Below, in pieces: positions 1 through 64,000 of a DNA stretch of 64,000 nt. Source of the stretch: Diphasiastrum complanatum (lineage: Eukaryota > Streptophyta > Lycopodiopsida > Lycopodiales > Lycopodiaceae); NCBI GenBank assembly GCA_029204225.1, contig CM055106.1, positions 11,142,539 to 11,206,538 on the forward strand, given 5' to 3'. The position numbers and the translations under genes were made by a program. The first letter of the stretch is position 1, and each line of letters begins with the position of its first letter. The notes below the pieces were generated by a model. It was not told the DNA's origin, made no database searches, and was given only the letters and a program-made list of their open reading frames with translations.

Positions 1-6
1 CTCAAG

Positions 7-2639
7 ATGGTAACAAGTCTATCTAGCTTGGATGACAAAAAAGAGTCCATTTGCAAGGAGTGCGTGCTAGGCAGGTTACATAGGAAGAAGTTCAACAAAG
101 AAGGAGCAACAAGGGCAAAACAAGTGCTTGAGTTGATACACTCTTACCTATGTGGGCCAATGAAGGTAAGGTCTATTGGTGGAGCATTTTATTTTCTAAC
201 CTTCATTGATGATTACTCATGAAAGGCCTGGATCTAAACCATTAACACATTTGGATGCTTCAAAAGCTTCAAAGCATTGGTGGAAAATCAGTCAGGTGTT
301 AAGATCAAGATACTTAGGGCAGATCGTGGTGGTGAGTATTGTTCCACAACTTTTATTGATTTTTGCAAGGAGCATGGCATTAAACAGGAGTTTGCACACG
401 TTGATACACCTCAACAAAATGGGGTAGCTGAAAGGAAAAATCGTACCATTGTCGAAGCAGCTAAGGAAATGATGACACATATGGGAGTTACCGATTCTTT
501 TTGGGGGGTCAAAACTATTGTGTTCTTGCAAAATAGAAGCCCTACAGTTGTTGTACGTAATCGCACACCCGAGGAGGCATTCAGTGGTAAGAAGCCTAAG
601 ATGGATGGGTTGCGAGTATTTGGATGTCAAGTGTATGTTCACATACCTAAGAAAGAGAGAGCCAAAATGTAGGTAAAGGCCTTGAAGTGCATTTTTATAG
701 GTTATGATGAACAAACCAAGGGATATGGATGTTATGATCCAGATGGACTACGTGTGCACATAAGCCATGATGTGTTATTTGATGAAATCCATAAATTTGG
801 GGATGAAGAACAGGATAATGATGAGCTATGTAAGCTTCTCAAAGATGATGGAGTAGTTCTACCACCACAAGAAGATCATTGTGATGATGATGAGGGACGT
901 GGTACTCCTTCCACCATAGAGATGAGATGGAGAGTGAGAAACAAATCTATTGGATCGGAAAAGACTAAGGTTGCAGGTGACAAAAGGAAGGAGCAAGATC
1001 CACCATGGGATTCCTATTCACCTCGTAGTGGGTCACCTTAACGTAAGTTACCTAAATGGTACACTAAACTCATGAGTGAAAAGGAAGGGGAAATTGTCGA
1101 ACCTAGTAAGGAGGGAGAGTTACGGCATTCCACAGGAGAGAGGAAGGAACCTGATAGGTTTCAGGTAAATCTTGCACTTATGAGTGATATTATTTCATCT
1201 ATTGAACCCTCTTGCTTTGAGGAAGCCAAAAACCAAGAGATATGGCAAAAATCAATGTAGGAAAAGATTGATTCTATCAAACACCATGACACTTGGGAGA
1301 TCATAGCGGATCTTCCAAAGGGCAAAAGACCCATTGGCAACAAATAAATATGCAGAACAAAGTACAATGCCGATGGAACTATTGCAAAACACAAAGCAAG
1401 GCTTGTAGTGAAGGGTTATGCGCAAAGCAAGGGCCTTGACTATGAAGAGACCTTCGCTCTTGTGGCTAAGTGGAATACAGTTCACATGGTGATTGCTTTG
1501 GCGGCAATATTTGGATGGAATCTACACCAGATGGACGAAAAGTCCACGTTTCTGAATGGTAAGCTTGAAGAAGAAGTGTACATGGAGCAACCTAGTGGCT
1601 TTGTGGTACATGGCATGGAAGACAAAGTATGTAAACTAAAGAAAGCCTTATATGGATTCAAGCAAGCACCACATGCTTGGTACAACCACTTTGATGAGCA
1701 TCTTCTATCTAGAGGTTTGACACGCACTTCTTCATATTTCAATATTTACTACTTTGTTCGTGACTCTAGTATCACACTAATTGTGTTGTACGTAGACGAC
1801 CTCATAATCATAGGTAATGATGATGATTTGATTGGTGCAATCAAGAAGGACTTATCTTCTAGTTTTGATATGACCGATCTTGGCTTAATGCATGACTGTT
1901 TGCGAGTGGAAGTATGGCAAGGTTGTAGTAGCATCGCACTAACACAAACAAAGTACGTGAATGAGATTCTGAAGCATTTCAAAATGTGCGATAGCAAGCC
2001 AGTATCTACACCTGTGGAGGTTGGTAAGAAACTATCTAACCAGAATGAGAGTATACTAGTTGATGCTACTTTATTTCGTCAATTAGTTGGTTCACTGATT
2101 TATCTCACAACTACTCATCCTGACATAAGTTATGCTACAAGTGTTGTGAGTCAATTCATGGCTACCCCTAGAGAGATTCACTAGAAAGCAGTGAAGAGAA
2201 TTCTTCGTTATGTGAAAGGCACATTAACCCATGATTGTTGTATGAGAAACAACATACTTTACCAGTTGGGCAGGTTGTATTGATGACAGGAGATCTACCA
2301 CAGGGTATGTATTTCATGTTGGTAATGGTGTATTTTCTTGGTCAAGTAGGAAACAAGACATAGTTGTTCTGCTATGCAAGAAGCAGTTTGGCTAAGAAGA
2401 ATGTTAGAAGACATTGGAATTCCGCAAAACAAGCCTACTGTGATCAGATGTGATAGCCAGAGTGCCATACAGCTAGCTAAAAATCCTGTATTTCATGCAC
2501 ACACGAAGCTTATAAAAATTAAATATCATTTCATTAGAGAGAAGTTGTTATCTAATGAAATAGATGTAGTGCATTGTAAGACAGAGAATCAATTAGCTGA
2601 TATACTCATTAAAGCTTTAAGTTCTAATAAGTTTTTTTA
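7..2639 (+). pseudogene. copia A pol polyprotein (integrase-RT-RNase H), decayed
   Basis: The polyprotein would integrate and reverse-transcribe the element inside its virus-like particle. Visible in order: the end of the pre-integrase domain (CKECVLGRLHRKKF) and the integrase core with FIDDYS near 210 and ADRGGEY near 320; the integrase tail with FGCQVYVHIP near 620; the reverse transcriptase with YVDD at 1789-1800; and RNase H with DSQSAIQLAKNP and the closing LADILIKAL. In-frame stops occur at about 220, 670, 1041, 1258, 1345 and 2183, and there is sequence loss around 2230-2370 between RT and RNase H. It is a dead copy; domain identity is secure from the motifs. Confidence 0.92.
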
Positions 2640-2685
2640 GATAAAAGCTCTTTGTAAGAAAGATAAACTAGGGCTTAAGGGAGAG

Positions 2686-2990
2686 TGTTAGAATAAGTAA
2701 GCTCGAGTTTCTCTTACAGTGCATAACTTTTCGCTTTTAGTAGTGTTTTCGAGTTTTTTACTGCCTATGTAATAGTGTGCATGGGTGTCAGCTTAACAAC
2801 ACATGTAGTGTAAAGTTGGGACATGCGTCCCGTAACGGGGACCGAACTGCCATGCAGCGATACCCCACAAAAAATAGACTGTGTATATGTGCCCTTAAGT
2901 CTCTTTTCTTAATATAGTTCAAAAGTGTTCTCTTGGGTTGTGGTGTGATCTTTTATCTAATTGATGATAGATTGCTTGCAAATTAGCTAA
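2686..2990 (+). repeat. 3' LTR of copia A (right edge approximate)
   Basis: A purine-rich stretch (aagggagag) ends immediately before TGTTAG, the usual copia LTR start. The sequence then reads as non-coding LTR material. I could not place the right edge with a matching inverted end or a target duplication, so 2990 is an estimate. Confidence 0.55.
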
Positions 2991-3218
2991 CTATACTGCC
3001 AGTAAGATCCTTGATAAGATTTGTATACTAATTTGTGTGGCTTGATCAGTGATCTCAATAACTATTTCAATAGATACAAACATCAAAGTTTTGAGACAGA
3101 GCATATTGATGCACAATATTTATATATAGAAAGCATGATGGTTTTTCAAACAAGAAACTCCTACAAGTCTTCAACTTTTTAACAGGTTAACATAGGCTAT
3201 ATCCACATAGAAACATGT

Positions 3219-3406
<188 letters not shown>

Positions 3407-3758
3407 TAATACAATCCACTAATCAAACAATTTCAAAAAAAAAAGCCTACGCCATCTCTATCTCCAATAGAGTCGTTAGCACCATCTCTAGCTTTGTTAT
3501 TGTCATTGTGTTGTTTGTTACTATACTACTGTACTGATGAAAAGCTTTATCATCTTCATGTGGATCTATCACCAGAATATGCTCCGCTCAGGACGAGAAA
3601 TTCAAAGCAACCCAAATTGTCAACTTCTGATATGGTCCGATACAGGGAGGAAAACTCAAACATGTAGATTTTTGGTCATCATGAGCATTGTATCCTATTG
3701 ATCCATGTTCATTGCAACATCCAGATTTTCATTCGGTGAGTAAGTTAATAATCTGTGT

Positions 3759-6191
3759 CATGGTAAAAATGGCCTTTTGGGTTACTGTGAGAATTTTATG
3801 CTCTATGGGAATGCACATTCAATGCAAAGAATACATTATTTGGAAGAGGAATCAAGGAAAATATCAAAGGAGTGCGAAGAAAAATCTACAAAGATGAAAA
3901 CTTGTTTGGATGAAAATGAGATGCTCAAGGAGGAGATCCAAAGGTTGAAATCTTCTTTGCATCATTATACAACTAGTAATGATGAGATAAAAATTGCATT
4001 TCAATCCATGCGTATCTTATATTTGTCTCTTGTTAAAGATATGGATGTGCTCAACAGAAAGGTCCGAAGCAACAAGAGGAAAAGACTAGTAAACAAGGAT
4101 ATATGTGATCTATCATCTAGAGGAGGTCATAGAAAAAGACGAATCCGTGCATTCAAGTAAGTTATAACCTATTTGGTACTGAAAATTGCTTGAACCTTTT
4201 AATTTATTTATAATCACTAATTTTGTTATTTATTCATTTCAACTTTCTGTTAATTTGCTTATTATATACCATTGTGAATACTATGAGTGTCCTGATTTTT
4301 ACTGACATTTTCATGAACATTATGTTTGCAATGCAGATCAGCATTGGTTGTTGAAGACCATTTGGCCGATGAGATTTCAATTGGAAACTCACTAGGCTCT
4401 ATCTTAACTTCTAAGTCTATGAAATCAATGTTAAATAATAACAAAATGAAAAAGATTAAGGCTTCAGTTACTGATAGCATTATGGATGAAGTTGGAAAAA
4501 TATTAGACACTACATTGCGTTAGGGGGCATGTGACTTTTCTAGCATCAGTAGGGACGCATATGCAACAATGTTTAATGAGGCATTTGCACAGGTAAATAT
4601 TAAAAGGTTTCCAATCCCACAACCATTTCATCTTTAAAAAAAAAGAGACATGTTAAACCATGGTATGCGGACAATAGTTGGTAATCCATCTCATATCAAT
4701 GAAGTGTATTGCTCGAAAGGAGAAAGCCTAGTATATAACAATTCCAACAATTTATTTATTGACATTAATCAGCTATTAACATTCATCATAAATTTTTACG
4801 GTATTACAAATGAGAATGTCAATAACAAGTTGATAGTTGTTCTCAAGTTAGATGAGTCTGAAACTATAAAAGGACAAAAAATGGAAAGAGTCAGTCTCAC
4901 AATCATGAATGCAGCACTTTTCGATTCTCAATTTCAGTGTTCAATTAGAAAACAATATCTGGTGGTTGGCAGCATTTCATATATAGCAGTTCCTTTGAAT
5001 AATAAATAGGGATAATCATTTGAATATGGATTTCTTATCTAAAATATTCTCTGTGCTAAATATTATGAGGCTAATCACGTTTTTGTATTCTCTTATAGGT
5101 GCTGAAAGAAGACCATAACATTCTCTCATGGATATTTAATAGAACATCATATCCTACCACCATAAAAAATCACATGGAGGGAGTTCCACTCAGTATTCCT
5201 GGAATTGGGCATTTAGCAGGAGATCTGAAGACATTAAAATGTATGTTCAATGTATCTCATGATGGTAACTCTAAACACCCTTGTTTGTACTGAATGAAAA
5301 CAGCAAAAGACATGACAAGGAGTGCAGGAATTTCAAGAGATCGAGCAGATCCTAATTGGAAACCTGTACTACCGATTCCTCTACGAAATGTTCATATCTG
5401 TACATTGCATGCGGAGGTGCGTATTATAGAAAAAATAATATATCTTCACATCTTGTTTGCATGGAATTCCGAGCCAGAGGCCTCTGCAAAGGAAGCTATT
5501 TCCAGATTAGAGGATGTGTTGTCCAAAGCAAGGTTACATAAAGGCCACGTTAAAATAAAAAAAGATGACAAGTTATCAGGTAAAACAGGAAATATTCCAT
5601 GCAAGCCGAGCATTGGAGGATCTAAAGCTCGAAGATTTTTATCAAATTATTCTGGCAAACAATCTAAGGTTCAATACACGGTTTGGAAAGAAATTATTAC
5701 AGCAACTCAAGATTTTGAAGAAGAAGGTTCTACTCGTATACACAAAGTAGAAGTTTGAAAAAAGTTAGAGAACATGGTGAAATACTTGAGAAAAGATAAA
5801 TTTTCAAATACTGATGTTCAAATGATACATAAAACAACCAATGAATTTGTAGATGCAGTTCAGAATGCATGGGGTGTTGATCATATGGCACATTATATTG
5901 TAAGATTTTGATTTTACACTACGATAGACAAATATGTGCAATTAAATTAGATACTTTTCGTACTGATTTAGATTATGTTTTTATGACATGTAGCACATAT
6001 TACGACATCATTCGACATTCTTTACAAGAAATATTGGAAGTCTTAGCATATGGTCATTGCAAGGAATGGAAAAATCTCATTGGCAAGCAAGAGCAACATT
6101 TCATAAAAGTACACAACATGGCGGGACTAGCACAAAAAACAGCACTGCAACTTTTCCAAAGGTTTTACAGAAGAATCCAAATTCGTCATAA
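3759..6191 (+). pseudogene. RAG1/Transib-like DDE transposase, element copy 1 (decayed)
   Basis: Probable DNA transposase. An N-terminal coiled coil (about 3820-4060) is followed by a basic, nuclear-signal-like stretch (RSNKRKR). A phase-2 intron at 4157-4336 (GTAAGT...GCAG) restores the frame exactly. Candidate catalytic residues: D1 in LKLDESE (codon 4851-4853), D2 in LAGDLKTLKCM (5222-5224), and E in LQGMEKSHW (6069-6071). A Cys lies 20 residues after D2, and the second Cys of the C-x2-C pair has become TGA (5291). A further intron (5900-5993) is followed by H-x4-H, with E 25 residues after the first His. These spacings are known from RAG1. Other stops are TAG 4521 and TAA 4635. The homologue at 49020-50790 confirms the exons. 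Membership of the exact superfamily is inferred. Confidence 0.72.
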
Positions 6192-6308
6192 TACAAAATC
6201 GATGGATTATAAAAAATTTCAAAAAGCATGCAAATTTATACAAGCCAGTAGGCTATAGACACACAATAAAATTTTGTATATTAAATAAAAATATTTATAA
6301 AGTACAAT

Positions 6309-6755
6309 TCAGCAGTATCTAATCTGCTTCCGATATTTTTCCAATGAAAGTTGCAACTTAGAATCATGCAACAATTTTCTTCTTTCGTATGGATCCAATA
6401 GCTCATAGTTTTCATGCTTACTCAGATCAATGTAAACAGCATACACTGCAAAATGAGATGATCTGAGCATGGAATTCACTGGTCCATATCCTAAAATTTT
6501 AACCGCAATAGTTTTCTTTACAAAAATTATTATATGCACCTTATTAAAATTATGTCCTCTAAGAAAATGAGACAATGCCTTGATTGTCATAATCATAGTT
6601 TCACCATGTTGATGAAACTTTGAATGGGCAACACTTATCTCATTATTCTTGAAGGACTTTAGATAGTGCCCGAGTGCATGATCTCTTGAAAATTCTCCCG
6701 CAGAAGATCTCTGCCCTCCTCGACGAATTGCAAAATCATCAAGGAAAATTGTTTT
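6309..6755 (-). pseudogene. unidentified terminal exon, minus strand, in element copy 1
   Basis: An open stretch of about 148 residues is preceded on the minus strand by a good splice acceptor (TTTCAG just right of 6755). It contains KTIFLDDFAIRRGG at the start, a GYGPVNSM segment in the middle and a charged C-terminus (DPYERRKLLHDSK). I do not recognise a family. It lies directly downstream of family B on the same strand and converges on the transposase gene, ending about 118 bp from that gene's stop. It could be the last exon of family B or a separate gene. No counterpart is visible in element copy 2. No upstream start can be assigned. Confidence 0.4.
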
Positions 6756-6863
6756 CTGAAATGATAAAAAACAAAGTAAGCTCCAGTATATAATCTGACA
6801 TAACAAATCTACTAGTACTTGATAAGAGAGAAAAACTTAGGCATTCGACTTTGTCTTCTCTGA

Positions 6864-7722
6864 TTATTGTCTCTCATCAATATTATGTCCACCTTTCGAT
6901 GTCAATATTGTTGGTGAATAGACAGTTGGCTGAAAACCAAGTTGACTTTGGATTCTAAGAAACTCCTCCTCAAAAGGTAGATCATCTTCTTTGATCTGAA
7001 AATTCATCAAGCTCTTTGCTCAAAATGCAAAGAGTCTCAGCTTCAGTGAAGTCAAAAAGATCCGATATATCCGATATTGTCAAAAGGGAATTATTATCTA
7101 TATTATAAGTAGGCAAAATGATCAAAGATTTATCAGAAGGAGAAAGGGTAGTGGGTGTTCTAGGGCCTATAAAAGTAGCCCTATTTCGAACAGAATCAAA
7201 ATCAAAACAATCATCTAAATTAACACTCGTGTCAATAAAAAATATATCTATATCTACAATCTTTGAATTTTCAGACTTTGTACCACTAGAAGAAGCTATT
7301 TCAAAAGTGGAGGGCACAGAGTTCGAATCGTTAGAAATATTTAACAAAAGGAAAAAAACAAAAGCAGACTGAAAATCAACAAATCTACATTTTTTATTAT
7401 GAATTGGACACTCATCTACAGACTTGAAATCATTATGTAACTTGGTAAACATTCTATCAAGCTTAGTTTTGTAGATATGCTTGTCGAGTGCCACCAGGTT
7501 CTGATAATGAATCATGTCTTTATTCTGAGATTTGAATAATGGAGTACTGAGCAGGGACTTAAATCTGAGATATATCTCAGAAAATGCCTCCACACCAGGG
7601 CCCTCAGCTATAGAAGGTAAAATAAAAAGAAAAGAAGAAAAAAACGATTTGAAATAGTCCAACCTATCAGTAATACCAAATTCATTAAAAAAAGAAAGCA
7701 AACTGGATTCAAAATTAGACAT
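6864..7722 (-). pseudogene. family B protein, element copy 1
   Basis: Unknown protein. The start is the ATG at 7722 (MSNFESSLLSFFNEFG), chosen because the homologue at 47884 begins with a matching SSFLSEFGI segment; the frame is open upstream but is not conserved there. Shared landmarks are LDYF near the N-terminus, KLDRMFTKL, and a Cys cluster CPIHNKKCRF followed by QSAFVFFLL. A second conserved block (ISDLFDFTEAETLCIL) lies near the C-terminus. The main frame stops at 6982, but the conserved end EEEFLRIQSQLGF continues in another frame to 6864. Either a short intron (TTTTCAG acceptor) or a frameshift lies there. It is divergent from the H3-like gene at 9245. Confidence 0.55.
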
Positions 7723-8930
7723 TTTAAACAAAAATAATAGAATTGAAGTTCCAAATATCGCTCTCAGGTGCAAACCCCAGGTCAGAAAAGCACGTCAAGG
7801 CAACGTGCGCTCGAGAGAGATATTGGAAGCTGGAGTATCAGATCCGAGCATAAGAACAACAAGCAAGAAAGAAAAGGGATATGAAACGTGCTTGAATGCG
7901 ATACCGGAGGATGCAGTATCGGATCCAGGCGCATAATAGTCAACGAGATGTAATGAGATCAAGCGGCGCGCTTGAAATCGATATTCGGCAAAGCAATCGT
8001 AAATTTGCATGAAAATACGAGCCGAAAAAGACCTATTTATATAAAAAAAAATTGCACGTGTGGAGGAGTGGCGAAGGAACACGTGTCCACATGTGATTGG
8101 CCAAAATAAATGCGTCGTACCTTGAATGATTGATCTGACATCTGTCACGTGTGAGAATGACATGCATCGATAAGGGATTCACACACGCGTCTCAGCCCAC
8201 GTGTCCCCATAATTGGGTCATCATTATCAGTACGGACATTCCACGTGGTCTAGTCATCTGACGACACGTGTCTCGAGCGTCTTTTCACACGTGCAAAAAT
8301 TTGCAAAAACTCATTAAAAAAAGAAAGCAAACTGGATTCAAAATTTTTAAACAAAAATAACAGAATTGAAGTTCCAAATATCGCTCTTAGGCGCAAACCC
8401 CAGGTCCGACAAGCACATCAAATCAACGTGCGTTCGAGAGAGATATTTGAAATTGGAGTATCGGATCCGAGCGCAAGAACAATGAGCAAAAAAAAAAAGG
8501 GTTGCGAGACACGCTCGAATGCGATACTTGACGATGCAGTATCGGATCCAGACGTATAATTGAGAGCAAGCGGCGCACTTGAAATCGATCTTCGGCAAAG
8601 CAATTATGAATTTGCGTGAAAATCTGAGCCCAAAAAGACATATTTATAGAAAAAAATTTGCACGTGCGGAGGAGTGGCGAAGGAACACATGTCAACTTGT
8701 GATTGGCCAAATTAAATGCGCCATACCTAGTATGATTGATCTGACATCTGTCATGTGCGAGAATCACACACGTCAATTAGGGATTCGCTCATGTGTCTCA
8801 GCCCACGTGGCCTCATAATTGGGTCATCATTGTCAGTACGGACATTCCACGTGGTCTAATCATCTGACGACACGTGTCTCGACCGTCTTTTCACACGTGC
8901 AAAAATTTCGTATATATAAGTCCTCGGAAT
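7683..8930. repeat. 629-bp direct tandem duplication in the divergent promoter
   Basis: Two adjacent copies start with the same sequence (cattaaaaaaagaaagcaaa) at 7683 and 8312 and stay similar to about 8930. The left copy contains the first codons of family B. In the right copy the short stretch holding that ATG is lost. The duplication therefore doubled the promoter and left a spare, start-less 5' end of the gene. Confidence 0.88.
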
Positions 8931-9244
8931 TTTCATCTTTTTTCGCAAAATTTTTGCTTTAAGCTCCCGATATCGCTCTCAAGCGCACTCTTTCATCTTT
9001 CAAGCTTCTGCCCTCTCACAGTGTGCTCAAGTCCGATACCACCTGTTGTGCAATATCACTTTCAAGCGCGCATCTGTTTTCTGCAGATAATCTTTGTAGA
9101 TCTTGCACTCGAAACCGATATTCAGTGCTGGTATTGATCTCGTTGGTATTGATCTCAAGCGCCCTTTTATCGCAAATTTTTTTGTTTTGATCCACTTTTG
9201 TTTTGATCAAACTTCTTTTTGTTAATTTTCTTCTTCCGAGAATG
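7723..9244. promoter_or_regulatory. divergent promoter between family B and the H3-like gene, copy 1
   Basis: No gene is apparent. The stretch is dense in CACGTG cores (for example ACACGTGT near 8083, 8213, 8274 and 8875; CCACGTGG near 8250 and 8850). It also holds repeated motifs of about 17 bp of the form ATATCGCTCTCARGYGC at 7755-7771, 8378-8394 and 8970-8986, a variant at 9053-9069, and inverted variants near 7880, 7975, 8515, 8575 and 9030. TATATAA lies near 8922. The same motif types fill the equivalent region at 47291-47883. CACGTG is the known G-box/ABRE core bound by plant bZIP and bHLH factors; use of these sites here is inferred. Confidence 0.65.
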
Positions 9245-11263
9245 ATGGCCAGGACCAAATCCACCGCCCATGCCATCACCACTGTATAGCCATCCCATTT
9301 CCGTGTTCCCCCTGGTACTGGCCATAGGCATGGTAGAAAGTAGGTCTGGTTGAGGGAGATTAGAAAACTCCAGAGATCAACTGAATTGTTGATCCCTAGA
9401 GCTCCTTTCGGCCGATCTGTACGGAATGTTACTCTGTCACTTGGGCTGAATGTTCGTTTTGTCGTGACAGCCATGTGGGCCTTGCAGGGTGCTGCAGAAA
9501 ATTTTATGTCCCAATTTTTTGAGGATACTTGTCTTTTGGCAGTGCATGGTAAGCGTGTCACCATCATGCCAAAGGATTTCGTCATTCTCAAAAGGCTTCC
9601 GAAAAGATATTCTGGTCTGCATATTGATAATGCCATCACCTCCAAAGACCTGCCTCTGGATAGAACCAACGTGCCTACTACCTCTAGGAGGAAGAGAAAG
9701 CAGGTTGTCCCCAAGAAGACTGGATCTCGAAGGCCAGCTGTTTTCTTTCCTCCTAGACGTATCTCGGCCAAGAGACCTCGTGTCTTCCTGAGCTCTGAGT
9801 CAGATGCTGGAGAATCTGACTCAGATCGAGAATCTTCACCCAGTCCTCCTCCTGTTATTCATCCAACTCCTCAGCAGGTTTCATCACCAAAAGTGTTGAT
9901 TACCCAAGAGGAGCTAGACAGAGTAACAGAGAAATCTGTAAATATTCTTTACACTTCTGTTTTCGCTCCTGTACATAATATTTTTGTGAGAATTCCATAC
10001 GATCCAGCCCAGGTTTTTTTTTTATTCTGACCATTATAATCAATACCAGGCCTACCTAGCTAACAAAATTGATCTTCTCGGCAACTTTTTTTATTTTCTT
10101 CTTCCAGATACACGTAGAAGCTTTAGAATAGGTCTCAAATTTTGTGCCGAGCTAAAAGATAAGACCTTTGAAATTTCAGATGCAATAGTAGAGGCTAGAG
10201 TTTCTTTTTTGCAGAAGAGTATTAGTTTCAATTCCCATGGTACAGTTTTTGTACTTAGTCCATTTTTCATGGGAGCGGTAAAGGCGAAATAAGCCAATTT
10301 TGAGAAGGCTGTATATTTTATCGAGTGCAGTCCTATGGCGAAATTTTATTTGATTCCATATGAAAATAAGTAAGGATTGCTCTTTTGTTTTTGTTGTTTT
10401 AATCTGGATTGTTGCATGCCTCATTGCTTTAATAAGAACAGAATTTTTTCGTAAATATGAATTTGAAGATATTTGAATCTTGGTTGTTGCAGTCGGCATT
10501 GGAGCCTAAACATTCTTTTTGTAAAGATAAATAAGGAGGGAGTATCAAATTTTCTATGTGTAAAATTAAACTCAACTGCAAATACACATAGAGAATTTGA
10601 TTCTCTACTTCATGATGTCGTTCGAGAAATACCGACAACGGCAATTTTAATTAAAGATATAACCATTAAATCTCTCATATGCATGTATTCTTTTTTTAAT
10701 TCAAATGTATCGTCATAGCATAAATAAAATTTCTATCATAATATTACTAATTTTCGTTCTATATATGTAGTGTGTACAGCAAAATGACGCTTTTAGTTGT
10801 GCATGGTTCGTCTTGTACAATACAAAGCTATTTTTTGAATGGTATAATTTACAAACGGATGTCGATATTGAAAAGATAATATTCTATTCATTTGTAGTTC
10901 ATTTCATTCTGATTCATATTTTATTACTATCATTGTTTGTACTTTGCTGATTTTCGTGTTTTGTGATGACAGTTTACTCTTGAGCCGTATACTCCTGATG
11001 ATGTATATAGATTTCGGCAAGAGTTGATCAGAACATTTGCCAAGTACGGTGTAAGCGTTGCACCTGCAATCGAGGGCCCTCAAAAGGAAGGTGCTCCTGC
11101 CTTAACAGTCTTTCAGGTTATTCAGGATGCAAATCTTATTTTATATGATCAAAAAGAAATAAAAGTCCTTCCTAATATAGAGGAAGGCAATTTTGTAGCA
11201 GATATTCCTCTTGTCTTAAAAGGCATTGAGACCCTTCCCGAAACAGAGGGCAAGATTATATAG
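9245..11263 (+). pseudogene. histone-H3-like fusion protein, element copy 1 (two nonsense codons)
   Basis: Histone H3 homologue followed by a long extra region. The ATG at 9245 opens M-A-R-T-K-S-T-A, matching the H3 tail. The same frame runs through two TAG stops (9287, 9341) into the histone fold: REIRKLQRSTELLI (alpha-N/alpha-1), ALQGAAENF (alpha-2), and FEDTCLLAV with KRVTIMPKD (loop 2/alpha-3). The fold ends near 9620. A basic Ser/Pro linker follows (PLDRT, RRKRKQ), then three conserved blocks in separate exons or frames: about 10110-10370 (AELKDKTFEISDAIVEA), about 10490-10715 (NSTANTHREFD) and 10975-11263 (YTPDDVYRFRQEL). The first two recur in copy 2. The normal acidic patch and chaperone contacts cannot be judged. 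The tail is shorter than in canonical H3. Confidence 0.78.
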
Positions 11264-11479
11264 GAGCTGTTGCTTTATCAGTTCCTAATACTGATATAGA
11301 AAATATAGAAAAATTGATTGAATAGAAATCTATTTGTAAATAGAGAGACATTAAAAAAAAAAAAAAGATACAATCATTTTACTTATAAACAACCCGTTTA
11401 TCGGTTTTTTTTTATTGATATCACAATAGATTCTTACAATCAGCTTGTGTCCATAGTCTAATAATGGAATGCAATTTTT

Positions 11480-12875
11480 CTATAATGATAAAAAGACATT
11501 GGCATGTATTTGTTGATAATGAATCTCAATGTTCTTCCATAAGTTGGATTGTTTCGCCAATATCTCTGCATTTGATCTCGAGCTCATGTCTTTTACGTAC
11601 CTACATAAAGTTAGAATTAGTACAAAGTTTGTAGTAGAAAGTTTTAATTGAAACTCTTCATAAAAGATCGAGCGTTTACAGTTACTTACGAGTTTACCAT
11701 TGAAAATGAATCTGAAGTCTGAAAGTACATCATCTTGTAGAAGCAATGGTTCCCGCCGGATGTAGTTTAGACTCCAATCTTCTTCCACCTCAACACATGT
11801 CAAAACTGCATCATTGTATATAATTTCAATATTTTTTTGTTTTGAATGTCCACTGGCTTCCAAGTCTTGATCGAGTGGCACTCATTTACCTTTATTTTTT
11901 TCCATCTTTGATAATGAAAGCATAAGCTCAACATTTGTTTTTCAATTTGATACGGAAGCACATGGAAGACATTTTAATTCTACATTCTATTTATCCATCT
12001 GATCTTTTGTCCCATCCTTCATCCATAAGTTCAGATAATAAACTATCTGATAAATTTTTGCATACAAACATCGTTGGGGTTTTGTGTACATTGACACTTG
12101 AAAAGAAATCCATAAATATATTCAAGGAAATAAACCAACTCAATTTCACTGTTTTTTGATCCCGTGCTCATTTTTAATGAATTATTTACATCATTATATA
12201 TCTCGCAACAAAATGATTTTGAAACTGTAGCATCTGGTGCAATCCATTCATCACTTTTAAAACTAGGTAATGGAATTGGTACTATTTGTCCAAATTTTTC
12301 TTTTGTATCCGGAATGTACATTGATTCATAAAAAAAGATCCCACTATCAACTAGATCTTTTGCAGTTCTACCTCGATATTGCAGTTGTCCAATATCAGTG
12401 TGAATAACATCTAACACATCTGGTAAAGATCCACTGGGCTCCCATTCATTTATGTTGGATGGATATAAATTTGCAAGAGAAAAATGATCAGATTGGCAAG
12501 TTTACTATTAGATATTTATGAATGACAAAAGTCAAAGTATCAAAAATATCAATACTCACAGTTGATTTCTTTGTGATTTTGACGGTTGAATCCTTTCACA
12601 TTTATCTCTGAATGCATATATATATGTTGGACTAGAATTTCAGAGATAGTATTTTCTCTTGATGATGTTCTGAAATCCAAAATTCTGGCCTTCCAATAAG
12701 ATCGAAATGATAGTTTTGACCTTTTCCTTTTTCGAAATGCTCCTCTTAATGATGGATGCATCAAAACCCAAGAGTTTTCTGAATATTTTCTTGGCACCCA
12801 TAATTCATTATTATCTGTCTCGTTGAATAGAAGCACAGAGTCGATTGAGGAGTACGGCTTTCTTGATGGCGCCAT
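11480..12875 (-). pseudogene. family A protein, copy 1
   Basis: Unknown protein, one of three copies in the window (also 29039 and 62854). Start ATG 12875 (MAPSRKPYSSIDS). Conserved order: W-x-L-M-H-P-S, a basic stretch (FRKRKRSK), ARILDF, ILVQHIYMHSEIN, then, after a probable intron with donor GTGAGT near 12560, LYPSN, DVIHTDIGQLQYRGR and FFYESMYIPD; the last exon has PLDQD and CVEVEEDWSLNYI. The expected acceptor before LYPSN reads CAA rather than CAG, so splicing is probably lost. It is convergent with the H3-like gene, about 220 bp apart. The basic run suggests a nuclear protein; function unknown. Confidence 0.6.
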
Positions 12876-13860
12876 TCATAATTTGCATGCAAAAATCTGA
12901 GACAATAAACTATGAATCTGAAAATTTGTGTAGACAAAAAGCCATGAATTTGAGAAAAAGTGTTGGCAAAAAATTGAAACACTGATCTATTTGGCGCTAC
13001 AAATTAACTCTGGTTAACCCTGTTAACCATGGTTTGACAATGCATATACATTAATGGTACATCGAATTTCTCATCTCAACCATCTGTCATATTCATTTTC
13101 AATATTTTTAAGTCTCTTTGGACAGTGATGAGCTGGAAGGGCAGGCCTCATCAACCAATAGCATTTCCACATGCTGCCCAACGAAACAACAATATATTTA
13201 AAAAGTTATGATTTTATTTATTTTTGAAAAATTCTACGTTATGTAGAACCCCGAGATTAAGGTTTTGATTGGTCCACATGGCAATGAAAATAAGAAAAAA
13301 AATAAAAAAACATCTTTTCCAAAGGCCCTCGTCGGGCTCTAAGTTTCTCTAATGCATAAATTTGATCGATTTCTACCTCAAAAATCTCCTCCTCAACCTA
13401 CTTATGGGAATGTGCACTTTGTAGTGGGTCAAGAGCATTTCTTGTCATGACTCCAATGGATACACTCTAAGTGAAATTTCATAGTGTGGCTTGTTGCATG
13501 AAGCCAAATTGAATGCCATATGAACAAAAAATTTATTGACAGTGCACAATGATTCTATGGCATTAATTATTGATTATAGTATACCCAACAATGAGCAAGT
13601 GGATTTTGTTTCTTGTCTCATGTGTTCTCCATTTTATGAGGTTGTTCTTTCTCGAATGACTCTCGACATATATTCTTGTGAGAGGTGCATTTGCAGCCAT
13701 CTTTGAGATTGAGATCTAGTTGGTATTTGGATTGTTGACTCCAGAATTGGCATAGGAGTAGTAATGGCTCAATATACTCGAGTGGAGGTTGTGGAGATCC
13801 ATCTATAAAACAAAAAGCATGGGAGTCCACCTAGTATATACATCATTATTGCATAAAGTG
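12876..13860. other. no gene seen; family A upstream region and AT-rich sequence
   Basis: The part next to family A carries GGTTAAC repeats (13010-13040) that resemble sequence upstream of family A copy 2. The rest (13100-13860) has no coding frame, RNA gene or clear repeat boundary that I can support. Confidence 0.6.
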
Positions 13861-14617
13861 ATTTTGTGTTGTGTTGCTCTAGATGTGTCTAGGGTCTATC
13901 AACGGTTCTACCTTAAGTTTTCATAAGAGAGAATTATAGTGATAGGGATGTCGTAGTGAGGGCTTAACTGTGGATCAAAGTGTGTCTAAGAATCCCATTT
14001 GGTTGGGTGCCGGTTTGAGTGTTATTAATCATAGGTTGTCGATTGAGACAGATCTTACGCAAATGTTGTGAAAGAAGGCATATGTCTTTTAATCTATATA
14101 TACTAAAACTATTTGGATTTTTTTGTACCACTAACTAAAAGGAGGCCTCGGGCAGTGGGAGGGGCATGGGCGGGGGAGGGGGCATGAGTAAGGGAGGGGC
14201 GTGGGACAAGGGCTGGGACGATGGAGGTGGGCAGGTTGCTAGATTTTGTGTTGTGTTGCTCTAGATGTGTCTAGGGCAAAATATCAACGGTTCTACCTTG
14301 AGTCTTCATAAGAGAGAATTGTGGTGATAGGGATATCGTAGTGAGGGCTTAACTGTAGATCAAAGTGTGTCTAATAATCCCATTTGGTTGGGTGCCAATT
14401 TGAGTGTTATTAATCATAGGTTGTCGATTAAGATAGATCTTACGCAAATGTTGTGAAAGAAGGCATATGTCTTTTAATCTATATATACTAAAACTATTTG
14501 GGTTTTTTTTTTACCACTAACTAAAAGGAGGCCTTGGGCAGGGGGAGGGGCATGGGCAGGGGGAGGGGGGCACGAGTAAGGGAAGGGCGTGGGCGATGGA
14601 GGTGGGCAGGTTGCTAG
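13861..14617. repeat. 382-bp tandem duplication ending in G-rich runs
   Basis: Two adjacent copies begin at 13861 and 14243 (attttgtgttgtgttgctct) and are nearly identical. Each ends in a run of GGGAGGGG-type sequence (about 14150-14230 and 14530-14610) with several G tracts close together. No coding frame is supported. Confidence 0.9.
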
Positions 14618-15960
14618 ATAATTGCCTGCCAGGCGTACTAGTATTACCTAAATCAAATTAAATTAAGAAAACACAAGCCTTTATATCTAAATTTTAAGTG
14701 AGACAAAGAAAAAATTATATTCCACAATGTTCATGGTAAATCCATTACACATTGCAAATAGTTCCACAAAGGTGGAAGACGATGCAAGACATATAAACAT
14801 TGTTCTACATTACAAGCTATTGATGTATTTACAAACCCTTCTACAATCTATTTTTGAGTTGTCATATGGTGAGGAGTGCTTAGATAATTACTTATCAACC
14901 AAGGAGTGGTGGAATAATTCCCTTCATTACCCTACTCGACTATATAATTCAGGTGGTCGGTGTGATCATCTATGTCTAAAAGGAAGATGTGGTTTATCGA
15001 TGATGCTAACTCAACAATCAAATTTACCCCTTTCCTCTTTATTGTAGAGGCTCCAATATGGATTGATGGCCTGCTTGAAACCTTGTACTTCTTGTTTAAT
15101 GAGAATATGTGAGCAAGTGTTATGTGAGAAACAGAGGTGGTTTGTGTCTCAAAAGACACGAGGAATGATGCTGCTCTGGAACTGAAAACTGAATGTGTTT
15201 TGGAATTGAATAGGGAATAGGAGAGGACAAGCCCACAACCGTGACGACTACTATCATTCTATAAATCAAGCACTCTGGACTTTTAAAACCACGTATAACA
15301 CGGCAGATTATACATATGTATGAAATGGAAATTTCTCTCTCTTTCTCCTTCTTGCACCTCTAGCAATGCATGCAGACGCCTCTCCTGAATTTTCCTTCTG
15401 CTAACTCTCAAAAATTTATCAAAACGTATTGCAGAAAACCAACCAATCAGCAAAATCAGTCGTACATTGTAGTATGAAATAAAACTAGGTACTGAATTAG
15501 CTACGAGTGGCTAACTAAAAAAAAAAAGAGTTGATCATGCATAATACGATAAAATTGATGCATCTATGTACTATATATCAGCTCGTACAAGTGCTGTTCG
15601 CCTAGCGATACGAATCATAATCCACAAATGGAGAGTTCTCTTGCTAACCGACATAATGGTTGTGCTCTCAACAAACGAGTGAAACTAGAAATATGATTTA
15701 TCTTTCGTTTTGCCTCCATCTTGCACGTTAATTTATGAATACTCCATATATCACAACAATAAGAAATTCCATCATGCACGTTAATTTACAAATACTCCAG
15801 ATATCACAACAATAAGAATTTTGTAAAACGCATACGGAGATAATAAAAAAAAGCTAGTCTCAATTACTCGGTGGGCTAACCAGAACGTCAAATATACAGA
15901 CACGGTAATGCTGAGAAACACACGCTCGGTAAACTTGAATTATTTATATTCTTAAAGAAC
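14618..15960. other. no gene seen; 3' flank of ASR copy 1
   Basis: AT-rich sequence with no supported gene. The right end is the 3' flank of the minus-strand ASR gene, including conserved UTR sequence near 15950-16003 that is shared with ASR copies 2 and 3. Short open frames at 14727-15159 lack any recognisable motif. Confidence 0.6.
15722..15826. repeat. 53-bp tandem repeat downstream of ASR copy 1
   Basis: Two copies starting tgcacgttaattta at 15722 and 15775. The same repeated unit, in reverse complement, lies downstream of ASR copy 3 (54515-54630). The ASR genes were therefore duplicated together with this 3' flank. Confidence 0.85.
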
Positions 15961-16003
15961 GCCTCCTTAAAGGTATATATGCTGCCTGGAGCGTGCAAGT
16001 TCT

Positions 16004-16890
16004 CTAAAAGATATTGTGTTTCTTGCCGCCCTCAGCTTCCTTCTTATCATCCTTTTTCTCATGATGCTCATGTAAGGCATAACCAGCAGCTCCGACGCCT
16101 CCCGTTCCGGCAAGTTCTTCTTCAACTTTGTGCTTGTGAGCATGCTCCGGATCTTTCTTGGCTTCATGTTTTTCATACTGGAACAAATGCATTGTGTTAG
16201 ATCTAGGATTGCTAAATTTCAGAGATGTACTTAATGTTCTTTTCCAACAGTAATAGCAACAACTTTTGTTAAAAACAGAAACAAGCGCAAGAGTACATGA
16301 TAGTTCTCCCTTGAGCGTCCTTTGCACAGCTAAGAGGTTTGAACTCGAGAACTCTAGGATCAAGCAGAAGAACACTTCACCAACAGATTACTTCAAAAAA
16401 CTGAAAACTCGAGGACGAGATAGCAAGTACTTCACTAACAAACTGATTCAGAAACTGTGACAAGTACGCCACTCGAACAGGGAATAAAGTGGATCAGGTC
16501 TGAGACTCGGTAACACATGTGATACATTTTGATCATATTTGAAGTTGAACAGAAATGCTAATCTCTAAAAGCGTTAGTGTTCCTACATCTCTGTGACACA
16601 GACTACAAATTTGGATTAACGAATTGCTCTCTAATTACATATGACTGAGTTCTAGAGTCATAAAACACATTCGTCACAGGTGCGAGAAAGAACTCAACAA
16701 TGTGAGACGAAGATCGGAGGCTTGAGATAATTCACACCCTCTTGGGATGTTAGCAATGGATTTAACTCACCAGAGCGCCGCCTGCTGCACCCAGGGCAGC
16801 ACCCTCACCGATGTGCTCATGGCGTTTGTCCTGCTTCATCTCCTCCTGAGGCGTTTGTCCTTCCTTATTGTGCTGGAATAGATGCGCCAT
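16004..16890 (-). CDS. ASR: ASR (ABA/WDS) protein, copy 1; exons 16771-16890 and 16004-16177
   Basis: Abscisic-acid, stress and ripening protein of 97 residues. Family members are small, hydrophilic, zinc-binding proteins of nucleus and cytosol, described as chaperone-like and transcription-related under drought. Exon 1 (16890-16771, 40 codons) begins [11 protein letters not shown] and ends at a GTGAGT donor. The 593-bp phase-0 intron ends in TTCCAG. Exon 2 begins [14 protein letters not shown], the ABA/WDS signature, and ends [18 protein letters not shown] then HNIF. His-rich ends fit zinc binding, and the Lys-rich C-terminus is the usual nuclear signal position. The two-exon layout is that of known ASR genes. 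The frame is intact. Two further copies lie at 44045 and 53432 on the other strand. Confidence 0.95.
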
Positions 16891-17130
16891 AATCGCTCTT
16901 AGTGTATATCACAAACACTCCCAGAAACCAGCAAATCTTTCAAGCTGTTCAGATGATCAGATCGATCGATGCGAACTAAATTGCAATGCCAGTGCGTTGT
17001 TATCGTGGATATATTTGTATGTGGATAAAGGCTAAAGGCAGATTTGAATATTAAGGGAAAACCAACGTAGGCTATCCGCACGCGTCGCGCACTGCTGCAT
17101 TCCCTTGCAACGTACTGACACGTGCTTTCA
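16891..17130 (-). promoter_or_regulatory. ASR copy 1 promoter with ABRE and CE3-like elements
   Basis: On the minus strand CACGTGTC (17117-17124) is followed by GCGCGACGCGTG (17079-17090). The spacing and neighbouring bases match the region upstream of ASR copy 3. ACGTGTC is the known abscisic-acid response element core, and ACGCGTG resembles coupling element CE3. A TATA-like AAATATA lies near 17010-17020. ABA induction is inferred from these sites. Confidence 0.65.
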
Positions 17131-17179
17131 ATAGTGGCATGACGCGCGTTACTACGGCAGTTCCTGAAACTTATCTTAA

Positions 17180-17955
17180 GCATAGTATTTAGGCTTTAGA
17201 TTGCCACCTGCCAGGCAAGCCGCATATGCTTGAAACACATGTAACGGCTTAGCCCGGACCCGGGTAGGTACAGCAGACCAGTGCTCGTAAAAACGTTTCA
17301 AACCAACCGTTATTATCACTTTGAGATTTTAACGAAGGTAAAAATGGCAAATAAAATGCCAAAATCCGTCGTATTTGTTTAGTCCCGGACCGTATTTGTC
17401 CCGAACCGTATATCATTCCTCACAAAAATAGACTAAACAGAAAATGAAACAGAAAGAGAAAGACCCGCTGTTATTTGTCGTTCACGATCATCCCTTTTAT
17501 GTTTTTTTTGTATATTTGGATTCTTGATCAAATCAATTCAGCACAGAATCGATCAACTAAGCCCCTTCGGATGAGATAGTAATGTCTATTGATTGGCAAA
17601 TTCATAATGAGCATTGATGCTTCTATTGTATCAGAATCAGTTGATTCTTCAACAATGATATTCTGACGGCAGCAAAGGTCAGTAGAAGTGTGCTCATATT
17701 CTACCAAGAAAGTGGCTTCGTCACTACCACAAAATGAGATTGACTTTCAACAACAATGCACTCATATTTCAATAGAAATGTGTGTGAATTTTGGCACAGA
17801 AGTGCAACTGATCAGAAATTCTTTGTAGGCAAAAAGGTTGAGAGTTGTTCACGTCATCATTGCTTTGTAAACAATTGATGCCTTCGTAATTTTGAGTAGT
17901 TCAATCAACTACCTGCGCGGGGTGCTAGAGAGGCACTGATCTCCGAGAACTGGCC
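17180..17955. other. no gene seen
   Basis: Intergenic sequence with no supported coding frame, RNA gene or repeat boundary. Its right part leads into a block (about 17955-18296) that is similar to 26270-26660. Confidence 0.55.
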
Positions 17956-18163
17956 ACGAAACTCTTTGCATTTTCCCAAAGCTACAGACACCATGCCTGG
18001 GACTCATCCGCACGAGCTGGCCTCCACAATGTCTTCGATCTGCAAAAAACAGAGAGACAAAAAAGACAGACAGAGAAACCTCCGCCCCCAAAACGATGAT
18101 GTATTCCTACGGTGTTGATACGATATTCATACGGTATAAGTGATGTATTTAAAAAAAAAGTGA

Positions 18164-18292
18164 TAATAACGTATTAGATAACATGCCCCGTAGGGGGCCG
18201 TTATCAAGTTTTTTGGGGGGCTCGCTCCCGGGCTCGCCTCCCCAAAAACTCGTAACGGCCCCCTACGGGGCCCATTATCTAATACGTTATTA
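18164..18292. repeat. palindromic foldback element, copy 1
   Basis: An almost perfect inverted repeat of about 129 bp. The left arm runs TAATAACGTATTAGATAA, then CCCCGTAGGGGGCCGTTA. The right arm is its reverse complement, and the inner part (TTTTTGGGG..CCCCAAAAA around GCTCGC..CCCGGG) is also palindromic. A second copy lies at 26547-26657, and similarity extends about 200 bp to the left in both. It could be a foldback MITE or the hairpin end of a larger element. No protein is encoded. Confidence 0.85.
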
Positions 18293-18355
18293 GCAGGGCC
18301 TACTGATAACGGGCTTAAACAAACGTTTTAAATGCCATAATCTGCCACATTTTTT

Positions 18356-18604
18356 CTAAAGAGAAGTTGTATACGATGTGTATAAAGATCTGTATACTAG
18401 ATCACACTTTGCCAAGATCTCCTCCTTTGCCAAGCTCATTCTTTCAAAAGCAACACTAGCTTCCAACTTAAACAATCTTCCATGTTTAAATCCCTTTGCA
18501 ATGCAAACATCATTCTTCAAGATGAAGCAAACACCATCCTTAAAGTGGACATCCAAACCACTTTGTAAGAGTAGACCAACACTAAGCATATTCTTGGTGA
18601 TTGA
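18356..18604 (-). pseudogene. copia C pol fragment, downstream of the nested insertion
   Basis: The minus-strand frame reads MLSVGLLLQSGLDVHFKDG, the segment that normally follows the copia protease. It continues the reading frame that is broken at 24440. Joining the flanks across the inserted element restores the expected protein order, so this and 24440-25507 are one older element split by copia B. Further integrase and RT sequence is absent to the left. Confidence 0.85.
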
Positions 18605-18876
18605 GTTAGAATTAAAGTAGAATCATTGTGCTACTGTACTGTGGGTCCTATCAGTTAATAAGGATCTGTTGGCCTCGCCACGAGGCAAGTCGACAGGACA
18701 CGCGTCCCGCCAACGGCAACCTGGGTCATGCACGGGTTGCCTGAGTGAACAACTATATGTACAATATAATTTCATTTTGAGAAATATAGTTGCTATGTGA
18801 GCTTTCTTTGGAGAGTGTTTTCTGTCTGTGTTACTGTGTAGCATGATCTGTGTTCCTGTTCGAAGCAAATTCTAAG
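18605..18876 (+). repeat. 5' LTR of copia B
   Basis: Its edges are defined by the match to 24168-24439, the inverted ends TTAGAATT/AATTCTAA, and the primer-binding site one base after its right edge. Confidence 0.92.
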
Positions 18877-18877
18877 T

Positions 18878-18890
18878 TGGTATCAGAGCC
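18878..18890 (+). other. primer-binding site of copia B (initiator tRNA-Met)
   Basis: TGGTATCAGAGCC is the standard complement of the plant initiator methionine tRNA 3' end. It lies one base inside the 5' LTR. Confidence 0.93.
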
Positions 18891-20080
18891 GTACAGGGAG
18901 TGTACACAGTGCAGCATCGCCGTTGAAGAGAGCTTCGGGAGAACTATCTTCTGAGAGTTCGGGGTTTACGGCGGGTTGAAGACGGAAGGAGAAACACTGG
19001 TGCAGAGAGTTTGGCACACAGAAGCTTGGTGAGCTTGAGACTCTGTGAGGATTCAGAGACAAGGGTTGTCGGCTGAATCAAAACCTCAACAAATAAAATT
19101 TTAAAATTTTGAAGCAGACTATTTGGTGTTTGTAGTCAGTGTGCATTCAATCGGACACCCTTTGACAAACGGATTGAAGCGTCAGAGTTCTAGCAGTAGG
19201 GCGACCTCTAAGCAAGAGGATAGGCCTATCTATCAGAACACTGTGAATTGGAAGCTAAGAAGAGATTTGTGTGAAAAACCCTTGTTTGGGGTTTGGGAGC
19301 ACAAAATCAGAGATTTCTCTCTATTCTGAACTGTTTTGAAAGCTGTAAGAATCCAGAGGAGGGTGGCAGCCATAGCTAAAACCCGTGCAAGAGAAAAAGA
19401 GAAAGGAGGTCGCGGAACTGTTCGAGCGAGGAACCAAGAGAAATGCATAGTGTTTTGAAGTCTCCAGCGACTTCAGAAGTGTAGTTCAACGCACCGATGC
19501 AAGGAAGTCCACAAGATTATCTCCACAACGATCGACGGACATGATTAATTGCATCTGGACCACAGAATTGAAACCTATCGTTGGATTTAACTGAAGTGGG
19601 CCCTGAAGAATTGAAGTGCATTCTGGCCTTCAACTTCAATAAAAATTTTCACATTGAAAGCTGAGTTGGGTCCCTTCACAAGTGAAGAGTGAAATTTCTT
19701 CAAGGTGAAGAAACAGTTCAAAAACAAGGAAAATCCCTATTTTTGGGTCTATCGTTCGTTTTGACCCAAACGAAAGGCTATAACCTCCAAACGAAGGGCA
19801 CCCGGACTGTACTTGCAAGTACGGTACAATAAAACAGAGTAATTGTAGCGGAGAAAGTGTTTGGAGTGCGTCAAAAGTGATTTCACCATTCCACTGGGCA
19901 CGTAGTTGGGAGTTGACGACTGAGCGCATTTCGGAAGGCGACGCCAATTTGGCTTTCAAATTGGTGGAAAAGAGGCGAATGGCCTGGTAAGGGAAAAAGA
20001 GTAGGTCATCATTTTCAACTTCTGACGTTACAGTGGGCCTCGCTTTTTAGCCTACAGCAGAAGTTTCAAGCAGTTTTGTG
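18891..20080 (+). other. copia B untranslated leader
   Basis: About 1.2 kb between the primer-binding site and gag, unusually long for copia. No conserved frame is visible. It could include packaging sequence or extra DNA gained by the element. Confidence 0.6.
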
Positions 20081-20875
20081 ATGGCAAACATGGGAGAGTC
20101 CATTTTGAGTGAAAGTAGCAAGTTGGACGGGATTTCCAACTATGCAGTGTGGAAATTCAAAATGAAAAACATACTGATGGAGAAAGACGTGTGGGAAGTC
20201 GTCACAGGTGATGAGAGAAGGCCGCCAAATGAAGCGGATATCAAAGTGTTCGACAAAAAGATGAGAAAAGCTTTGACCTTCATTAAGTTGTCAGTGAAGG
20301 ATCACATCATTACCCACATTTGTGATGCTGTTACACCCAGACAGGCATGAAAGGTGCAAAAGGAGCAGTTCGAGACGTCAAATCCGTCAAGAATCATGTT
20401 TCTGAAGTCAAAGTTGAATAGTGCCCGAATGGAATAAGGAGAGCACATTCAGAAGTATATGACCAGAATCAAGACAATGAGGGATGAATAGCATTCTATT
20501 GGTGAGCGTATACGTGATGTGGAGCTGGTGCACAATGCATTGTGCGGCATTGCAGAACCCTATCAGATGTTTGTGAGCGGAATAGCATCAAGAGAAAGAT
20601 TGCCAACCTTTGACGAGCTCATAGGAATCTTGATGCAAGAAGAGCAACGACGAGAAATGGTGGAAGCTAGACGTCAAAATACTGACGATCAGGCACTTGC
20701 AACACGCCAAAAACAAGGCAAGGGCAAGGGCAAGGGCAAGAAGAAGTCTAAGTAGCAATTTGCCAAGACTCGGGAGGATGCGGGATCTTCTAGTAAGACC
20801 AAGAAGAAAAGCAAGTGCTTCCATTGTGGTAAAAAGGGCCATTAGAAGAGTGAATGTCGTAAATTCCTAACAAGA
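20081..20875 (+). pseudogene. copia B gag (decayed)
   Basis: Nucleocapsid protein of the element. The ATG at 20081 opens MANMGESILSESSKLDG, followed by the NYAVWKFKM motif typical of the UBN2-type copia gag. Stops occur near 20348, 20436 and 20488. A long Lys/Gly-rich tract leads to a zinc knuckle (CFHCGKKGH then a stop and C) at about 20815-20860. It would have coated the RNA in the virus-like particle. Confidence 0.88.
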
Positions 20876-20949
20876 CAAGGGGAAACCAAAGCAGGCAGGT
20901 AACCTTGTCGATGAGGGTGAGATTGAAGACTCTAGCATCTTCATATCTG

Positions 20950-23900
20950 CATTGTCATCTAATCAAGATGATCAAGCGTGGTATATTGACTCGGGAGCCA
21001 CAAGACACATGATAGGTAACAAGAATTGGTTCAATAGCTTGAAAGTGTTGGATAATGGAGCGTCTGTTTCACAAGCAAATGGTGAGGTGTGCAAGATCAA
21101 GGGGATAGGCACCATTTCAATCCAACTACCTGATGGCAAAAGTAAGATGATCAGGGAGGTACTTTACGTACCAGTTTGAAGAAAAATCTACTTTCTGTTG
21201 GAGTCATTACTGATCAAAGTTGAAAGTAGAATTTGTCCATGATCGTTGCTTTGTGAATGATGTAAATCAAAAGTTCAAAGTTATTGCGGATGGAGTAAGG
21301 GAGCCCAATACAAAATTGTACAGGTTGAATGCTACAATCAAGGGGAAACATGGACTCGTATCGTCCATTCCATCGCAAACTGAGTTGTGGCATAAGAGGC
21401 TTGGTCACTTGAACTTGGGAAGCCTCAGTTTGATGAGGAAATTGGATATGGTAACAGGATTGCCTACCATAGAAGACCACTTGAAATTGATGTGCGAATC
21501 ATGTGTATATGGGAAGTAGCATCGAGTGAAATTCAATAAACGTGGTGTTGCAAGAGCAAAGAACATCCTGGATTTGATCCACACAAATTTATGTGGGCCT
21601 ATGAGGACCATGTCCTTAGGTAAAGCCTCCTATTTCATGGCCTTTATTGATGATATGTCACATAAGACATGGATCTACTTCTTGAAGAAGAAATCGGATG
21701 CATTTGACAATTTCAAGAGCTTCAAAGCATTGTTCAAAAATCAGATAGGTAGGAAGATCAAAGTCCTAAGATCAAATAGTGGAGGTGAGTACAAGTCTAA
21801 TGACTTCAATGATCTTTGTGATCAATGTGGGATCAAAAGACAATTTATGCAAGCTCATACTCCTGCTCTCAATGGTGTAGCTGAGAGCAAAATTCGTATG
21901 ATTGTGGAAAGTGCTAGATCTATGCTAGCTGAGATGAAACTATCAAAAGATTTTTGTTCAGAAGCATGCAGTACGGCAGTCTATCTTCAAAATATAAGTC
22001 CTACCATTGCCATACCAAAGATAACACCTGAGGAAGCATTCACAAAGAAGAAGCCAAAGGTGAACCACTTGCGAATCTTTGGATGTAAGGCCTTTGTACA
22101 CATTCCTAAGGAAGAGAGACGTAAACTTGATGTGAAAGCTATCAAGTGTATATTCCTAGGATATGATGAACGTGTGAAGGGCTATAGATGTCTTGATCCA
22201 GTGGAAAACAAAATCCATGTAAGTCGTGATGTTATCTTTGATGAATCCAAGATGTATAAAGACGCAGATGCTGAGAAGATAGACACATCTAGTGGGAAAG
22301 ATGGTATATTGAGGATACCTCCTGATGATGATCCATTCATTGACCTTCCGAGTGATGAACATGAGGATACATCTCAAGATACTACTATTCAACCTCAAGA
22401 GACAGGTTGGAGAGGTAGAGACAAACCTTTTGGTGCAAGAAGGATTGAAGTTGCAGATGACAAACGCAAGGAGAAGGATGTACCGTGGGATACATTTTCA
22501 CCAGGAAGCCGATCACCTGACAGGAAGCTCCCTAGGATGTTTGAGAGATTGTTGGAGAGCCGCGACATGGATGACTTTCCAGGATCATCTAGCCAAGGAG
22601 AGCTACGAAGATCAACAAGAGAGAAAACACAACTTGAAAGGTATGAAGCAAATTATGCTCTCTTATCTAACATTATTCAAAGCAAAGAACCTTCGACTTA
22701 TGGTGAAGCGAAGGATGATGACATTTGGGTCAAGTCCATGGGAGAGGACATGGAGTCAATTGCTAAGCATAGCACATGGGACTTAGTAGAACCACCAGTT
22801 GGCAAGAAACCCATTGGTTGCAAATGGATATACAGAACTAAGTATCATGCAGATGGAAGTATAGCAAAGCACAAGGAAAGATTGGTGATCAAAGGGTATG
22901 CACAAAGTAAAGGCATTGACTATGAGGAGACCTTTGCACCGGTATGGTGAGTTAGAAGAAGAGGTGTTCATGGATCAACCTGAAGGCTTTGTAATGAAGG
23001 GACATGAAAATAAAGTATGTCGCTTGAAGAAAGCACTTTATGGTCTTAAACAGGCACCACGTGCGTGGTACAGCAGGATTGATGTCTACTTTTGTTCAAA
23101 GGGGATGGTAAGAACATATTTTGATTTAAATCTATATGTCTTATGCTTTGATGGTATGGTTGCTTTGATTGCTCTTTATGTTGATGACTTGATTATTACG
23201 GGAAATAATCAAGAGATGATAGATATGATCAAGAAAGACCTCATGGAACAATTCAAGATGACAGATCTCAGCCTGATGCATTATTGCCTTGGAGTAGAGG
23301 TGTGGCAAAAAGGACACGAAGTGGGTTTAACACAAGTGAAGTATGTCAAAGAGTTGCCGCACAGGTTTAGATTGCAGGATTGAATACTCCTATTAAACCA
23401 AGTAAAAAACTTTCTAATCTTGATGAGTCACAGTCATTTGATGCTACGTTGTATAGGCAGTTAGTAGGAAGCTTGATTTACCTTACCACGACTAGACCAA
23501 ATATATGCTATGCTATTGGCCTTGTAAGTCAGTAAATGGCAGCACCTACGGAAACGCATTCGAAGGCAGCTAAACGCATTTTGCGTTATGTGAAAGGCAC
23601 TTCAGATTATGGCTTGATTTATAGGAAGCGTGATGGTTTACCTGAGTTGTGTGGCTATGTGGATGCAGATTGAGGAGATGACTATGATGATCGTAGATCC
23701 ACCACAAGGTATGTATTCCAGTTTTGTGGCAGTTGCTTTTCCTAATAAGAAGCAAAGTACAATTGCTCTTTCCACCACATAAACAGAGTATAAGGCAATG
23801 TGTAGTGCAGCACAGGAAGCTATATGGTTGAGACAAATCTTGGAAGAAGTTGGCATGAAACAGAAAAATCCCACGACATTACATAGCGACAGTCAGAGTG

Positions 23901-24112
23901 GCATTCAGCTAGCAAAGAATCCAATGTTCCATGCGAGAACTAAACACATTGAGATTCAGTATCACTTTATACGTGAGAGGCTGCTGAGTCGTGAAATTCA
24001 TGTTGTTCATTGTAGCACAGAAGAACAACTAGCTGATATTTTCACTAAGCCACTTGTTGGAGAAAAGTTTGATAAGTTTAGATCAAAGCTTTCTGTACTT
24101 AAAGTTTGTTGA
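20950..24112 (+). pseudogene. copia B pol (protease, integrase, RT, RNase H), broken
   Basis: Protease with WYIDSGATRHM (about 20980); pre-integrase with LWHKRLGHLNLGSL (about 21385); integrase core with AFIDDMSHKTW and SNSGGEYKS; RT N-terminal part with KWIYRTKYHADGS and ETFAP (to 22945). The sequence then jumps directly to [15 protein letters not shown], so about 35 residues holding the first catalytic Asp of RT are missing. [10 protein letters not shown] follows near 23180. RNase H ends with DSQSGIQLAKNP and LADIFTKPL. There are further stops, including 23383, 23533 and 23672. It cannot make active RT. Confidence 0.9.
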
Positions 24113-24167
24113 CTTTAAAGCTATGTATATGACTGTATAAAAAGTAGACTCTACTTTAAGGGAGAGA

Positions 24168-24439
24168 GTTAGAATTAAAGTAGAATCATTGTGCTACTGT
24201 ACTGTGGGTCCTATCAGTTGATAAGGATCAGTTGGCCTCGCCACGAGGCAAGTGGACGGGACACGCATCCCGCCAACGGCAACCTGGGTCATGCATGGGT
24301 TGCTTGAGTGAACAACTATATGTACAATGTAATTTCATTTTGAGAAATATAGTTGCTACATGAGCTTGTTGTGGAGAGTGTTTTCTGTCTGTGTTACTAT
24401 ATAGCATGATCTGTGTTCCTGTTCGAAGCAAATTCTAAG
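24168..24439 (+). repeat. 3' LTR of copia B
   Basis: Matches 18605-18876 over 272 bp with only a few differences. A purine-rich tract (aagggagaga) precedes it. Confidence 0.92.
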
Positions 24440-25507
24440 TGATTGATGGTACATAAAGGACATTTTCTAGATCCATGCATTTTGAGGATTCTAGACACAA
24501 AGACATGGTGCATCTATCCTACACTCTTCATCATTTGCAGTAAAGACAAACTTTTTAGTAGCATTGAAAGAGTGTAAGGTTGAGAAAAAGTCCTTTTCAC
24601 AAGACATGTGGGAGCTAGCCCCACTTTCGATCCACCAATTGTCTCTTGAATTGCTATTGCTTGTTGGTGAGGATGTAGATGCCATCAAGAATACATCTAT
24701 TTCATCCTCCTCCTCCTCCTTTGCAAGGTTTCCTTGTTTGTCCTCCTCCACTTGTGCTCTTAGCCTCTTGTAGCATTCAGATGCATAATGCCCCTTCTTT
24801 CCACAAAAGAAGCATTTCTGCTTTGACTTGTCCTTTGAGCTTGATGCATCATCCTCTTCTTTGGCCTCCTTTGGATGCTTCTTCTTTTTATTGGTATTTT
24901 TTTTGCCCTTGAATGAGAAATTGGCTTTCTCATCACCATCCTGCAAAGACAAGGGACTCATCCTAGATTTTGCATGGAGCATCCTACACTATTCAACCAC
25001 TAATACAATGTGAAGTTTTTCTATAGTTGGCAAAGTGTCTTGGATGGCAAAACTTTGGACCAAATTTGCAAAGTCATTTCCTAGACCATTAAGGACAATT
25101 TGTACAAGCTCTCCATCATGAATCTTCTCTCCAATGGAAGCCAACTCCCTATTTAGAGACTTGATTCTAAGTACATAATCCTGTGCACTCTCCTCACTTC
25201 TCTTCATGCTTTGCAAAATTTGATTTCTGAGCATGAGTACTCTTGAAGTGTTACTAGATTCATAGATTGATTTTAAAGACTCCCAAGCCTCTTTAGCACT
25301 AGTACATGCTGATACTTCTCTCAACAAATCATTGCTCACATTCATCTTCACACAATGAAGTGCAAGCCTAGATCTCTTCTTGTATCTAGTTAACTCCTGT
25401 GCACCTAGAGGTTCATCTTCATCTTCCATCAAGAACTCATAAAGGTCTTGGAGCACCAAGAGTGACTCCATCCTAACTTTCCAAATAGCATAATTTGTAG
25501 AATTCAA
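24440..25507 (-). pseudogene. copia C gag and protease start, interrupted by copia B
   Basis: Minus-strand gag of an older copia element: TNYAIWKVRMESLL near the start, an Asp/Glu- and Lys-rich linker, a zinc knuckle CFFCGKKGHYASEC (about 24800), then the protease signature WWIESGASSHM (about 24590). The reading frame leads into the insertion point at 24440 and resumes at 18604. A stop near 24985 and a frame change near 24500 show decay. The integrase, RT and RNase H are missing beyond 18356. Confidence 0.88.
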
Positions 25508-25579
25508 TCTCTCACTAGCTTCTAGAAGCTATGCTCCAGCAGATCCCATCTTACTAGTGACTTCTACAAACAAGAAATA

Positions 25580-25930
25580 GATTTGAATGACTTGAAACTC
25601 ACAAAGGTCTCACACTTGCAGTGTTTCACTCGAATTTGATTTCTAATTCAACAAATGGACTTATAATCACAGTTCTATCACTCCCTCACAAAGCTGGAAT
25701 GAAGATAAGATGAAGTGAAAACTACTTTCAAACAAATCTTGCCAAGAAATGAATTTGATTGTCTCTGAAAACTAACTAAGGTCTCTCTCTTGTAGTTTTT
25801 CACTCAAATTAGATTTCTAATCCAACAAATGGACTTATAATATCAGTTCTAGCACTCCCTCACAAAGTTGGAATGAAGATAAGATGATGTGAAATCTACT
25901 TACAATAAAATCTTGTCAATTTTGGCTATT
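25580..25930. repeat. about 174-bp tandem duplication in the copia C 5' region
   Basis: Two adjacent, somewhat diverged copies (aaggtct near 25604 and 25778; caacaaatggacttataat in each). They lie just upstream of copia C gag on its strand, so they may be LTR or leader repeats. Confidence 0.75.
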
Positions 25931-26269
25931 TTTGGACAATAACATGACTAAATCTCCCTCACACTTTTTGATGTACTTTCAAGACCTGTAAAACAAGTTT
26001 AGAGGACCTGATTTCAGCCTAGATTAATTAGACTTCATGACCCTATGTCAAATCTAATCAATGGCACTCAATCTTGAGTTTGTTCGAATTGTGCATTATT
26101 GTTTGGTTTGCTTGTTTTTGAAGCGTCAACTCAAATGCCATTTTTTTCCTCTTGTTTTGATGTTAATGGAAATCTGCGAAAGCTAGTTGCTAGACTTGGC
26201 AGTCAGAGAAGAGCAGATATCATGCATTCATCTCTCATTCTTGCAGCACAACAGTAATCGCAATGCAAG

Positions 26270-26657
26270 TAGTTTTCCCAAAGCTACAGACATGGCTGCC
26301 TGGGACTCATCGGCGGAACATGAGCTGGCCTCCACAATGTCTCTGAACTGCATTGCAAATGGATGTTGTATTTGGCATTCCATATGCTCATGGCTGATTG
26401 TAAAGCTTCAAGGCTATGGCGGTGTAGCGAGGAAACCCATGGCAAGAAATGTTGTCATGAATTCACCATCGCCAAAAAAAACAGAGACACGGGCTCGCGA
26501 TGTATTCCTACGTACAATACGATGTACTCATACGTATTAAAAAGTGATAATAACGTTAGATAATGGGCCCGTAGGGACGCGTTAATGAGTTTTTTTGGGG
26601 GCTCGCCCTCCCGGGCTCGCCTCCCAAAAACTCGTAACGGGCCCTATTATCTAATAC
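26270..26657. repeat. palindromic foldback element, copy 2, with shared left flank
   Basis: The palindrome at about 26547-26657 repeats the arms seen at 18164-18292 (GTTAGATAATGGGCCCGTAG and its complement, with the same GGGGGCTCGCCC..GGGCTCGCC centre) but has more mismatches. The left flank (tttcccaaagctacagaca, ctggcctccacaatgtct) also matches 17955-18060, so the repeat unit is larger than the hairpin. Confidence 0.82.
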
Positions 26658-26659
26658 TT

Positions 26660-27620
26660 TTAAAAAATTCACAAAATCATTATGAAATCAATAAAAGGTT
26701 AAAATAAAATCTTATAACCTCAAATTTATAACTAAAACTATCTCATTTTGAACCATGAAAAACCTTACGAGTCTAAATTGAAGCGGGTCAAAGTGAATTT
26801 CAACCATTGGCTTTGTTTGTAGTTGTGTATTTTTACGCATACTAAGCTAGCATATCAGGGGAAAAACTAATCAATATACAAGGTTAACATAGGCACGATG
26901 ATTAGAGGATGGAAATAACATGTATCAAGAGAATCAAACAAGAAGGTAGTTGTTTATGCTTTTTAATATCATCAACCGATAAAATGTCACACATGACCAT
27001 GGTGATTATAGTGTGAAAAGGGCTTTATTAAGGGAATCAAACAAGAATGTAAAAATTAAACTTTTCCAAGTTGTTGTTGGTCTAAGTTAAAGCCTTGAAC
27101 ACTAGAAAAAAAATTGCAAATCAAATGGTTAAACTTTGTGCTTAAGGTTCATCAATGGAAGATGGACATGTTGAGTTAAGGCTAAAACGTCCAAGCTAGC
27201 TATTCACAAAATGAGTTAAAGCCCTTAATGCAAAAAAAAAGGTTGGAAACTCAATGGTCAAACCTGCATGTCTTATTGATGGAGGAAAGACCCTTATATG
27301 AAAGGCACAAAATTGGTTAGAAATATTGTCACGGTTAACTATTTTTATTTCTGGCGCATCTTACAGCATCGCCGCTACTCAACTCTTGTATTGCACCACT
27401 ATAAGCTAACAATCCTCTACTATCTCCACAACTTGTTCTTAATTACATTCGGAATCTATCTCGTGTCAAGTCGCCCATGTTTCATGCATTGAACTCTGAA
27501 GATGATGTAAGTTTGACGTCTTGTGCATCTATCAGATAACCGAATCTTCTACAGGAAATGATGCATGAACGTGTATATTGTTGATAATTGTGATTTACTG
27601 ATCTTCTGCTTTAAAGCTTC
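26660..27620. other. no gene seen
   Basis: AT-rich intergenic sequence. Short frames here have no recognisable motif. The right end may hold intron sequence of the WRKY relic (a pyrimidine-rich stretch and TGTAG near 27630). Confidence 0.5.
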
Positions 27621-27639
27621 TAATTGTAGGTAGGCGGCA

Positions 27640-27849
27640 ATATGCAGGAAGGTGCAGAAAAAGTGGATCGTGTGTGTTCCATTGACAACAGGAATCGGCA
27701 GAGCTAGCAGCGAAGGCCTGCCAACAATAACTACTTGGTCGTGGCACAAGTATGGTCAGAAGCCCATCAAAGGCCCTCCTTTTCTCTCTCTCATGGATAG
27801 TATCAAATTTTTACTCACCCCTCCTCGTTTTAAGCTCCTCAATAAGTAA
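27640..27849 (+). pseudogene. WRKY transcription factor fragment (group IIe/IId-like)
   Basis: Partial WRKY DNA-binding domain. The frame reads QKKWIVCVPL, then TTWSWHKYGQKPIKGPP. WRKYGQKPIKGSP preceded by KK.V.VP is characteristic of group IIe/IId WRKY proteins, whose domain binds W-box DNA. The Arg of WRKY is His here (WHKY). After KGPP the frame departs from the family: the expected tyrosines, Cys-x5-Cys and His-x-His of the zinc finger are absent. WRKY genes of this group have an intron just after this point, so the second exon may be lost or displaced. No downstream exon is visible within 1 kb. Probably a relic. Confidence 0.75.
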
Positions 27850-29038
27850 TTCGGCTATCAAAGTATATACCCCCTATAAGAGTCATTCGGTTTATTAAGG
27901 GTCAAGATTTGATCAAAGTTCATCCTACGGTTATGATTGTTTGCTTCATAAGAAAGTCACCTACTAGCCACACCTACTTACCTAAAAACTTGAGAGGTAG
28001 GCTATATAAACAAAGCATTGCCCACCAAATTCTTCATGTGTTCGCTCTCCTTGCCTCTGCAAAAAAATGTGTGTTGTAGAGCGCTCACCTACACGATTGG
28101 ATCGCGACCTACTCTTGCATCTGATGAGTTTCCTTTATGTTTACACTCTCTACCACTTCAATTACAGTTTGGAGATGATAGGAAGATGCATAATCACCAT
28201 CGCTGAAGCTATGGAAACTCTTATGGTTTGCACATAACAAACAAAAACTGTTCCGATACGCCCATCTGGTCGCGCCCATACTACACATTCTGATGCACCC
28301 ATGTACTACACATTCGGATGCGCCCATATACTACACATTCTGATGTGCCCTTCTGTCCGCTATTGATAGCGCTAACAGTACCACAATTGCAGAAATATTC
28401 ATAAGTGGAACAACGATTGTTGTCAGCATCGAAACTACATGTTTTTAGCATACATATATGCATACACCTTCTTTGTTGATCATAGACAAACAAAGTGTGT
28501 AGAAACTAACAATATGCGTTGTCCTTGCTTAGCATTAAGCCCACTATTTGCGGTGAACACACGTTATTACATAAATATCGTGTGATCATCATTAGGGGAT
28601 ATTAGAATTCAAAATACACACTTTGTCAAGATGTTGTTTTTGACTTCGCACGCATTCAATGCTTATGTGTCCCAATGAATGGTCTCCATCTGTGACGAAC
28701 TGTAACAGTGGTTGACGGACGAAAATTGTATTTAACTTTCCCGGCCAAATTTTCGTGATTTTCAAATATCCCGCCGGGCAGAACAAACAAATGTGATTGG
28801 ACCACAGTTACTGCCCGAATACTCTTATGTTGCCCGTCATTGTTCACTCGAGGTTGATTTGACGTCAATAGTCATAAACTGTGGTTAACTAATCCTTGTA
28901 GTTAAGGAACTTCTTGTCATTCATAGGTATACCTCTCATTTTCTTCATTCTAGCTCTCATTTTCTTGTCATTCTTAGGTTTACCTCGCGATCTCTACATT
29001 CTCTCCAATCTCAGCTTGTGTACTCGTAGTTTCAACTA
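27850..29038. other. no gene seen; upstream region of family A copy 2
   Basis: Short imperfect repeats (CACATTCTGATG/CGCCCATA type) occur at 28260-28350. From about 28760 the sequence contains GGGCAG/CTGCCCG motifs, GACGTCAAT and GGTTAACT, which are partly shared with the region upstream of family A copy 3 (62565-62680). Confidence 0.55.
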
Positions 29039-30178
29039 ATGGCTACACATAATCGTAGACCAAGAGGAACCATTGATGCAATCAATATTTGCAATGAAAA
29101 AAATGCAGAAGATCAATGGATCTTTATGCATCCCTCTGCAAAAAGCTCATCCCGAAAAAGAAAAAGATCGGATAACATATATAGAAGCTTTTGGAAAGGC
29201 AGGATAATGGATTTTAAAGTATCACTTGCCATTCAATCTATCACGGAAGTTTTAGTTCAGCATGCTTATCTTCACAATGAGCTCAACATTCATGATTTGA
29301 ATCCAAATGATAGAAGGAAATGCAATTTTAAAATTTCAGATTCAATTTCTTTAGATTTAGCATTTTCTTTAAATTATATTTTTCTTGAGATGTTTTTGTT
29401 GGTTTTGCAGATTTGTATCCATCAAATTTCTTTGAATGGCAATCAGTTCAATCGATTGCAGGAATAATCGATGTCGTACATTCGGATATCGGTATTTCAC
29501 AATATAAAGGTCGTTTTCCAAAATCACTTTTAGAGTCAAGAGTTTTTTTTTATGATCACACCTATTTTCCTGATAAAAATGGTTTAGTTGGTAGATTAGA
29601 GCCATATCCTCTACCAGATTTTTCAAGTGAGGAAAGGATTTCTCTTGATGCAGCAATTTCAGAAAGTTTTCGATCTAGGCTATATATTGATATTCAGAGT
29701 ATATTAAAATGTAGCATTGGATCAAATAATAATAGATTAAGTTGGTATCTACCTTTTACTATTTTTGTTGATTTTTTTTTCAAATGCAATGTTTGGAGAA
29801 CGAAAACAATGTTTATTTGTAAGGACTTGAGTGCTGATATAATCGCCGAGTTGTTGGATGATGGTTGGGATACAAAACAAAATCAGCAAGTTGAGTGCAG
29901 AGTATGTTACTCATCCATGACATTTAGATATCACATCGAAAAACAAATGCTCACTTTGCTGCTGTATTATAGAAGATGGATTAAATGCAAAAACGTTTGG
30001 AAGCCACTTGATCAACCCTCAAGAGCAACTTCATATAACAGTGAAAATAAATGACAACATTCTTGCAATGGCTGAGGTCGAGGAAGATTGGTGTCTCAAT
30101 CACATTTGATCAGAACTAGACATGTTGCAATTCGATCTACCTCAGTACTATCAATTTCGATTGAATGGTGTAAAGGTA
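29039..30178 (+). pseudogene. family A protein, copy 2 (most complete)
   Basis: Unknown protein, best preserved of the three copies. The ATG at 29039 opens MATHNRRPRGTIDAI. It is followed by WIFMHPS, a basic run (RKRKRSD), SFWKGRIMDFKVS and EVLVQHAYLHNELN. After a probable intron ending TTTTGCAG (29410), exon 2 has LYPSNFFEWQS, DVVHSDIGISQYKGRF, FFYDHTYFPDKN, FICKDLSADIIAELL, a CRVC pair and FRYHIEKQMLTLL. The frame shifts near 30005; in the other frame the conserved AEVEEDWCLNHI follows, with one stop. No catalytic motif is recognised. The basic run near the N-terminus suggests nuclear location. It stands alone here, without the transposase or H3-like gene. Confidence 0.62.
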
Positions 30179-30759
30179 CTTTATGCCATATAAAAATATT
30201 CCTTTTTTTCTATTTCTAAGTGAATTAGTTTCATAAAATATATAACTAAAACAATTTCTCTTGTGTAAGAGTAAGGCAGGAAGAGCATATAAAATGCAAA
30301 GACATCGGACTTGAAGATCCATAAATTATGAACTATGGAATTTTGTATTATGTAATACAATTTATTGTATACATCATTTTTGAAAATATATGAACCACTT
30401 TTTCTATGAGGCTCTTTCATTTCTATGATCTCCATTTTCATTGTGCAAAACACAATGTAATTGCAACTGGATAATATGAGTTTTCGATAGCATGATTCAT
30501 TGTCTCCTGCAGAAAATACACTATCTCCATTGGGGAGATCTTCAGTCACTTGAACTCTAGTGATCACTACAATCGATGCTTGCCCTTGTTAAAGTCTCGT
30601 ATATATTAGTTGTATTTTTTGTCTTCATTGCCTTGGTCTGTATTGTCCTTGTCTTGGCATATTTGGATATGTTCAGATGATGATCTGATCAAAGCTTTGC
30701 TGCAACAAATCTAAGTGAACTAATGTTGCATGTTTGGATTGGTTGTGGCAAAAATTCAA

Positions 30760-31329
30760 TCAGATCATCATTCTGAACTTATTTAAAAAAGACCATGGTA
30801 AAGGCAAGGCATACCAAGGCAATGAAAAACAAACATGTCGAAAAACAGTAGAAATTGAAGATGAATGAATCATAATGAAGATTTCTGAGGCTGCCTTGAG
30901 CCTTAGAATCCTTGATGAGTCTGATGGCAATGTCGTCGTTGGTTTGTGCAATGGTCTTTCCGTCAGCAGGAACTTCATGAAGTATTTGGACTCATAGCTA
31001 GTACCCTTGCCATGAATCGTCTCGCCCAGGTTAGGAGATCCAATGCTTTGTAGATGTTCTGGGGAGATGTCGATTATGGTATAACTGACATCTTTTGAGG
31101 TGATCCGGAAGGAATGGAACTTGTCAGTGGAATAGGCCACGCGGACCAAACTCTCACTCTACTGATCAGAAAAATAAGTCATGAGATCAAAGCCAAGGTT
31201 AGTAAAAATATCCTTGGCCAAGATCAATGCTTCAGTATAATTCTTGATGGAGATCAAGAATATATCGCCCACATAAGGTTTGGGGGCCTTACGGTGATGG
31301 AGTGAGTAATAAGTATCTTTGGAGGCCAT
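30760..31329 (-). pseudogene. unidentified minus-strand ORF with one stop
   Basis: The ATG at 31329 opens MASKDTYYSLHHRKAPKPYV. The frame runs about 190 codons to 30760, interrupted only by a TAG at 31159. Segments include DIFLISIKNYTEALILAKDIF and YTIIDISPEHLQSIG. I do not recognise a family. It lies downstream, on the same strand, of the gypsy relic at 32041-34140, so it may be an extra ORF of that element or a neighbouring gene. Nearly uninterrupted length is the main argument for a real protein. Confidence 0.4.
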
Positions 31330-32040
31330 GATAGCAGTACTAAAAGAGTTCTAGAAAGTTCTGAAAATTTTAAAGATTCTGGAAATTTTAAAAATTTTGG
31401 AAATTTTCAACATGAACTCTCTTGCAGAATTGTAGAATGAACTCGTGGAGAGGATGGGGAGTCCTATATATAGATTATTTTGGGCAGGAAATCACAATTT
31501 CACCCAATAATCGTCCTCAATGCCTACAATTTCTTAGTGAGATTCACGAATATCAAGGCAATATTCTGAGGTCCGACAAATTCCTGTCAGTGGTTTTTTG
31601 TACAAAAATGAGTGAAATTGTCTGATAGTACAAAAATTGGCATGATCAAAATTCGTTGATGTGACAAAGAAATCATGGAACTAATTTTGAGGCTCAGCGA
31701 ATTACCTATGAATTCTATCAATGAGGATCTGATGAAATAATTGATGTCTTTTTATTTTTGGAAGGTTTGATTATGTAGCGAAATTTGCAAATGTGATAAA
31801 TGAATAGTGCGCATTGAAAATGGGTCTAGGCAAATTCTATCTGATATGATTGTGCATCAGAAATTTAGAAAAAGAATGAATCTGGTGGTTGCATAGAAAA
31901 AGATTAATTGTATTCCTGATCTGATGATATCTTGATGGTCTAAACAAGAAACATACCAAAAAATTGTCAAAATGGCAAGCAGGTAGAAAATAGAAATAAA
32001 TAGATAAAATCTAGAAAATAAAACAAACTAGTACATATCA

Positions 32041-34140
32041 AGATAAAAATAGGGTTCATTGTACTTTCTAAGTCTGCTTCCATTGACCACAGTGTCTAAG
32101 GTATTGCCTTGTAGGGTTTGGAGTTGAACATATCCACAAAGGCAAATATGTTTTGAATGACATAAGGTCCTTGGCCAGAAAATTTTAGTTTGCCCTTAAA
32201 TGTCTTGGCTTGGTATAAGAGGACAATCTCCAATTTGGAATTCTTTGAGTTTTAAAAATCGATCATGCCATGCCATTTGTTGACGTTTGTGGACTTGTTG
32301 AGCATGGATGCGATCCGTCGTGTTTCACACAGTTGTTCCAGATGAAATAGTCTTTAGCTAGAATCTGTCGATTATCTAGCTCTAGATTATATGTTACTAG
32401 TAGGGATGGAATATGGAATTCCACAGGCATGACAACTTCCTGGCCAGATACTAGCTAGAAAGGGGTGGCTCTCTTCGGGGTAGTGCAATAGGCCCATAGA
32501 GCGGCGTGAAGTTTTAGTTCCCAATCGGATCGACTGGACTCGATGGTCTTGATTAGAACACCACATAAGATTTTGTTGGTGGATTCCACCTAGCCATTGC
32601 ATCGTGGATAATAAGGAGAACTTTTGTAATGTACCACAAAAAATCTCGAAAGTAGATTTGCTATGACAGAGTTAAAGAAATGTGTACCCCTATCACTGAT
32701 AAGTTCTAGAGGACATTCGAAACGAACGATAACTTGTTCATAGAGAAATTTTGTGGTAGAACGAGCGTCAACATTTATAATAGTTCTAGCTTCGGCCCAT
32801 TTTCACTACGATATATCTAGATTGAGTGTGTCGAGCAGCGGGACTGATCAGTCCAACATAATCAATCCCCCATTTCTGGAAAGTTTGATCAGTCATGACA
32901 GGGTGTAAAGGCATAGACATATAGTCTGTTTTTTTAAAGCGTTTTGTTCGTTGACAAACATCACAGGCCTTTACATAGGTGTGGGTATCTTTGAAGATAG
33001 TTGGCCACCAAAATCCTGCCAAGAGGATTTTGTTGGCAGTCTTTTCGGAAGAGTAATGACCAGCTCCGACACCTTCATGGGTTAGGGAGATAACTGAGGT
33101 TATTTCACTTTCAGTAAGACATAGTCAAACATCTAATCCTTGCTTGTATAGTTTTCCTGCAATTAACGTATAAGGTTTTGTTTTGAGAACCAACGCATGT
33201 TGTTCGGGTTTAGGTAAGGAGGGATCCATCTGCCTTGAAGTCAAATATTCAGTAATATCCTTGGCCCAAACTGGGGTATAGTCAACTTGAAAAAGAATGG
33301 CATCAGGTAAATCATCGTTCACACCTTGGTCTGGAGTTGGTAGATTAGGGATTCGAGATAAATGATCTACTAGAAAATGTTGAACATCCTTTTTAACAAC
33401 AATGCAAAACTCAAACTCGCATAACAACAAAATCCATTCAGTAATGCGGCCAGTTGTGCAAGTTTTATTGATGAGGTAGAGAAGTGTTTGATGATCAGTG
33501 AAGAACGCAAAAACTTTTCCCAGGAGATAATGGCAAAATTTCTGAACCGCATACACCATTGCCAAAGCTTCACACTCGGTAGTGGTGTAGTTGACTTCAA
33601 CAGGGATCAATTGTCTACTGAGAAATCGAATTGGATAATCCTTTTTGAATTCTTCGGGTTGGGTGAGCACTACCCCAATGGCATACTTGGATGCATCGGT
33701 ATGCACATGAAATTCTTTGGAGTAATCAGGAGCCCGGAGAATAGGTGCATTGGTGAGGGCTTCTTTCAATTGAATGAATGCAACTCGTTGTTCATCAGTC
33801 TATTTGGAAACAACAACCATCTTATAAATTAATCGTGCTTTATTAACGAAATCGAGAATGAAGCAACGATAATAACTAGCGTGGCCTAGGAATGAATAGA
33901 CTTCGGGGATAGTGCGTGGTTCTGGCAGATTTTCAATGATCAAGACCTTGTCAGGGTCAGTTGTGATGCCGCTTTTTGAAATGATATGCCCTAGGATGAT
34001 GCCATGTGTTACCCAGATCTGGCATTTTTCAGGGTTTAAGGAGATTTCGAAGCGTTGACATTGGATAAAAAAATTTCCAGCACAGACAAACGATGTGTTT
34101 CTTTAGAATGTGCTCCTAAATCGTCAAAGTAAACTTATAG
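32041..34140 (-). pseudogene. Ty3/gypsy G pol relic (RT end, RNase H, integrase)
   Basis: Minus-strand pol. It begins abruptly at the RT catalytic region (DDLGAHSKETHRL near 34120), then RT tail (SGITTDPDKV type), RNase H with TDASKYAIGVVL and FFTDHQTLLYL (about 33700-33470), and integrase zinc region with CDVCQRTKR (about 32960) and WGIDYVG. Further left are integrase core and tail remnants with frameshifts (FSGQGPYVI near 32180). The first half of RT, protease and gag are missing. The cut lies next to an LTR-like sequence at 34145. The order of RNase H before integrase identifies Ty3/gypsy. Confidence 0.9.
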
Positions 34141-34144
34141 GGTA

Positions 34145-35020
34145 TGTTGGAAAGAGGGAGGAATGAGGGTGTGTGAGGATGAGAGACAAAAATAGCTCGA
34201 AAGAAAAACGAACACGAAAAAGAAGAGAACCTGAAACTCGAACGAATAACGAACTCGAACGGAATGTGTTCGTGCGCAGCGGAATGAGCTATATTGCTTC
34301 TTCCCTAAGCATGACTACGCCTATCAGAAAACGAATAGAATATTAGTGATAGAAATCACGGTCGTTCTGATTACATAGCCAAACAGTAACAAAACAAACA
34401 CCAGAAGAGTAATTTGTCACGAAGTGAGCAACAGGAAAGTCAGACAGAATGAAAATAAGCATAGCAATATGACACTAATCTGAACATAGAATAAGAGAGC
34501 TGATATCAGATTAAGTACAACGAAATGTACATGTCAACAATGCAATAAAGCACAAGACAATAGCGGACGAAATTGCGTGCTCTACAAAGCTTAAGCAATC
34601 TGTAAATCAGGAATGAATATGTTACTTACAATAAAGAATCAATGCGTGAGGGCATCTACTTCGTTTATCTCACAAACTTCTAATACTTGCTCTATATTAC
34701 ACACACAATTGGTTTCTCTACCATTATTGAATACGCAAATGGAATTCAGTATATATATACATCTCTTTACAGGTGTGCAGATGAAGAAGGTACAAGGTGG
34801 ATGTGCTGTCTATAGGAGATCGTGGGTGGCTGCTATCGTTGTCAGATCCGTTAGCACAGTTGCATGAGATCAGCGTGAGAAGGCCGTGACGTCAGCTTTT
34901 GCTGAAATGGACGTTGGTGAAGCGTCTATCACAAAACGTGTGTGAAAATACAGTGTCATGTCTCTTTCACCTTTTCTTCATCTGTGAGAATTTACTTGTA
35001 TTTATGTAGACAATGTGACA
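34145..35020 (-). repeat. gypsy LTR-like sequence abutting the RT relic
   Basis: Runs from TGTTGG (34145) to GTGACA (35020). It shares a layout and several stretches (GAGATCGTGG..GCTGC, AGAAGGC.GTGAC, ATGTGACA end) with the LTR at 51658-52384. There is no primer-binding site next to it. The pol sequence starts within a few bases, which suggests a deletion that ran from the LTR edge into RT. Confidence 0.6.
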
Positions 35021-35159
35021 ACATGAGTAAAATGTAGCATGAATGGAGGCAGATTAAAATGTGATTTAGGAGAGTAGAGGAGATAAATCCAGCACCCCCC
35101 GTTAATCTGGATCTGTGAATGCCTTGATCCTCAGACTCAGCACCTCCTCATCGCTGCGC

Positions 35160-36185
35160 GTTAGCTTCTCCTCCTCTTTGTCCGAACACGTCTTTCTGCT
35201 TTTGAGCAGCTTCTCACTTTCAACGCAGACCACTTGCAGAGGACACCCTCTTGGAGCGCGTGCACAAATTCACCCTTTCCATCATGCTCTCTAAGGCACC
35301 TTTGGCGATGTGTCGAGCTCGGCTTCTTTCTTGTGCGGGTCTAGGTGCGGGGGCTTGGTTGTGAGGTCGGCTTGTTATTCCATCCTTTTGGTTGCATTGT
35401 CTTCGGCCATCTTCACAGTTGCTCTTCGTCTTTGATTGTGGCTACCTCATCCTTCGGCCTTGGGTCTCTCTAGGTGTGTCTGTGGTCAACCTATTGTTGC
35501 TCTTACTATTCACCTCCTCAGTTGTCCTTTTGGAAGTGAGTGCACTACGCATGATGTTGTCAGAGATGTAGCAGCCGCTCTTGCTAGAAATGGAGAATTT
35601 CATGTCTTTAGAGAGCAGTCTCATGTCCTTCCTTCTGCCGCGTCTCACTTTTCACGCATGTGTTGACATTGTCCTCTCCCGGGATGAGCTTCGTACTTTG
35701 GCAGATGTTGTTGTTGTTGATCCCACATGTGGTGACCTACTGCCTCGCTTTGCCTTCACACTAGGGTAGCTCAAGAGAAGGAAGGCCCCCTACCGATGCT
35801 TTCACTGCCCTGGCAAGACATATGGCACGTTGCATCTACGCTTTGAAGAATTTCTTCGTATGTATCAAGGTATTCCAGGTTCTATTCTTGTGTCTTCTTT
35901 CAAACAACGTATTGCCCTGGCAATTGAGATGTATGGCACATTGCATCTATGCTTTGAAGAATTTCTTCGCATGTGTCAAGGTATTCCAGGTTCTATTCTT
36001 GTGCCTTCTTTCAAACAACGTATTTACATTGCCTTGCAACGTGCTCAGGCTTTGTCAATCCTACAACGCACGACGGTGGTTGGGTCTGCTTCATCTCATC
36101 TCCCTTCATTAGTTGACTCACCACCTCTTCACTTTTTAGATTTAATGCAGTCAGTTGACAGAGTCCTGCTGACATCATCATAGTT
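35160..36185 (+). pseudogene. LINE reverse-transcriptase C-terminal region (decayed)
   Basis: Remnant of a non-LTR retrotransposon. The frames carry the Cys/His region CVCGQPIV..HLLSCPFG, then HDVVRDVAAALAR, REQSHVLPS, VDIVLSRDELRTLADVVVVDP, and a conserved end with EEFLRM, SFKQRI and LQRAQALSILQRT. I recall such LINE tails in plant predicted proteins. Frameshifts occur near 35640 and 35766. No poly(A) tail or target duplication is evident at the right end. Confidence 0.75.
35822..36043 (+). repeat. 111-bp tandem duplication inside the LINE relic
   Basis: Two adjacent copies start atggcac at 35822 and 35933. Each encodes the same 37-residue segment (YGTLHL.FEEFLRM). The length is a multiple of three, so the frame is kept. 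Confidence 0.9.
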
Positions 36186-36280
36186 TGCACCTTTATTTTA
36201 ATGTCGGAATTTGATTTAATCCTAGTTGTAGTGCAAGGTTCGCTCTTGTTTAAGCTTAAGTTTGTCAAATTTTTCCTTCG

Positions 36281-36450
36281 AGCCTCTAATTAATCCATAG
36301 GGCTTGCTTATGCATTAAAAGATGGTCCACATAATTGTAGCACCCTGGCGCATCAGGGTGCGCCAGAGCCTCTAATTAATCCATAGGGCTTGCTTATGCG
36401 TAAAAAGACGGCTTTACATAATTGTAGCACCCTGGCGCGTCAGGGTGCGC
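36281..36450. repeat. 85-bp tandem duplication
   Basis: agcctctaattaatccat starts at 36281 and again at 36366; each copy ends in CACCCTGGCGC.TCAGGGTGCGCCA, itself a short inverted repeat. Confidence 0.9.
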
Positions 36451-38440
36451 CAACCAGGGGCTGGCCAAAAAGGTGCAAGCGGGCGCTGTGGCGCCAGGGC
36501 GGATGCACCAGGGGACAGGCAGCGCCGGGCAAGGGCACCGATGCCAGGTGGGTGGCGCCGGGAAGGCAGGTGGGTGGGTGGCACCGGGCAGGCAGGCAGG
36601 CACCCAGGTAGCGCCAGGCAGGAGGGCACCGTGGCGCCAGGGCGGATGCACCAGGGGGCAGGCAGCGCCGGGCAAGGGCACCTGTAGCGCAGGCATCCCA
36701 AAGGGAGCCGGCAACCACGACTTAGCTTCCCAGCCTTCAACTCTTGTCATCCAAACCCACTTGACATACAAGCAGCCAACTCGCCAACAACGATCAGACC
36801 TAACCAACTTGAAGTTCCGAAAACCAACATTGAGATCCAACCTGGCGCCATGCCAGATCGGGGGTCCCGATGTGGGTGACTTCCCTCCAAGCAAGCCGCC
36901 CGACATACATCAAACTTAACCAACTCGAAGCTTCGTTACAAACGAGTAACATCCATTCCAAGCAAGCGGTCTGACTTACATCAGACTTAACCAATTGAAA
37001 GCTTCGTCACGAGCGCTGGAAGCCAACCTAGCGCCACGCCAGACTGGACAGCCATAAATAGGTAACTTCCACCCAAGCAAGCCATCCAACTCAGCCGACA
37101 GGTTAGAGCCCGTTCCCCAAGAGCTTAACCCATTCACGTTCATGCAAGGAACACTCAGAACCACAAGCTGCGACAGATATGGAAACAACCAGTTCCTGGA
37201 CCAAATGGTCCCGACAGCATACCGCTGGCGCCACGGACCGAATGGTCCGTGACGGCATACTGTTGGCGTCCCGGGATACGACCCTCAGCTATGTGCCAAT
37301 TAAAAAATTTGGAAGCGGCCTTACAACTGGCGCTTTTACCGAACACTGAAACCCAAAAGTTAATCAGAGTCAGTTTGAGAAAAATCCCACTTTATTGATA
37401 AATCTGAGAAGGTTACATTTCAAGTGTGTGACCGACCCTAGTCTCCGGGGCGCTAGCATGCCAAGGCGAGAGCCATGACAACATTCCAGCAAGGGAGGCT
37501 AAGACTTGGTCGGAGCTCGCCCTGAGTCGCAACCCGCACTCCCCTATAGTATTGGTGTGATTCGGCACTCCCCCTCATACCAAGCACTCTACCCAAGCTG
37601 GTAAAGCACATTTTTCTCTCTCTAGAATTTTCTCTTTCTAGAAAGTCATTTTCTCTCTCTAGATTTTATTGATCCCCAGGCTTCCTATAATCATGCCTAG
37701 ATCGTGTGAGGTGATTGCACATCGATCTGAGCTCTCTGGACTCCGCTATAACCGATCAAAGATTTTCAGCCATAAGAACTTGGCACCGGCTGGATTCTGG
37801 TCACAGTGGCGCCGGGAGCAGCAGGGGCGCTGCTGGTGCCGGGGACATAGCTGGCATCGATGGCGCCGGAAGTAAAGCTTGTAAAGGTAGCTTTACAACA
37901 GCACTGGCGCTAGGTGGGTGGCTCCGGGAAGGCAGGCAAGGCACCCAGGTAGCGCCAGGCAAGGCACCCAGGTAGCGCCAGGCAGGGGAACCAACAACCA
38001 GGTGGGTGGCGTCGGGCATGCCCATTCTGGTCACAGTGGCGTCGGGAGCGGCGCCGGGAGCGGCAGGGGCGCTGCTGGCGCCGGGGACATAACTGGCGCC
38101 AACTGGCGCTGATGGCGCCGGAAGTAAAGCTTGTAAAGGTAGCTTTACAACAGCACCGGCGCCACGTGGGTGGCTCCGGGAAGGCAGGTGGGTGGGTGGC
38201 GCCGGGCAGGCAGGCAAGGCACCCAGGTAGCGCTATGCAGGGGAACCAACAACCAGGTGGGTGGCGTCAGGCATGCCCAGGAGGCATGGGAACCGGGCAG
38301 GTGGCGCTGGGCAGCTTCACACCCACCTGCACACATGTGAGTAAGCAGGTGGGTTCAGTTATATATAGGCACTGGTTTATCTCAGAGATTCGCTTATGGG
38401 ATAAACCCTAGTGCCCGACACGTGGTACTAGGGCAAGCAA
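36451..38440. repeat. GC-rich LTR-like repeat block related to gypsy D LTRs
   Basis: A block rich in TGGCGCC and GGCAGGCAGG runs. A unit of about 240 bp (tctggtcacagtggcg...tttacaacagcac) occurs at about 37797 and 38026. The middle part (about 37380-37600: ACTTTATT, GAGAAGGTTACATT, GTGATTCGGC, CTGGTAAAGCAC) follows the same order as the gypsy D LTRs, so this is probably an older, expanded LTR of the same family. Long frames in it are products of base composition, not genes. Confidence 0.6.
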
Positions 38441-38441
38441 T

Positions 38442-38465
38442 TTAAAAAAAAAAAAAAAAAAAAAA
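38442..38465. repeat. poly(A) run
   Basis: About 22 consecutive A. It may mark the tail of a retroposed sequence ending here, just before the gypsy D insertion site. Confidence 0.7.
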
Positions 38466-38487
38466 CAACCTCCCTGTCTGGCCCACC

Positions 38488-39406
38488 TGTTGCGCCGGCG
38501 CCTTAAAGGGCGCTGGGACTTGAGCGGTTTCCCCAACACGCGCTTAAGTCTAACATTCATCCATCATGCACTTACGTAAAAGCCAACTCAGAAACGTGAC
38601 AAGCTTAACCATTCAGGCTTAAGAAAACTGGAATCCCAACCAACCCGAAAGCCAACTCAGAATCCGTCCCCAAAAGGTAACCAAAGGCAAAGACAAGCCA
38701 CACATGAAACCCAAGGCATAGTGGTCGCCAAACTGACCGATTGGCATAGCGGCAAGCCCCATGTCGATGACAGGGACCCTTAGGCACCAGCGACGCAAAA
38801 AGGTTGTAGTAAGGGTCCTTCCACTTGGACCAGTCCCGGAGGCGAAACCGAAATGGTAATCATCCCCAAGGATCAACTTTATTAGATTTGGAAGAGGTTA
38901 CATTCATACATAGACTGACCGGTCTCGGGGCCACCAACACGTGCTGGGCGTTGTGCCTGTCTCGTGCTGGCAGAGGGAGCTGAGACCTGGCGACTGGATT
39001 CCTGGCGCTGGTTGAGCTGCCCAAGTTTCTGTCTGCCGGACTCCCCCTGTAGTTCTGCTGTGATTCGGCGCACCCCCTCTGGTTTGAAACATAGTGCTTT
39101 CTGGTAAAGCACGCTTTTTAGGACTTAGTTTTTATTTTGCTGATTAAGCCTGGCAAGCCTGGCAGAATCAGTCTGGCTCCCAGACATGGGTCCCGGGAGC
39201 CGTCCCGGCGGCCGAATCAACCTGCTTTCCTGACTAGGCCATGACTCGAGCTCCAGAGCTGGCTCATGACTTTGTGACTACTTGACTGGCTCACCACAGG
39301 TCGGAGGCTCAGTCCTTGACGTTCTAACTTGCTCTGGGACCTTAGGGAGTGTCACCCCTTTGAGTCTTACAGGGCACGCTGGGTGTACCCGAGTCAGCTT
39401 AACAAC
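38488..39406 (-). repeat. 3' LTR of gypsy D
   Basis: Near-identical partner of 42821-43725. It has TG...CA ends, with the target duplication CCACC on its left. Short open frames inside it are repeated in both LTRs and are not genes. Confidence 0.95.
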
Positions 39407-39774
39407 ATCCTCCCCTCATTTGAGAAAGCTGATGTCCTCATCAGGGCCAAACTAGAACCTAAGACTCATGGCACGGGCTTAATTCATCGGCCAGACTTTA
39501 GTCACATATACAAGGGCACGGGCTTGATTCACCGGCCAAAGGAAACCAACTGTAAAGCGGAGTAATGATATTGTGTTTTACACCCAGCACAGGAAAAGTG
39601 TGGATCTAGTTCACTTACGTAAAACCTGTGTGAAGCTGCTGCACTTAGACATCAAACTGGAGCCCACTCCTCAGTGAGAAATGCGGCTTACTTTATTAGC
39701 ATGAAAGAAAAAGGTACTCACGGCTCCCTTAAGCCTCAGATATGTCGTTGTCGTCGCACATCTGGATGAGTCCC

Positions 39775-41989
39775 CTAGGACTCTAGATATTTCGTTTGGT
39801 CGTCCAGGTTGAGCTCCTTGAGCTCTGCATCGGCACTTAGATTTACCTTTGACGTAGAAACTACAGGCAATGTTGGCTCCATTTGACCTCGCGTCAGCTG
39901 GTTTGTCACTATTGGATGTCTTTCGTTAAAAAAGTGAGCTTTCGCTTGGTCACACAAGGTGAGCTCCTTGAGCTCTGCATCGGCACTTGAATTCACCTTT
40001 GATGTAGAGACTATAGGCAATGTTGGCTCCATTTGTTCCCGTGTCAGCTGGTCTGTCACTGTTGGTTGTCCTTCGTTAAATAGGTGAATGAGATTGGGAG
40101 GAATGGTTGGCTCAGGTTCATTTGTGTCGTTCTTTTCTAGTTGGTCCCCTGGCACAGCTCTAACGACACAAGGTCTCCTGCCATTATATAATAACACAAG
40201 GTTAACCCCTTTTGCCAAGAAGGCCACCACATGTTCGTTAAACCAGCTTAATCCCAAAATAGCGTCGAAGGCATCCATCTTCAAGATTGTGAACGTTAGT
40301 CAATTCTTCCAGGCTCCCAGAGAGATTGGTAAGTTGGTTGCCAATCTGCAAGTGGTCATTGTACCTTTCGCGGTCTCCACACAAATAGGAGTCACATTTT
40401 CTTCACATTGGATGTCCAATTCTCCAGTCAGTTTTTCTGACAAGTAGTTATGTGACGCCCCCAGGTCTACCATGAAGTAAATGATCTTGCCTTGAATACA
40501 GCCTTTCAGGTACAATAACTTGGATCCTCTCGCAGGAGTCGCCATAAGATGTTCACGATACGCCGCAAGTGCCCCTATCTGTTGCAAGGCATTCAGGTCA
40601 GACTCCGTCAAATCCGTTTCTGGGTCCTCTTCATCATCTTGTTCACCATCTTCTTGATCAAATGCCTCTCTCTCCATCCTATCAAATCCTTCAATGGCAG
40701 CCATGATTTGCTTATTCAATGGTTTGGGGCATGACCTCCAAGAGTGACCTTGCTGATGACAGTTGAAGCAACGCATGGAACTGCCCGCTGTTGGTGAGCT
40801 GTTGCTGTGACTAGCTGAAGGTCCAACATTGTTTCTTCTCTGGAACATGTTCCCTCCATTTGTTGCCTTGGTTGCCAAACCCTGTTTTTGTTGGGAATTT
40901 GTTCACGCTACTCGAGGCTTGGTTGCCATTTGGAGCTGAGTCCCCCCTTGAAAAGAAGCTCGGACTCGGTCTGGATCCACTAAATACTCTTGTTGAGGTT
41001 GCGGGAGCAGCTGGTGCCAATGTGCTCTCATAATCACAAACCATTTCAGCCGCTCGAATAGTTGAATTGAAATCATGGGGCATGTAGCTGTGTATCGCAC
41101 GCCGGGTCCAGGATTGCATTACAGACAATAGGTAATGAGTTTTGTCCGCCTTGGACATATCTTCAATAACCCATACACTCTGTCTGATTTTATTGAGGTA
41201 CTCTCGCAATGACCCTTTCTGTTTGAGCCCCGATAATTCTGTCCTCAATCTCATGTGTGAATCCTTCGGTATGAACTCCTCTCGTAACGCGGCTTTGAAT
41301 GCGTCCCATGTTTGAAAATGCATTCCTGCCATCCGGTACCAATTTGTAGTGTAGCCCTCAAAATATGCTAATGCCAAGTCAGTTCTTTCTTCCTCAGGAG
41401 TGTTCATCAGACGGAAGTAATGGTCCATGTGAAACAACCAATCTTCCACAACTCGAATGTCACGCTCTCCTTTGAAAGTAGGTGGTGCTTTCACTTTGGC
41501 AGTCTTTCTTGGGCCCTCCGTGTTTCGCGCTCGTGGTTCTCTTGGTATCTGTGGAGGAGGCGCCACTGCATTCCCCCTAGTTGCTTCCAACTCTTCAAAC
41601 CTGGCTTTGAGCTGTGTTAGCCCGTCTCTCATTTCTCTAGCAAGGTTAATTTGAGTAAGATTCATGGCTCGCAAGGATGTTTGCCATTCTTTCCTTTCGG
41701 TTTCTCTATCCTTCTTCACCTCGCTAAGCATAGCCGTCATTGCGCTTGATAAGTATTGCCGCATCTTCACTTCAAAGAGGTCCTGTTGCGCCTCTCGCAA
41801 GGGTTTATCTCTTGGTGTAGGTTCAGAAGGGCCACCCATCTCTTCATGGAGGGGCGCCACTGTGGAGTGCATACGCTCTTTCTTTCTCGAGTTGGACCTG
41901 GTGCCATCTCGATGCATGCGAGAGCTGTATTCTCGAGCCAGCTCTTCTCCGTCCGTCAGTGCTCGTAACTCTTCAAGATGGTCCTTCAT
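39775..41989 (-). pseudogene. gypsy D gag and protease
   Basis: Gag forms the particle; the protease matures it. The ATG at 41989 opens MKDHLEELRALTDGEEL. A retrotransposon-gag domain follows (RVVEDWLFHMDHYF, LALAYFEG, WDAFKAALREEFIP, about residues 180-290), giving 392 residues to 40811. A -1 shift near 40870 leads to a second frame with a zinc knuckle CFNCHQQGHSWRSC (about 40770-40730) and a retropepsin-like site VDLGASHNYLS (about 40460). An in-frame stop at 40300 is followed by ILGLSWF, the second protease landmark, to 39775. The usual D-S/T-G-A reads D-L-G-A, so the protease may be inactive. The rest of pol is absent. Confidence 0.88.
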
Positions 41990-42807
41990 TATAGTCAGAG
42001 GTGTACTTCCAACAGATTATCGCCTCAATCCTTTTTATATTTGAAGCTCTCCCTTCTGTCAGCCGGGCCCCACAGCTCTCTTTTCTTCTTTATTAAATCA
42101 GCTTCAATGAAAATATCCCTTCCTCAAACTTAGCACGCCCACATCACCTGAGAGCCAAGTAGGAACCAGGTCATTTGTGTCCAAGCAAGCACACGACAAA
42201 CGGAATATACCAACCAAAGCAAACACAGAGGATCCCTCTCAAGCCACAAACCCCCCTGAGACCGGACGTAGGACCTTTGCCTAGCCGCGCCCACACAAAT
42301 CTATCACAGAATTAACCCACGGGGAAACATCCATCCAACCATCCGTGCTTTCACCATTAAGTAGCACATTGCCTCAGTCACACCCCACCACTTTTTGGTC
42401 GATAGCCCTTATAGCTAAACGATTGGCAGCTATCCCGCACCGGCAGCTAACCACCCGTGCTTTACACCCGAATTCGAGCAGCATCTCTGTATCAATGGCT
42501 AACCCGTACAGTTCGAATATGTCGCCCCGCACCCCACAAGGTACAGACCGTGCTTTCACCTACCTAGGCAGCACTTTGCCTCATCCGTCCTACATGCAGA
42601 TAGCGCCAGGCCCGAACCGCGAGAACTGACCGTGCTTACACCTCGAGGGCAGCACTTTGACTCATCAAGTCCCCCGTTCTGCCGACCACCCCGACCGTGG
42701 ACGCACCCGTGCTTACACTGTGGGCAGCACCTTGCGCAACGGTTGTCCTGACAAATCCCAAAACGTGGCCATCCCTGTGAGACTTGCGTAGCTGACCGGC
42801 TAGTCGG

Positions 42808-42820
42808 CTTTGATACTACA
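42808..42820 (-). other. primer-binding site of gypsy D
   Basis: On the minus strand TGTAGTATCAAAGCC directly follows the 5' LTR, a slightly diverged form of the initiator tRNA-Met site TGGTATCAGAGCC. Confidence 0.75.
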
Positions 42821-43725
42821 TGTTGCGCCGGCGTCTTAAAGGGCGCTGGGACTTGAGCGGTTTTCCCAACACGCGCTTAAGTCTAACATTCATCCATCAT
42901 CCACTTACGTAAAAGCCAACTCAGAAACGTGACAAGCTTAACCATTCAGGCTTAAGAAAACTGGAATCCCAACCAACCCGAAAGCCAACTCAGAATCCGT
43001 CCCCAAAAGGTAACCAAAGGCAAAGACAAGCCACACATGAAACCCAAGGCATAGTGGTCGCCAAACTGACCGATTGGCATAGCGGCAAGCCCCATGTCGA
43101 TGACAGGGACCCTTAGGCACCAGCGACGCAAAAAGGTTGTAGTAAGGGTCCTTCCACTTGGACCAGTCCCGGAGGCGAAACCGAAATGGTAATCATCCCC
43201 AAGGATCAACTTTATTAGATTTGGAAGAGGTTACATTCATACATAGACTGACCGGTCTCGGGGCCACCAACACGTGCTGGGCGTTGTGCCTGGCTCGTGC
43301 TGGTAGAGGGAGCTGAGACCTGGCGACTGGATTCCTGGCGCTGGTTGAGCTGCCCAAGTTTCTGTCTGCCGGACTCCCCCTGTAGTTCTGCTGTGATTCG
43401 GCGCACCCCCTCTGGTTTGAAACATAGTGCTTTCTGGTAAAGCACGCTTTTTAGGACTTAGTTTTTATTTTGCTGATTAAGCCTGGCAAAATCAGTCTGG
43501 CTCCCGGACATGGGTCCCCGTCCCGGCGGCCGAATCAACCTGCTTTCCTGACTAGGCCATGACTCGAGCTCCAGAGCTAGCTCATGACTTTGTGACTACT
43601 TGATTGGCTCACCACAGGTCGGAGGCTCAGTCATTGACGTTCTAACTTGCTCTGGGACCTTAGGGAGTGTCACCCCTTTGAGTCTTACAGGGCACGCTGG
43701 GTGCACCCGAGTCAGCTTTACAACA
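42821..43725 (-). repeat. 5' LTR of gypsy D
   Basis: 905 bp from TGTTGCGCC to TTACAACA on the plus strand. Matches 38488-39406; a small segment (about 14 bp near 43490-43515) is the clearest difference. The target duplication CCACC lies on its right. Confidence 0.95.
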
Positions 43726-43730
43726 CCACC

Positions 43731-44044
43731 CTGACGCGTGCTCAAGGGTGCTAAAAATAAAAGGAGCCTTAAAAGACAGTGTCATTTTGCAAGCCTTAGA
43801 ACACCGTGTCAGTTTGGTAGTGCAGGTGTCAGCAAATGCAGCACAGCGCGACGCGCGTCCGAGGACCTGTTTTGCTTCCTCGCGTATTTAGATCTGCCTG
43901 TATCTCCTGTATATAATAACAACGTACTTGGTCCTTTTTCTTATATCTCTACCTTCGCATTTGTTTGCTTCATCAGTCGATCTGGATTCTGAATAGCTTG
44001 AAACATTTGCTGGTTTCTTGGAGTGTTTGTGATATATAATAATT
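43731..44044 (+). promoter_or_regulatory. ASR copy 2 promoter remnant, cut by gypsy D
   Basis: Contains CCGTGTCAG and CAGGTGTCAG near 43805-43830 and GCGCGACGCGCGT near 43847-43858. These align with the ABRE and CE3-like pair of ASR copies 1 and 3, but the CACGTGTC core is altered. TATATAATA lies near 43910. Sequence beyond about 315 bp upstream of the start has been pushed away by the 5.2 kb insertion. Confidence 0.6.
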
Positions 44045-45007
44045 ATGGCGCATTTATTCCACCACAATAAGGAAGGACAAACGCCTCAGGAGGAGGTGGA
44101 GCAGGACAAACGCCATGAGCACATCGGTGAGGGTGTTGGCTTGGGTGCAGGAGCTGGCGCTCTGGTGAGTTGAGTCCATTGCTAAGATTACAACATCAGA
44201 TCTTCTTCTCGCCTTCCTAAATTCTTTTTCGCAAATATGATATATATATGCTTTTCCGATTGTAGAACTTGGGAATGCATTGATATGTAGTTAGAGAGTA
44301 AATTCGAAGTTTGTGGTCTGTGATGCAGGAACACAAACGCTTTTAAATTAGCATTTTTGTTGAACTTCATTTATCAAAATCTTTTATCACTTGTGTCAGG
44401 CAATTTCAGATCTTCACTTTACATTCCCTGTTCCGATGACGTACTTAGGAAATCCCAGAGTCACAATTTATGAATTGTTGTGTTGGTCAAGTACTCTCCT
44501 CTCCTAAAGTTCTCGAGTTTTCGGTTTCTGAATTGGTGTGTTGGGGAAGTATTATCCTGTCCTAGAGTTCTCGAGTTCGAATTTATCTAGCCGTGGAAAG
44601 CTGGACGTCTGAGAGAGAACAAACTGGCGGCTGTTGGCGTCAAAAGTATCTGACGTTATCATATTGTGCTTGTGCGTTTGTTCTATTTTCCAACAAAAGA
44701 TGTTGCTATTAACGTAGGAAAAGTAAGTAAATTTTCTCAGTTCAGCGATCTTGGATCTAACACAGTGCGTTTTATCCAGTATGAAAAACATGAAGCCAAG
44801 AAAGATCCGGAGAATGCTCACAGGCACAAAATTGAAGAAGGACTTGCTGCAACCGGAGCCGTCGGAGCTGGTGGTTATGCCTTTCATGAGCATCACGATA
44901 AAAAGGATGCCAAGAAGGAAGCAAAAGCTGAAAAGAAGGAAGCAAGGCGAAAGAGGAAGCAAAGGCTGAAAAGAAGCACAACCTCTCCTAGAGAATTTAC
45001 ACGCTAG
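44045..45007 (+). CDS. ASR: ASR (ABA/WDS) protein, copy 2, with frameshifted C-terminus; exons 44045-44164 and 44780-45007
   Basis: ASR family protein, 115 residues as read. Exon 1 (40 codons) starts [17 protein letters not shown] and ends at GTGAGT; the 615-bp intron ends TATCCAG; exon 2 starts [14 protein letters not shown], the ABA/WDS core, with [13 protein letters not shown]. After KAEKKEA the frame continues as [15 protein letters not shown] to a stop at 45007. In the neighbouring frame the sequence reads [15 protein letters not shown] then TAG, matching the normal KKH end of the family. A one-base change near 44943-44950 has therefore replaced the His-rich end with a strongly basic tail. 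Whether the protein is still made or works is unknown. It diverges more than copies 1 and 3 do from each other. Confidence 0.88.
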
Positions 45008-45350
45008 AGACATCACACCTTTATGACTAAAGAATCTAAATAGCTTGAAGTGCAACAAGCGTCTGTTTCTTTGCAATAACAAGACTTTGTATTTGATGTT
45101 CTGGTTAGCCCATTGCCAAAATACAATTCGCTTTCTTTTATCACCTCTATGTGTTCTATGTGTTCTGTTGTCATATCTCGAGTATGCATAAATTAACGTG
45201 CAAGAGGCACGAGAAATGAGCATGATAGCAAGAGGAATGAAGGTAAATGAATGCAAGTAAGTACTAAGAGATGAATCTCAATCTTAGGCTTGCACTTAAT
45301 TCAATCTTATTGTACAATTGTACATCCATGCAATCACCTTTTCTTTTTTG

Positions 45351-45680
45351 CCAATTGTATCTATTTCAATTGGTTATATTATTGTGATATGTACTACATA
45401 AAGTTTTGCGGCCAATTGTATCTATTTCAATTGGTTATATTATTGTGATATGTACTACATAACGTTACACATTTGCAACGTCCATTAAGAGGGTCATTAT
45501 CACATATAATCTGCAACCCAACACAATCGATGATGAATGGTGATGTCCATGAGACTTTCGATGACCTGATTATATGTGTAATTCAATCTTATTGTACAAT
45601 TATACATGGAAGCAATCACATTTTCTATTTTGCCAATTGTATATATAATTGGTTATATTATTGTGATATGTAATACATAA
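45351..45680. repeat. 61-bp tandem repeats (ccaattgtatctatttcaattgg)
   Basis: The unit occurs at about 45351 and 45412 almost identically, and a diverged third copy lies at about 45632. Each unit contains the inverted pair CCAATTG/CAATTGG and the run TTATATTATTGTGATATGTA. Confidence 0.85.
45496..45582. repeat. small inverted-repeat sequence, copy 1 of 2
   Basis: ATTATCACATATAATC (45496-45511) and GATTATATGTGTAAT (45568-45582) form inverted ends of an 87-bp unit. The internal sequence (GATGAATG..GATGTCCAT.AG..TTTCGATGAC) is similar to 63814-63901. It could be a tiny MITE. Confidence 0.6.
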
Positions 45681-45960
45681 CTTAATGGATACTTTGTGAA
45701 TATTATGGCCATTTTTAAACGGATTGAAAAGGAGAAAATATATGTGCTTTTTTTTAAACACATATTTTGCACTTTTTTGTTGCCTGTTTGTATGACATCC
45801 GTACGCCTATCATGTGGCGCATTTATAGTGGTAGATCAAAGTCAAATTGCCTATTATGCTTCGTAATGTACATGTGAAAAAGTTTGGGTGACTGCAAAAA
45901 ATTTAGCACACAAGAAATCAATTATGAAACATAATGAATTAGAATGAAGCAAATACATTA

Positions 45961-47290
45961 GAATACTGATTTCAAAATGCTATTAAGAAAGACAGAATTT
46001 ACCTCCAAACTGACGATCTGCCAGTCCACGGAATGGGGAACATCTGTAGGAATATATATACTTAAATATGGAAGGTATATATCTACATCCTTATGCGTAT
46101 TGCTCGCCAAATTCATGTTGACACAAAAACCTTTAATACTATTATCTACAGATCTCTTAATAGAGATCAGGTTTAAACTCCAGTGGTCACTGCAAAATAA
46201 GATTGAAATTTCTTTAGCTGCAATTCTGAGAACTATTTCCATTGACAATGCCAATGTTACTGCATCAAACAACAAGAAGCATTTAATATATCTTACTTGG
46301 TATGATAAGGGATGAGCATATACTTTGTTGCTGGTGTGAATCCACTAGTCAAACACTGTGACAATGTGTCATTATTCTCCTTGAAGGCCTGAAACAAAAA
46401 GTTGCTCAGCACCAGCAACTCATTGGATGAATATCTTGCAATGTCATATTGCAAGAGTGTAAGTCTGGACTCTATCACAGGATCACTGATAGAAGTCCGT
46501 CTGTCTTTGAGATCCAAACAATCAAGAACTCTATAATTTATACTAAAATCAAGTTCATCTAACAAAATGGAGTACCAATTGTATCTATAGCATCGGATAT
46601 GTCCTTCTCAAATTTAAGATAATCATCCGAATCTATATATGTATAAAAATTTGAGGGAGGAGGAGGAGGTGGATGTGTAGTATCTACAGGAATTGAAGGG
46701 GTATCCAAAATAGATGTAGCTATATTTACAACAGTATTAAGAGCAGCGTTATCTACAATTGATTCCGGGTTAGGCTTCACAGATTCTGTGGTGTCTACCC
46801 TCCTTACTTTCTTTGGAGCTCTCTTGGGTGCTGTCTGCTTCCTAGGACGCTTGGTAGGAAGATCAGTCCTATCTAGAGGAGTTGGTCTGGGAGCAGCAGG
46901 CTGAGATACGTGCAATTTGCAAAACCTCTCCCTCATTCTCATCAGGAGCTGAAAATTCTTGGGCATTATGGTGACTCTCTTGGAATGGATTGCCATCAAA
47001 AATGAATCTTAAAAAAAAAGGCTCATGTATCTTCAGCAGCCTCCTGAAGGCACTGAAGAGCACTGGATGTGAAATCTAACCAACTGTCCGAGATCATTTC
47101 TAGTTATGTTTTGGACAACACGGTAGAATGGAACTCTTGGAATCAACAGAGCGGTTAATCTTTGATACTTGCGTATTTCAGAGAGCCACCTGTTGCGGTT
47201 GCGCATTCTAGGTCTAGCGAGAGGTGTAATGGCAACCGCCGGAGTTGAGGACAAGCCAGCAAAGAAGAAGTCCCTCCTTGTCTTAGGAAG
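45961..47290 (-). pseudogene. histone-H3-like fusion protein, element copy 2 (frameshifted)
   Basis: Homologue of 9245-11263 on the other strand. It shows SEIRKYQRLTALLIPR (alpha-N/alpha-1), then in another frame ALQCLQEAAED (alpha-2), then after a further shift AIHSKRVTIMPKNFQLL (loop 2/alpha-3). The linker keeps PLDRTDLPT and a basic run (KRPRKQTAPKRAPKK). The fused region keeps SDPVIESRLTLLQ and YMLIPYHTK (about 46540-46300) and SNTHKDVDIY (about 46080), and the gene is truncated at 45961. The N-terminus upstream of RWLSEIR is open but does not read ARTK; its start is unclear. At least two frameshifts lie in the fold, so this copy is dead. Confidence 0.74.
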
Positions 47291-47883
47291 AATATCGATT
47301 GTGAAGGATGCGCACAAGTGCGATATGCGGAGTAAAAAAAAAAATGAAAAATTCATCAAAGTTTGTGATTTTATATCGTGGTTCGCACGTGCGAAGAACG
47401 TCCTGTCACACGTGTGGGACTTGTACGATCAAATGCGAGAGCAACACATGTCACCCTGTCACTTTACACGTGTGGGATTTGTACGAGCAAATGTGAGAGT
47501 GACACGTGTTATCGAACAAACGAATGAACACGAGACACATGTACAGGTGTCATTTCACACGTGTCCAGGGTCAACTCACACGTGCCAGCACCTGTAGTCC
47601 AATTGAAAGTAGACACGTGTCTGATCGTTGACCACACGTGCTTAAATTTAGTATAAATGGCACGAAACCCAATTAATTTTTTACCTTTTTTGTTCTCAAA
47701 ATTCACGGCATATCGCTCTTGTGCGCGCACATTGTTGTCCGTTTGTTTGCAACGATACCTACTTGCGCACAAGTGCAATATTCGGTATCTACCTGCCGTG
47801 CATATCCCTCTTGTGCAGAATCTTGATAGTCAGTTTTGTTTCAGTTCTCTCTCGCGCACAAGTGCGATATCTACGTTACTTCC
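47291..47883. promoter_or_regulatory. divergent promoter between the H3-like gene and family B, copy 2
   Basis: No gene. CACGTG cores are very dense (47388-47660 holds about ten ACACGTGT, CACACGTG or ACACATGT forms). The same motif as in copy 1 appears as ATATCGCTCTTGTGCGC near 47710 and ATATCCCTCTTGTGC near 47803, and inverted as GCGCACAAGTGCGATAT near 47310, 47770 (CAATAT variant) and 47858. The divergent arrangement and both motif classes are thus shared with 7723-9244. Confidence 0.65.
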
Positions 47884-48813
47884 ATGGCCTCTTCCTCAAG
47901 ATCCTCACGAGATTCAGGCTTGAGTTCATTTCTTAGTGAATTTGGGATTATTGAAAAACTAGACTACTTCCACAGCCTATTCAGGCCATATCTACATGTT
48001 TTCAGGACTGCACAGCCAAATTCTGACGTATTTTATGAACATTATGTTAGATTCAGAGATATGCTTAGTAAGCCTATTTTCTCCGTAGGTTCACTCCAGT
48101 ACATGCATTATACTGATCTTGTTCATTTCTTCCTAGCTTTCAGACATAGACTAGATAGAATGTTCACCAAATTGTTTGATCTTTTCAAAAGTAGTTCAAT
48201 GTGTCCTTATTGCAACAAGAAATGTCGATTGGTAGAATATCAGAGTGGTTTTGTACTTTTCCTGTTAGTTCAAATCCCAGATGATGAGGAAGTTTTTGTT
48301 GCTGACCCTCCTTTTGCATCATCCTCTGTTCAGTCAGCTATTAAGAATATCAGTCACTTCCTTATCTCCACATCTTTGATAAGGAAAGTGACTTTATTGA
48401 TGTAAATATTGATGTTCTCCGGGATTCTTTTATTGGCCAAAATACATCTACTAATGAATCGATTCCTATAGAGGAGTCTAAATATCTTTTCAATTTGCCT
48501 GTATATTATATTAATGACTGTATATTTTACTACTGCTGATTTATGTAAATTTTTTGACTATCGTGAAGATGAGGTTCTATGTTTATTATTCGGCACAATT
48601 TTCGAATTCTCTGACTTTGTAGATTTTGAAACAGATGACCTTGTTGTTGGTATTGATTTTGATGAGGAGGAGGGACTTATGACCGATGAAGAATGCCTAA
48701 CTAAGACTTTATCAAATATTGTTGAGGATGGGCGAGGCAGACCATCCGATGAAGAATTCACGGCATTTCAATCCCAGATGGGCTTTCCTCATCCATCATT
48801 CATGCATTTATGA
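47884..48813 (+). pseudogene. family B protein, element copy 2
   Basis: Homologue of 6864-7722. The ATG at 47884 opens MASSSRSSRDSGLSSFLSEFG, then LDYFHSLFR, FYEHYVRFRDML, HRLDRMFTKL and CPYCNKKCRLVEYQSGFVLFLL. The Cys pattern C-x2-C-x3-C looks like a possible metal site; copy 1 has C-x5-C at this place, so only the outer two are conserved. The first frame stops at 48405. The C-terminal block (FFDYREDEVLCLLF, acidic stretch, DEEFTAFQSQMGF) continues in another frame at 48514-48813. It is followed on the same strand by the transposase-like gene. Function unknown. Confidence 0.55.
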
Positions 48814-49019
48814 TGATTCCACTTCAGTACGTGGTCATTATATTGATCATCCTGACATATCCGCCTATCCAAGCACATAAAGTCCAACAATATGAAGCAC
48901 CACCATCACATTCTCGACATTCCTTGACTTATCCCGAATATTCACCAGAAAGTCCAAAACCATTAGCCATACAAATTTCAGCTATGGTGATATTCTGTTA
49001 ACTATCTATATTTTTTGCA

Positions 49020-50790
49020 AATCTACATTAGTAGCTCCTCGGAATATTAAAGACAATGCTTCACTAGGAATGTCATTGGGCACAATATTGACTGGCAAAT
49101 CCACTTAGCATATCATAATGAACAATAGGAGTTCAAATGTAAAGTGTAAAATAGCAGAGTCTTTGATGGTGGACATTCAAAATTTTTTAGATAAGACTAT
49201 AGTTCATGGTGCTTGTGATTTTGCAGGTATTAGCAGGGAAGCACATGCAACAATATTTAAACTAATTAGAGAATCTTTTAAGCAAGTTCAAATTAGAAAA
49301 GTCCCAATCCCTAGGACATATCACTTGAAGAAAGAGAGAGATACATTAAACATAGGTATGCATAAGATCACTGGAACTCCATTTCATATTGAGGAGGTGT
49401 ATGAAACTGATGGAAGAACGATATTCTATAATTCATCAAACAACTTATTTGTTGATCTAAATTACTTGCTGAGATACATCATCACATTCTATAATATAAC
49501 CTATGAAAAGGTGAATGGCAAAATAATCATAGTACTTAAGTTAGATGAGTCAGAAATTGTGAAAGGGCAGAAGATGGAGAGGGTTAGTATAACTCTCATG
49601 AATGGTGCTCTATCACAAACAGAGAACCAAGAAGATTTCAGATTCAGTGTCCAGTCAGAAAATGATATATGGTGGTTGGCAGCGTTTTAGGTAACTAGCC
49701 TCATTATTACATGACATTCATTGAATAGTATTAATTCATTGTAAACTAAGTCTGATTAATTCTTTGGACAGGTGCTGAAGGAGGATCATGATATATTATC
49801 ATGGATATTCTTAAGGACATTTTATCGTAGGATCATCAAGGACCATATGGATGGAGGACTTCTGAATGTTCCAGGAGTTGGAGACTTCAATGTTGAATGG
49901 CACTTAGCAGGTGATTTGAAAACATTGAAATGTATGTATAATGTCTCTCACCGTGCTACATCAAAACACCCTTGTTTGTACTGCATGAAAATGGCAAAAG
50001 ATGTAACTAGGAGTACAGAAATTACTAGAGAATATGCAGATCCAAACTAGAAGCCTGTGCTGCCTATTCGCTTGAAAAATGTACATGTTTGCACTCTTCA
50101 TGCAGAAGTTAGATTAATATAAAAGATCATTTATCTTCATATAGTTTTTGCTTGGAATACTAAGCCAACATCATTAGCAAAGGAAGCTATCTCTCAATTA
50201 GAAGATGTTTTATCAAAAGCAGGATTCCATAAGAGACATGTCAAAAATTCAAAAAGATGAAAAGCTTTCAGGAAAGAATGGGAACATGCCAACTAAGCCA
50301 AGTATAGGAGGAGCAAAAGCACGTCGTTTCCTATCAAATCATACTGGTAAGGCTTCTAATATTCAACACTCAGTCTGATATTATTGCTGCCACTCAGGAC
50401 TTCGAGAAAGACGGCAAAACCATAGTACTAAAAGTTAATGTATGGAAGAAGCTTGATAGTATGATTGTTATTTTAAGAAAAGAAAAATACTCTGATTATG
50501 ATAAGAAAGCTGTCCAAAAGACTTGTGTCGAGTTTGTTAATGCAGTATCAAAAGCATGGGGGGAAGATCACATCACTCATTACATGGTTAGTATAAAGTT
50601 TTTAAGATGCTTTCAATTTTTCATATATATTTAGATCCAAACATAAGACTAACATTATGATTTTGACATATGCAGCACATACTAAGAGATCATACAACAT
50701 TTTTTGCAAACACATATGGAAGCTTGAGTGTAGGGTCATCACAAGGGATGGAGAAGTCAGACAAGCATCAACAGGATGCGTAGCTCGACA
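49020..50790 (+). pseudogene. RAG1/Transib-like DDE transposase, element copy 2 (truncated by gypsy)
   Basis: Homologue of the gene at 3759-6191 without its coiled-coil start. D1 lies in LKLDESEIVKGQKMERVS (codon 49544-49546); an intron of about 80 bp (donor GTAACT near 49691, acceptor GGACAG near 49771) precedes VLKEDHDILSWIF; D2 is in LAGDLKTLKCMYNVSH (49913-49915) with Cys at +20 and +23 (CLYC, 49973 and 49982). Then come VHVCTLHAEVRLI and KPSIGGAKARRFLSN, a phase-0 intron 50587-50675, HILRDH (two His five apart) and E in SSQGMEKSDK (50751-50753), 25 residues after the first His. Stops at about 49688, 50048 and 50119 and a frameshift near 50250 inactivate it. The gypsy E sequence begins near 50780, cutting off the C-terminus. 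Confidence 0.74.
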
Positions 50791-51520
50791 GTGTGAGCAC
50801 CATATTGTTTTTCGTCTATAAGGTACCTGTGCAAGGTTTGATTGGCTGTTCCTGTACTTGACTTTTGAGGCGTTTGAAACGCTTGATATAGTCTCCTACA
50901 CGTTCGTCTTTTGCCATTTTGATGTTACTCAATTTGACAAAAGGGCTCTCGATCAAGCGAAAGGGCTTAAAATGCTTGATCAAGGATTCTTTCAAAATTG
51001 ACTAGTCTGTCTTATCTTCACGATCAAGGTTGAAAAACCAATCACATGCTTTAGCGATCATGGTCATCAAAAACAATTGGACCATAGCATCGGGAGATGT
51101 TTCGCCATACACATCACATGCATTCTCAAAGATTTGCAAAAATCTTTGAGGATCCGAACTACCGTCAAACTTTGGTAGATCTAGCTTGGGTGTACGTCTC
51201 TCATGATGAGCATCGTGGGTAGCAAAGACTCCATTAAGTTTGGTTCTGGCCTGTGAGTGTTCAACACCATAAAATTGGGGTCGTGCTCTTGAGAACTCAG
51301 CTCTATTAGGTTCTTGTCCCTCGAATGGGTTTGTGGATGGCTCGTGTATTTGGGCCCGCATTCGGTAGAACCTATGACGTCTGATTTGTTCAGCTACAGA
51401 GGACCTGATCTCGTATGGATAATCTTCGGGGATTTTAGAATCTGTATTGTCGGCCATTGGGTACTGTTGTGTCATTTTTGTGTTGGGTATGTGTTTCTGG
51501 TGTTTATAACAAGAAAACAA
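50780..51520 (-). pseudogene. Ty3/gypsy E gag (truncated)
   Basis: Minus-strand gag with the retrotransposon-gag domain: PKLDLPKFDGSSDPQRFLQI, FLMTMIAKACDWFFNL, then after a stop near 51000 LKESLIKHF and DERVGDYIKRFKRL. It lies between an LTR with a primer-binding site (51645-51657) on its right and the broken end of the transposase gene on its left. Protease, RT and integrase are missing. It has the same layout as, and may be related to, the LTR fragment at 34145-35020. Confidence 0.88.
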
Positions 51521-51657
51521 TTGTTCTATCGGTTGATAGAACCAAGTCCTATGGGAAGCTTATCGAGCTGATAGAACCAAGTCCTATGGGAAGTTTTTGA
51601 TACTATGTAAGTATTAGATTAAGGAATCAGATAATAGTCATTATTGCTCTAATACCA

Positions 51658-52384
51658 TGTCGGAATTTCGAGAAAAAAACGGGGAGAATCCTCGGTGCGT
51701 GCACTACAACATCAATATGTGAACAAAAACAGAGCTTGATTGTGCGGTTGTTTGTGGAATAGAAAAGAGCAGACAATCAGACAAAGCAATGAGAAAGTCA
51801 AACAGGAAATGAAATAACAAAGCATACAACTCTAAACGCAATAAAAAGATAGTGATTGATACAGATTAGTGTATGGAAATACATGTCAGATTGATGTTAT
51901 GAGCACAGGACAATGGGTAAAACTGAGTGCTCAAGAAGCTAACTCCGCTCTGTAAAAGCTATGAGCTTATTATCGATAGATCGATGCATGAAAGCATCTA
52001 TCGTGTTTGTCTCTAATTCAACATTGTTTTTATATTTGATTACAATAATCATCTATATACAATTTACAATTATGCATATGCTTGTACAAGAAGGTGGCAT
52101 GGGGTCATTGTGTCATCTGGAGTAGATCGTGGCAGTTGCTGTCATTGTCAAAGTAGTTGCACAGTACAGGAAGTGGGCATGAGAAGGCTTTGACTATTCG
52201 GAGTCGAGCGTGTCGATGTCGTCATTAAAGTCAGAATAGTCATTTGATGGTCCTCGACGACAGTCGGTTGAGTTGACAAGTCCAACTTCCCCGATAAGTC
52301 GGTCAAGTTGGGCTTCCTCGACAAGTCAATTGTCATTATGGTGCTTGTCTTCGATAATAGAGTATTTCTGCAGACTATGTGACA
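51658..52384 (-). repeat. 5' LTR of gypsy E
   Basis: Runs from TGTCGG to GTGACA on the plus strand. On the minus strand its end CCGACA is followed at once by TGGTATTAGAGC (51645-51657 region), an initiator tRNA-Met primer site with one change. Shares sequence stretches with 34145-35020. Confidence 0.8.
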
Positions 52385-52819
52385 ATGGCCGTTTTTGAAT
52401 GACTAGTCATGTTTGCCACCTGGAAGAAGAAACGGTTGAGCACATGTTCTTTTACTGTCGACGGGACCTATGGTTGGAGCTAGCCGAGAGACTCTCACTT
52501 GCTAGATCGATCTACTCTTACTCTCTGGCATGTGTGCAGGTTAGCGGTACTGTGGAAGATCTGGACGACAAGGAATCATCAAGTTTTGAGGGTGTTACTT
52601 TCCCTCTCTCGGCCACAGCTTGTCTTCGTCTATCCACTTTCTTTATGCAAACTAGTTAGTTAGTTTGGACTATCTCCTTGCGTGGTGTGCTAAAGTCCTT
52701 GCCTGTATAGGCTCTGTATAGGTTGTCCTTTTGGACTTTTGAGTGACTTGGCCTCGAGTTGCCATCTTGAATATTTGTGAAAATATAATTCTATCTTTAA
52801 GCTTTCAAAAAAAAAAAAT
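52385..52819 (+). pseudogene. LINE 3' end with poly(A) tail
   Basis: A short frame carries the reverse-transcriptase zinc-binding motif C-x2..ETVEHMFFYC (52410-52460). It is followed by typical LINE 3' sequence and a run of A near 52808-52819. Only this tail was inserted or survives, directly beside the gypsy E LTR. Confidence 0.75.
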
Positions 52820-53104
52820 TAGTACGTTTTTTAGAAGTTAAAAAAATGATTTTTTGTGAGCAATGTGTTGACCACACATTCCAACACCATTGTCCTTAAT
52901 CTTACCTCGGGAACCTTTTTTAAGCTATCCTAAAAAAACTTGCATTTATAGAACTTCTCGATTTTTTAAAAGCTTTTTTTTATAAAAAGGTATATACGAT
53001 GTATAAAAAATTGTCAAACATTTTTTGATGTTGATTTTTGAAAAAACTTGTGGATTGCATTGGTATAGTTTGCCGTTTTTAGAGCACTGCCGTGGGCTTG
53101 CTTT

Positions 53105-53431
53105 TCAGATAAGTGCCAACGAAAATGCAGCAGCAGTGACACGCGTCACATGCTACTGCGTTTAAGTGCACGTGTCAGTAAAGTTGCAAGTTGCAGCAGT
53201 GTGCGACGCGTGTCAGCTCACCATTGTTTTAGTTTTCCGATAATATTCAAATCTGCCTTTAGGCCTTATCCAGATGCATACATATATATATATATATCTG
53301 TCTGTGTCTCTTATCTTTCCACGATAACAGCGCACTGGCATTGCAATTTTTCTCATCGATCGATCTGATCATCTGAATAGCTTGAAACATTTGCTGGTTT
53401 CTGGGAGTGTTTGTGATATACAATAAGAATC
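53105..53431 (+). promoter_or_regulatory. ASR copy 3 promoter with ABRE and CE3 elements
   Basis: CACGTGTC (53169-53176) and ACGCGTGTC (53206-53214) are 29 bp apart, with TCAGTA.GTTGCAAG and GCAGCAGTG between them as in copy 1. A TATATATATA run lies near 53283-53296, about 140 bp before the start codon. ABRE plus CE3 is the known ABA-response pair; regulation by ABA is inferred. Confidence 0.75.
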
Positions 53432-54354
53432 ATGGCGCATTTATTCCAGCACAATAAAGAGGGAGTAACTCCTCAGGAGGAGATGAAGCAGGACAAACGC
53501 CATGAGCACATGGGTGAGGGTGCTGCCTTGGGTGCAGAAGGTGGCGCTCTGGTGAGTTAAATCCATTGCCAAAATTCCAAGATGATGTGAATTACCTCAA
53601 GCCTCAGATGTTCTTCTCACATTGTTGAGTTCTTTCACGCATACGTGACGAATGTGTTTTATGACTCTAGACATACGTGACGAATGTGTTTTGTGACTCT
53701 AGAATGCAGTGATCTGTAATCAGAGAGCAGTTCCAAATTTTTAGTCTCTGTCGATTCCAAATTTGCAGTCTGTGTCGCTGTGATGGAGGAGCACTAACGC
53801 TTTTAGAGATTAGCCTTTCTGTTCAACTTCAAATCTGATCAAAATGTATCATTTGTGCTACGGAGTCTCAGGCCTCCACTTTATTCCCTGTTCGAGTGGC
53901 ATAATTGTCACTTTTCTGAATTGGTGTGTTGCTGAAGTAGTTTGCTCTCTCAGAGTCCTCGAGTTTTTGGTTTTTTGAAGTGATTTTTTGGTGAAGTACT
54001 CTTCTGTCCTAGAGTTTTCGAGTTCCAAGCCACTTGAGGACGCCCAAGAGAGAGTAATCATGTACTCGTGCGCTTGCTTCTGTTGTTCAACAAAAGGTGT
54101 TGCTATTACTGTTGGAAGAAAACATTAAGTCCATTTCTCAGATTAGCAATCCTATAACTAACACAATGCATTTCATCCAGTATGAAAAACATGAAGCCAA
54201 GAAAGATCCGGAGCATGCTCACAAGCACAAAGTCGAAGAAGAACTTGCTGCAACGGGAGGTGTCGGAGCTGCTGGTTATGCCTTACATGAGCATCATGAG
54301 AAAAAGGATGCCGAGAAGGAAGCTGAGGGTGGAAAGAAACACCACATCTTCTAG
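53432..54354 (+). CDS. ASR: ASR (ABA/WDS) protein, copy 3; exons 53432-53551 and 54181-54354
   Basis: ASR family protein, 97 residues, intact. Exon 1 (40 codons) [17 protein letters not shown] ends at GTGAGT. The 629-bp phase-0 intron ends in CATCCAG. Exon 2 starts [17 protein letters not shown], with [15 protein letters not shown], and ends GGKKHHIF. The His-rich start and end fit zinc binding, and the Lys-rich tail is the usual nuclear signal. It differs from copy 1 by few residues (such as Q-to-V at 12 and A-to-E near 36), and intron, 5' and 3' flanks are also similar, so copies 1 and 3 are a recent inverted-orientation duplicate. It is the likeliest functional member, with the best-preserved promoter motifs. 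Confidence 0.95.
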
Positions 54355-54514
54355 AGAACTTCCACGCTCCAGGCAGCATACCTTTAAGCAAACTTACTTT
54401 ACATATATAAATAGCTTAAGTGTACAAAGCGTGTGTTTCTTAGCAATACCGTGTTTGTATATTTGACGTTCTGGTTAGCAGACCGAGTAATCGAGATCAG
54501 CTTTTTTTATTGCG

Positions 54515-54630
54515 AAATTCTCATTGTTGTGATATCTGGAGTATTTGTAAATTAAGTACGTGCATGATGGAAATTCTTATTGTTGGGATATATGGAGTAT
54601 TCATAAATGAACGTGCAATATGTAATTAAA
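54515..54630. repeat. tandem repeat downstream of ASR copy 3
   Basis: Two copies of tcattgttgtgatat.tggagtatt..taaatta, the reverse complement of the repeat at 15722-15826 downstream of ASR copy 1. It marks the extent of the shared duplication. Confidence 0.8.
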
Positions 54631-54639
54631 TGAGAGATA

Positions 54640-55690
54640 TAAATTAGTGTTGAAATTTGATGTTCCGGGTTGCATTGCCCTTTCTTGCTTTGTTTCATGA
54701 TGTCTTTCACAATGTTCATGGGAGTCTTGTGACAATGTTCATGGGAGTCATGTGACTACTTACATATAACTTGCCCTTTAAATTTTATTTTGTAGAGGAT
54801 AGTACTTTCATGCAAATTTTATATTAAAAATTTTAATATTAAGTTTCAAGTAGAAAATGTATAAGATTGTCCTATTTACATTTCTTGTGTAGATTTCAAG
54901 CAAACCATTCATTAAACAAGATTGCAGGCTTCTAGGCTAAATCTAGACAGATCCTCCCAGTTCTTTCAACACTAGATCCTCCCAGTTCTTTCAACTTTCA
55001 TGAAGACCGAATTATGAACTTTGAAACTTGAAAAGTTTGGATAACTCCAAAGTTGGAAGTTGGCAACCTAGCCCATTGTTCAAACTTCAAACTTTGGGCC
55101 AAGCTCTATGATGGCCCATGCTAAAGTGCAAAATCTTTGAGGTTTGAAGTTTGTGATCTCAATTCCGACATTAAGTTGTAAAGATTGAAATTTCAAGTCT
55201 TAAAAATGTGTCATGTACTTATTACAACTTATACAAACACCTTAACTCATGGCACTTGAAATCCATTGTAGCCCATCAAAATGATGATTTTTAAGCAGAC
55301 TATGCATTCAATGTTGATGGCCTAAAATTACAAGTGCCTGTCAAATACGTCCCTTTGAAGGGTATGATGGGTGTCAAATTTCAACACTAGATAAGTCATA
55401 TTTCTAGGCTCATAATGTATTACTTTGAAATGTAGAGAGTTTTTGTTAATGTGGCACACACATTTGTTGAGAACACAACCACTTTATAAGGTAACATTTT
55501 TTATGGAACTATTTGCAACAGTGTAATGAATTTAACATGAACAATGTGGAATATAGCTTTTTTTGGTTTCGCTTAAGATCTAAATATAAAGGCTTGTATT
55601 GTCTAAATTTATTGTGATTCAATTAATCTTTAAAAAAACACATGGCTTCTTTGGCAACATTTGCTAAGATCTCTCATTCGACAATATGTG
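54640..55690. other. no gene seen
   Basis: AT-rich sequence with scattered short direct repeats (for example tcctcccagttctttcaac at about 54952 and 54978). No coding frame or RNA gene is supported. Confidence 0.55.
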
Positions 55691-55699
55691 ATTAACAAC

Positions 55700-56690
55700 A
55701 CTCAAAACCCCCAACCAAATGTGCATGGACCTACACACACTCCATGCTATGAAGCTTGTATTATTTCCTGGATCACATCACTTTAGAGTCCTTAGGTATT
55801 TTCAAATACACCCATTCACCCTCTTGAAACTCACAAGGTGATCTCTTTAGATGTCTAGCTAATGTTGAGCACTCTTGACATGTCAACTATAACATTTCTT
55901 GTATTTCATTCAAGAAATAGACTACCTTATAAAGTTTTTTCCTTTGTCTCAACAATAGTAGTCAACCTAGGTTAAAACTCATACATAAGCATGAACATAC
56001 CAAAACCTATGGATAAATTTGCATTACCACTAAAAGCATAGTCAATCATGAATAAGTACTTCTTTCACTCAAGTTAGTGAACACATTTCCACGAACCATA
56101 TCCTCCATAGCTTGATTCATTTTTTGTGTATGGCCATCACGTTCTAGATGATAAAAAAATTGGCATACTAAAAGATGTTTCCAACTTTCTAAACATTATC
56201 GAACAAGTGTTTAGTGAACAAGTGTCCAGTGGATTGTGCATTTCAATCACGCAATATGTCCTTGGATAGTCTGTAGAGTCAAAATAATCACTAGATCCCT
56301 TTGTAGTTACTTATTAGGAATGAATGTAGCCAAATCAAGTGATCAGCTATTATCCAGATTGCATCACTACCTTTCTACATTAGAACACCAACTACAATGT
56401 CAATGAAATAGTCTCACTTCATTTTGGCAATTTCTAATGGATCCAATAGTCCACCAATTCTCAAGCATTCAAATTTAGTTAACTAATATTGCTTACAACC
56501 ATTAATGTATAATTTCATGAATGGTCTCATCTTTGGCCAATAGAAAGCAAGTTTTAGACCAAATCAAGTGTTTTGTGGATGCGCATGTGCCCTACACTCT
56601 ATGAATCATATCATTCAAACATGTTTTGATGTCTTATTATGTCCTTTGGCACACATATTGTAAGGTCTTCTACAATATATTAACTTGACA
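55700..56690 (-). pseudogene. Ty3/gypsy integrase relic, heavily decayed
   Basis: Read on the minus strand in several frames, integrase fragments appear in order: YWPKMRPFMKLYINGC (zinc region end), DYFIDIVVGV and ADHLIWLHSF (core, about 56430-56330), HLERDGHTQKMNQAMEDMVR (about 56150-56090), and EGEWVYLKIPK-like tail sequence near 55800. Stops and frameshifts are frequent. It is the oldest-looking gypsy sequence in the window. Confidence 0.7.
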
Positions 56691-56742
56691 TGAACCCAAT
56701 ACTAGCAATGGAGAACAATAGGGAGTTGATGGGACAAGCTAA

Positions 56743-58190
56743 TCATCGAATGCTTTGCTGCTTCAGAGAGCTCTTCTTTTGGGTTAGAGTTGGATACTGA
56801 TCAGAGGCATGAGCGTGTGAAGTTAATCCAAAATATATATGTTGCTGAGGAAGTGAAGGTGACAATGGAGGAAGTGGAGAGATGATGTTAGTAGAGACGG
56901 TAGTGGTGGTTATTGGAATAGTGGTGGTGGTGGTTAGAGGTGGAGACAGACTTCCTCTTGACTGATCCGCTTTGCCCTCTTCATCATCACTAATCTCCAT
57001 CAGGTCCACAACATCAAAGTATATTGAAGTGTCCGTGAGAACGTGGACTTGCTAGGCCTGTTCTTGCTGAGCTGCTCCCATGTCTTGGGGAATGATATTC
57101 CCCTCTCCCCTCCAAAGTGGTGCCTTTGGTGAGGTTGGCGACGTTGGCATGGTAATCAGTATGGGGGGAGTGGTTGCTTGATCTGGTGGCACAACTTGTG
57201 TATTTGTGCCCGTGTTTGCTGGCGTAGATGTGGCTGCTCCATCACCCCTGTCGAGTGTGTGTGATGGTGAGGAGTTCTGCTTGGATGCTGTGGCGGAGGT
57301 TGAGCTACCATCTGTCGAGCTCGACAATGTCGAATGCGATGGAGTGGCTTGGCTCGTAGCTCATGGTTTCCTCTGGAGTGGCTCGCCCTCACATTATGAA
57401 TCTTCTGAGTCTGTGGCATGTGTAGATCTCTTCTTTGCCATGAGTTTTGTTCTCGTCCTCTGCTGGTGTGTTTCAGACAGCTTTGCCTTGGAGGTATTTG
57501 TCTCTTGTGTTGCTGAAGATCCTTTTGCTGCTGGATCTTGTTGGGAGGCTGGTGGTGTAGGCTGCTTTGTCACCAGCTTGATTATACTTGGATTTGGCCT
57601 TTTTGATGCTAGCCCTTGTGGTGACGACGTTTGTGTTCTGGATCGCTTGGACTTCTTGGATGAAACAGGGATGTCCCAAGCTTTGTCTGCTACTTGTAGT
57701 AACCCGTGGAGTTGGGATCCGTTCTTCACCTATGTCAGAGTGAGATCTGTCATGAGATAACCAAGCATGGTGGCTGGTTGCTTGTTTTTGATACATTCAT
57801 GAAGGCAGTTCGAGGCATATTGGGCCCAATCATATAGATTTTGGCCATGTAGTCATGAATCTGCCGTCATGTGGAACAGGGACATCGGGATCCGCATGCA
57901 ATCTTGGATTTGTAACGCTGGGTGTACTTGGTTAAGTAAGCACAAGCAGCAGCTAGAACCTGACCATTAATGGCTTCAAACCGATACCCATCCTTGGTCT
58001 TCCACTTTACAACAGATGGATCAATGTACTTGAAGTATGATGTGGTCTCGATCTTCTGCAATGTCTTGGTGACTACATTCGGTCCTCGAGGAAAGCCGAA
58101 ATTGTGTAAATATGCTCCAAATAGAGAGACATTGTACACATAGTTCCTGTTGGGAGGAACTATGAATTTGTCGTTATCTGGCAGTGGCAT
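56743..58190 (-). pseudogene. unidentified minus-strand coding block with few stops
   Basis: The ATG at 58190 opens MPLPDNDKFIVPPNRNYVYN, followed by FGAYLHNFGFPRGPNVVT and EAINGQVLAAACAYLTKY. Through frame changes it continues as a Ser/Thr/Pro- and Lys-rich region (SSKKSKRSRTQ, about 57660; AKKRSTHATDSEDS, about 57400) and an acidic segment with DLMEISDDEEGKADQS near 57000, ending at 56743. Frames change near 57870, 57730 and 57390. I recognise no domain. It could be an N-terminal ORF of a retroelement, since the gypsy relic lies downstream on the same strand, or a separate low-complexity protein gene. Confidence 0.45.
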
Positions 58191-58229
58191 TGTAATTTGC
58201 GTACGCCATCACGATCTGATTATGTAGCC

Positions 58230-58870
58230 AAACATCAAGCATCAAATCATCATAATGATAATTTGTCGCGAACTGATTATCAGTCGCAAAAGGCAAGACT
58301 AAATATTAGTCGCGAACAACTAGACTATGTAGAACAACTGATCAGATAGATCTTGAATCTACTAACAAAGCGCGCAGTTTACTTGACAAAGGATGAGAAA
58401 GAAATGAACGCGAACTCGAAACATTTCTCTTCGTGACCAACTCGAAAAGATTCTCAAAGGATTCGCGAAATATGTCTTGCAGTCAACTCGAAAGATTCGC
58501 AAAACAATTTCTTGTAGAAGCTCGTGGCTTTCTTGTTGAAGCTCGAAAGATTCGCGAACAAAATCTTGTCGTGAAATATTATGTTTCTTGTTCAAGCCTC
58601 AGATGTCGTGAAATTGTCACGAACAATACGCGAAATCTTCTGGAATGTTCTTCAAGCTCACCTGTCGCAAAATTATCTTGAACAGTTCGCGAAATATTCT
58701 AGATTTCTTCTTCAAGCTCAAGAATTGTCATCTGTCGTGAACAATTTGCGAAAGATAAAAATGTCATGAAGAGACAAGTGTTGCGAACAATTCGCTAAAC
58801 ACGAAGCTAAGACGAAGAGATGGATTGTCACGAATAATTCGCGAACAGAATTTATTCGAGCATGAAAACA
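58230..58870. repeat. cluster of TCGCGA/TTCGCGAA-type motifs
   Basis: At least a dozen GTCGCGAAC, ATTCGCGAAA, AATTTGCGAAAG or CACGAACAATNCGCGAA variants occur in about 640 bp, many as near-palindromes. The surrounding text (cttcaagctc, ttgtcgtgaa) repeats irregularly. It lies upstream of copia F and may be LTR enhancer sequence of that element. Confidence 0.7.
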
Positions 58871-58879
58871 GAGCGTCTA

Positions 58880-61800
58880 TTTGAATATCAACCGTCGTAA
58901 ATGGTTAGATATCTATTGTTACAACATTGAAAGGCCAAAAGACTTGTAAATAAAAGGCCAAAAGACCTGTCTTGTAGCAATATAAATACATGTGCACTAC
59001 TCGTTGTAACGCACTCTCTCAATCAGAGACACAACAACGAGATAAGACAACAAGAGATGTATATTGATAAATCAGATTCAAAGTTATAAAAATTCGTTTT
59101 TGATCAATAGTTTCTTATTGTCTAAATTGTCTTAAGTTGTCTCTTACTTCTACATATAATTTCCACATGCATATTCAATCAAAACTAATATTGTTCTATT
59201 AGTACATAGATAAGATACAATTCCAATTGAAGACACTGATACTAGTTTGATTTATGCGAGCTTGCATCGTGTTCTTTGTGGAAGAATAATTATCTGGAGG
59301 TTATTCAGAATTAAAGGATGTGGTCGATCACCAATATTCAAGCTAAGATCACTACAATCTTGGACCCAGAATGTTCAAACTACTTGATTTGGAAATTAAA
59401 GACTTCACTCTTGTTGAAGGGTGAAGGTCTATGGCAATGGTTAGAACCAATTGAGGAGAAGCCAGAAGCTACTCTTGGTAAAGAACTTCGAGAATGGAGT
59501 TTAAAAAATGACAAAGCTATAGCAAATAATGCTAGATCTTACATCAATTTCAAACGCAAAGGATTTATGAGAAGAATTGCAAACCAAAAATAAGACTCGA
59601 TCTCGTAATCAGATCATGTTCTTGGAAGACCAGTTAACTTACTTACAATGGGATGGCAAAGATCTGAACACATTTGTGCAAAAGATTAAAGATCTGTTTA
59701 TTTCCTTGCAAAATTCTGGTACATAAAATACAATTTCTGAGGAAAAACAGCTTAGTTATTTTCTTCGAGCCCTACCCAGGTCATTCCACACAACAAGAAC
59801 CTTATTGGCGAAAGATACGACAATGACACTTCAAAAGGCAATAGACGAAGTGAAGGAGGAAGTAGAAGCTCGTGAACGCTATGATGACAATGGTGATTCA
59901 AAAAATGTTGTTTTTACTCAGAAGAATAAATCTTCTGAGAAGTCTAAGTTTAAGAGGGAGTCGTCTAAGATCGAGTCTAAGACTAATGAACAACAATCTG
60001 GAAAACAACAGAAAAATTCTGGTGATAAGAAGATCTGCAACAAATGCAGAAGATCAGGTCACACAGAAGAAAAGTGTTGGCTAAATCCAAAGATTGAATG
60101 CATTCATTGTCATAAACAGGGTCATGCAGCAGTAGACTGTTATCAAAATCCCAGAAACAAAAAGGAGCAGAATCGAAGCGAAGCTTTAGATTCAAACTAT
60201 GTCAAAGACAAAGCAGAATGCTCTAGAGCAGTAGAAGACATGACAACAAAGAACTCAGCAGCTTATGTTAGTACTGATCTATGTTGTTCATCTAATTCAA
60301 TTTGAGAATTAGTACTTGATTCGGGAGCCACTTCACATTTTGTTTTCTCAAAACAAATTTTGTTTGAGTACAAGAAGAAGTATTCGAGATTCATTATACT
60401 TGGAGATGGTTGGTTGATGGAACTGGTGTATTATGGCTGGACACGAATCAGGGAGACAAGAAACTGGAGGAAGTTCTCTATGTCCCTACTCTTGATAAAG
60501 ATCTTCTATCCATTGCTAAGATAGTCGATACAAGCATGTGAGTAACCTTCACAAAGAACTTATGTAAATTATTCAAGGAAGATTTTGATAACCTGGTTGC
60601 TAAAGGCAACAAAGAAGGAAATTTATATCACGTGAACATTCGAACAAGAATCGAACAAGTCAATCAAACTCAGGAATCGACAGATGTACTGTGGCACAAG
60701 AGGCTATGTCACATGAACATGGAAGCCTTGTACCAAGCCAACAAAAGTCAGAGAATTCAAGGAGTCAAAATCAAAAGTAGAGACGAAGCCAAATCTCGCA
60801 CACGTTCGGACATTCGGATGCGCAGTGTATATGCACATACCAGATAAGCTGAGAAAGAAACTCGATGAAAAGACAAAAAAAGATTTTCTAGTAGGATTCG
60901 AGTTACATTCATCATATTATCGTGTTTATGTACCCGAAACTGGCAAGATAAAAGTTGTTTGAGATGTTAAATTTGATGAGTCGAAATACATAATAGACTG
61001 ATCTAGTCGGTTATGAAATTCTCAAAAACTATTATGAGCTACCAACGACGACATAAGTGAAACAAGCAGAAGATGAAAGAGAATTACCAGATTCAGAAGG
61101 AGGTCAAGATCGAGTACCTGACAGACTCGAATCACCAGTTCGAATACCAAGAGAAAAACTCGAATCAAAATCAAACTCAAAACCTGCAGAATTGAACTCG
61201 AAATCACCTATGAGAAGATCTGACAGACAATGAAAACCACCAGAAAGGTATGGTCTGAATTTTTTTAATATAGCCATTGAATTTTGCGGTTTCTCTGACG
61301 AACCTCAAACATTCGAGGAAGCTATAGATGGACCAGATAAAGATCGTTGGATTCAGACAATGGAGGATGAAATGTCATCCATGTATAAGAACAATGTATG
61401 GACACTTGCACTATTCCTGATGGCAGAAAACCAGTCAAGTGCAAGTGGATCTACAAGATCAAAATAGGTCCTGATGGAGAAAACATCAGATACAAGGCAA
61501 GGTTAGTTGCTAAAGGATTTTCACAGAAGTATGGGATCGACTACACTGATACTTTCTCACCGGTAGTCAAACATACATCAATTCACTTGTTATTCCCGTA
61601 TGCAATGGCTCAAGATTTGAAAATCCATATTATTGATGAGAAAACTGCTTCCCTGCACGCAGAATTGGAAGAAGACTTATTCATGGACCAACCACTTGGT
61701 TTTGTAAACCAAGAATATCTAGGATACGGATGTCACATGAATAAAAACATTTATGGTCTGAAACAAGCATCCAAACAATGGTATCGGAAAGAAAGACGAA

Positions 61801-62393
61801 GCACTACGTTTCTTAGGCTTCAAACCTCTATTTGCTGAATCAAATGTCTATATCAAACATGTCCAAAATGAAATAGTCATTCTAGCTGTTTATGTTGATG
61901 ACACACTTATCTTCTCAAGAAGAGATAAGTTAATTTCAGATGTCAAAAGAGACATTTTTGAAATATTTGAGATCATTGACCTAGGAGAAGCTAAAATCTA
62001 TCTAGGCTTGTAGATCGTCAGAGACTTTGAAGGTGGTAAGTTGTGTCTGCACCAACAAAAGTACACTCAAAAGATCATTGAAGGCTTCAACATGCTTGAA
62101 TGCAAAGGTGTGGCATTCCCATGATACCTGGAACAATGCTGAGCAAGGCAGATTGTCTGCAGACTCTCGAGGAAGAGGAACGAATGGCCAAAACACCCTA
62201 TCGTAGGCTAATTGGATCATTGTTATATCTAGCAGACGACACCAGACCTGATATAGCATATGCAGTATACAAGCTGAGCCAATATAATCAGAACCCAGGA
62301 TCGTTACATTGGAAGTTGGCAAAGAGAATACTACAATATCTCCAGGAAACGAAAGACTATGGACTGTGTTATTCAAAGGAAGCGGGACATTAG
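58880..62393 (+). mobile_element. Ty1/copia retrotransposon F, 3' truncated
   Basis: gag and pol run in copia order from 59318 to 62393. LTR-like and leader sequence lies to the left, but I could not fix LTR edges or a primer site. RNase H and the 3' LTR are missing; the sequence changes character near 62395, just before the family A copy 3 region. Its protein motifs differ from copia A and B, so it is a separate lineage. Confidence 0.8.
59318..62393 (+). pseudogene. copia F gag-pol (decayed)
   Basis: gag opens near 59318 with a NYLIWKLKTSLL motif and has two zinc knuckles (CNKCRRSGHTEEKC, CIHCHKQGHAAVDC; about 60035-60150). Protease: VLDSGATSHF (about 60310). Pre-integrase: LWHKRLCHMNMEAL (about 60690). 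The integrase core is missing: the sequence passes to the tail FGCAVYMHIPDKL near 60820. RT: KWIYKIKIGPDGE and ARLVAKGFSQKYGIDY (about 61450-61550), IYGLKQASKQWY, and in another frame YVDDTLIFSR (about 61890). The connection region GSLLYLADDTRPDIAY ends at 62393. Stops occur near 59590, 60303 and 62012. Confidence 0.88.
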
Positions 62394-62853
62394 AGGAGTT
62401 CTAAATATCAAAAAGACCCTTTGTAAAGATACTTTTATTTTTTTTCTTTAGTTTTGACCGTCACCAAGCCCAATCAAAATGCACAAATTTGAAATCTACG
62501 TAACGTATTTCAAATTAACTGAGAAATAAAAATGCAATATAGAAAACTTTGAAATTTGTGTCCGGGCAGCATGGACATATCCCATTGCTTTCTTCTTCCT
62601 GCCCGACATGTGCTAATCTGCCCGACGTCAATACCTCAAGTTAAATTTACTTGACTATGCTGGTTAATATAATGAGATTTTCTAACTATACTAGTTACAG
62701 TTATAGAAATACAGTATGAACAGTTAAATAAAATATGGTATACGCAGTAACTGTGACTATGTTGGCATTCACATTAGATTAAATGTGATACGAAAAATTG
62801 AAATTAAGTATCATATCAGAGAGATTTTTGGCACCCAAGCTTTGAAAATAGCA

Positions 62854-63406
62854 ATGGCAAGGAGACCCAGATCTACCCAGTCTGTGATTCTTTACAATGA
62901 GAAAGATGAAGCTAATAATTGAAAGCCAACAAAATATACGAAGAATTCATGGGTATTGCTGCATCCATCATCAAAGGCCAATTTTCGACAAAAGAAAAGA
63001 GCAAAAATGACATGCTAGTGTTCATAGGACACCAACTTTATTTGTTTGCAAGGATTTATCAGATGAGACTTTGTCAGATCTCATGGATCAAGGTTGGGAT
63101 AGTAAAACAAATAATGACATAGAATGCAGGAATTAAAAGTCCTCAATGATCTTTCGTTATCATATCGAAAAGAAAATGCTCAGTCTGACATTTAGCTACC
63201 AAAGATACAAGAAAATTGAAGGTACATGGCTACCACTGGATCAAGACTTTGAACTAAATGGTCACACAAACCGAATAGAGATAAGCATTATCTACAATGA
63301 GGAATATTTGACTATGGTTGAGGTGGAAGAGCATTGGAAGCTTGATTTTATCAGAACAGAGCTCATGCTATTACAAACCAATCTACCAACATATTTCAGT
63401 TCATAA
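62854..63406 (+). pseudogene. family A protein, copy 3 (internal deletion)
   Basis: The ATG at 62854 opens MARRPRSTQSVILYNEKDE, meets a stop near 62920, and continues NSWVLLHPSSKANFRQKKR. It then passes directly to LFVCKDLSDETLSDLMDQGWD. The middle third of the protein (the LYPSN to FFYD region of copy 2) is deleted. The C-terminal exon is well kept: MIFRYHIEKKMLSL, WLPLDQDFELNGH, VEVEEHWKLDFI, ending at 63406. The comparison shows which blocks of family A are conserved. No transposase or H3-like gene is visible beside it within the window. Confidence 0.6.
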
Positions 63407-63409
63407 AAT

Positions 63410-64000
63410 GGAGCAACATTTGATATATCAATGTATATTTATCTATGAATTCTATACATGTATTTTTGTTCTATGCTATCTGTATTTGTTTTGATCTTAA
63501 TTTAGTATAACAACATCATCCTTTGCACCATCATCAATAACGGGAGGCTGAAGCCTTGCCTTAGCCAGTATACTCGGGATAATTTCTTGTCTGAATCTGT
63601 ACACCTGGCTTGATGTGTACTCATGAAGTGTAAACTGCAAGATAGACTCTACCGCTCCGAGCCTTGCCCAATTTTTTTTGGAAATCCTTATCGGGCAGAA
63701 TGGTCTGTGCCCGGGCCCTTCCGTAGTATGTTACACATGTAGTACGATATGCACTACATTAAGTTACACTTGTGCAATTCTATATGTACTATGTAATGGC
63801 CATTAGCAGGTCAATTACCACATAGAATCTGAGACCCCGACAACTGAAAGTGAGTGATGAATGTCCATAAGCTTTTGGATGACTTGATTATACGTGGTAA
63901 TGGCCCAACCATTGAAACGTCACGTAATTCTATTTCGCAAAAAAATTCAAGTAGCTATTTCATACATTTCTAAATGGGCATGAATTCATGGGGCTTATAT
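63410..64000. other. no gene seen; short inverted-repeat sequence, copy 2, at 63814-63901
   Basis: AT-rich sequence. ATTACCACATAGAATC (63814-63829) and GATTATACGTGGTAAT (63886-63901) form inverted ends like those at 45496-45582, with similar inner sequence. CGGGCAGAATGGTCTGTGCCCGGGCC near 63690-63715 repeats the GGGCAG motif seen upstream of family A copies. Confidence 0.55.

Follow-up and report, generated by a model that had tools for sequence, protein, structure and literature searches.

A candidate RAG1/Transib-like transposase in a four-gene land-plant DNA transposon that carries a histone H3-fold gene

Introduction

The origin of RAG1, the enzyme that assembles human antibody genes, has been argued from Transib and RAGL transposons. 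Transib is a one-gene transposon, and its ends, like those of the RSS, begin with a CAC heptamer; the ends of CACTA/EnSpm transposons read CACTA or CAC. Most known Transib and RAGL transposons come from animals, and others have turned up in an alga, in fungi and bacteria, and in certain plants (PMC9435367); the same study gives 39 Transib-like proteins in plants and an average identity of 34% among Transib proteins. According to PMC12730594, the wider CMCT group comprises CACTA, Mirage, Chapaev, Transib, Plavaka, ESTA, Lanisha, and RAG1, whose members have in common a C(2)C/H(3-4)H zinc layout, mostly 5'-CA..TG-3' ends, and target duplications of 2 to 5 bp. The zinc layout is common to all of these lineages and therefore marks the group. 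The same source gives CAC..GTG ends for CACTA and describes VANDAL/MuDR, TET+, and SET+ transposons as carriers of chromatin-acting genes.

We analyzed 64,000 nucleotides of the genome of Diphasiastrum complanatum (the window), in which a preliminary description had recognized a gene, here called T, with the catalytic and zinc-site layout of RAG1/Transib. The accompanying statement that no such transposase had been described in land plants is not supported, given the 39 published plant proteins (PMC9435367). With the zinc layout and plant Transib-like proteins already in print, what is new is a four-gene element with a histone-fold gene and CATTAG ends. No transposon with its own histone H3-fold gene was found in the literature searched, nor was a four-gene RAG1-like plant element in a search that took in few subscription papers.

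Catalytic and zinc-site residues of T and its relatives

The two Asp codons of T, the first Cys codon, the TGA in place of the second, the H-x4-H motif, and the Glu codon of copy A all lie where the preliminary description had placed them (Table 1), and D2 and Glu are 251 codons apart once the intron (5900-5993) is excised. The corresponding distance in RAG1 is 254. However, the intact relatives P0004 (898 aa) and P0005 (900 aa), which are open from the N-terminal region to beyond the Glu, have D2-E distances of 277 and 278; the value of 251 is found only in the decayed copy A, and its agreement with RAG1 is therefore partly luck. The spacings as a whole do exceed chance, as copy B and the relatives agree with them, but they are not the six independent clues to RAG1 for which they had been taken: every CMCT lineage has a C(2)C/H(3-4)H layout (PMC12730594), so that the spacing pattern by itself gives no support for RAG1/Transib. 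Copy B, a diverged copy in the same window with ~65% DNA identity to copy A, encodes PCLYCM, in which both Cys are present, along with HILRDH and QGMEKS.

Table 1. Features of the element copies in the window (positions counted from the first nucleotide of the window)
Feature	Position	Strand	Remarks
Transposase gene T, copy A	3535..6240	+	decayed, several exons; N-terminal part up to ~3815 set by eye against P0006
D1 codon, T copy A	4851..4853	+	surrounding sequence KLIVVLKLDESE
D2 codon, T copy A	5222..5224	+	context GHLAGDLKTLK
Cys codon and TGA, T copy A	5282..5293	+	Cys codon 5282 (+20 from D2); TGA 5291 (+23, second zinc Cys position)
Intron, T copy A	5900..5993	+	GT..AG, called by eye
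H-x4-H, T copy A	5994..6011	+	HILRHH; His codons 5994 and 6009
Glu codon, T copy A	6069..6071	+	QGMEKS; +25 from first His
Gene X, copy A	6309..7773	-	convergent with T; no known family
X-H intergenic region, copy A	7743..9170	.	repeated TATCGCTCTCAAGCGCA-like motif and 0.6-kb direct repeat
Gene H, copy A	9242..11263	+	histone H3 fold and C-terminal domain; decayed, several exons, limits approximate
Gene Y, copy A	11556..12875	-	no known family; limits approximate
Y-side element end, copy A	13320..13354	-	reads CATTAGAGAAACTTAGAGCCC from outside
Copy C, Y-side end (28590) and gene Y	28590..30312	+	
Copy B, gene H	45967..47188	-	decayed
Copy B, gene X	47883..48786	+	partial
Copy B, gene T	49001..50780	+	partial, broken; C-x2-C intact
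Copy D, Y-side end (62388), gene Y (+), and H tail (-)	62388..63637	.	

A protein search returned 41 relatives of T, and the use of an alignment added 57; the resulting 98 are a lower bound, because scoring was confined to the 7,986 candidates with the most shared words. Among the 98, a D2 motif was present in 55, of which 51 had C-x2-C at exactly +20/+23 from D2, and the C-terminal motif, recognized in 6 relatives, had in each case H-x4-H with Glu at +24 or +25 from the first His; the T family thus has the zinc layout of the CMCT group. Three proteins of the fern Adiantum nelumboides are the relatives with a named host. Together with a coding stretch of the ABA/WDS (ASR) type within the window (PF02496, 79 bits), they back the earlier reading of T as a gene of a land plant. 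Neither T nor Y had relatives in viral contigs, and no match was obtained in phages by DNA or in prokaryote genomes. The only Pfam domains listed among the 98 relatives were those of a transporter (PF00854, PF07690), which the A. nelumboides model P0094 joins to the D1 and H-H-E parts of T, perhaps through a gene-model error or an exonised insertion.

T as one of four genes in a ~10-kb element

The preliminary description treated T as a lone gene and overlooked its place in a larger mobile element: T is one of four genes in an element of ~10 kb, in the order T> <X H> <Y. With tblastx inside the window, copy B matched T, X, and H, copy C matched Y, and copy D matched Y together with the last part of H. 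Gene order was surveyed in copy A and ten further T loci of the same genome (1,744,706,496 bases in 5,176 contigs). Three of these 11 loci (A, C6b, and C13b) showed T> <X H> <Y, with only the second part of Y in C6b and with T lacking its first part in C13b. The near-duplicate loci C14a and C14b contained T, X, and Y with H missing, C19 had T and X followed by a second, inverted element with H, and the C17 locus was rearranged. The remaining four loci (C11, C4, C13a, and C6a) carried T plus at most a fragment of X. Of the intact T copies that the preliminary description had proposed to look for in the same genome, these loci gave no example: judged from tblastn pieces, none of the 11 held a full-length open T.

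Comparison of the window copies gave pS values of 0.69-0.81 and pN values of 0.24-0.49 across the four genes, whereas a wrong-frame control, run for T only, showed no such contrast. All four genes therefore seem to have been kept as proteins during divergence. The many loci with T but without the rest, and the deviating orientation of T in copy B, are what one would expect if T were a separate transposon and X, H, and Y were neighbors from another element or captured host genes. We regard such an arrangement as improbable, since the four genes recur in identical order and orientation in three loci, two near-duplicate loci share T-X-Y, the T-side and Y-side ends match in sequence, and the constraint extends to all four genes. 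A 3.35-kb element consisting of T alone had been considered on the basis of C11 as reference and was dropped, as that copy is truncated.

The product of gene H scored 76 bits with the Pfam Histone model, for which the cut-off is 26.4, and matched histone H3 chains with an E-value of 1.2e-19; beyond the histone part it has a further domain of no known family. Gene X had no Pfam match above cut-off. The element resembles VANDAL/MuDR and the TET+/SET+ transposons in being a DNA transposon with a chromatin-type gene and differs from them in the type of that gene, which here has the fold of histone H3. The interval separating the divergent genes X and H contains, in copy A (7743-9170) as well as in copy B (47310-47870), recurring instances of a 20-base motif (TATCGCTCTCAAGCGCA and related forms), perhaps a shared promoter or protein-binding site. 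Gene T of copy B (49001-50780) is oriented opposite to the expectation from copy A, so that copy B is rearranged or mosaic. In C6a, a T copy is accompanied on the opposite strand by another, diverged T fragment with ~39% identity to copy A, at 5713-6351 of the joined locus.

Element ends and target sites

The ends of the element read CATTAGAG. Both start with CATTAGAGAAA and have GCCC and GAGGGCC in common; the first two bases deviate in C6b and C13b. The Y-side limit is sharp and common to copies A, C, and D, and the T side was defined from C19, C4, and C13a. When one mismatch was allowed, the pattern of both ends occurred 2,807 times (1,390 forward and 1,417 reverse), compared with 3 times (1 and 2) for a reversed-pattern control. 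Ten left ends close to that of C19 all began with CATTAG and had dissimilar flanks. Ends of the CA..TG type were seen in all 10 of these left ends and in 8 of the 10 ends of five inward-facing pairs on contig C1, which are ~5.7-14 kb apart.

None of the five pairs, no one of them established as a recent and complete insertion, was flanked by a target duplication of at least 3 bp; this applies to the 5-bp duplication of the Transib type and to the 3-bp duplication of the CACTA type alike (0/5 each). A 2-bp duplication (AG) flanked one pair and none flanked the other four. Either the element makes no duplication or the five pairs are rearranged. Because the ends CATTAGAG are not CAC and a 5-bp duplication was absent from the five pairs, we did not file the element as Transib or RAGL.

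At 3219-3400 of the window, a CT repeat of ~180 bases stands where the T-side similarity of copy A to other copies stops, and the left end of this copy was therefore not located. On contig C1, many right-type ends and many CACTA TNP2 genes are clustered at 48.4-50.3 Mb, several of them 2.6-3.1 kb apart, in a pattern suggestive of an amplified unit; elsewhere on C1, the few listed TNP2 sites have no listed end within 20 kb.

Fold and profile comparisons with RAG1/Transib and CACTA

Models predicted for T have an RNase H-like fold of the RAG1 type with a zinc-binding insertion, in which ~440-470 residues match RAG1; the Glu falls in a low-confidence region of both models (block means of 40 and 50). 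The comparison of predicted structures with the RAG1 core, proposed in the preliminary description, favored RAG1/Transib over the other DDE transposases present among solved structures, and the P element and Hermes scored far under RAG1 in both fold comparisons. We know of no solved structure for CACTA, Mirage, Chapaev, Plavaka, or Kolobok, and the fold search could therefore not set those lineages against RAG1; CACTA, Chapaev, and Kolobok were not returned, and their absence carries no weight.

The results from Pfam were negative on both sides. The TNP2 (PF02992), hAT, MULE, P, and KDZ models gave no match at E<=10 to the 8 relatives searched, with filters that discard most weak matches, and the Pfam RAG1 models did not match them either. 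Looser versions of the pattern occur in hAT, MULE, P, KDZ, and Kolobok, and T might in principle belong to such a DDE family and have a convergent zinc site. This we hold to be very improbable in view of the lack of any such Pfam match and the low fold scores of the P element and Hermes. There was likewise no relevant family for T in NCBIfam, and neither phmmer nor hmmsearch on PDB sequences matched T to RAG1. With a RAG1 core query, the PDB sequences yielded BbRAGL at E<=0.001 and did not yield Transib. Since Transib proteins average 34% identity and direct search missed the T family, this family seems to be much further off.

For hhalign, we used a family profile of 97 rows, from which P0034, P0086, and P0091 were omitted, in which P0094 was trimmed, and to which two window copies were added. 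Two other sets of rows drew on 63 of the 98 relatives (A3) and on 47 of the 98 with two window pieces (A5). Aligned with 17 RAG1/RAG1L rows, the profile reached an E-value of 0.0093, narrowly above all 100 shuffles (31.95 vs 31.73), and D2, both Cys, the GGAKARNF/NGNFARKL block, both His, and the Glu were paired with their RAG1 counterparts. The score with a single RAG1 sequence was 23.6 and not significant (5 of 200 shuffles higher). A single CACTA TNP2 sequence scored 24.1 (3 of 100 shuffles higher), off-register and with unrelated parts paired, and four partial TNP2 rows, which make a small alignment, scored 17.5, under the six best of 60 shuffles. For the H-H-E block, which was picked post hoc and compared with human RAG1 and TNP2 only, the RAG1 score was reached by 0 of 500 shuffles in five of seven rows, by 2 in the window copy, and by 17 in the Adiantum row; the TNP2 score was reached by 7 to 430 of 500 shuffles, with three rows fairly good (7, 14, and 21).

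These comparisons bear on the main competing explanation, that the element is a CMCT transposon nearest CACTA/EnSpm, Chapaev, Mirage, Plavaka, ESTA, or Lanisha and that RAG1 comes out on top only through its solved structures. The ends CATTAGAGAAAA do resemble plant CACTA ends, and a single TNP2 sequence performs about as well as a single RAG1 sequence in hhalign (24.1 vs 23.6). In addition, C(2)C, H(3-4)H, and mostly CA..TG ends are common to all of these lineages (PMC12730594). However, TNP2 aligned off-register, its four rows fell below the best shuffles, the RAG1 rows aligned in register, and PF02992 found no match. We therefore consider a closer kinship with one of these other lineages rather unlikely. 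The T lineage is probably a new one within the broad CMCT group. In our tests it lay closer to RAG1/Transib than to CACTA, a nearness judged against CACTA and the DDE families with solved structures only. Thus, the RAG1/Transib-like assignment of the preliminary description gains from the predicted fold and the in-register alignment of the active site, while the element lacks the Transib end sequence.

Comparison with known systems and proposed mechanism

Taking genes, ends, and fold together, T is likely the transposase of a multi-gene cut-and-paste DNA transposon of land plants, with the architecture of RAG1/Transib and a predicted fold of that type. With the RAG1 core and RAGL (ProtoRAG and BbRAGL), T has in common the predicted fold, D/D/E, C-x2-C, H-x4-H, and the block IT.Y.H....H.P...GS...W...G.E, as well as a convergent partner gene adjoining the transposase gene, here X. 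In contrast to these systems, T is ~14% identical to RAG1 and has no match by sequence search, the element adds H and Y, the ends are not the CAC heptamer, and X is of no known family, unlike the kelch repeats of RAG2 (judged by eye, with no fold predicted). Transib (HzTransib and the plant proteins of PMC9435367) differs in having one gene instead of four, other ends, and a 5-bp duplication that was absent from all five pairs here, and it too gave no match by sequence search. The CMCT layout, the CA...TG ends, and the plant host are common to the element and CACTA/EnSpm (TNP2, PF02992), whereas the profile match is not in register, the ends read CATTA instead of CACTA, and the 3-bp duplication was seen in none of the five pairs.

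In the proposed mechanism, the active site of T would lie in a catalytic fold of the RNase H-like type, into which a zinc-binding part, formed by C-x2-C after D2 and H-x4-H before the Glu, is inserted. Most likely, two T subunits would grip the CATTAG ends as a dimer; the D/D/E site would cut the ends, by analogy through a nick-and-hairpin route, and the cut ends would then be joined to a new site. X, H, and Y would have evolved as element proteins. Equipped with a histone H3 fold and a C-terminal domain, H would probably act on the chromatin of the element or of the target, for example against silencing.

The genome holds many remnants of this transposon. A transposase predicted to fold like RAG1, together with a histone-like gene in the fuller copies, points to a new plant branch of the RAG1 enzyme family. 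More tentatively, and with a little less than even confidence, we propose a third RAG1-type clan in land plants beside RAG1L and Transib, hidden by divergence: a four-gene CATTAG transposon in which the element's own histone H3-fold protein would manage chromatin at ends or targets and in which T would lie convergent to a partner gene as RAG1 does to RAG2. If this is true, an abundant and deeply diverged plant family with the RAG1 fold would serve as an outgroup for the whole lineage and as a new enzyme for comparison. A histone H3-fold gene under selection in a DNA transposon would be an unusual route to chromatin, and one that is directly testable.

Other features of the window

Rfam and tRNA scans of the 64-kb window returned no hits. 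Fragments resembling retrotransposon gag/pol were recognized by eye at 1-2680, 21526-23383, 33125-33769, 39775-41989, and 61300-62390.
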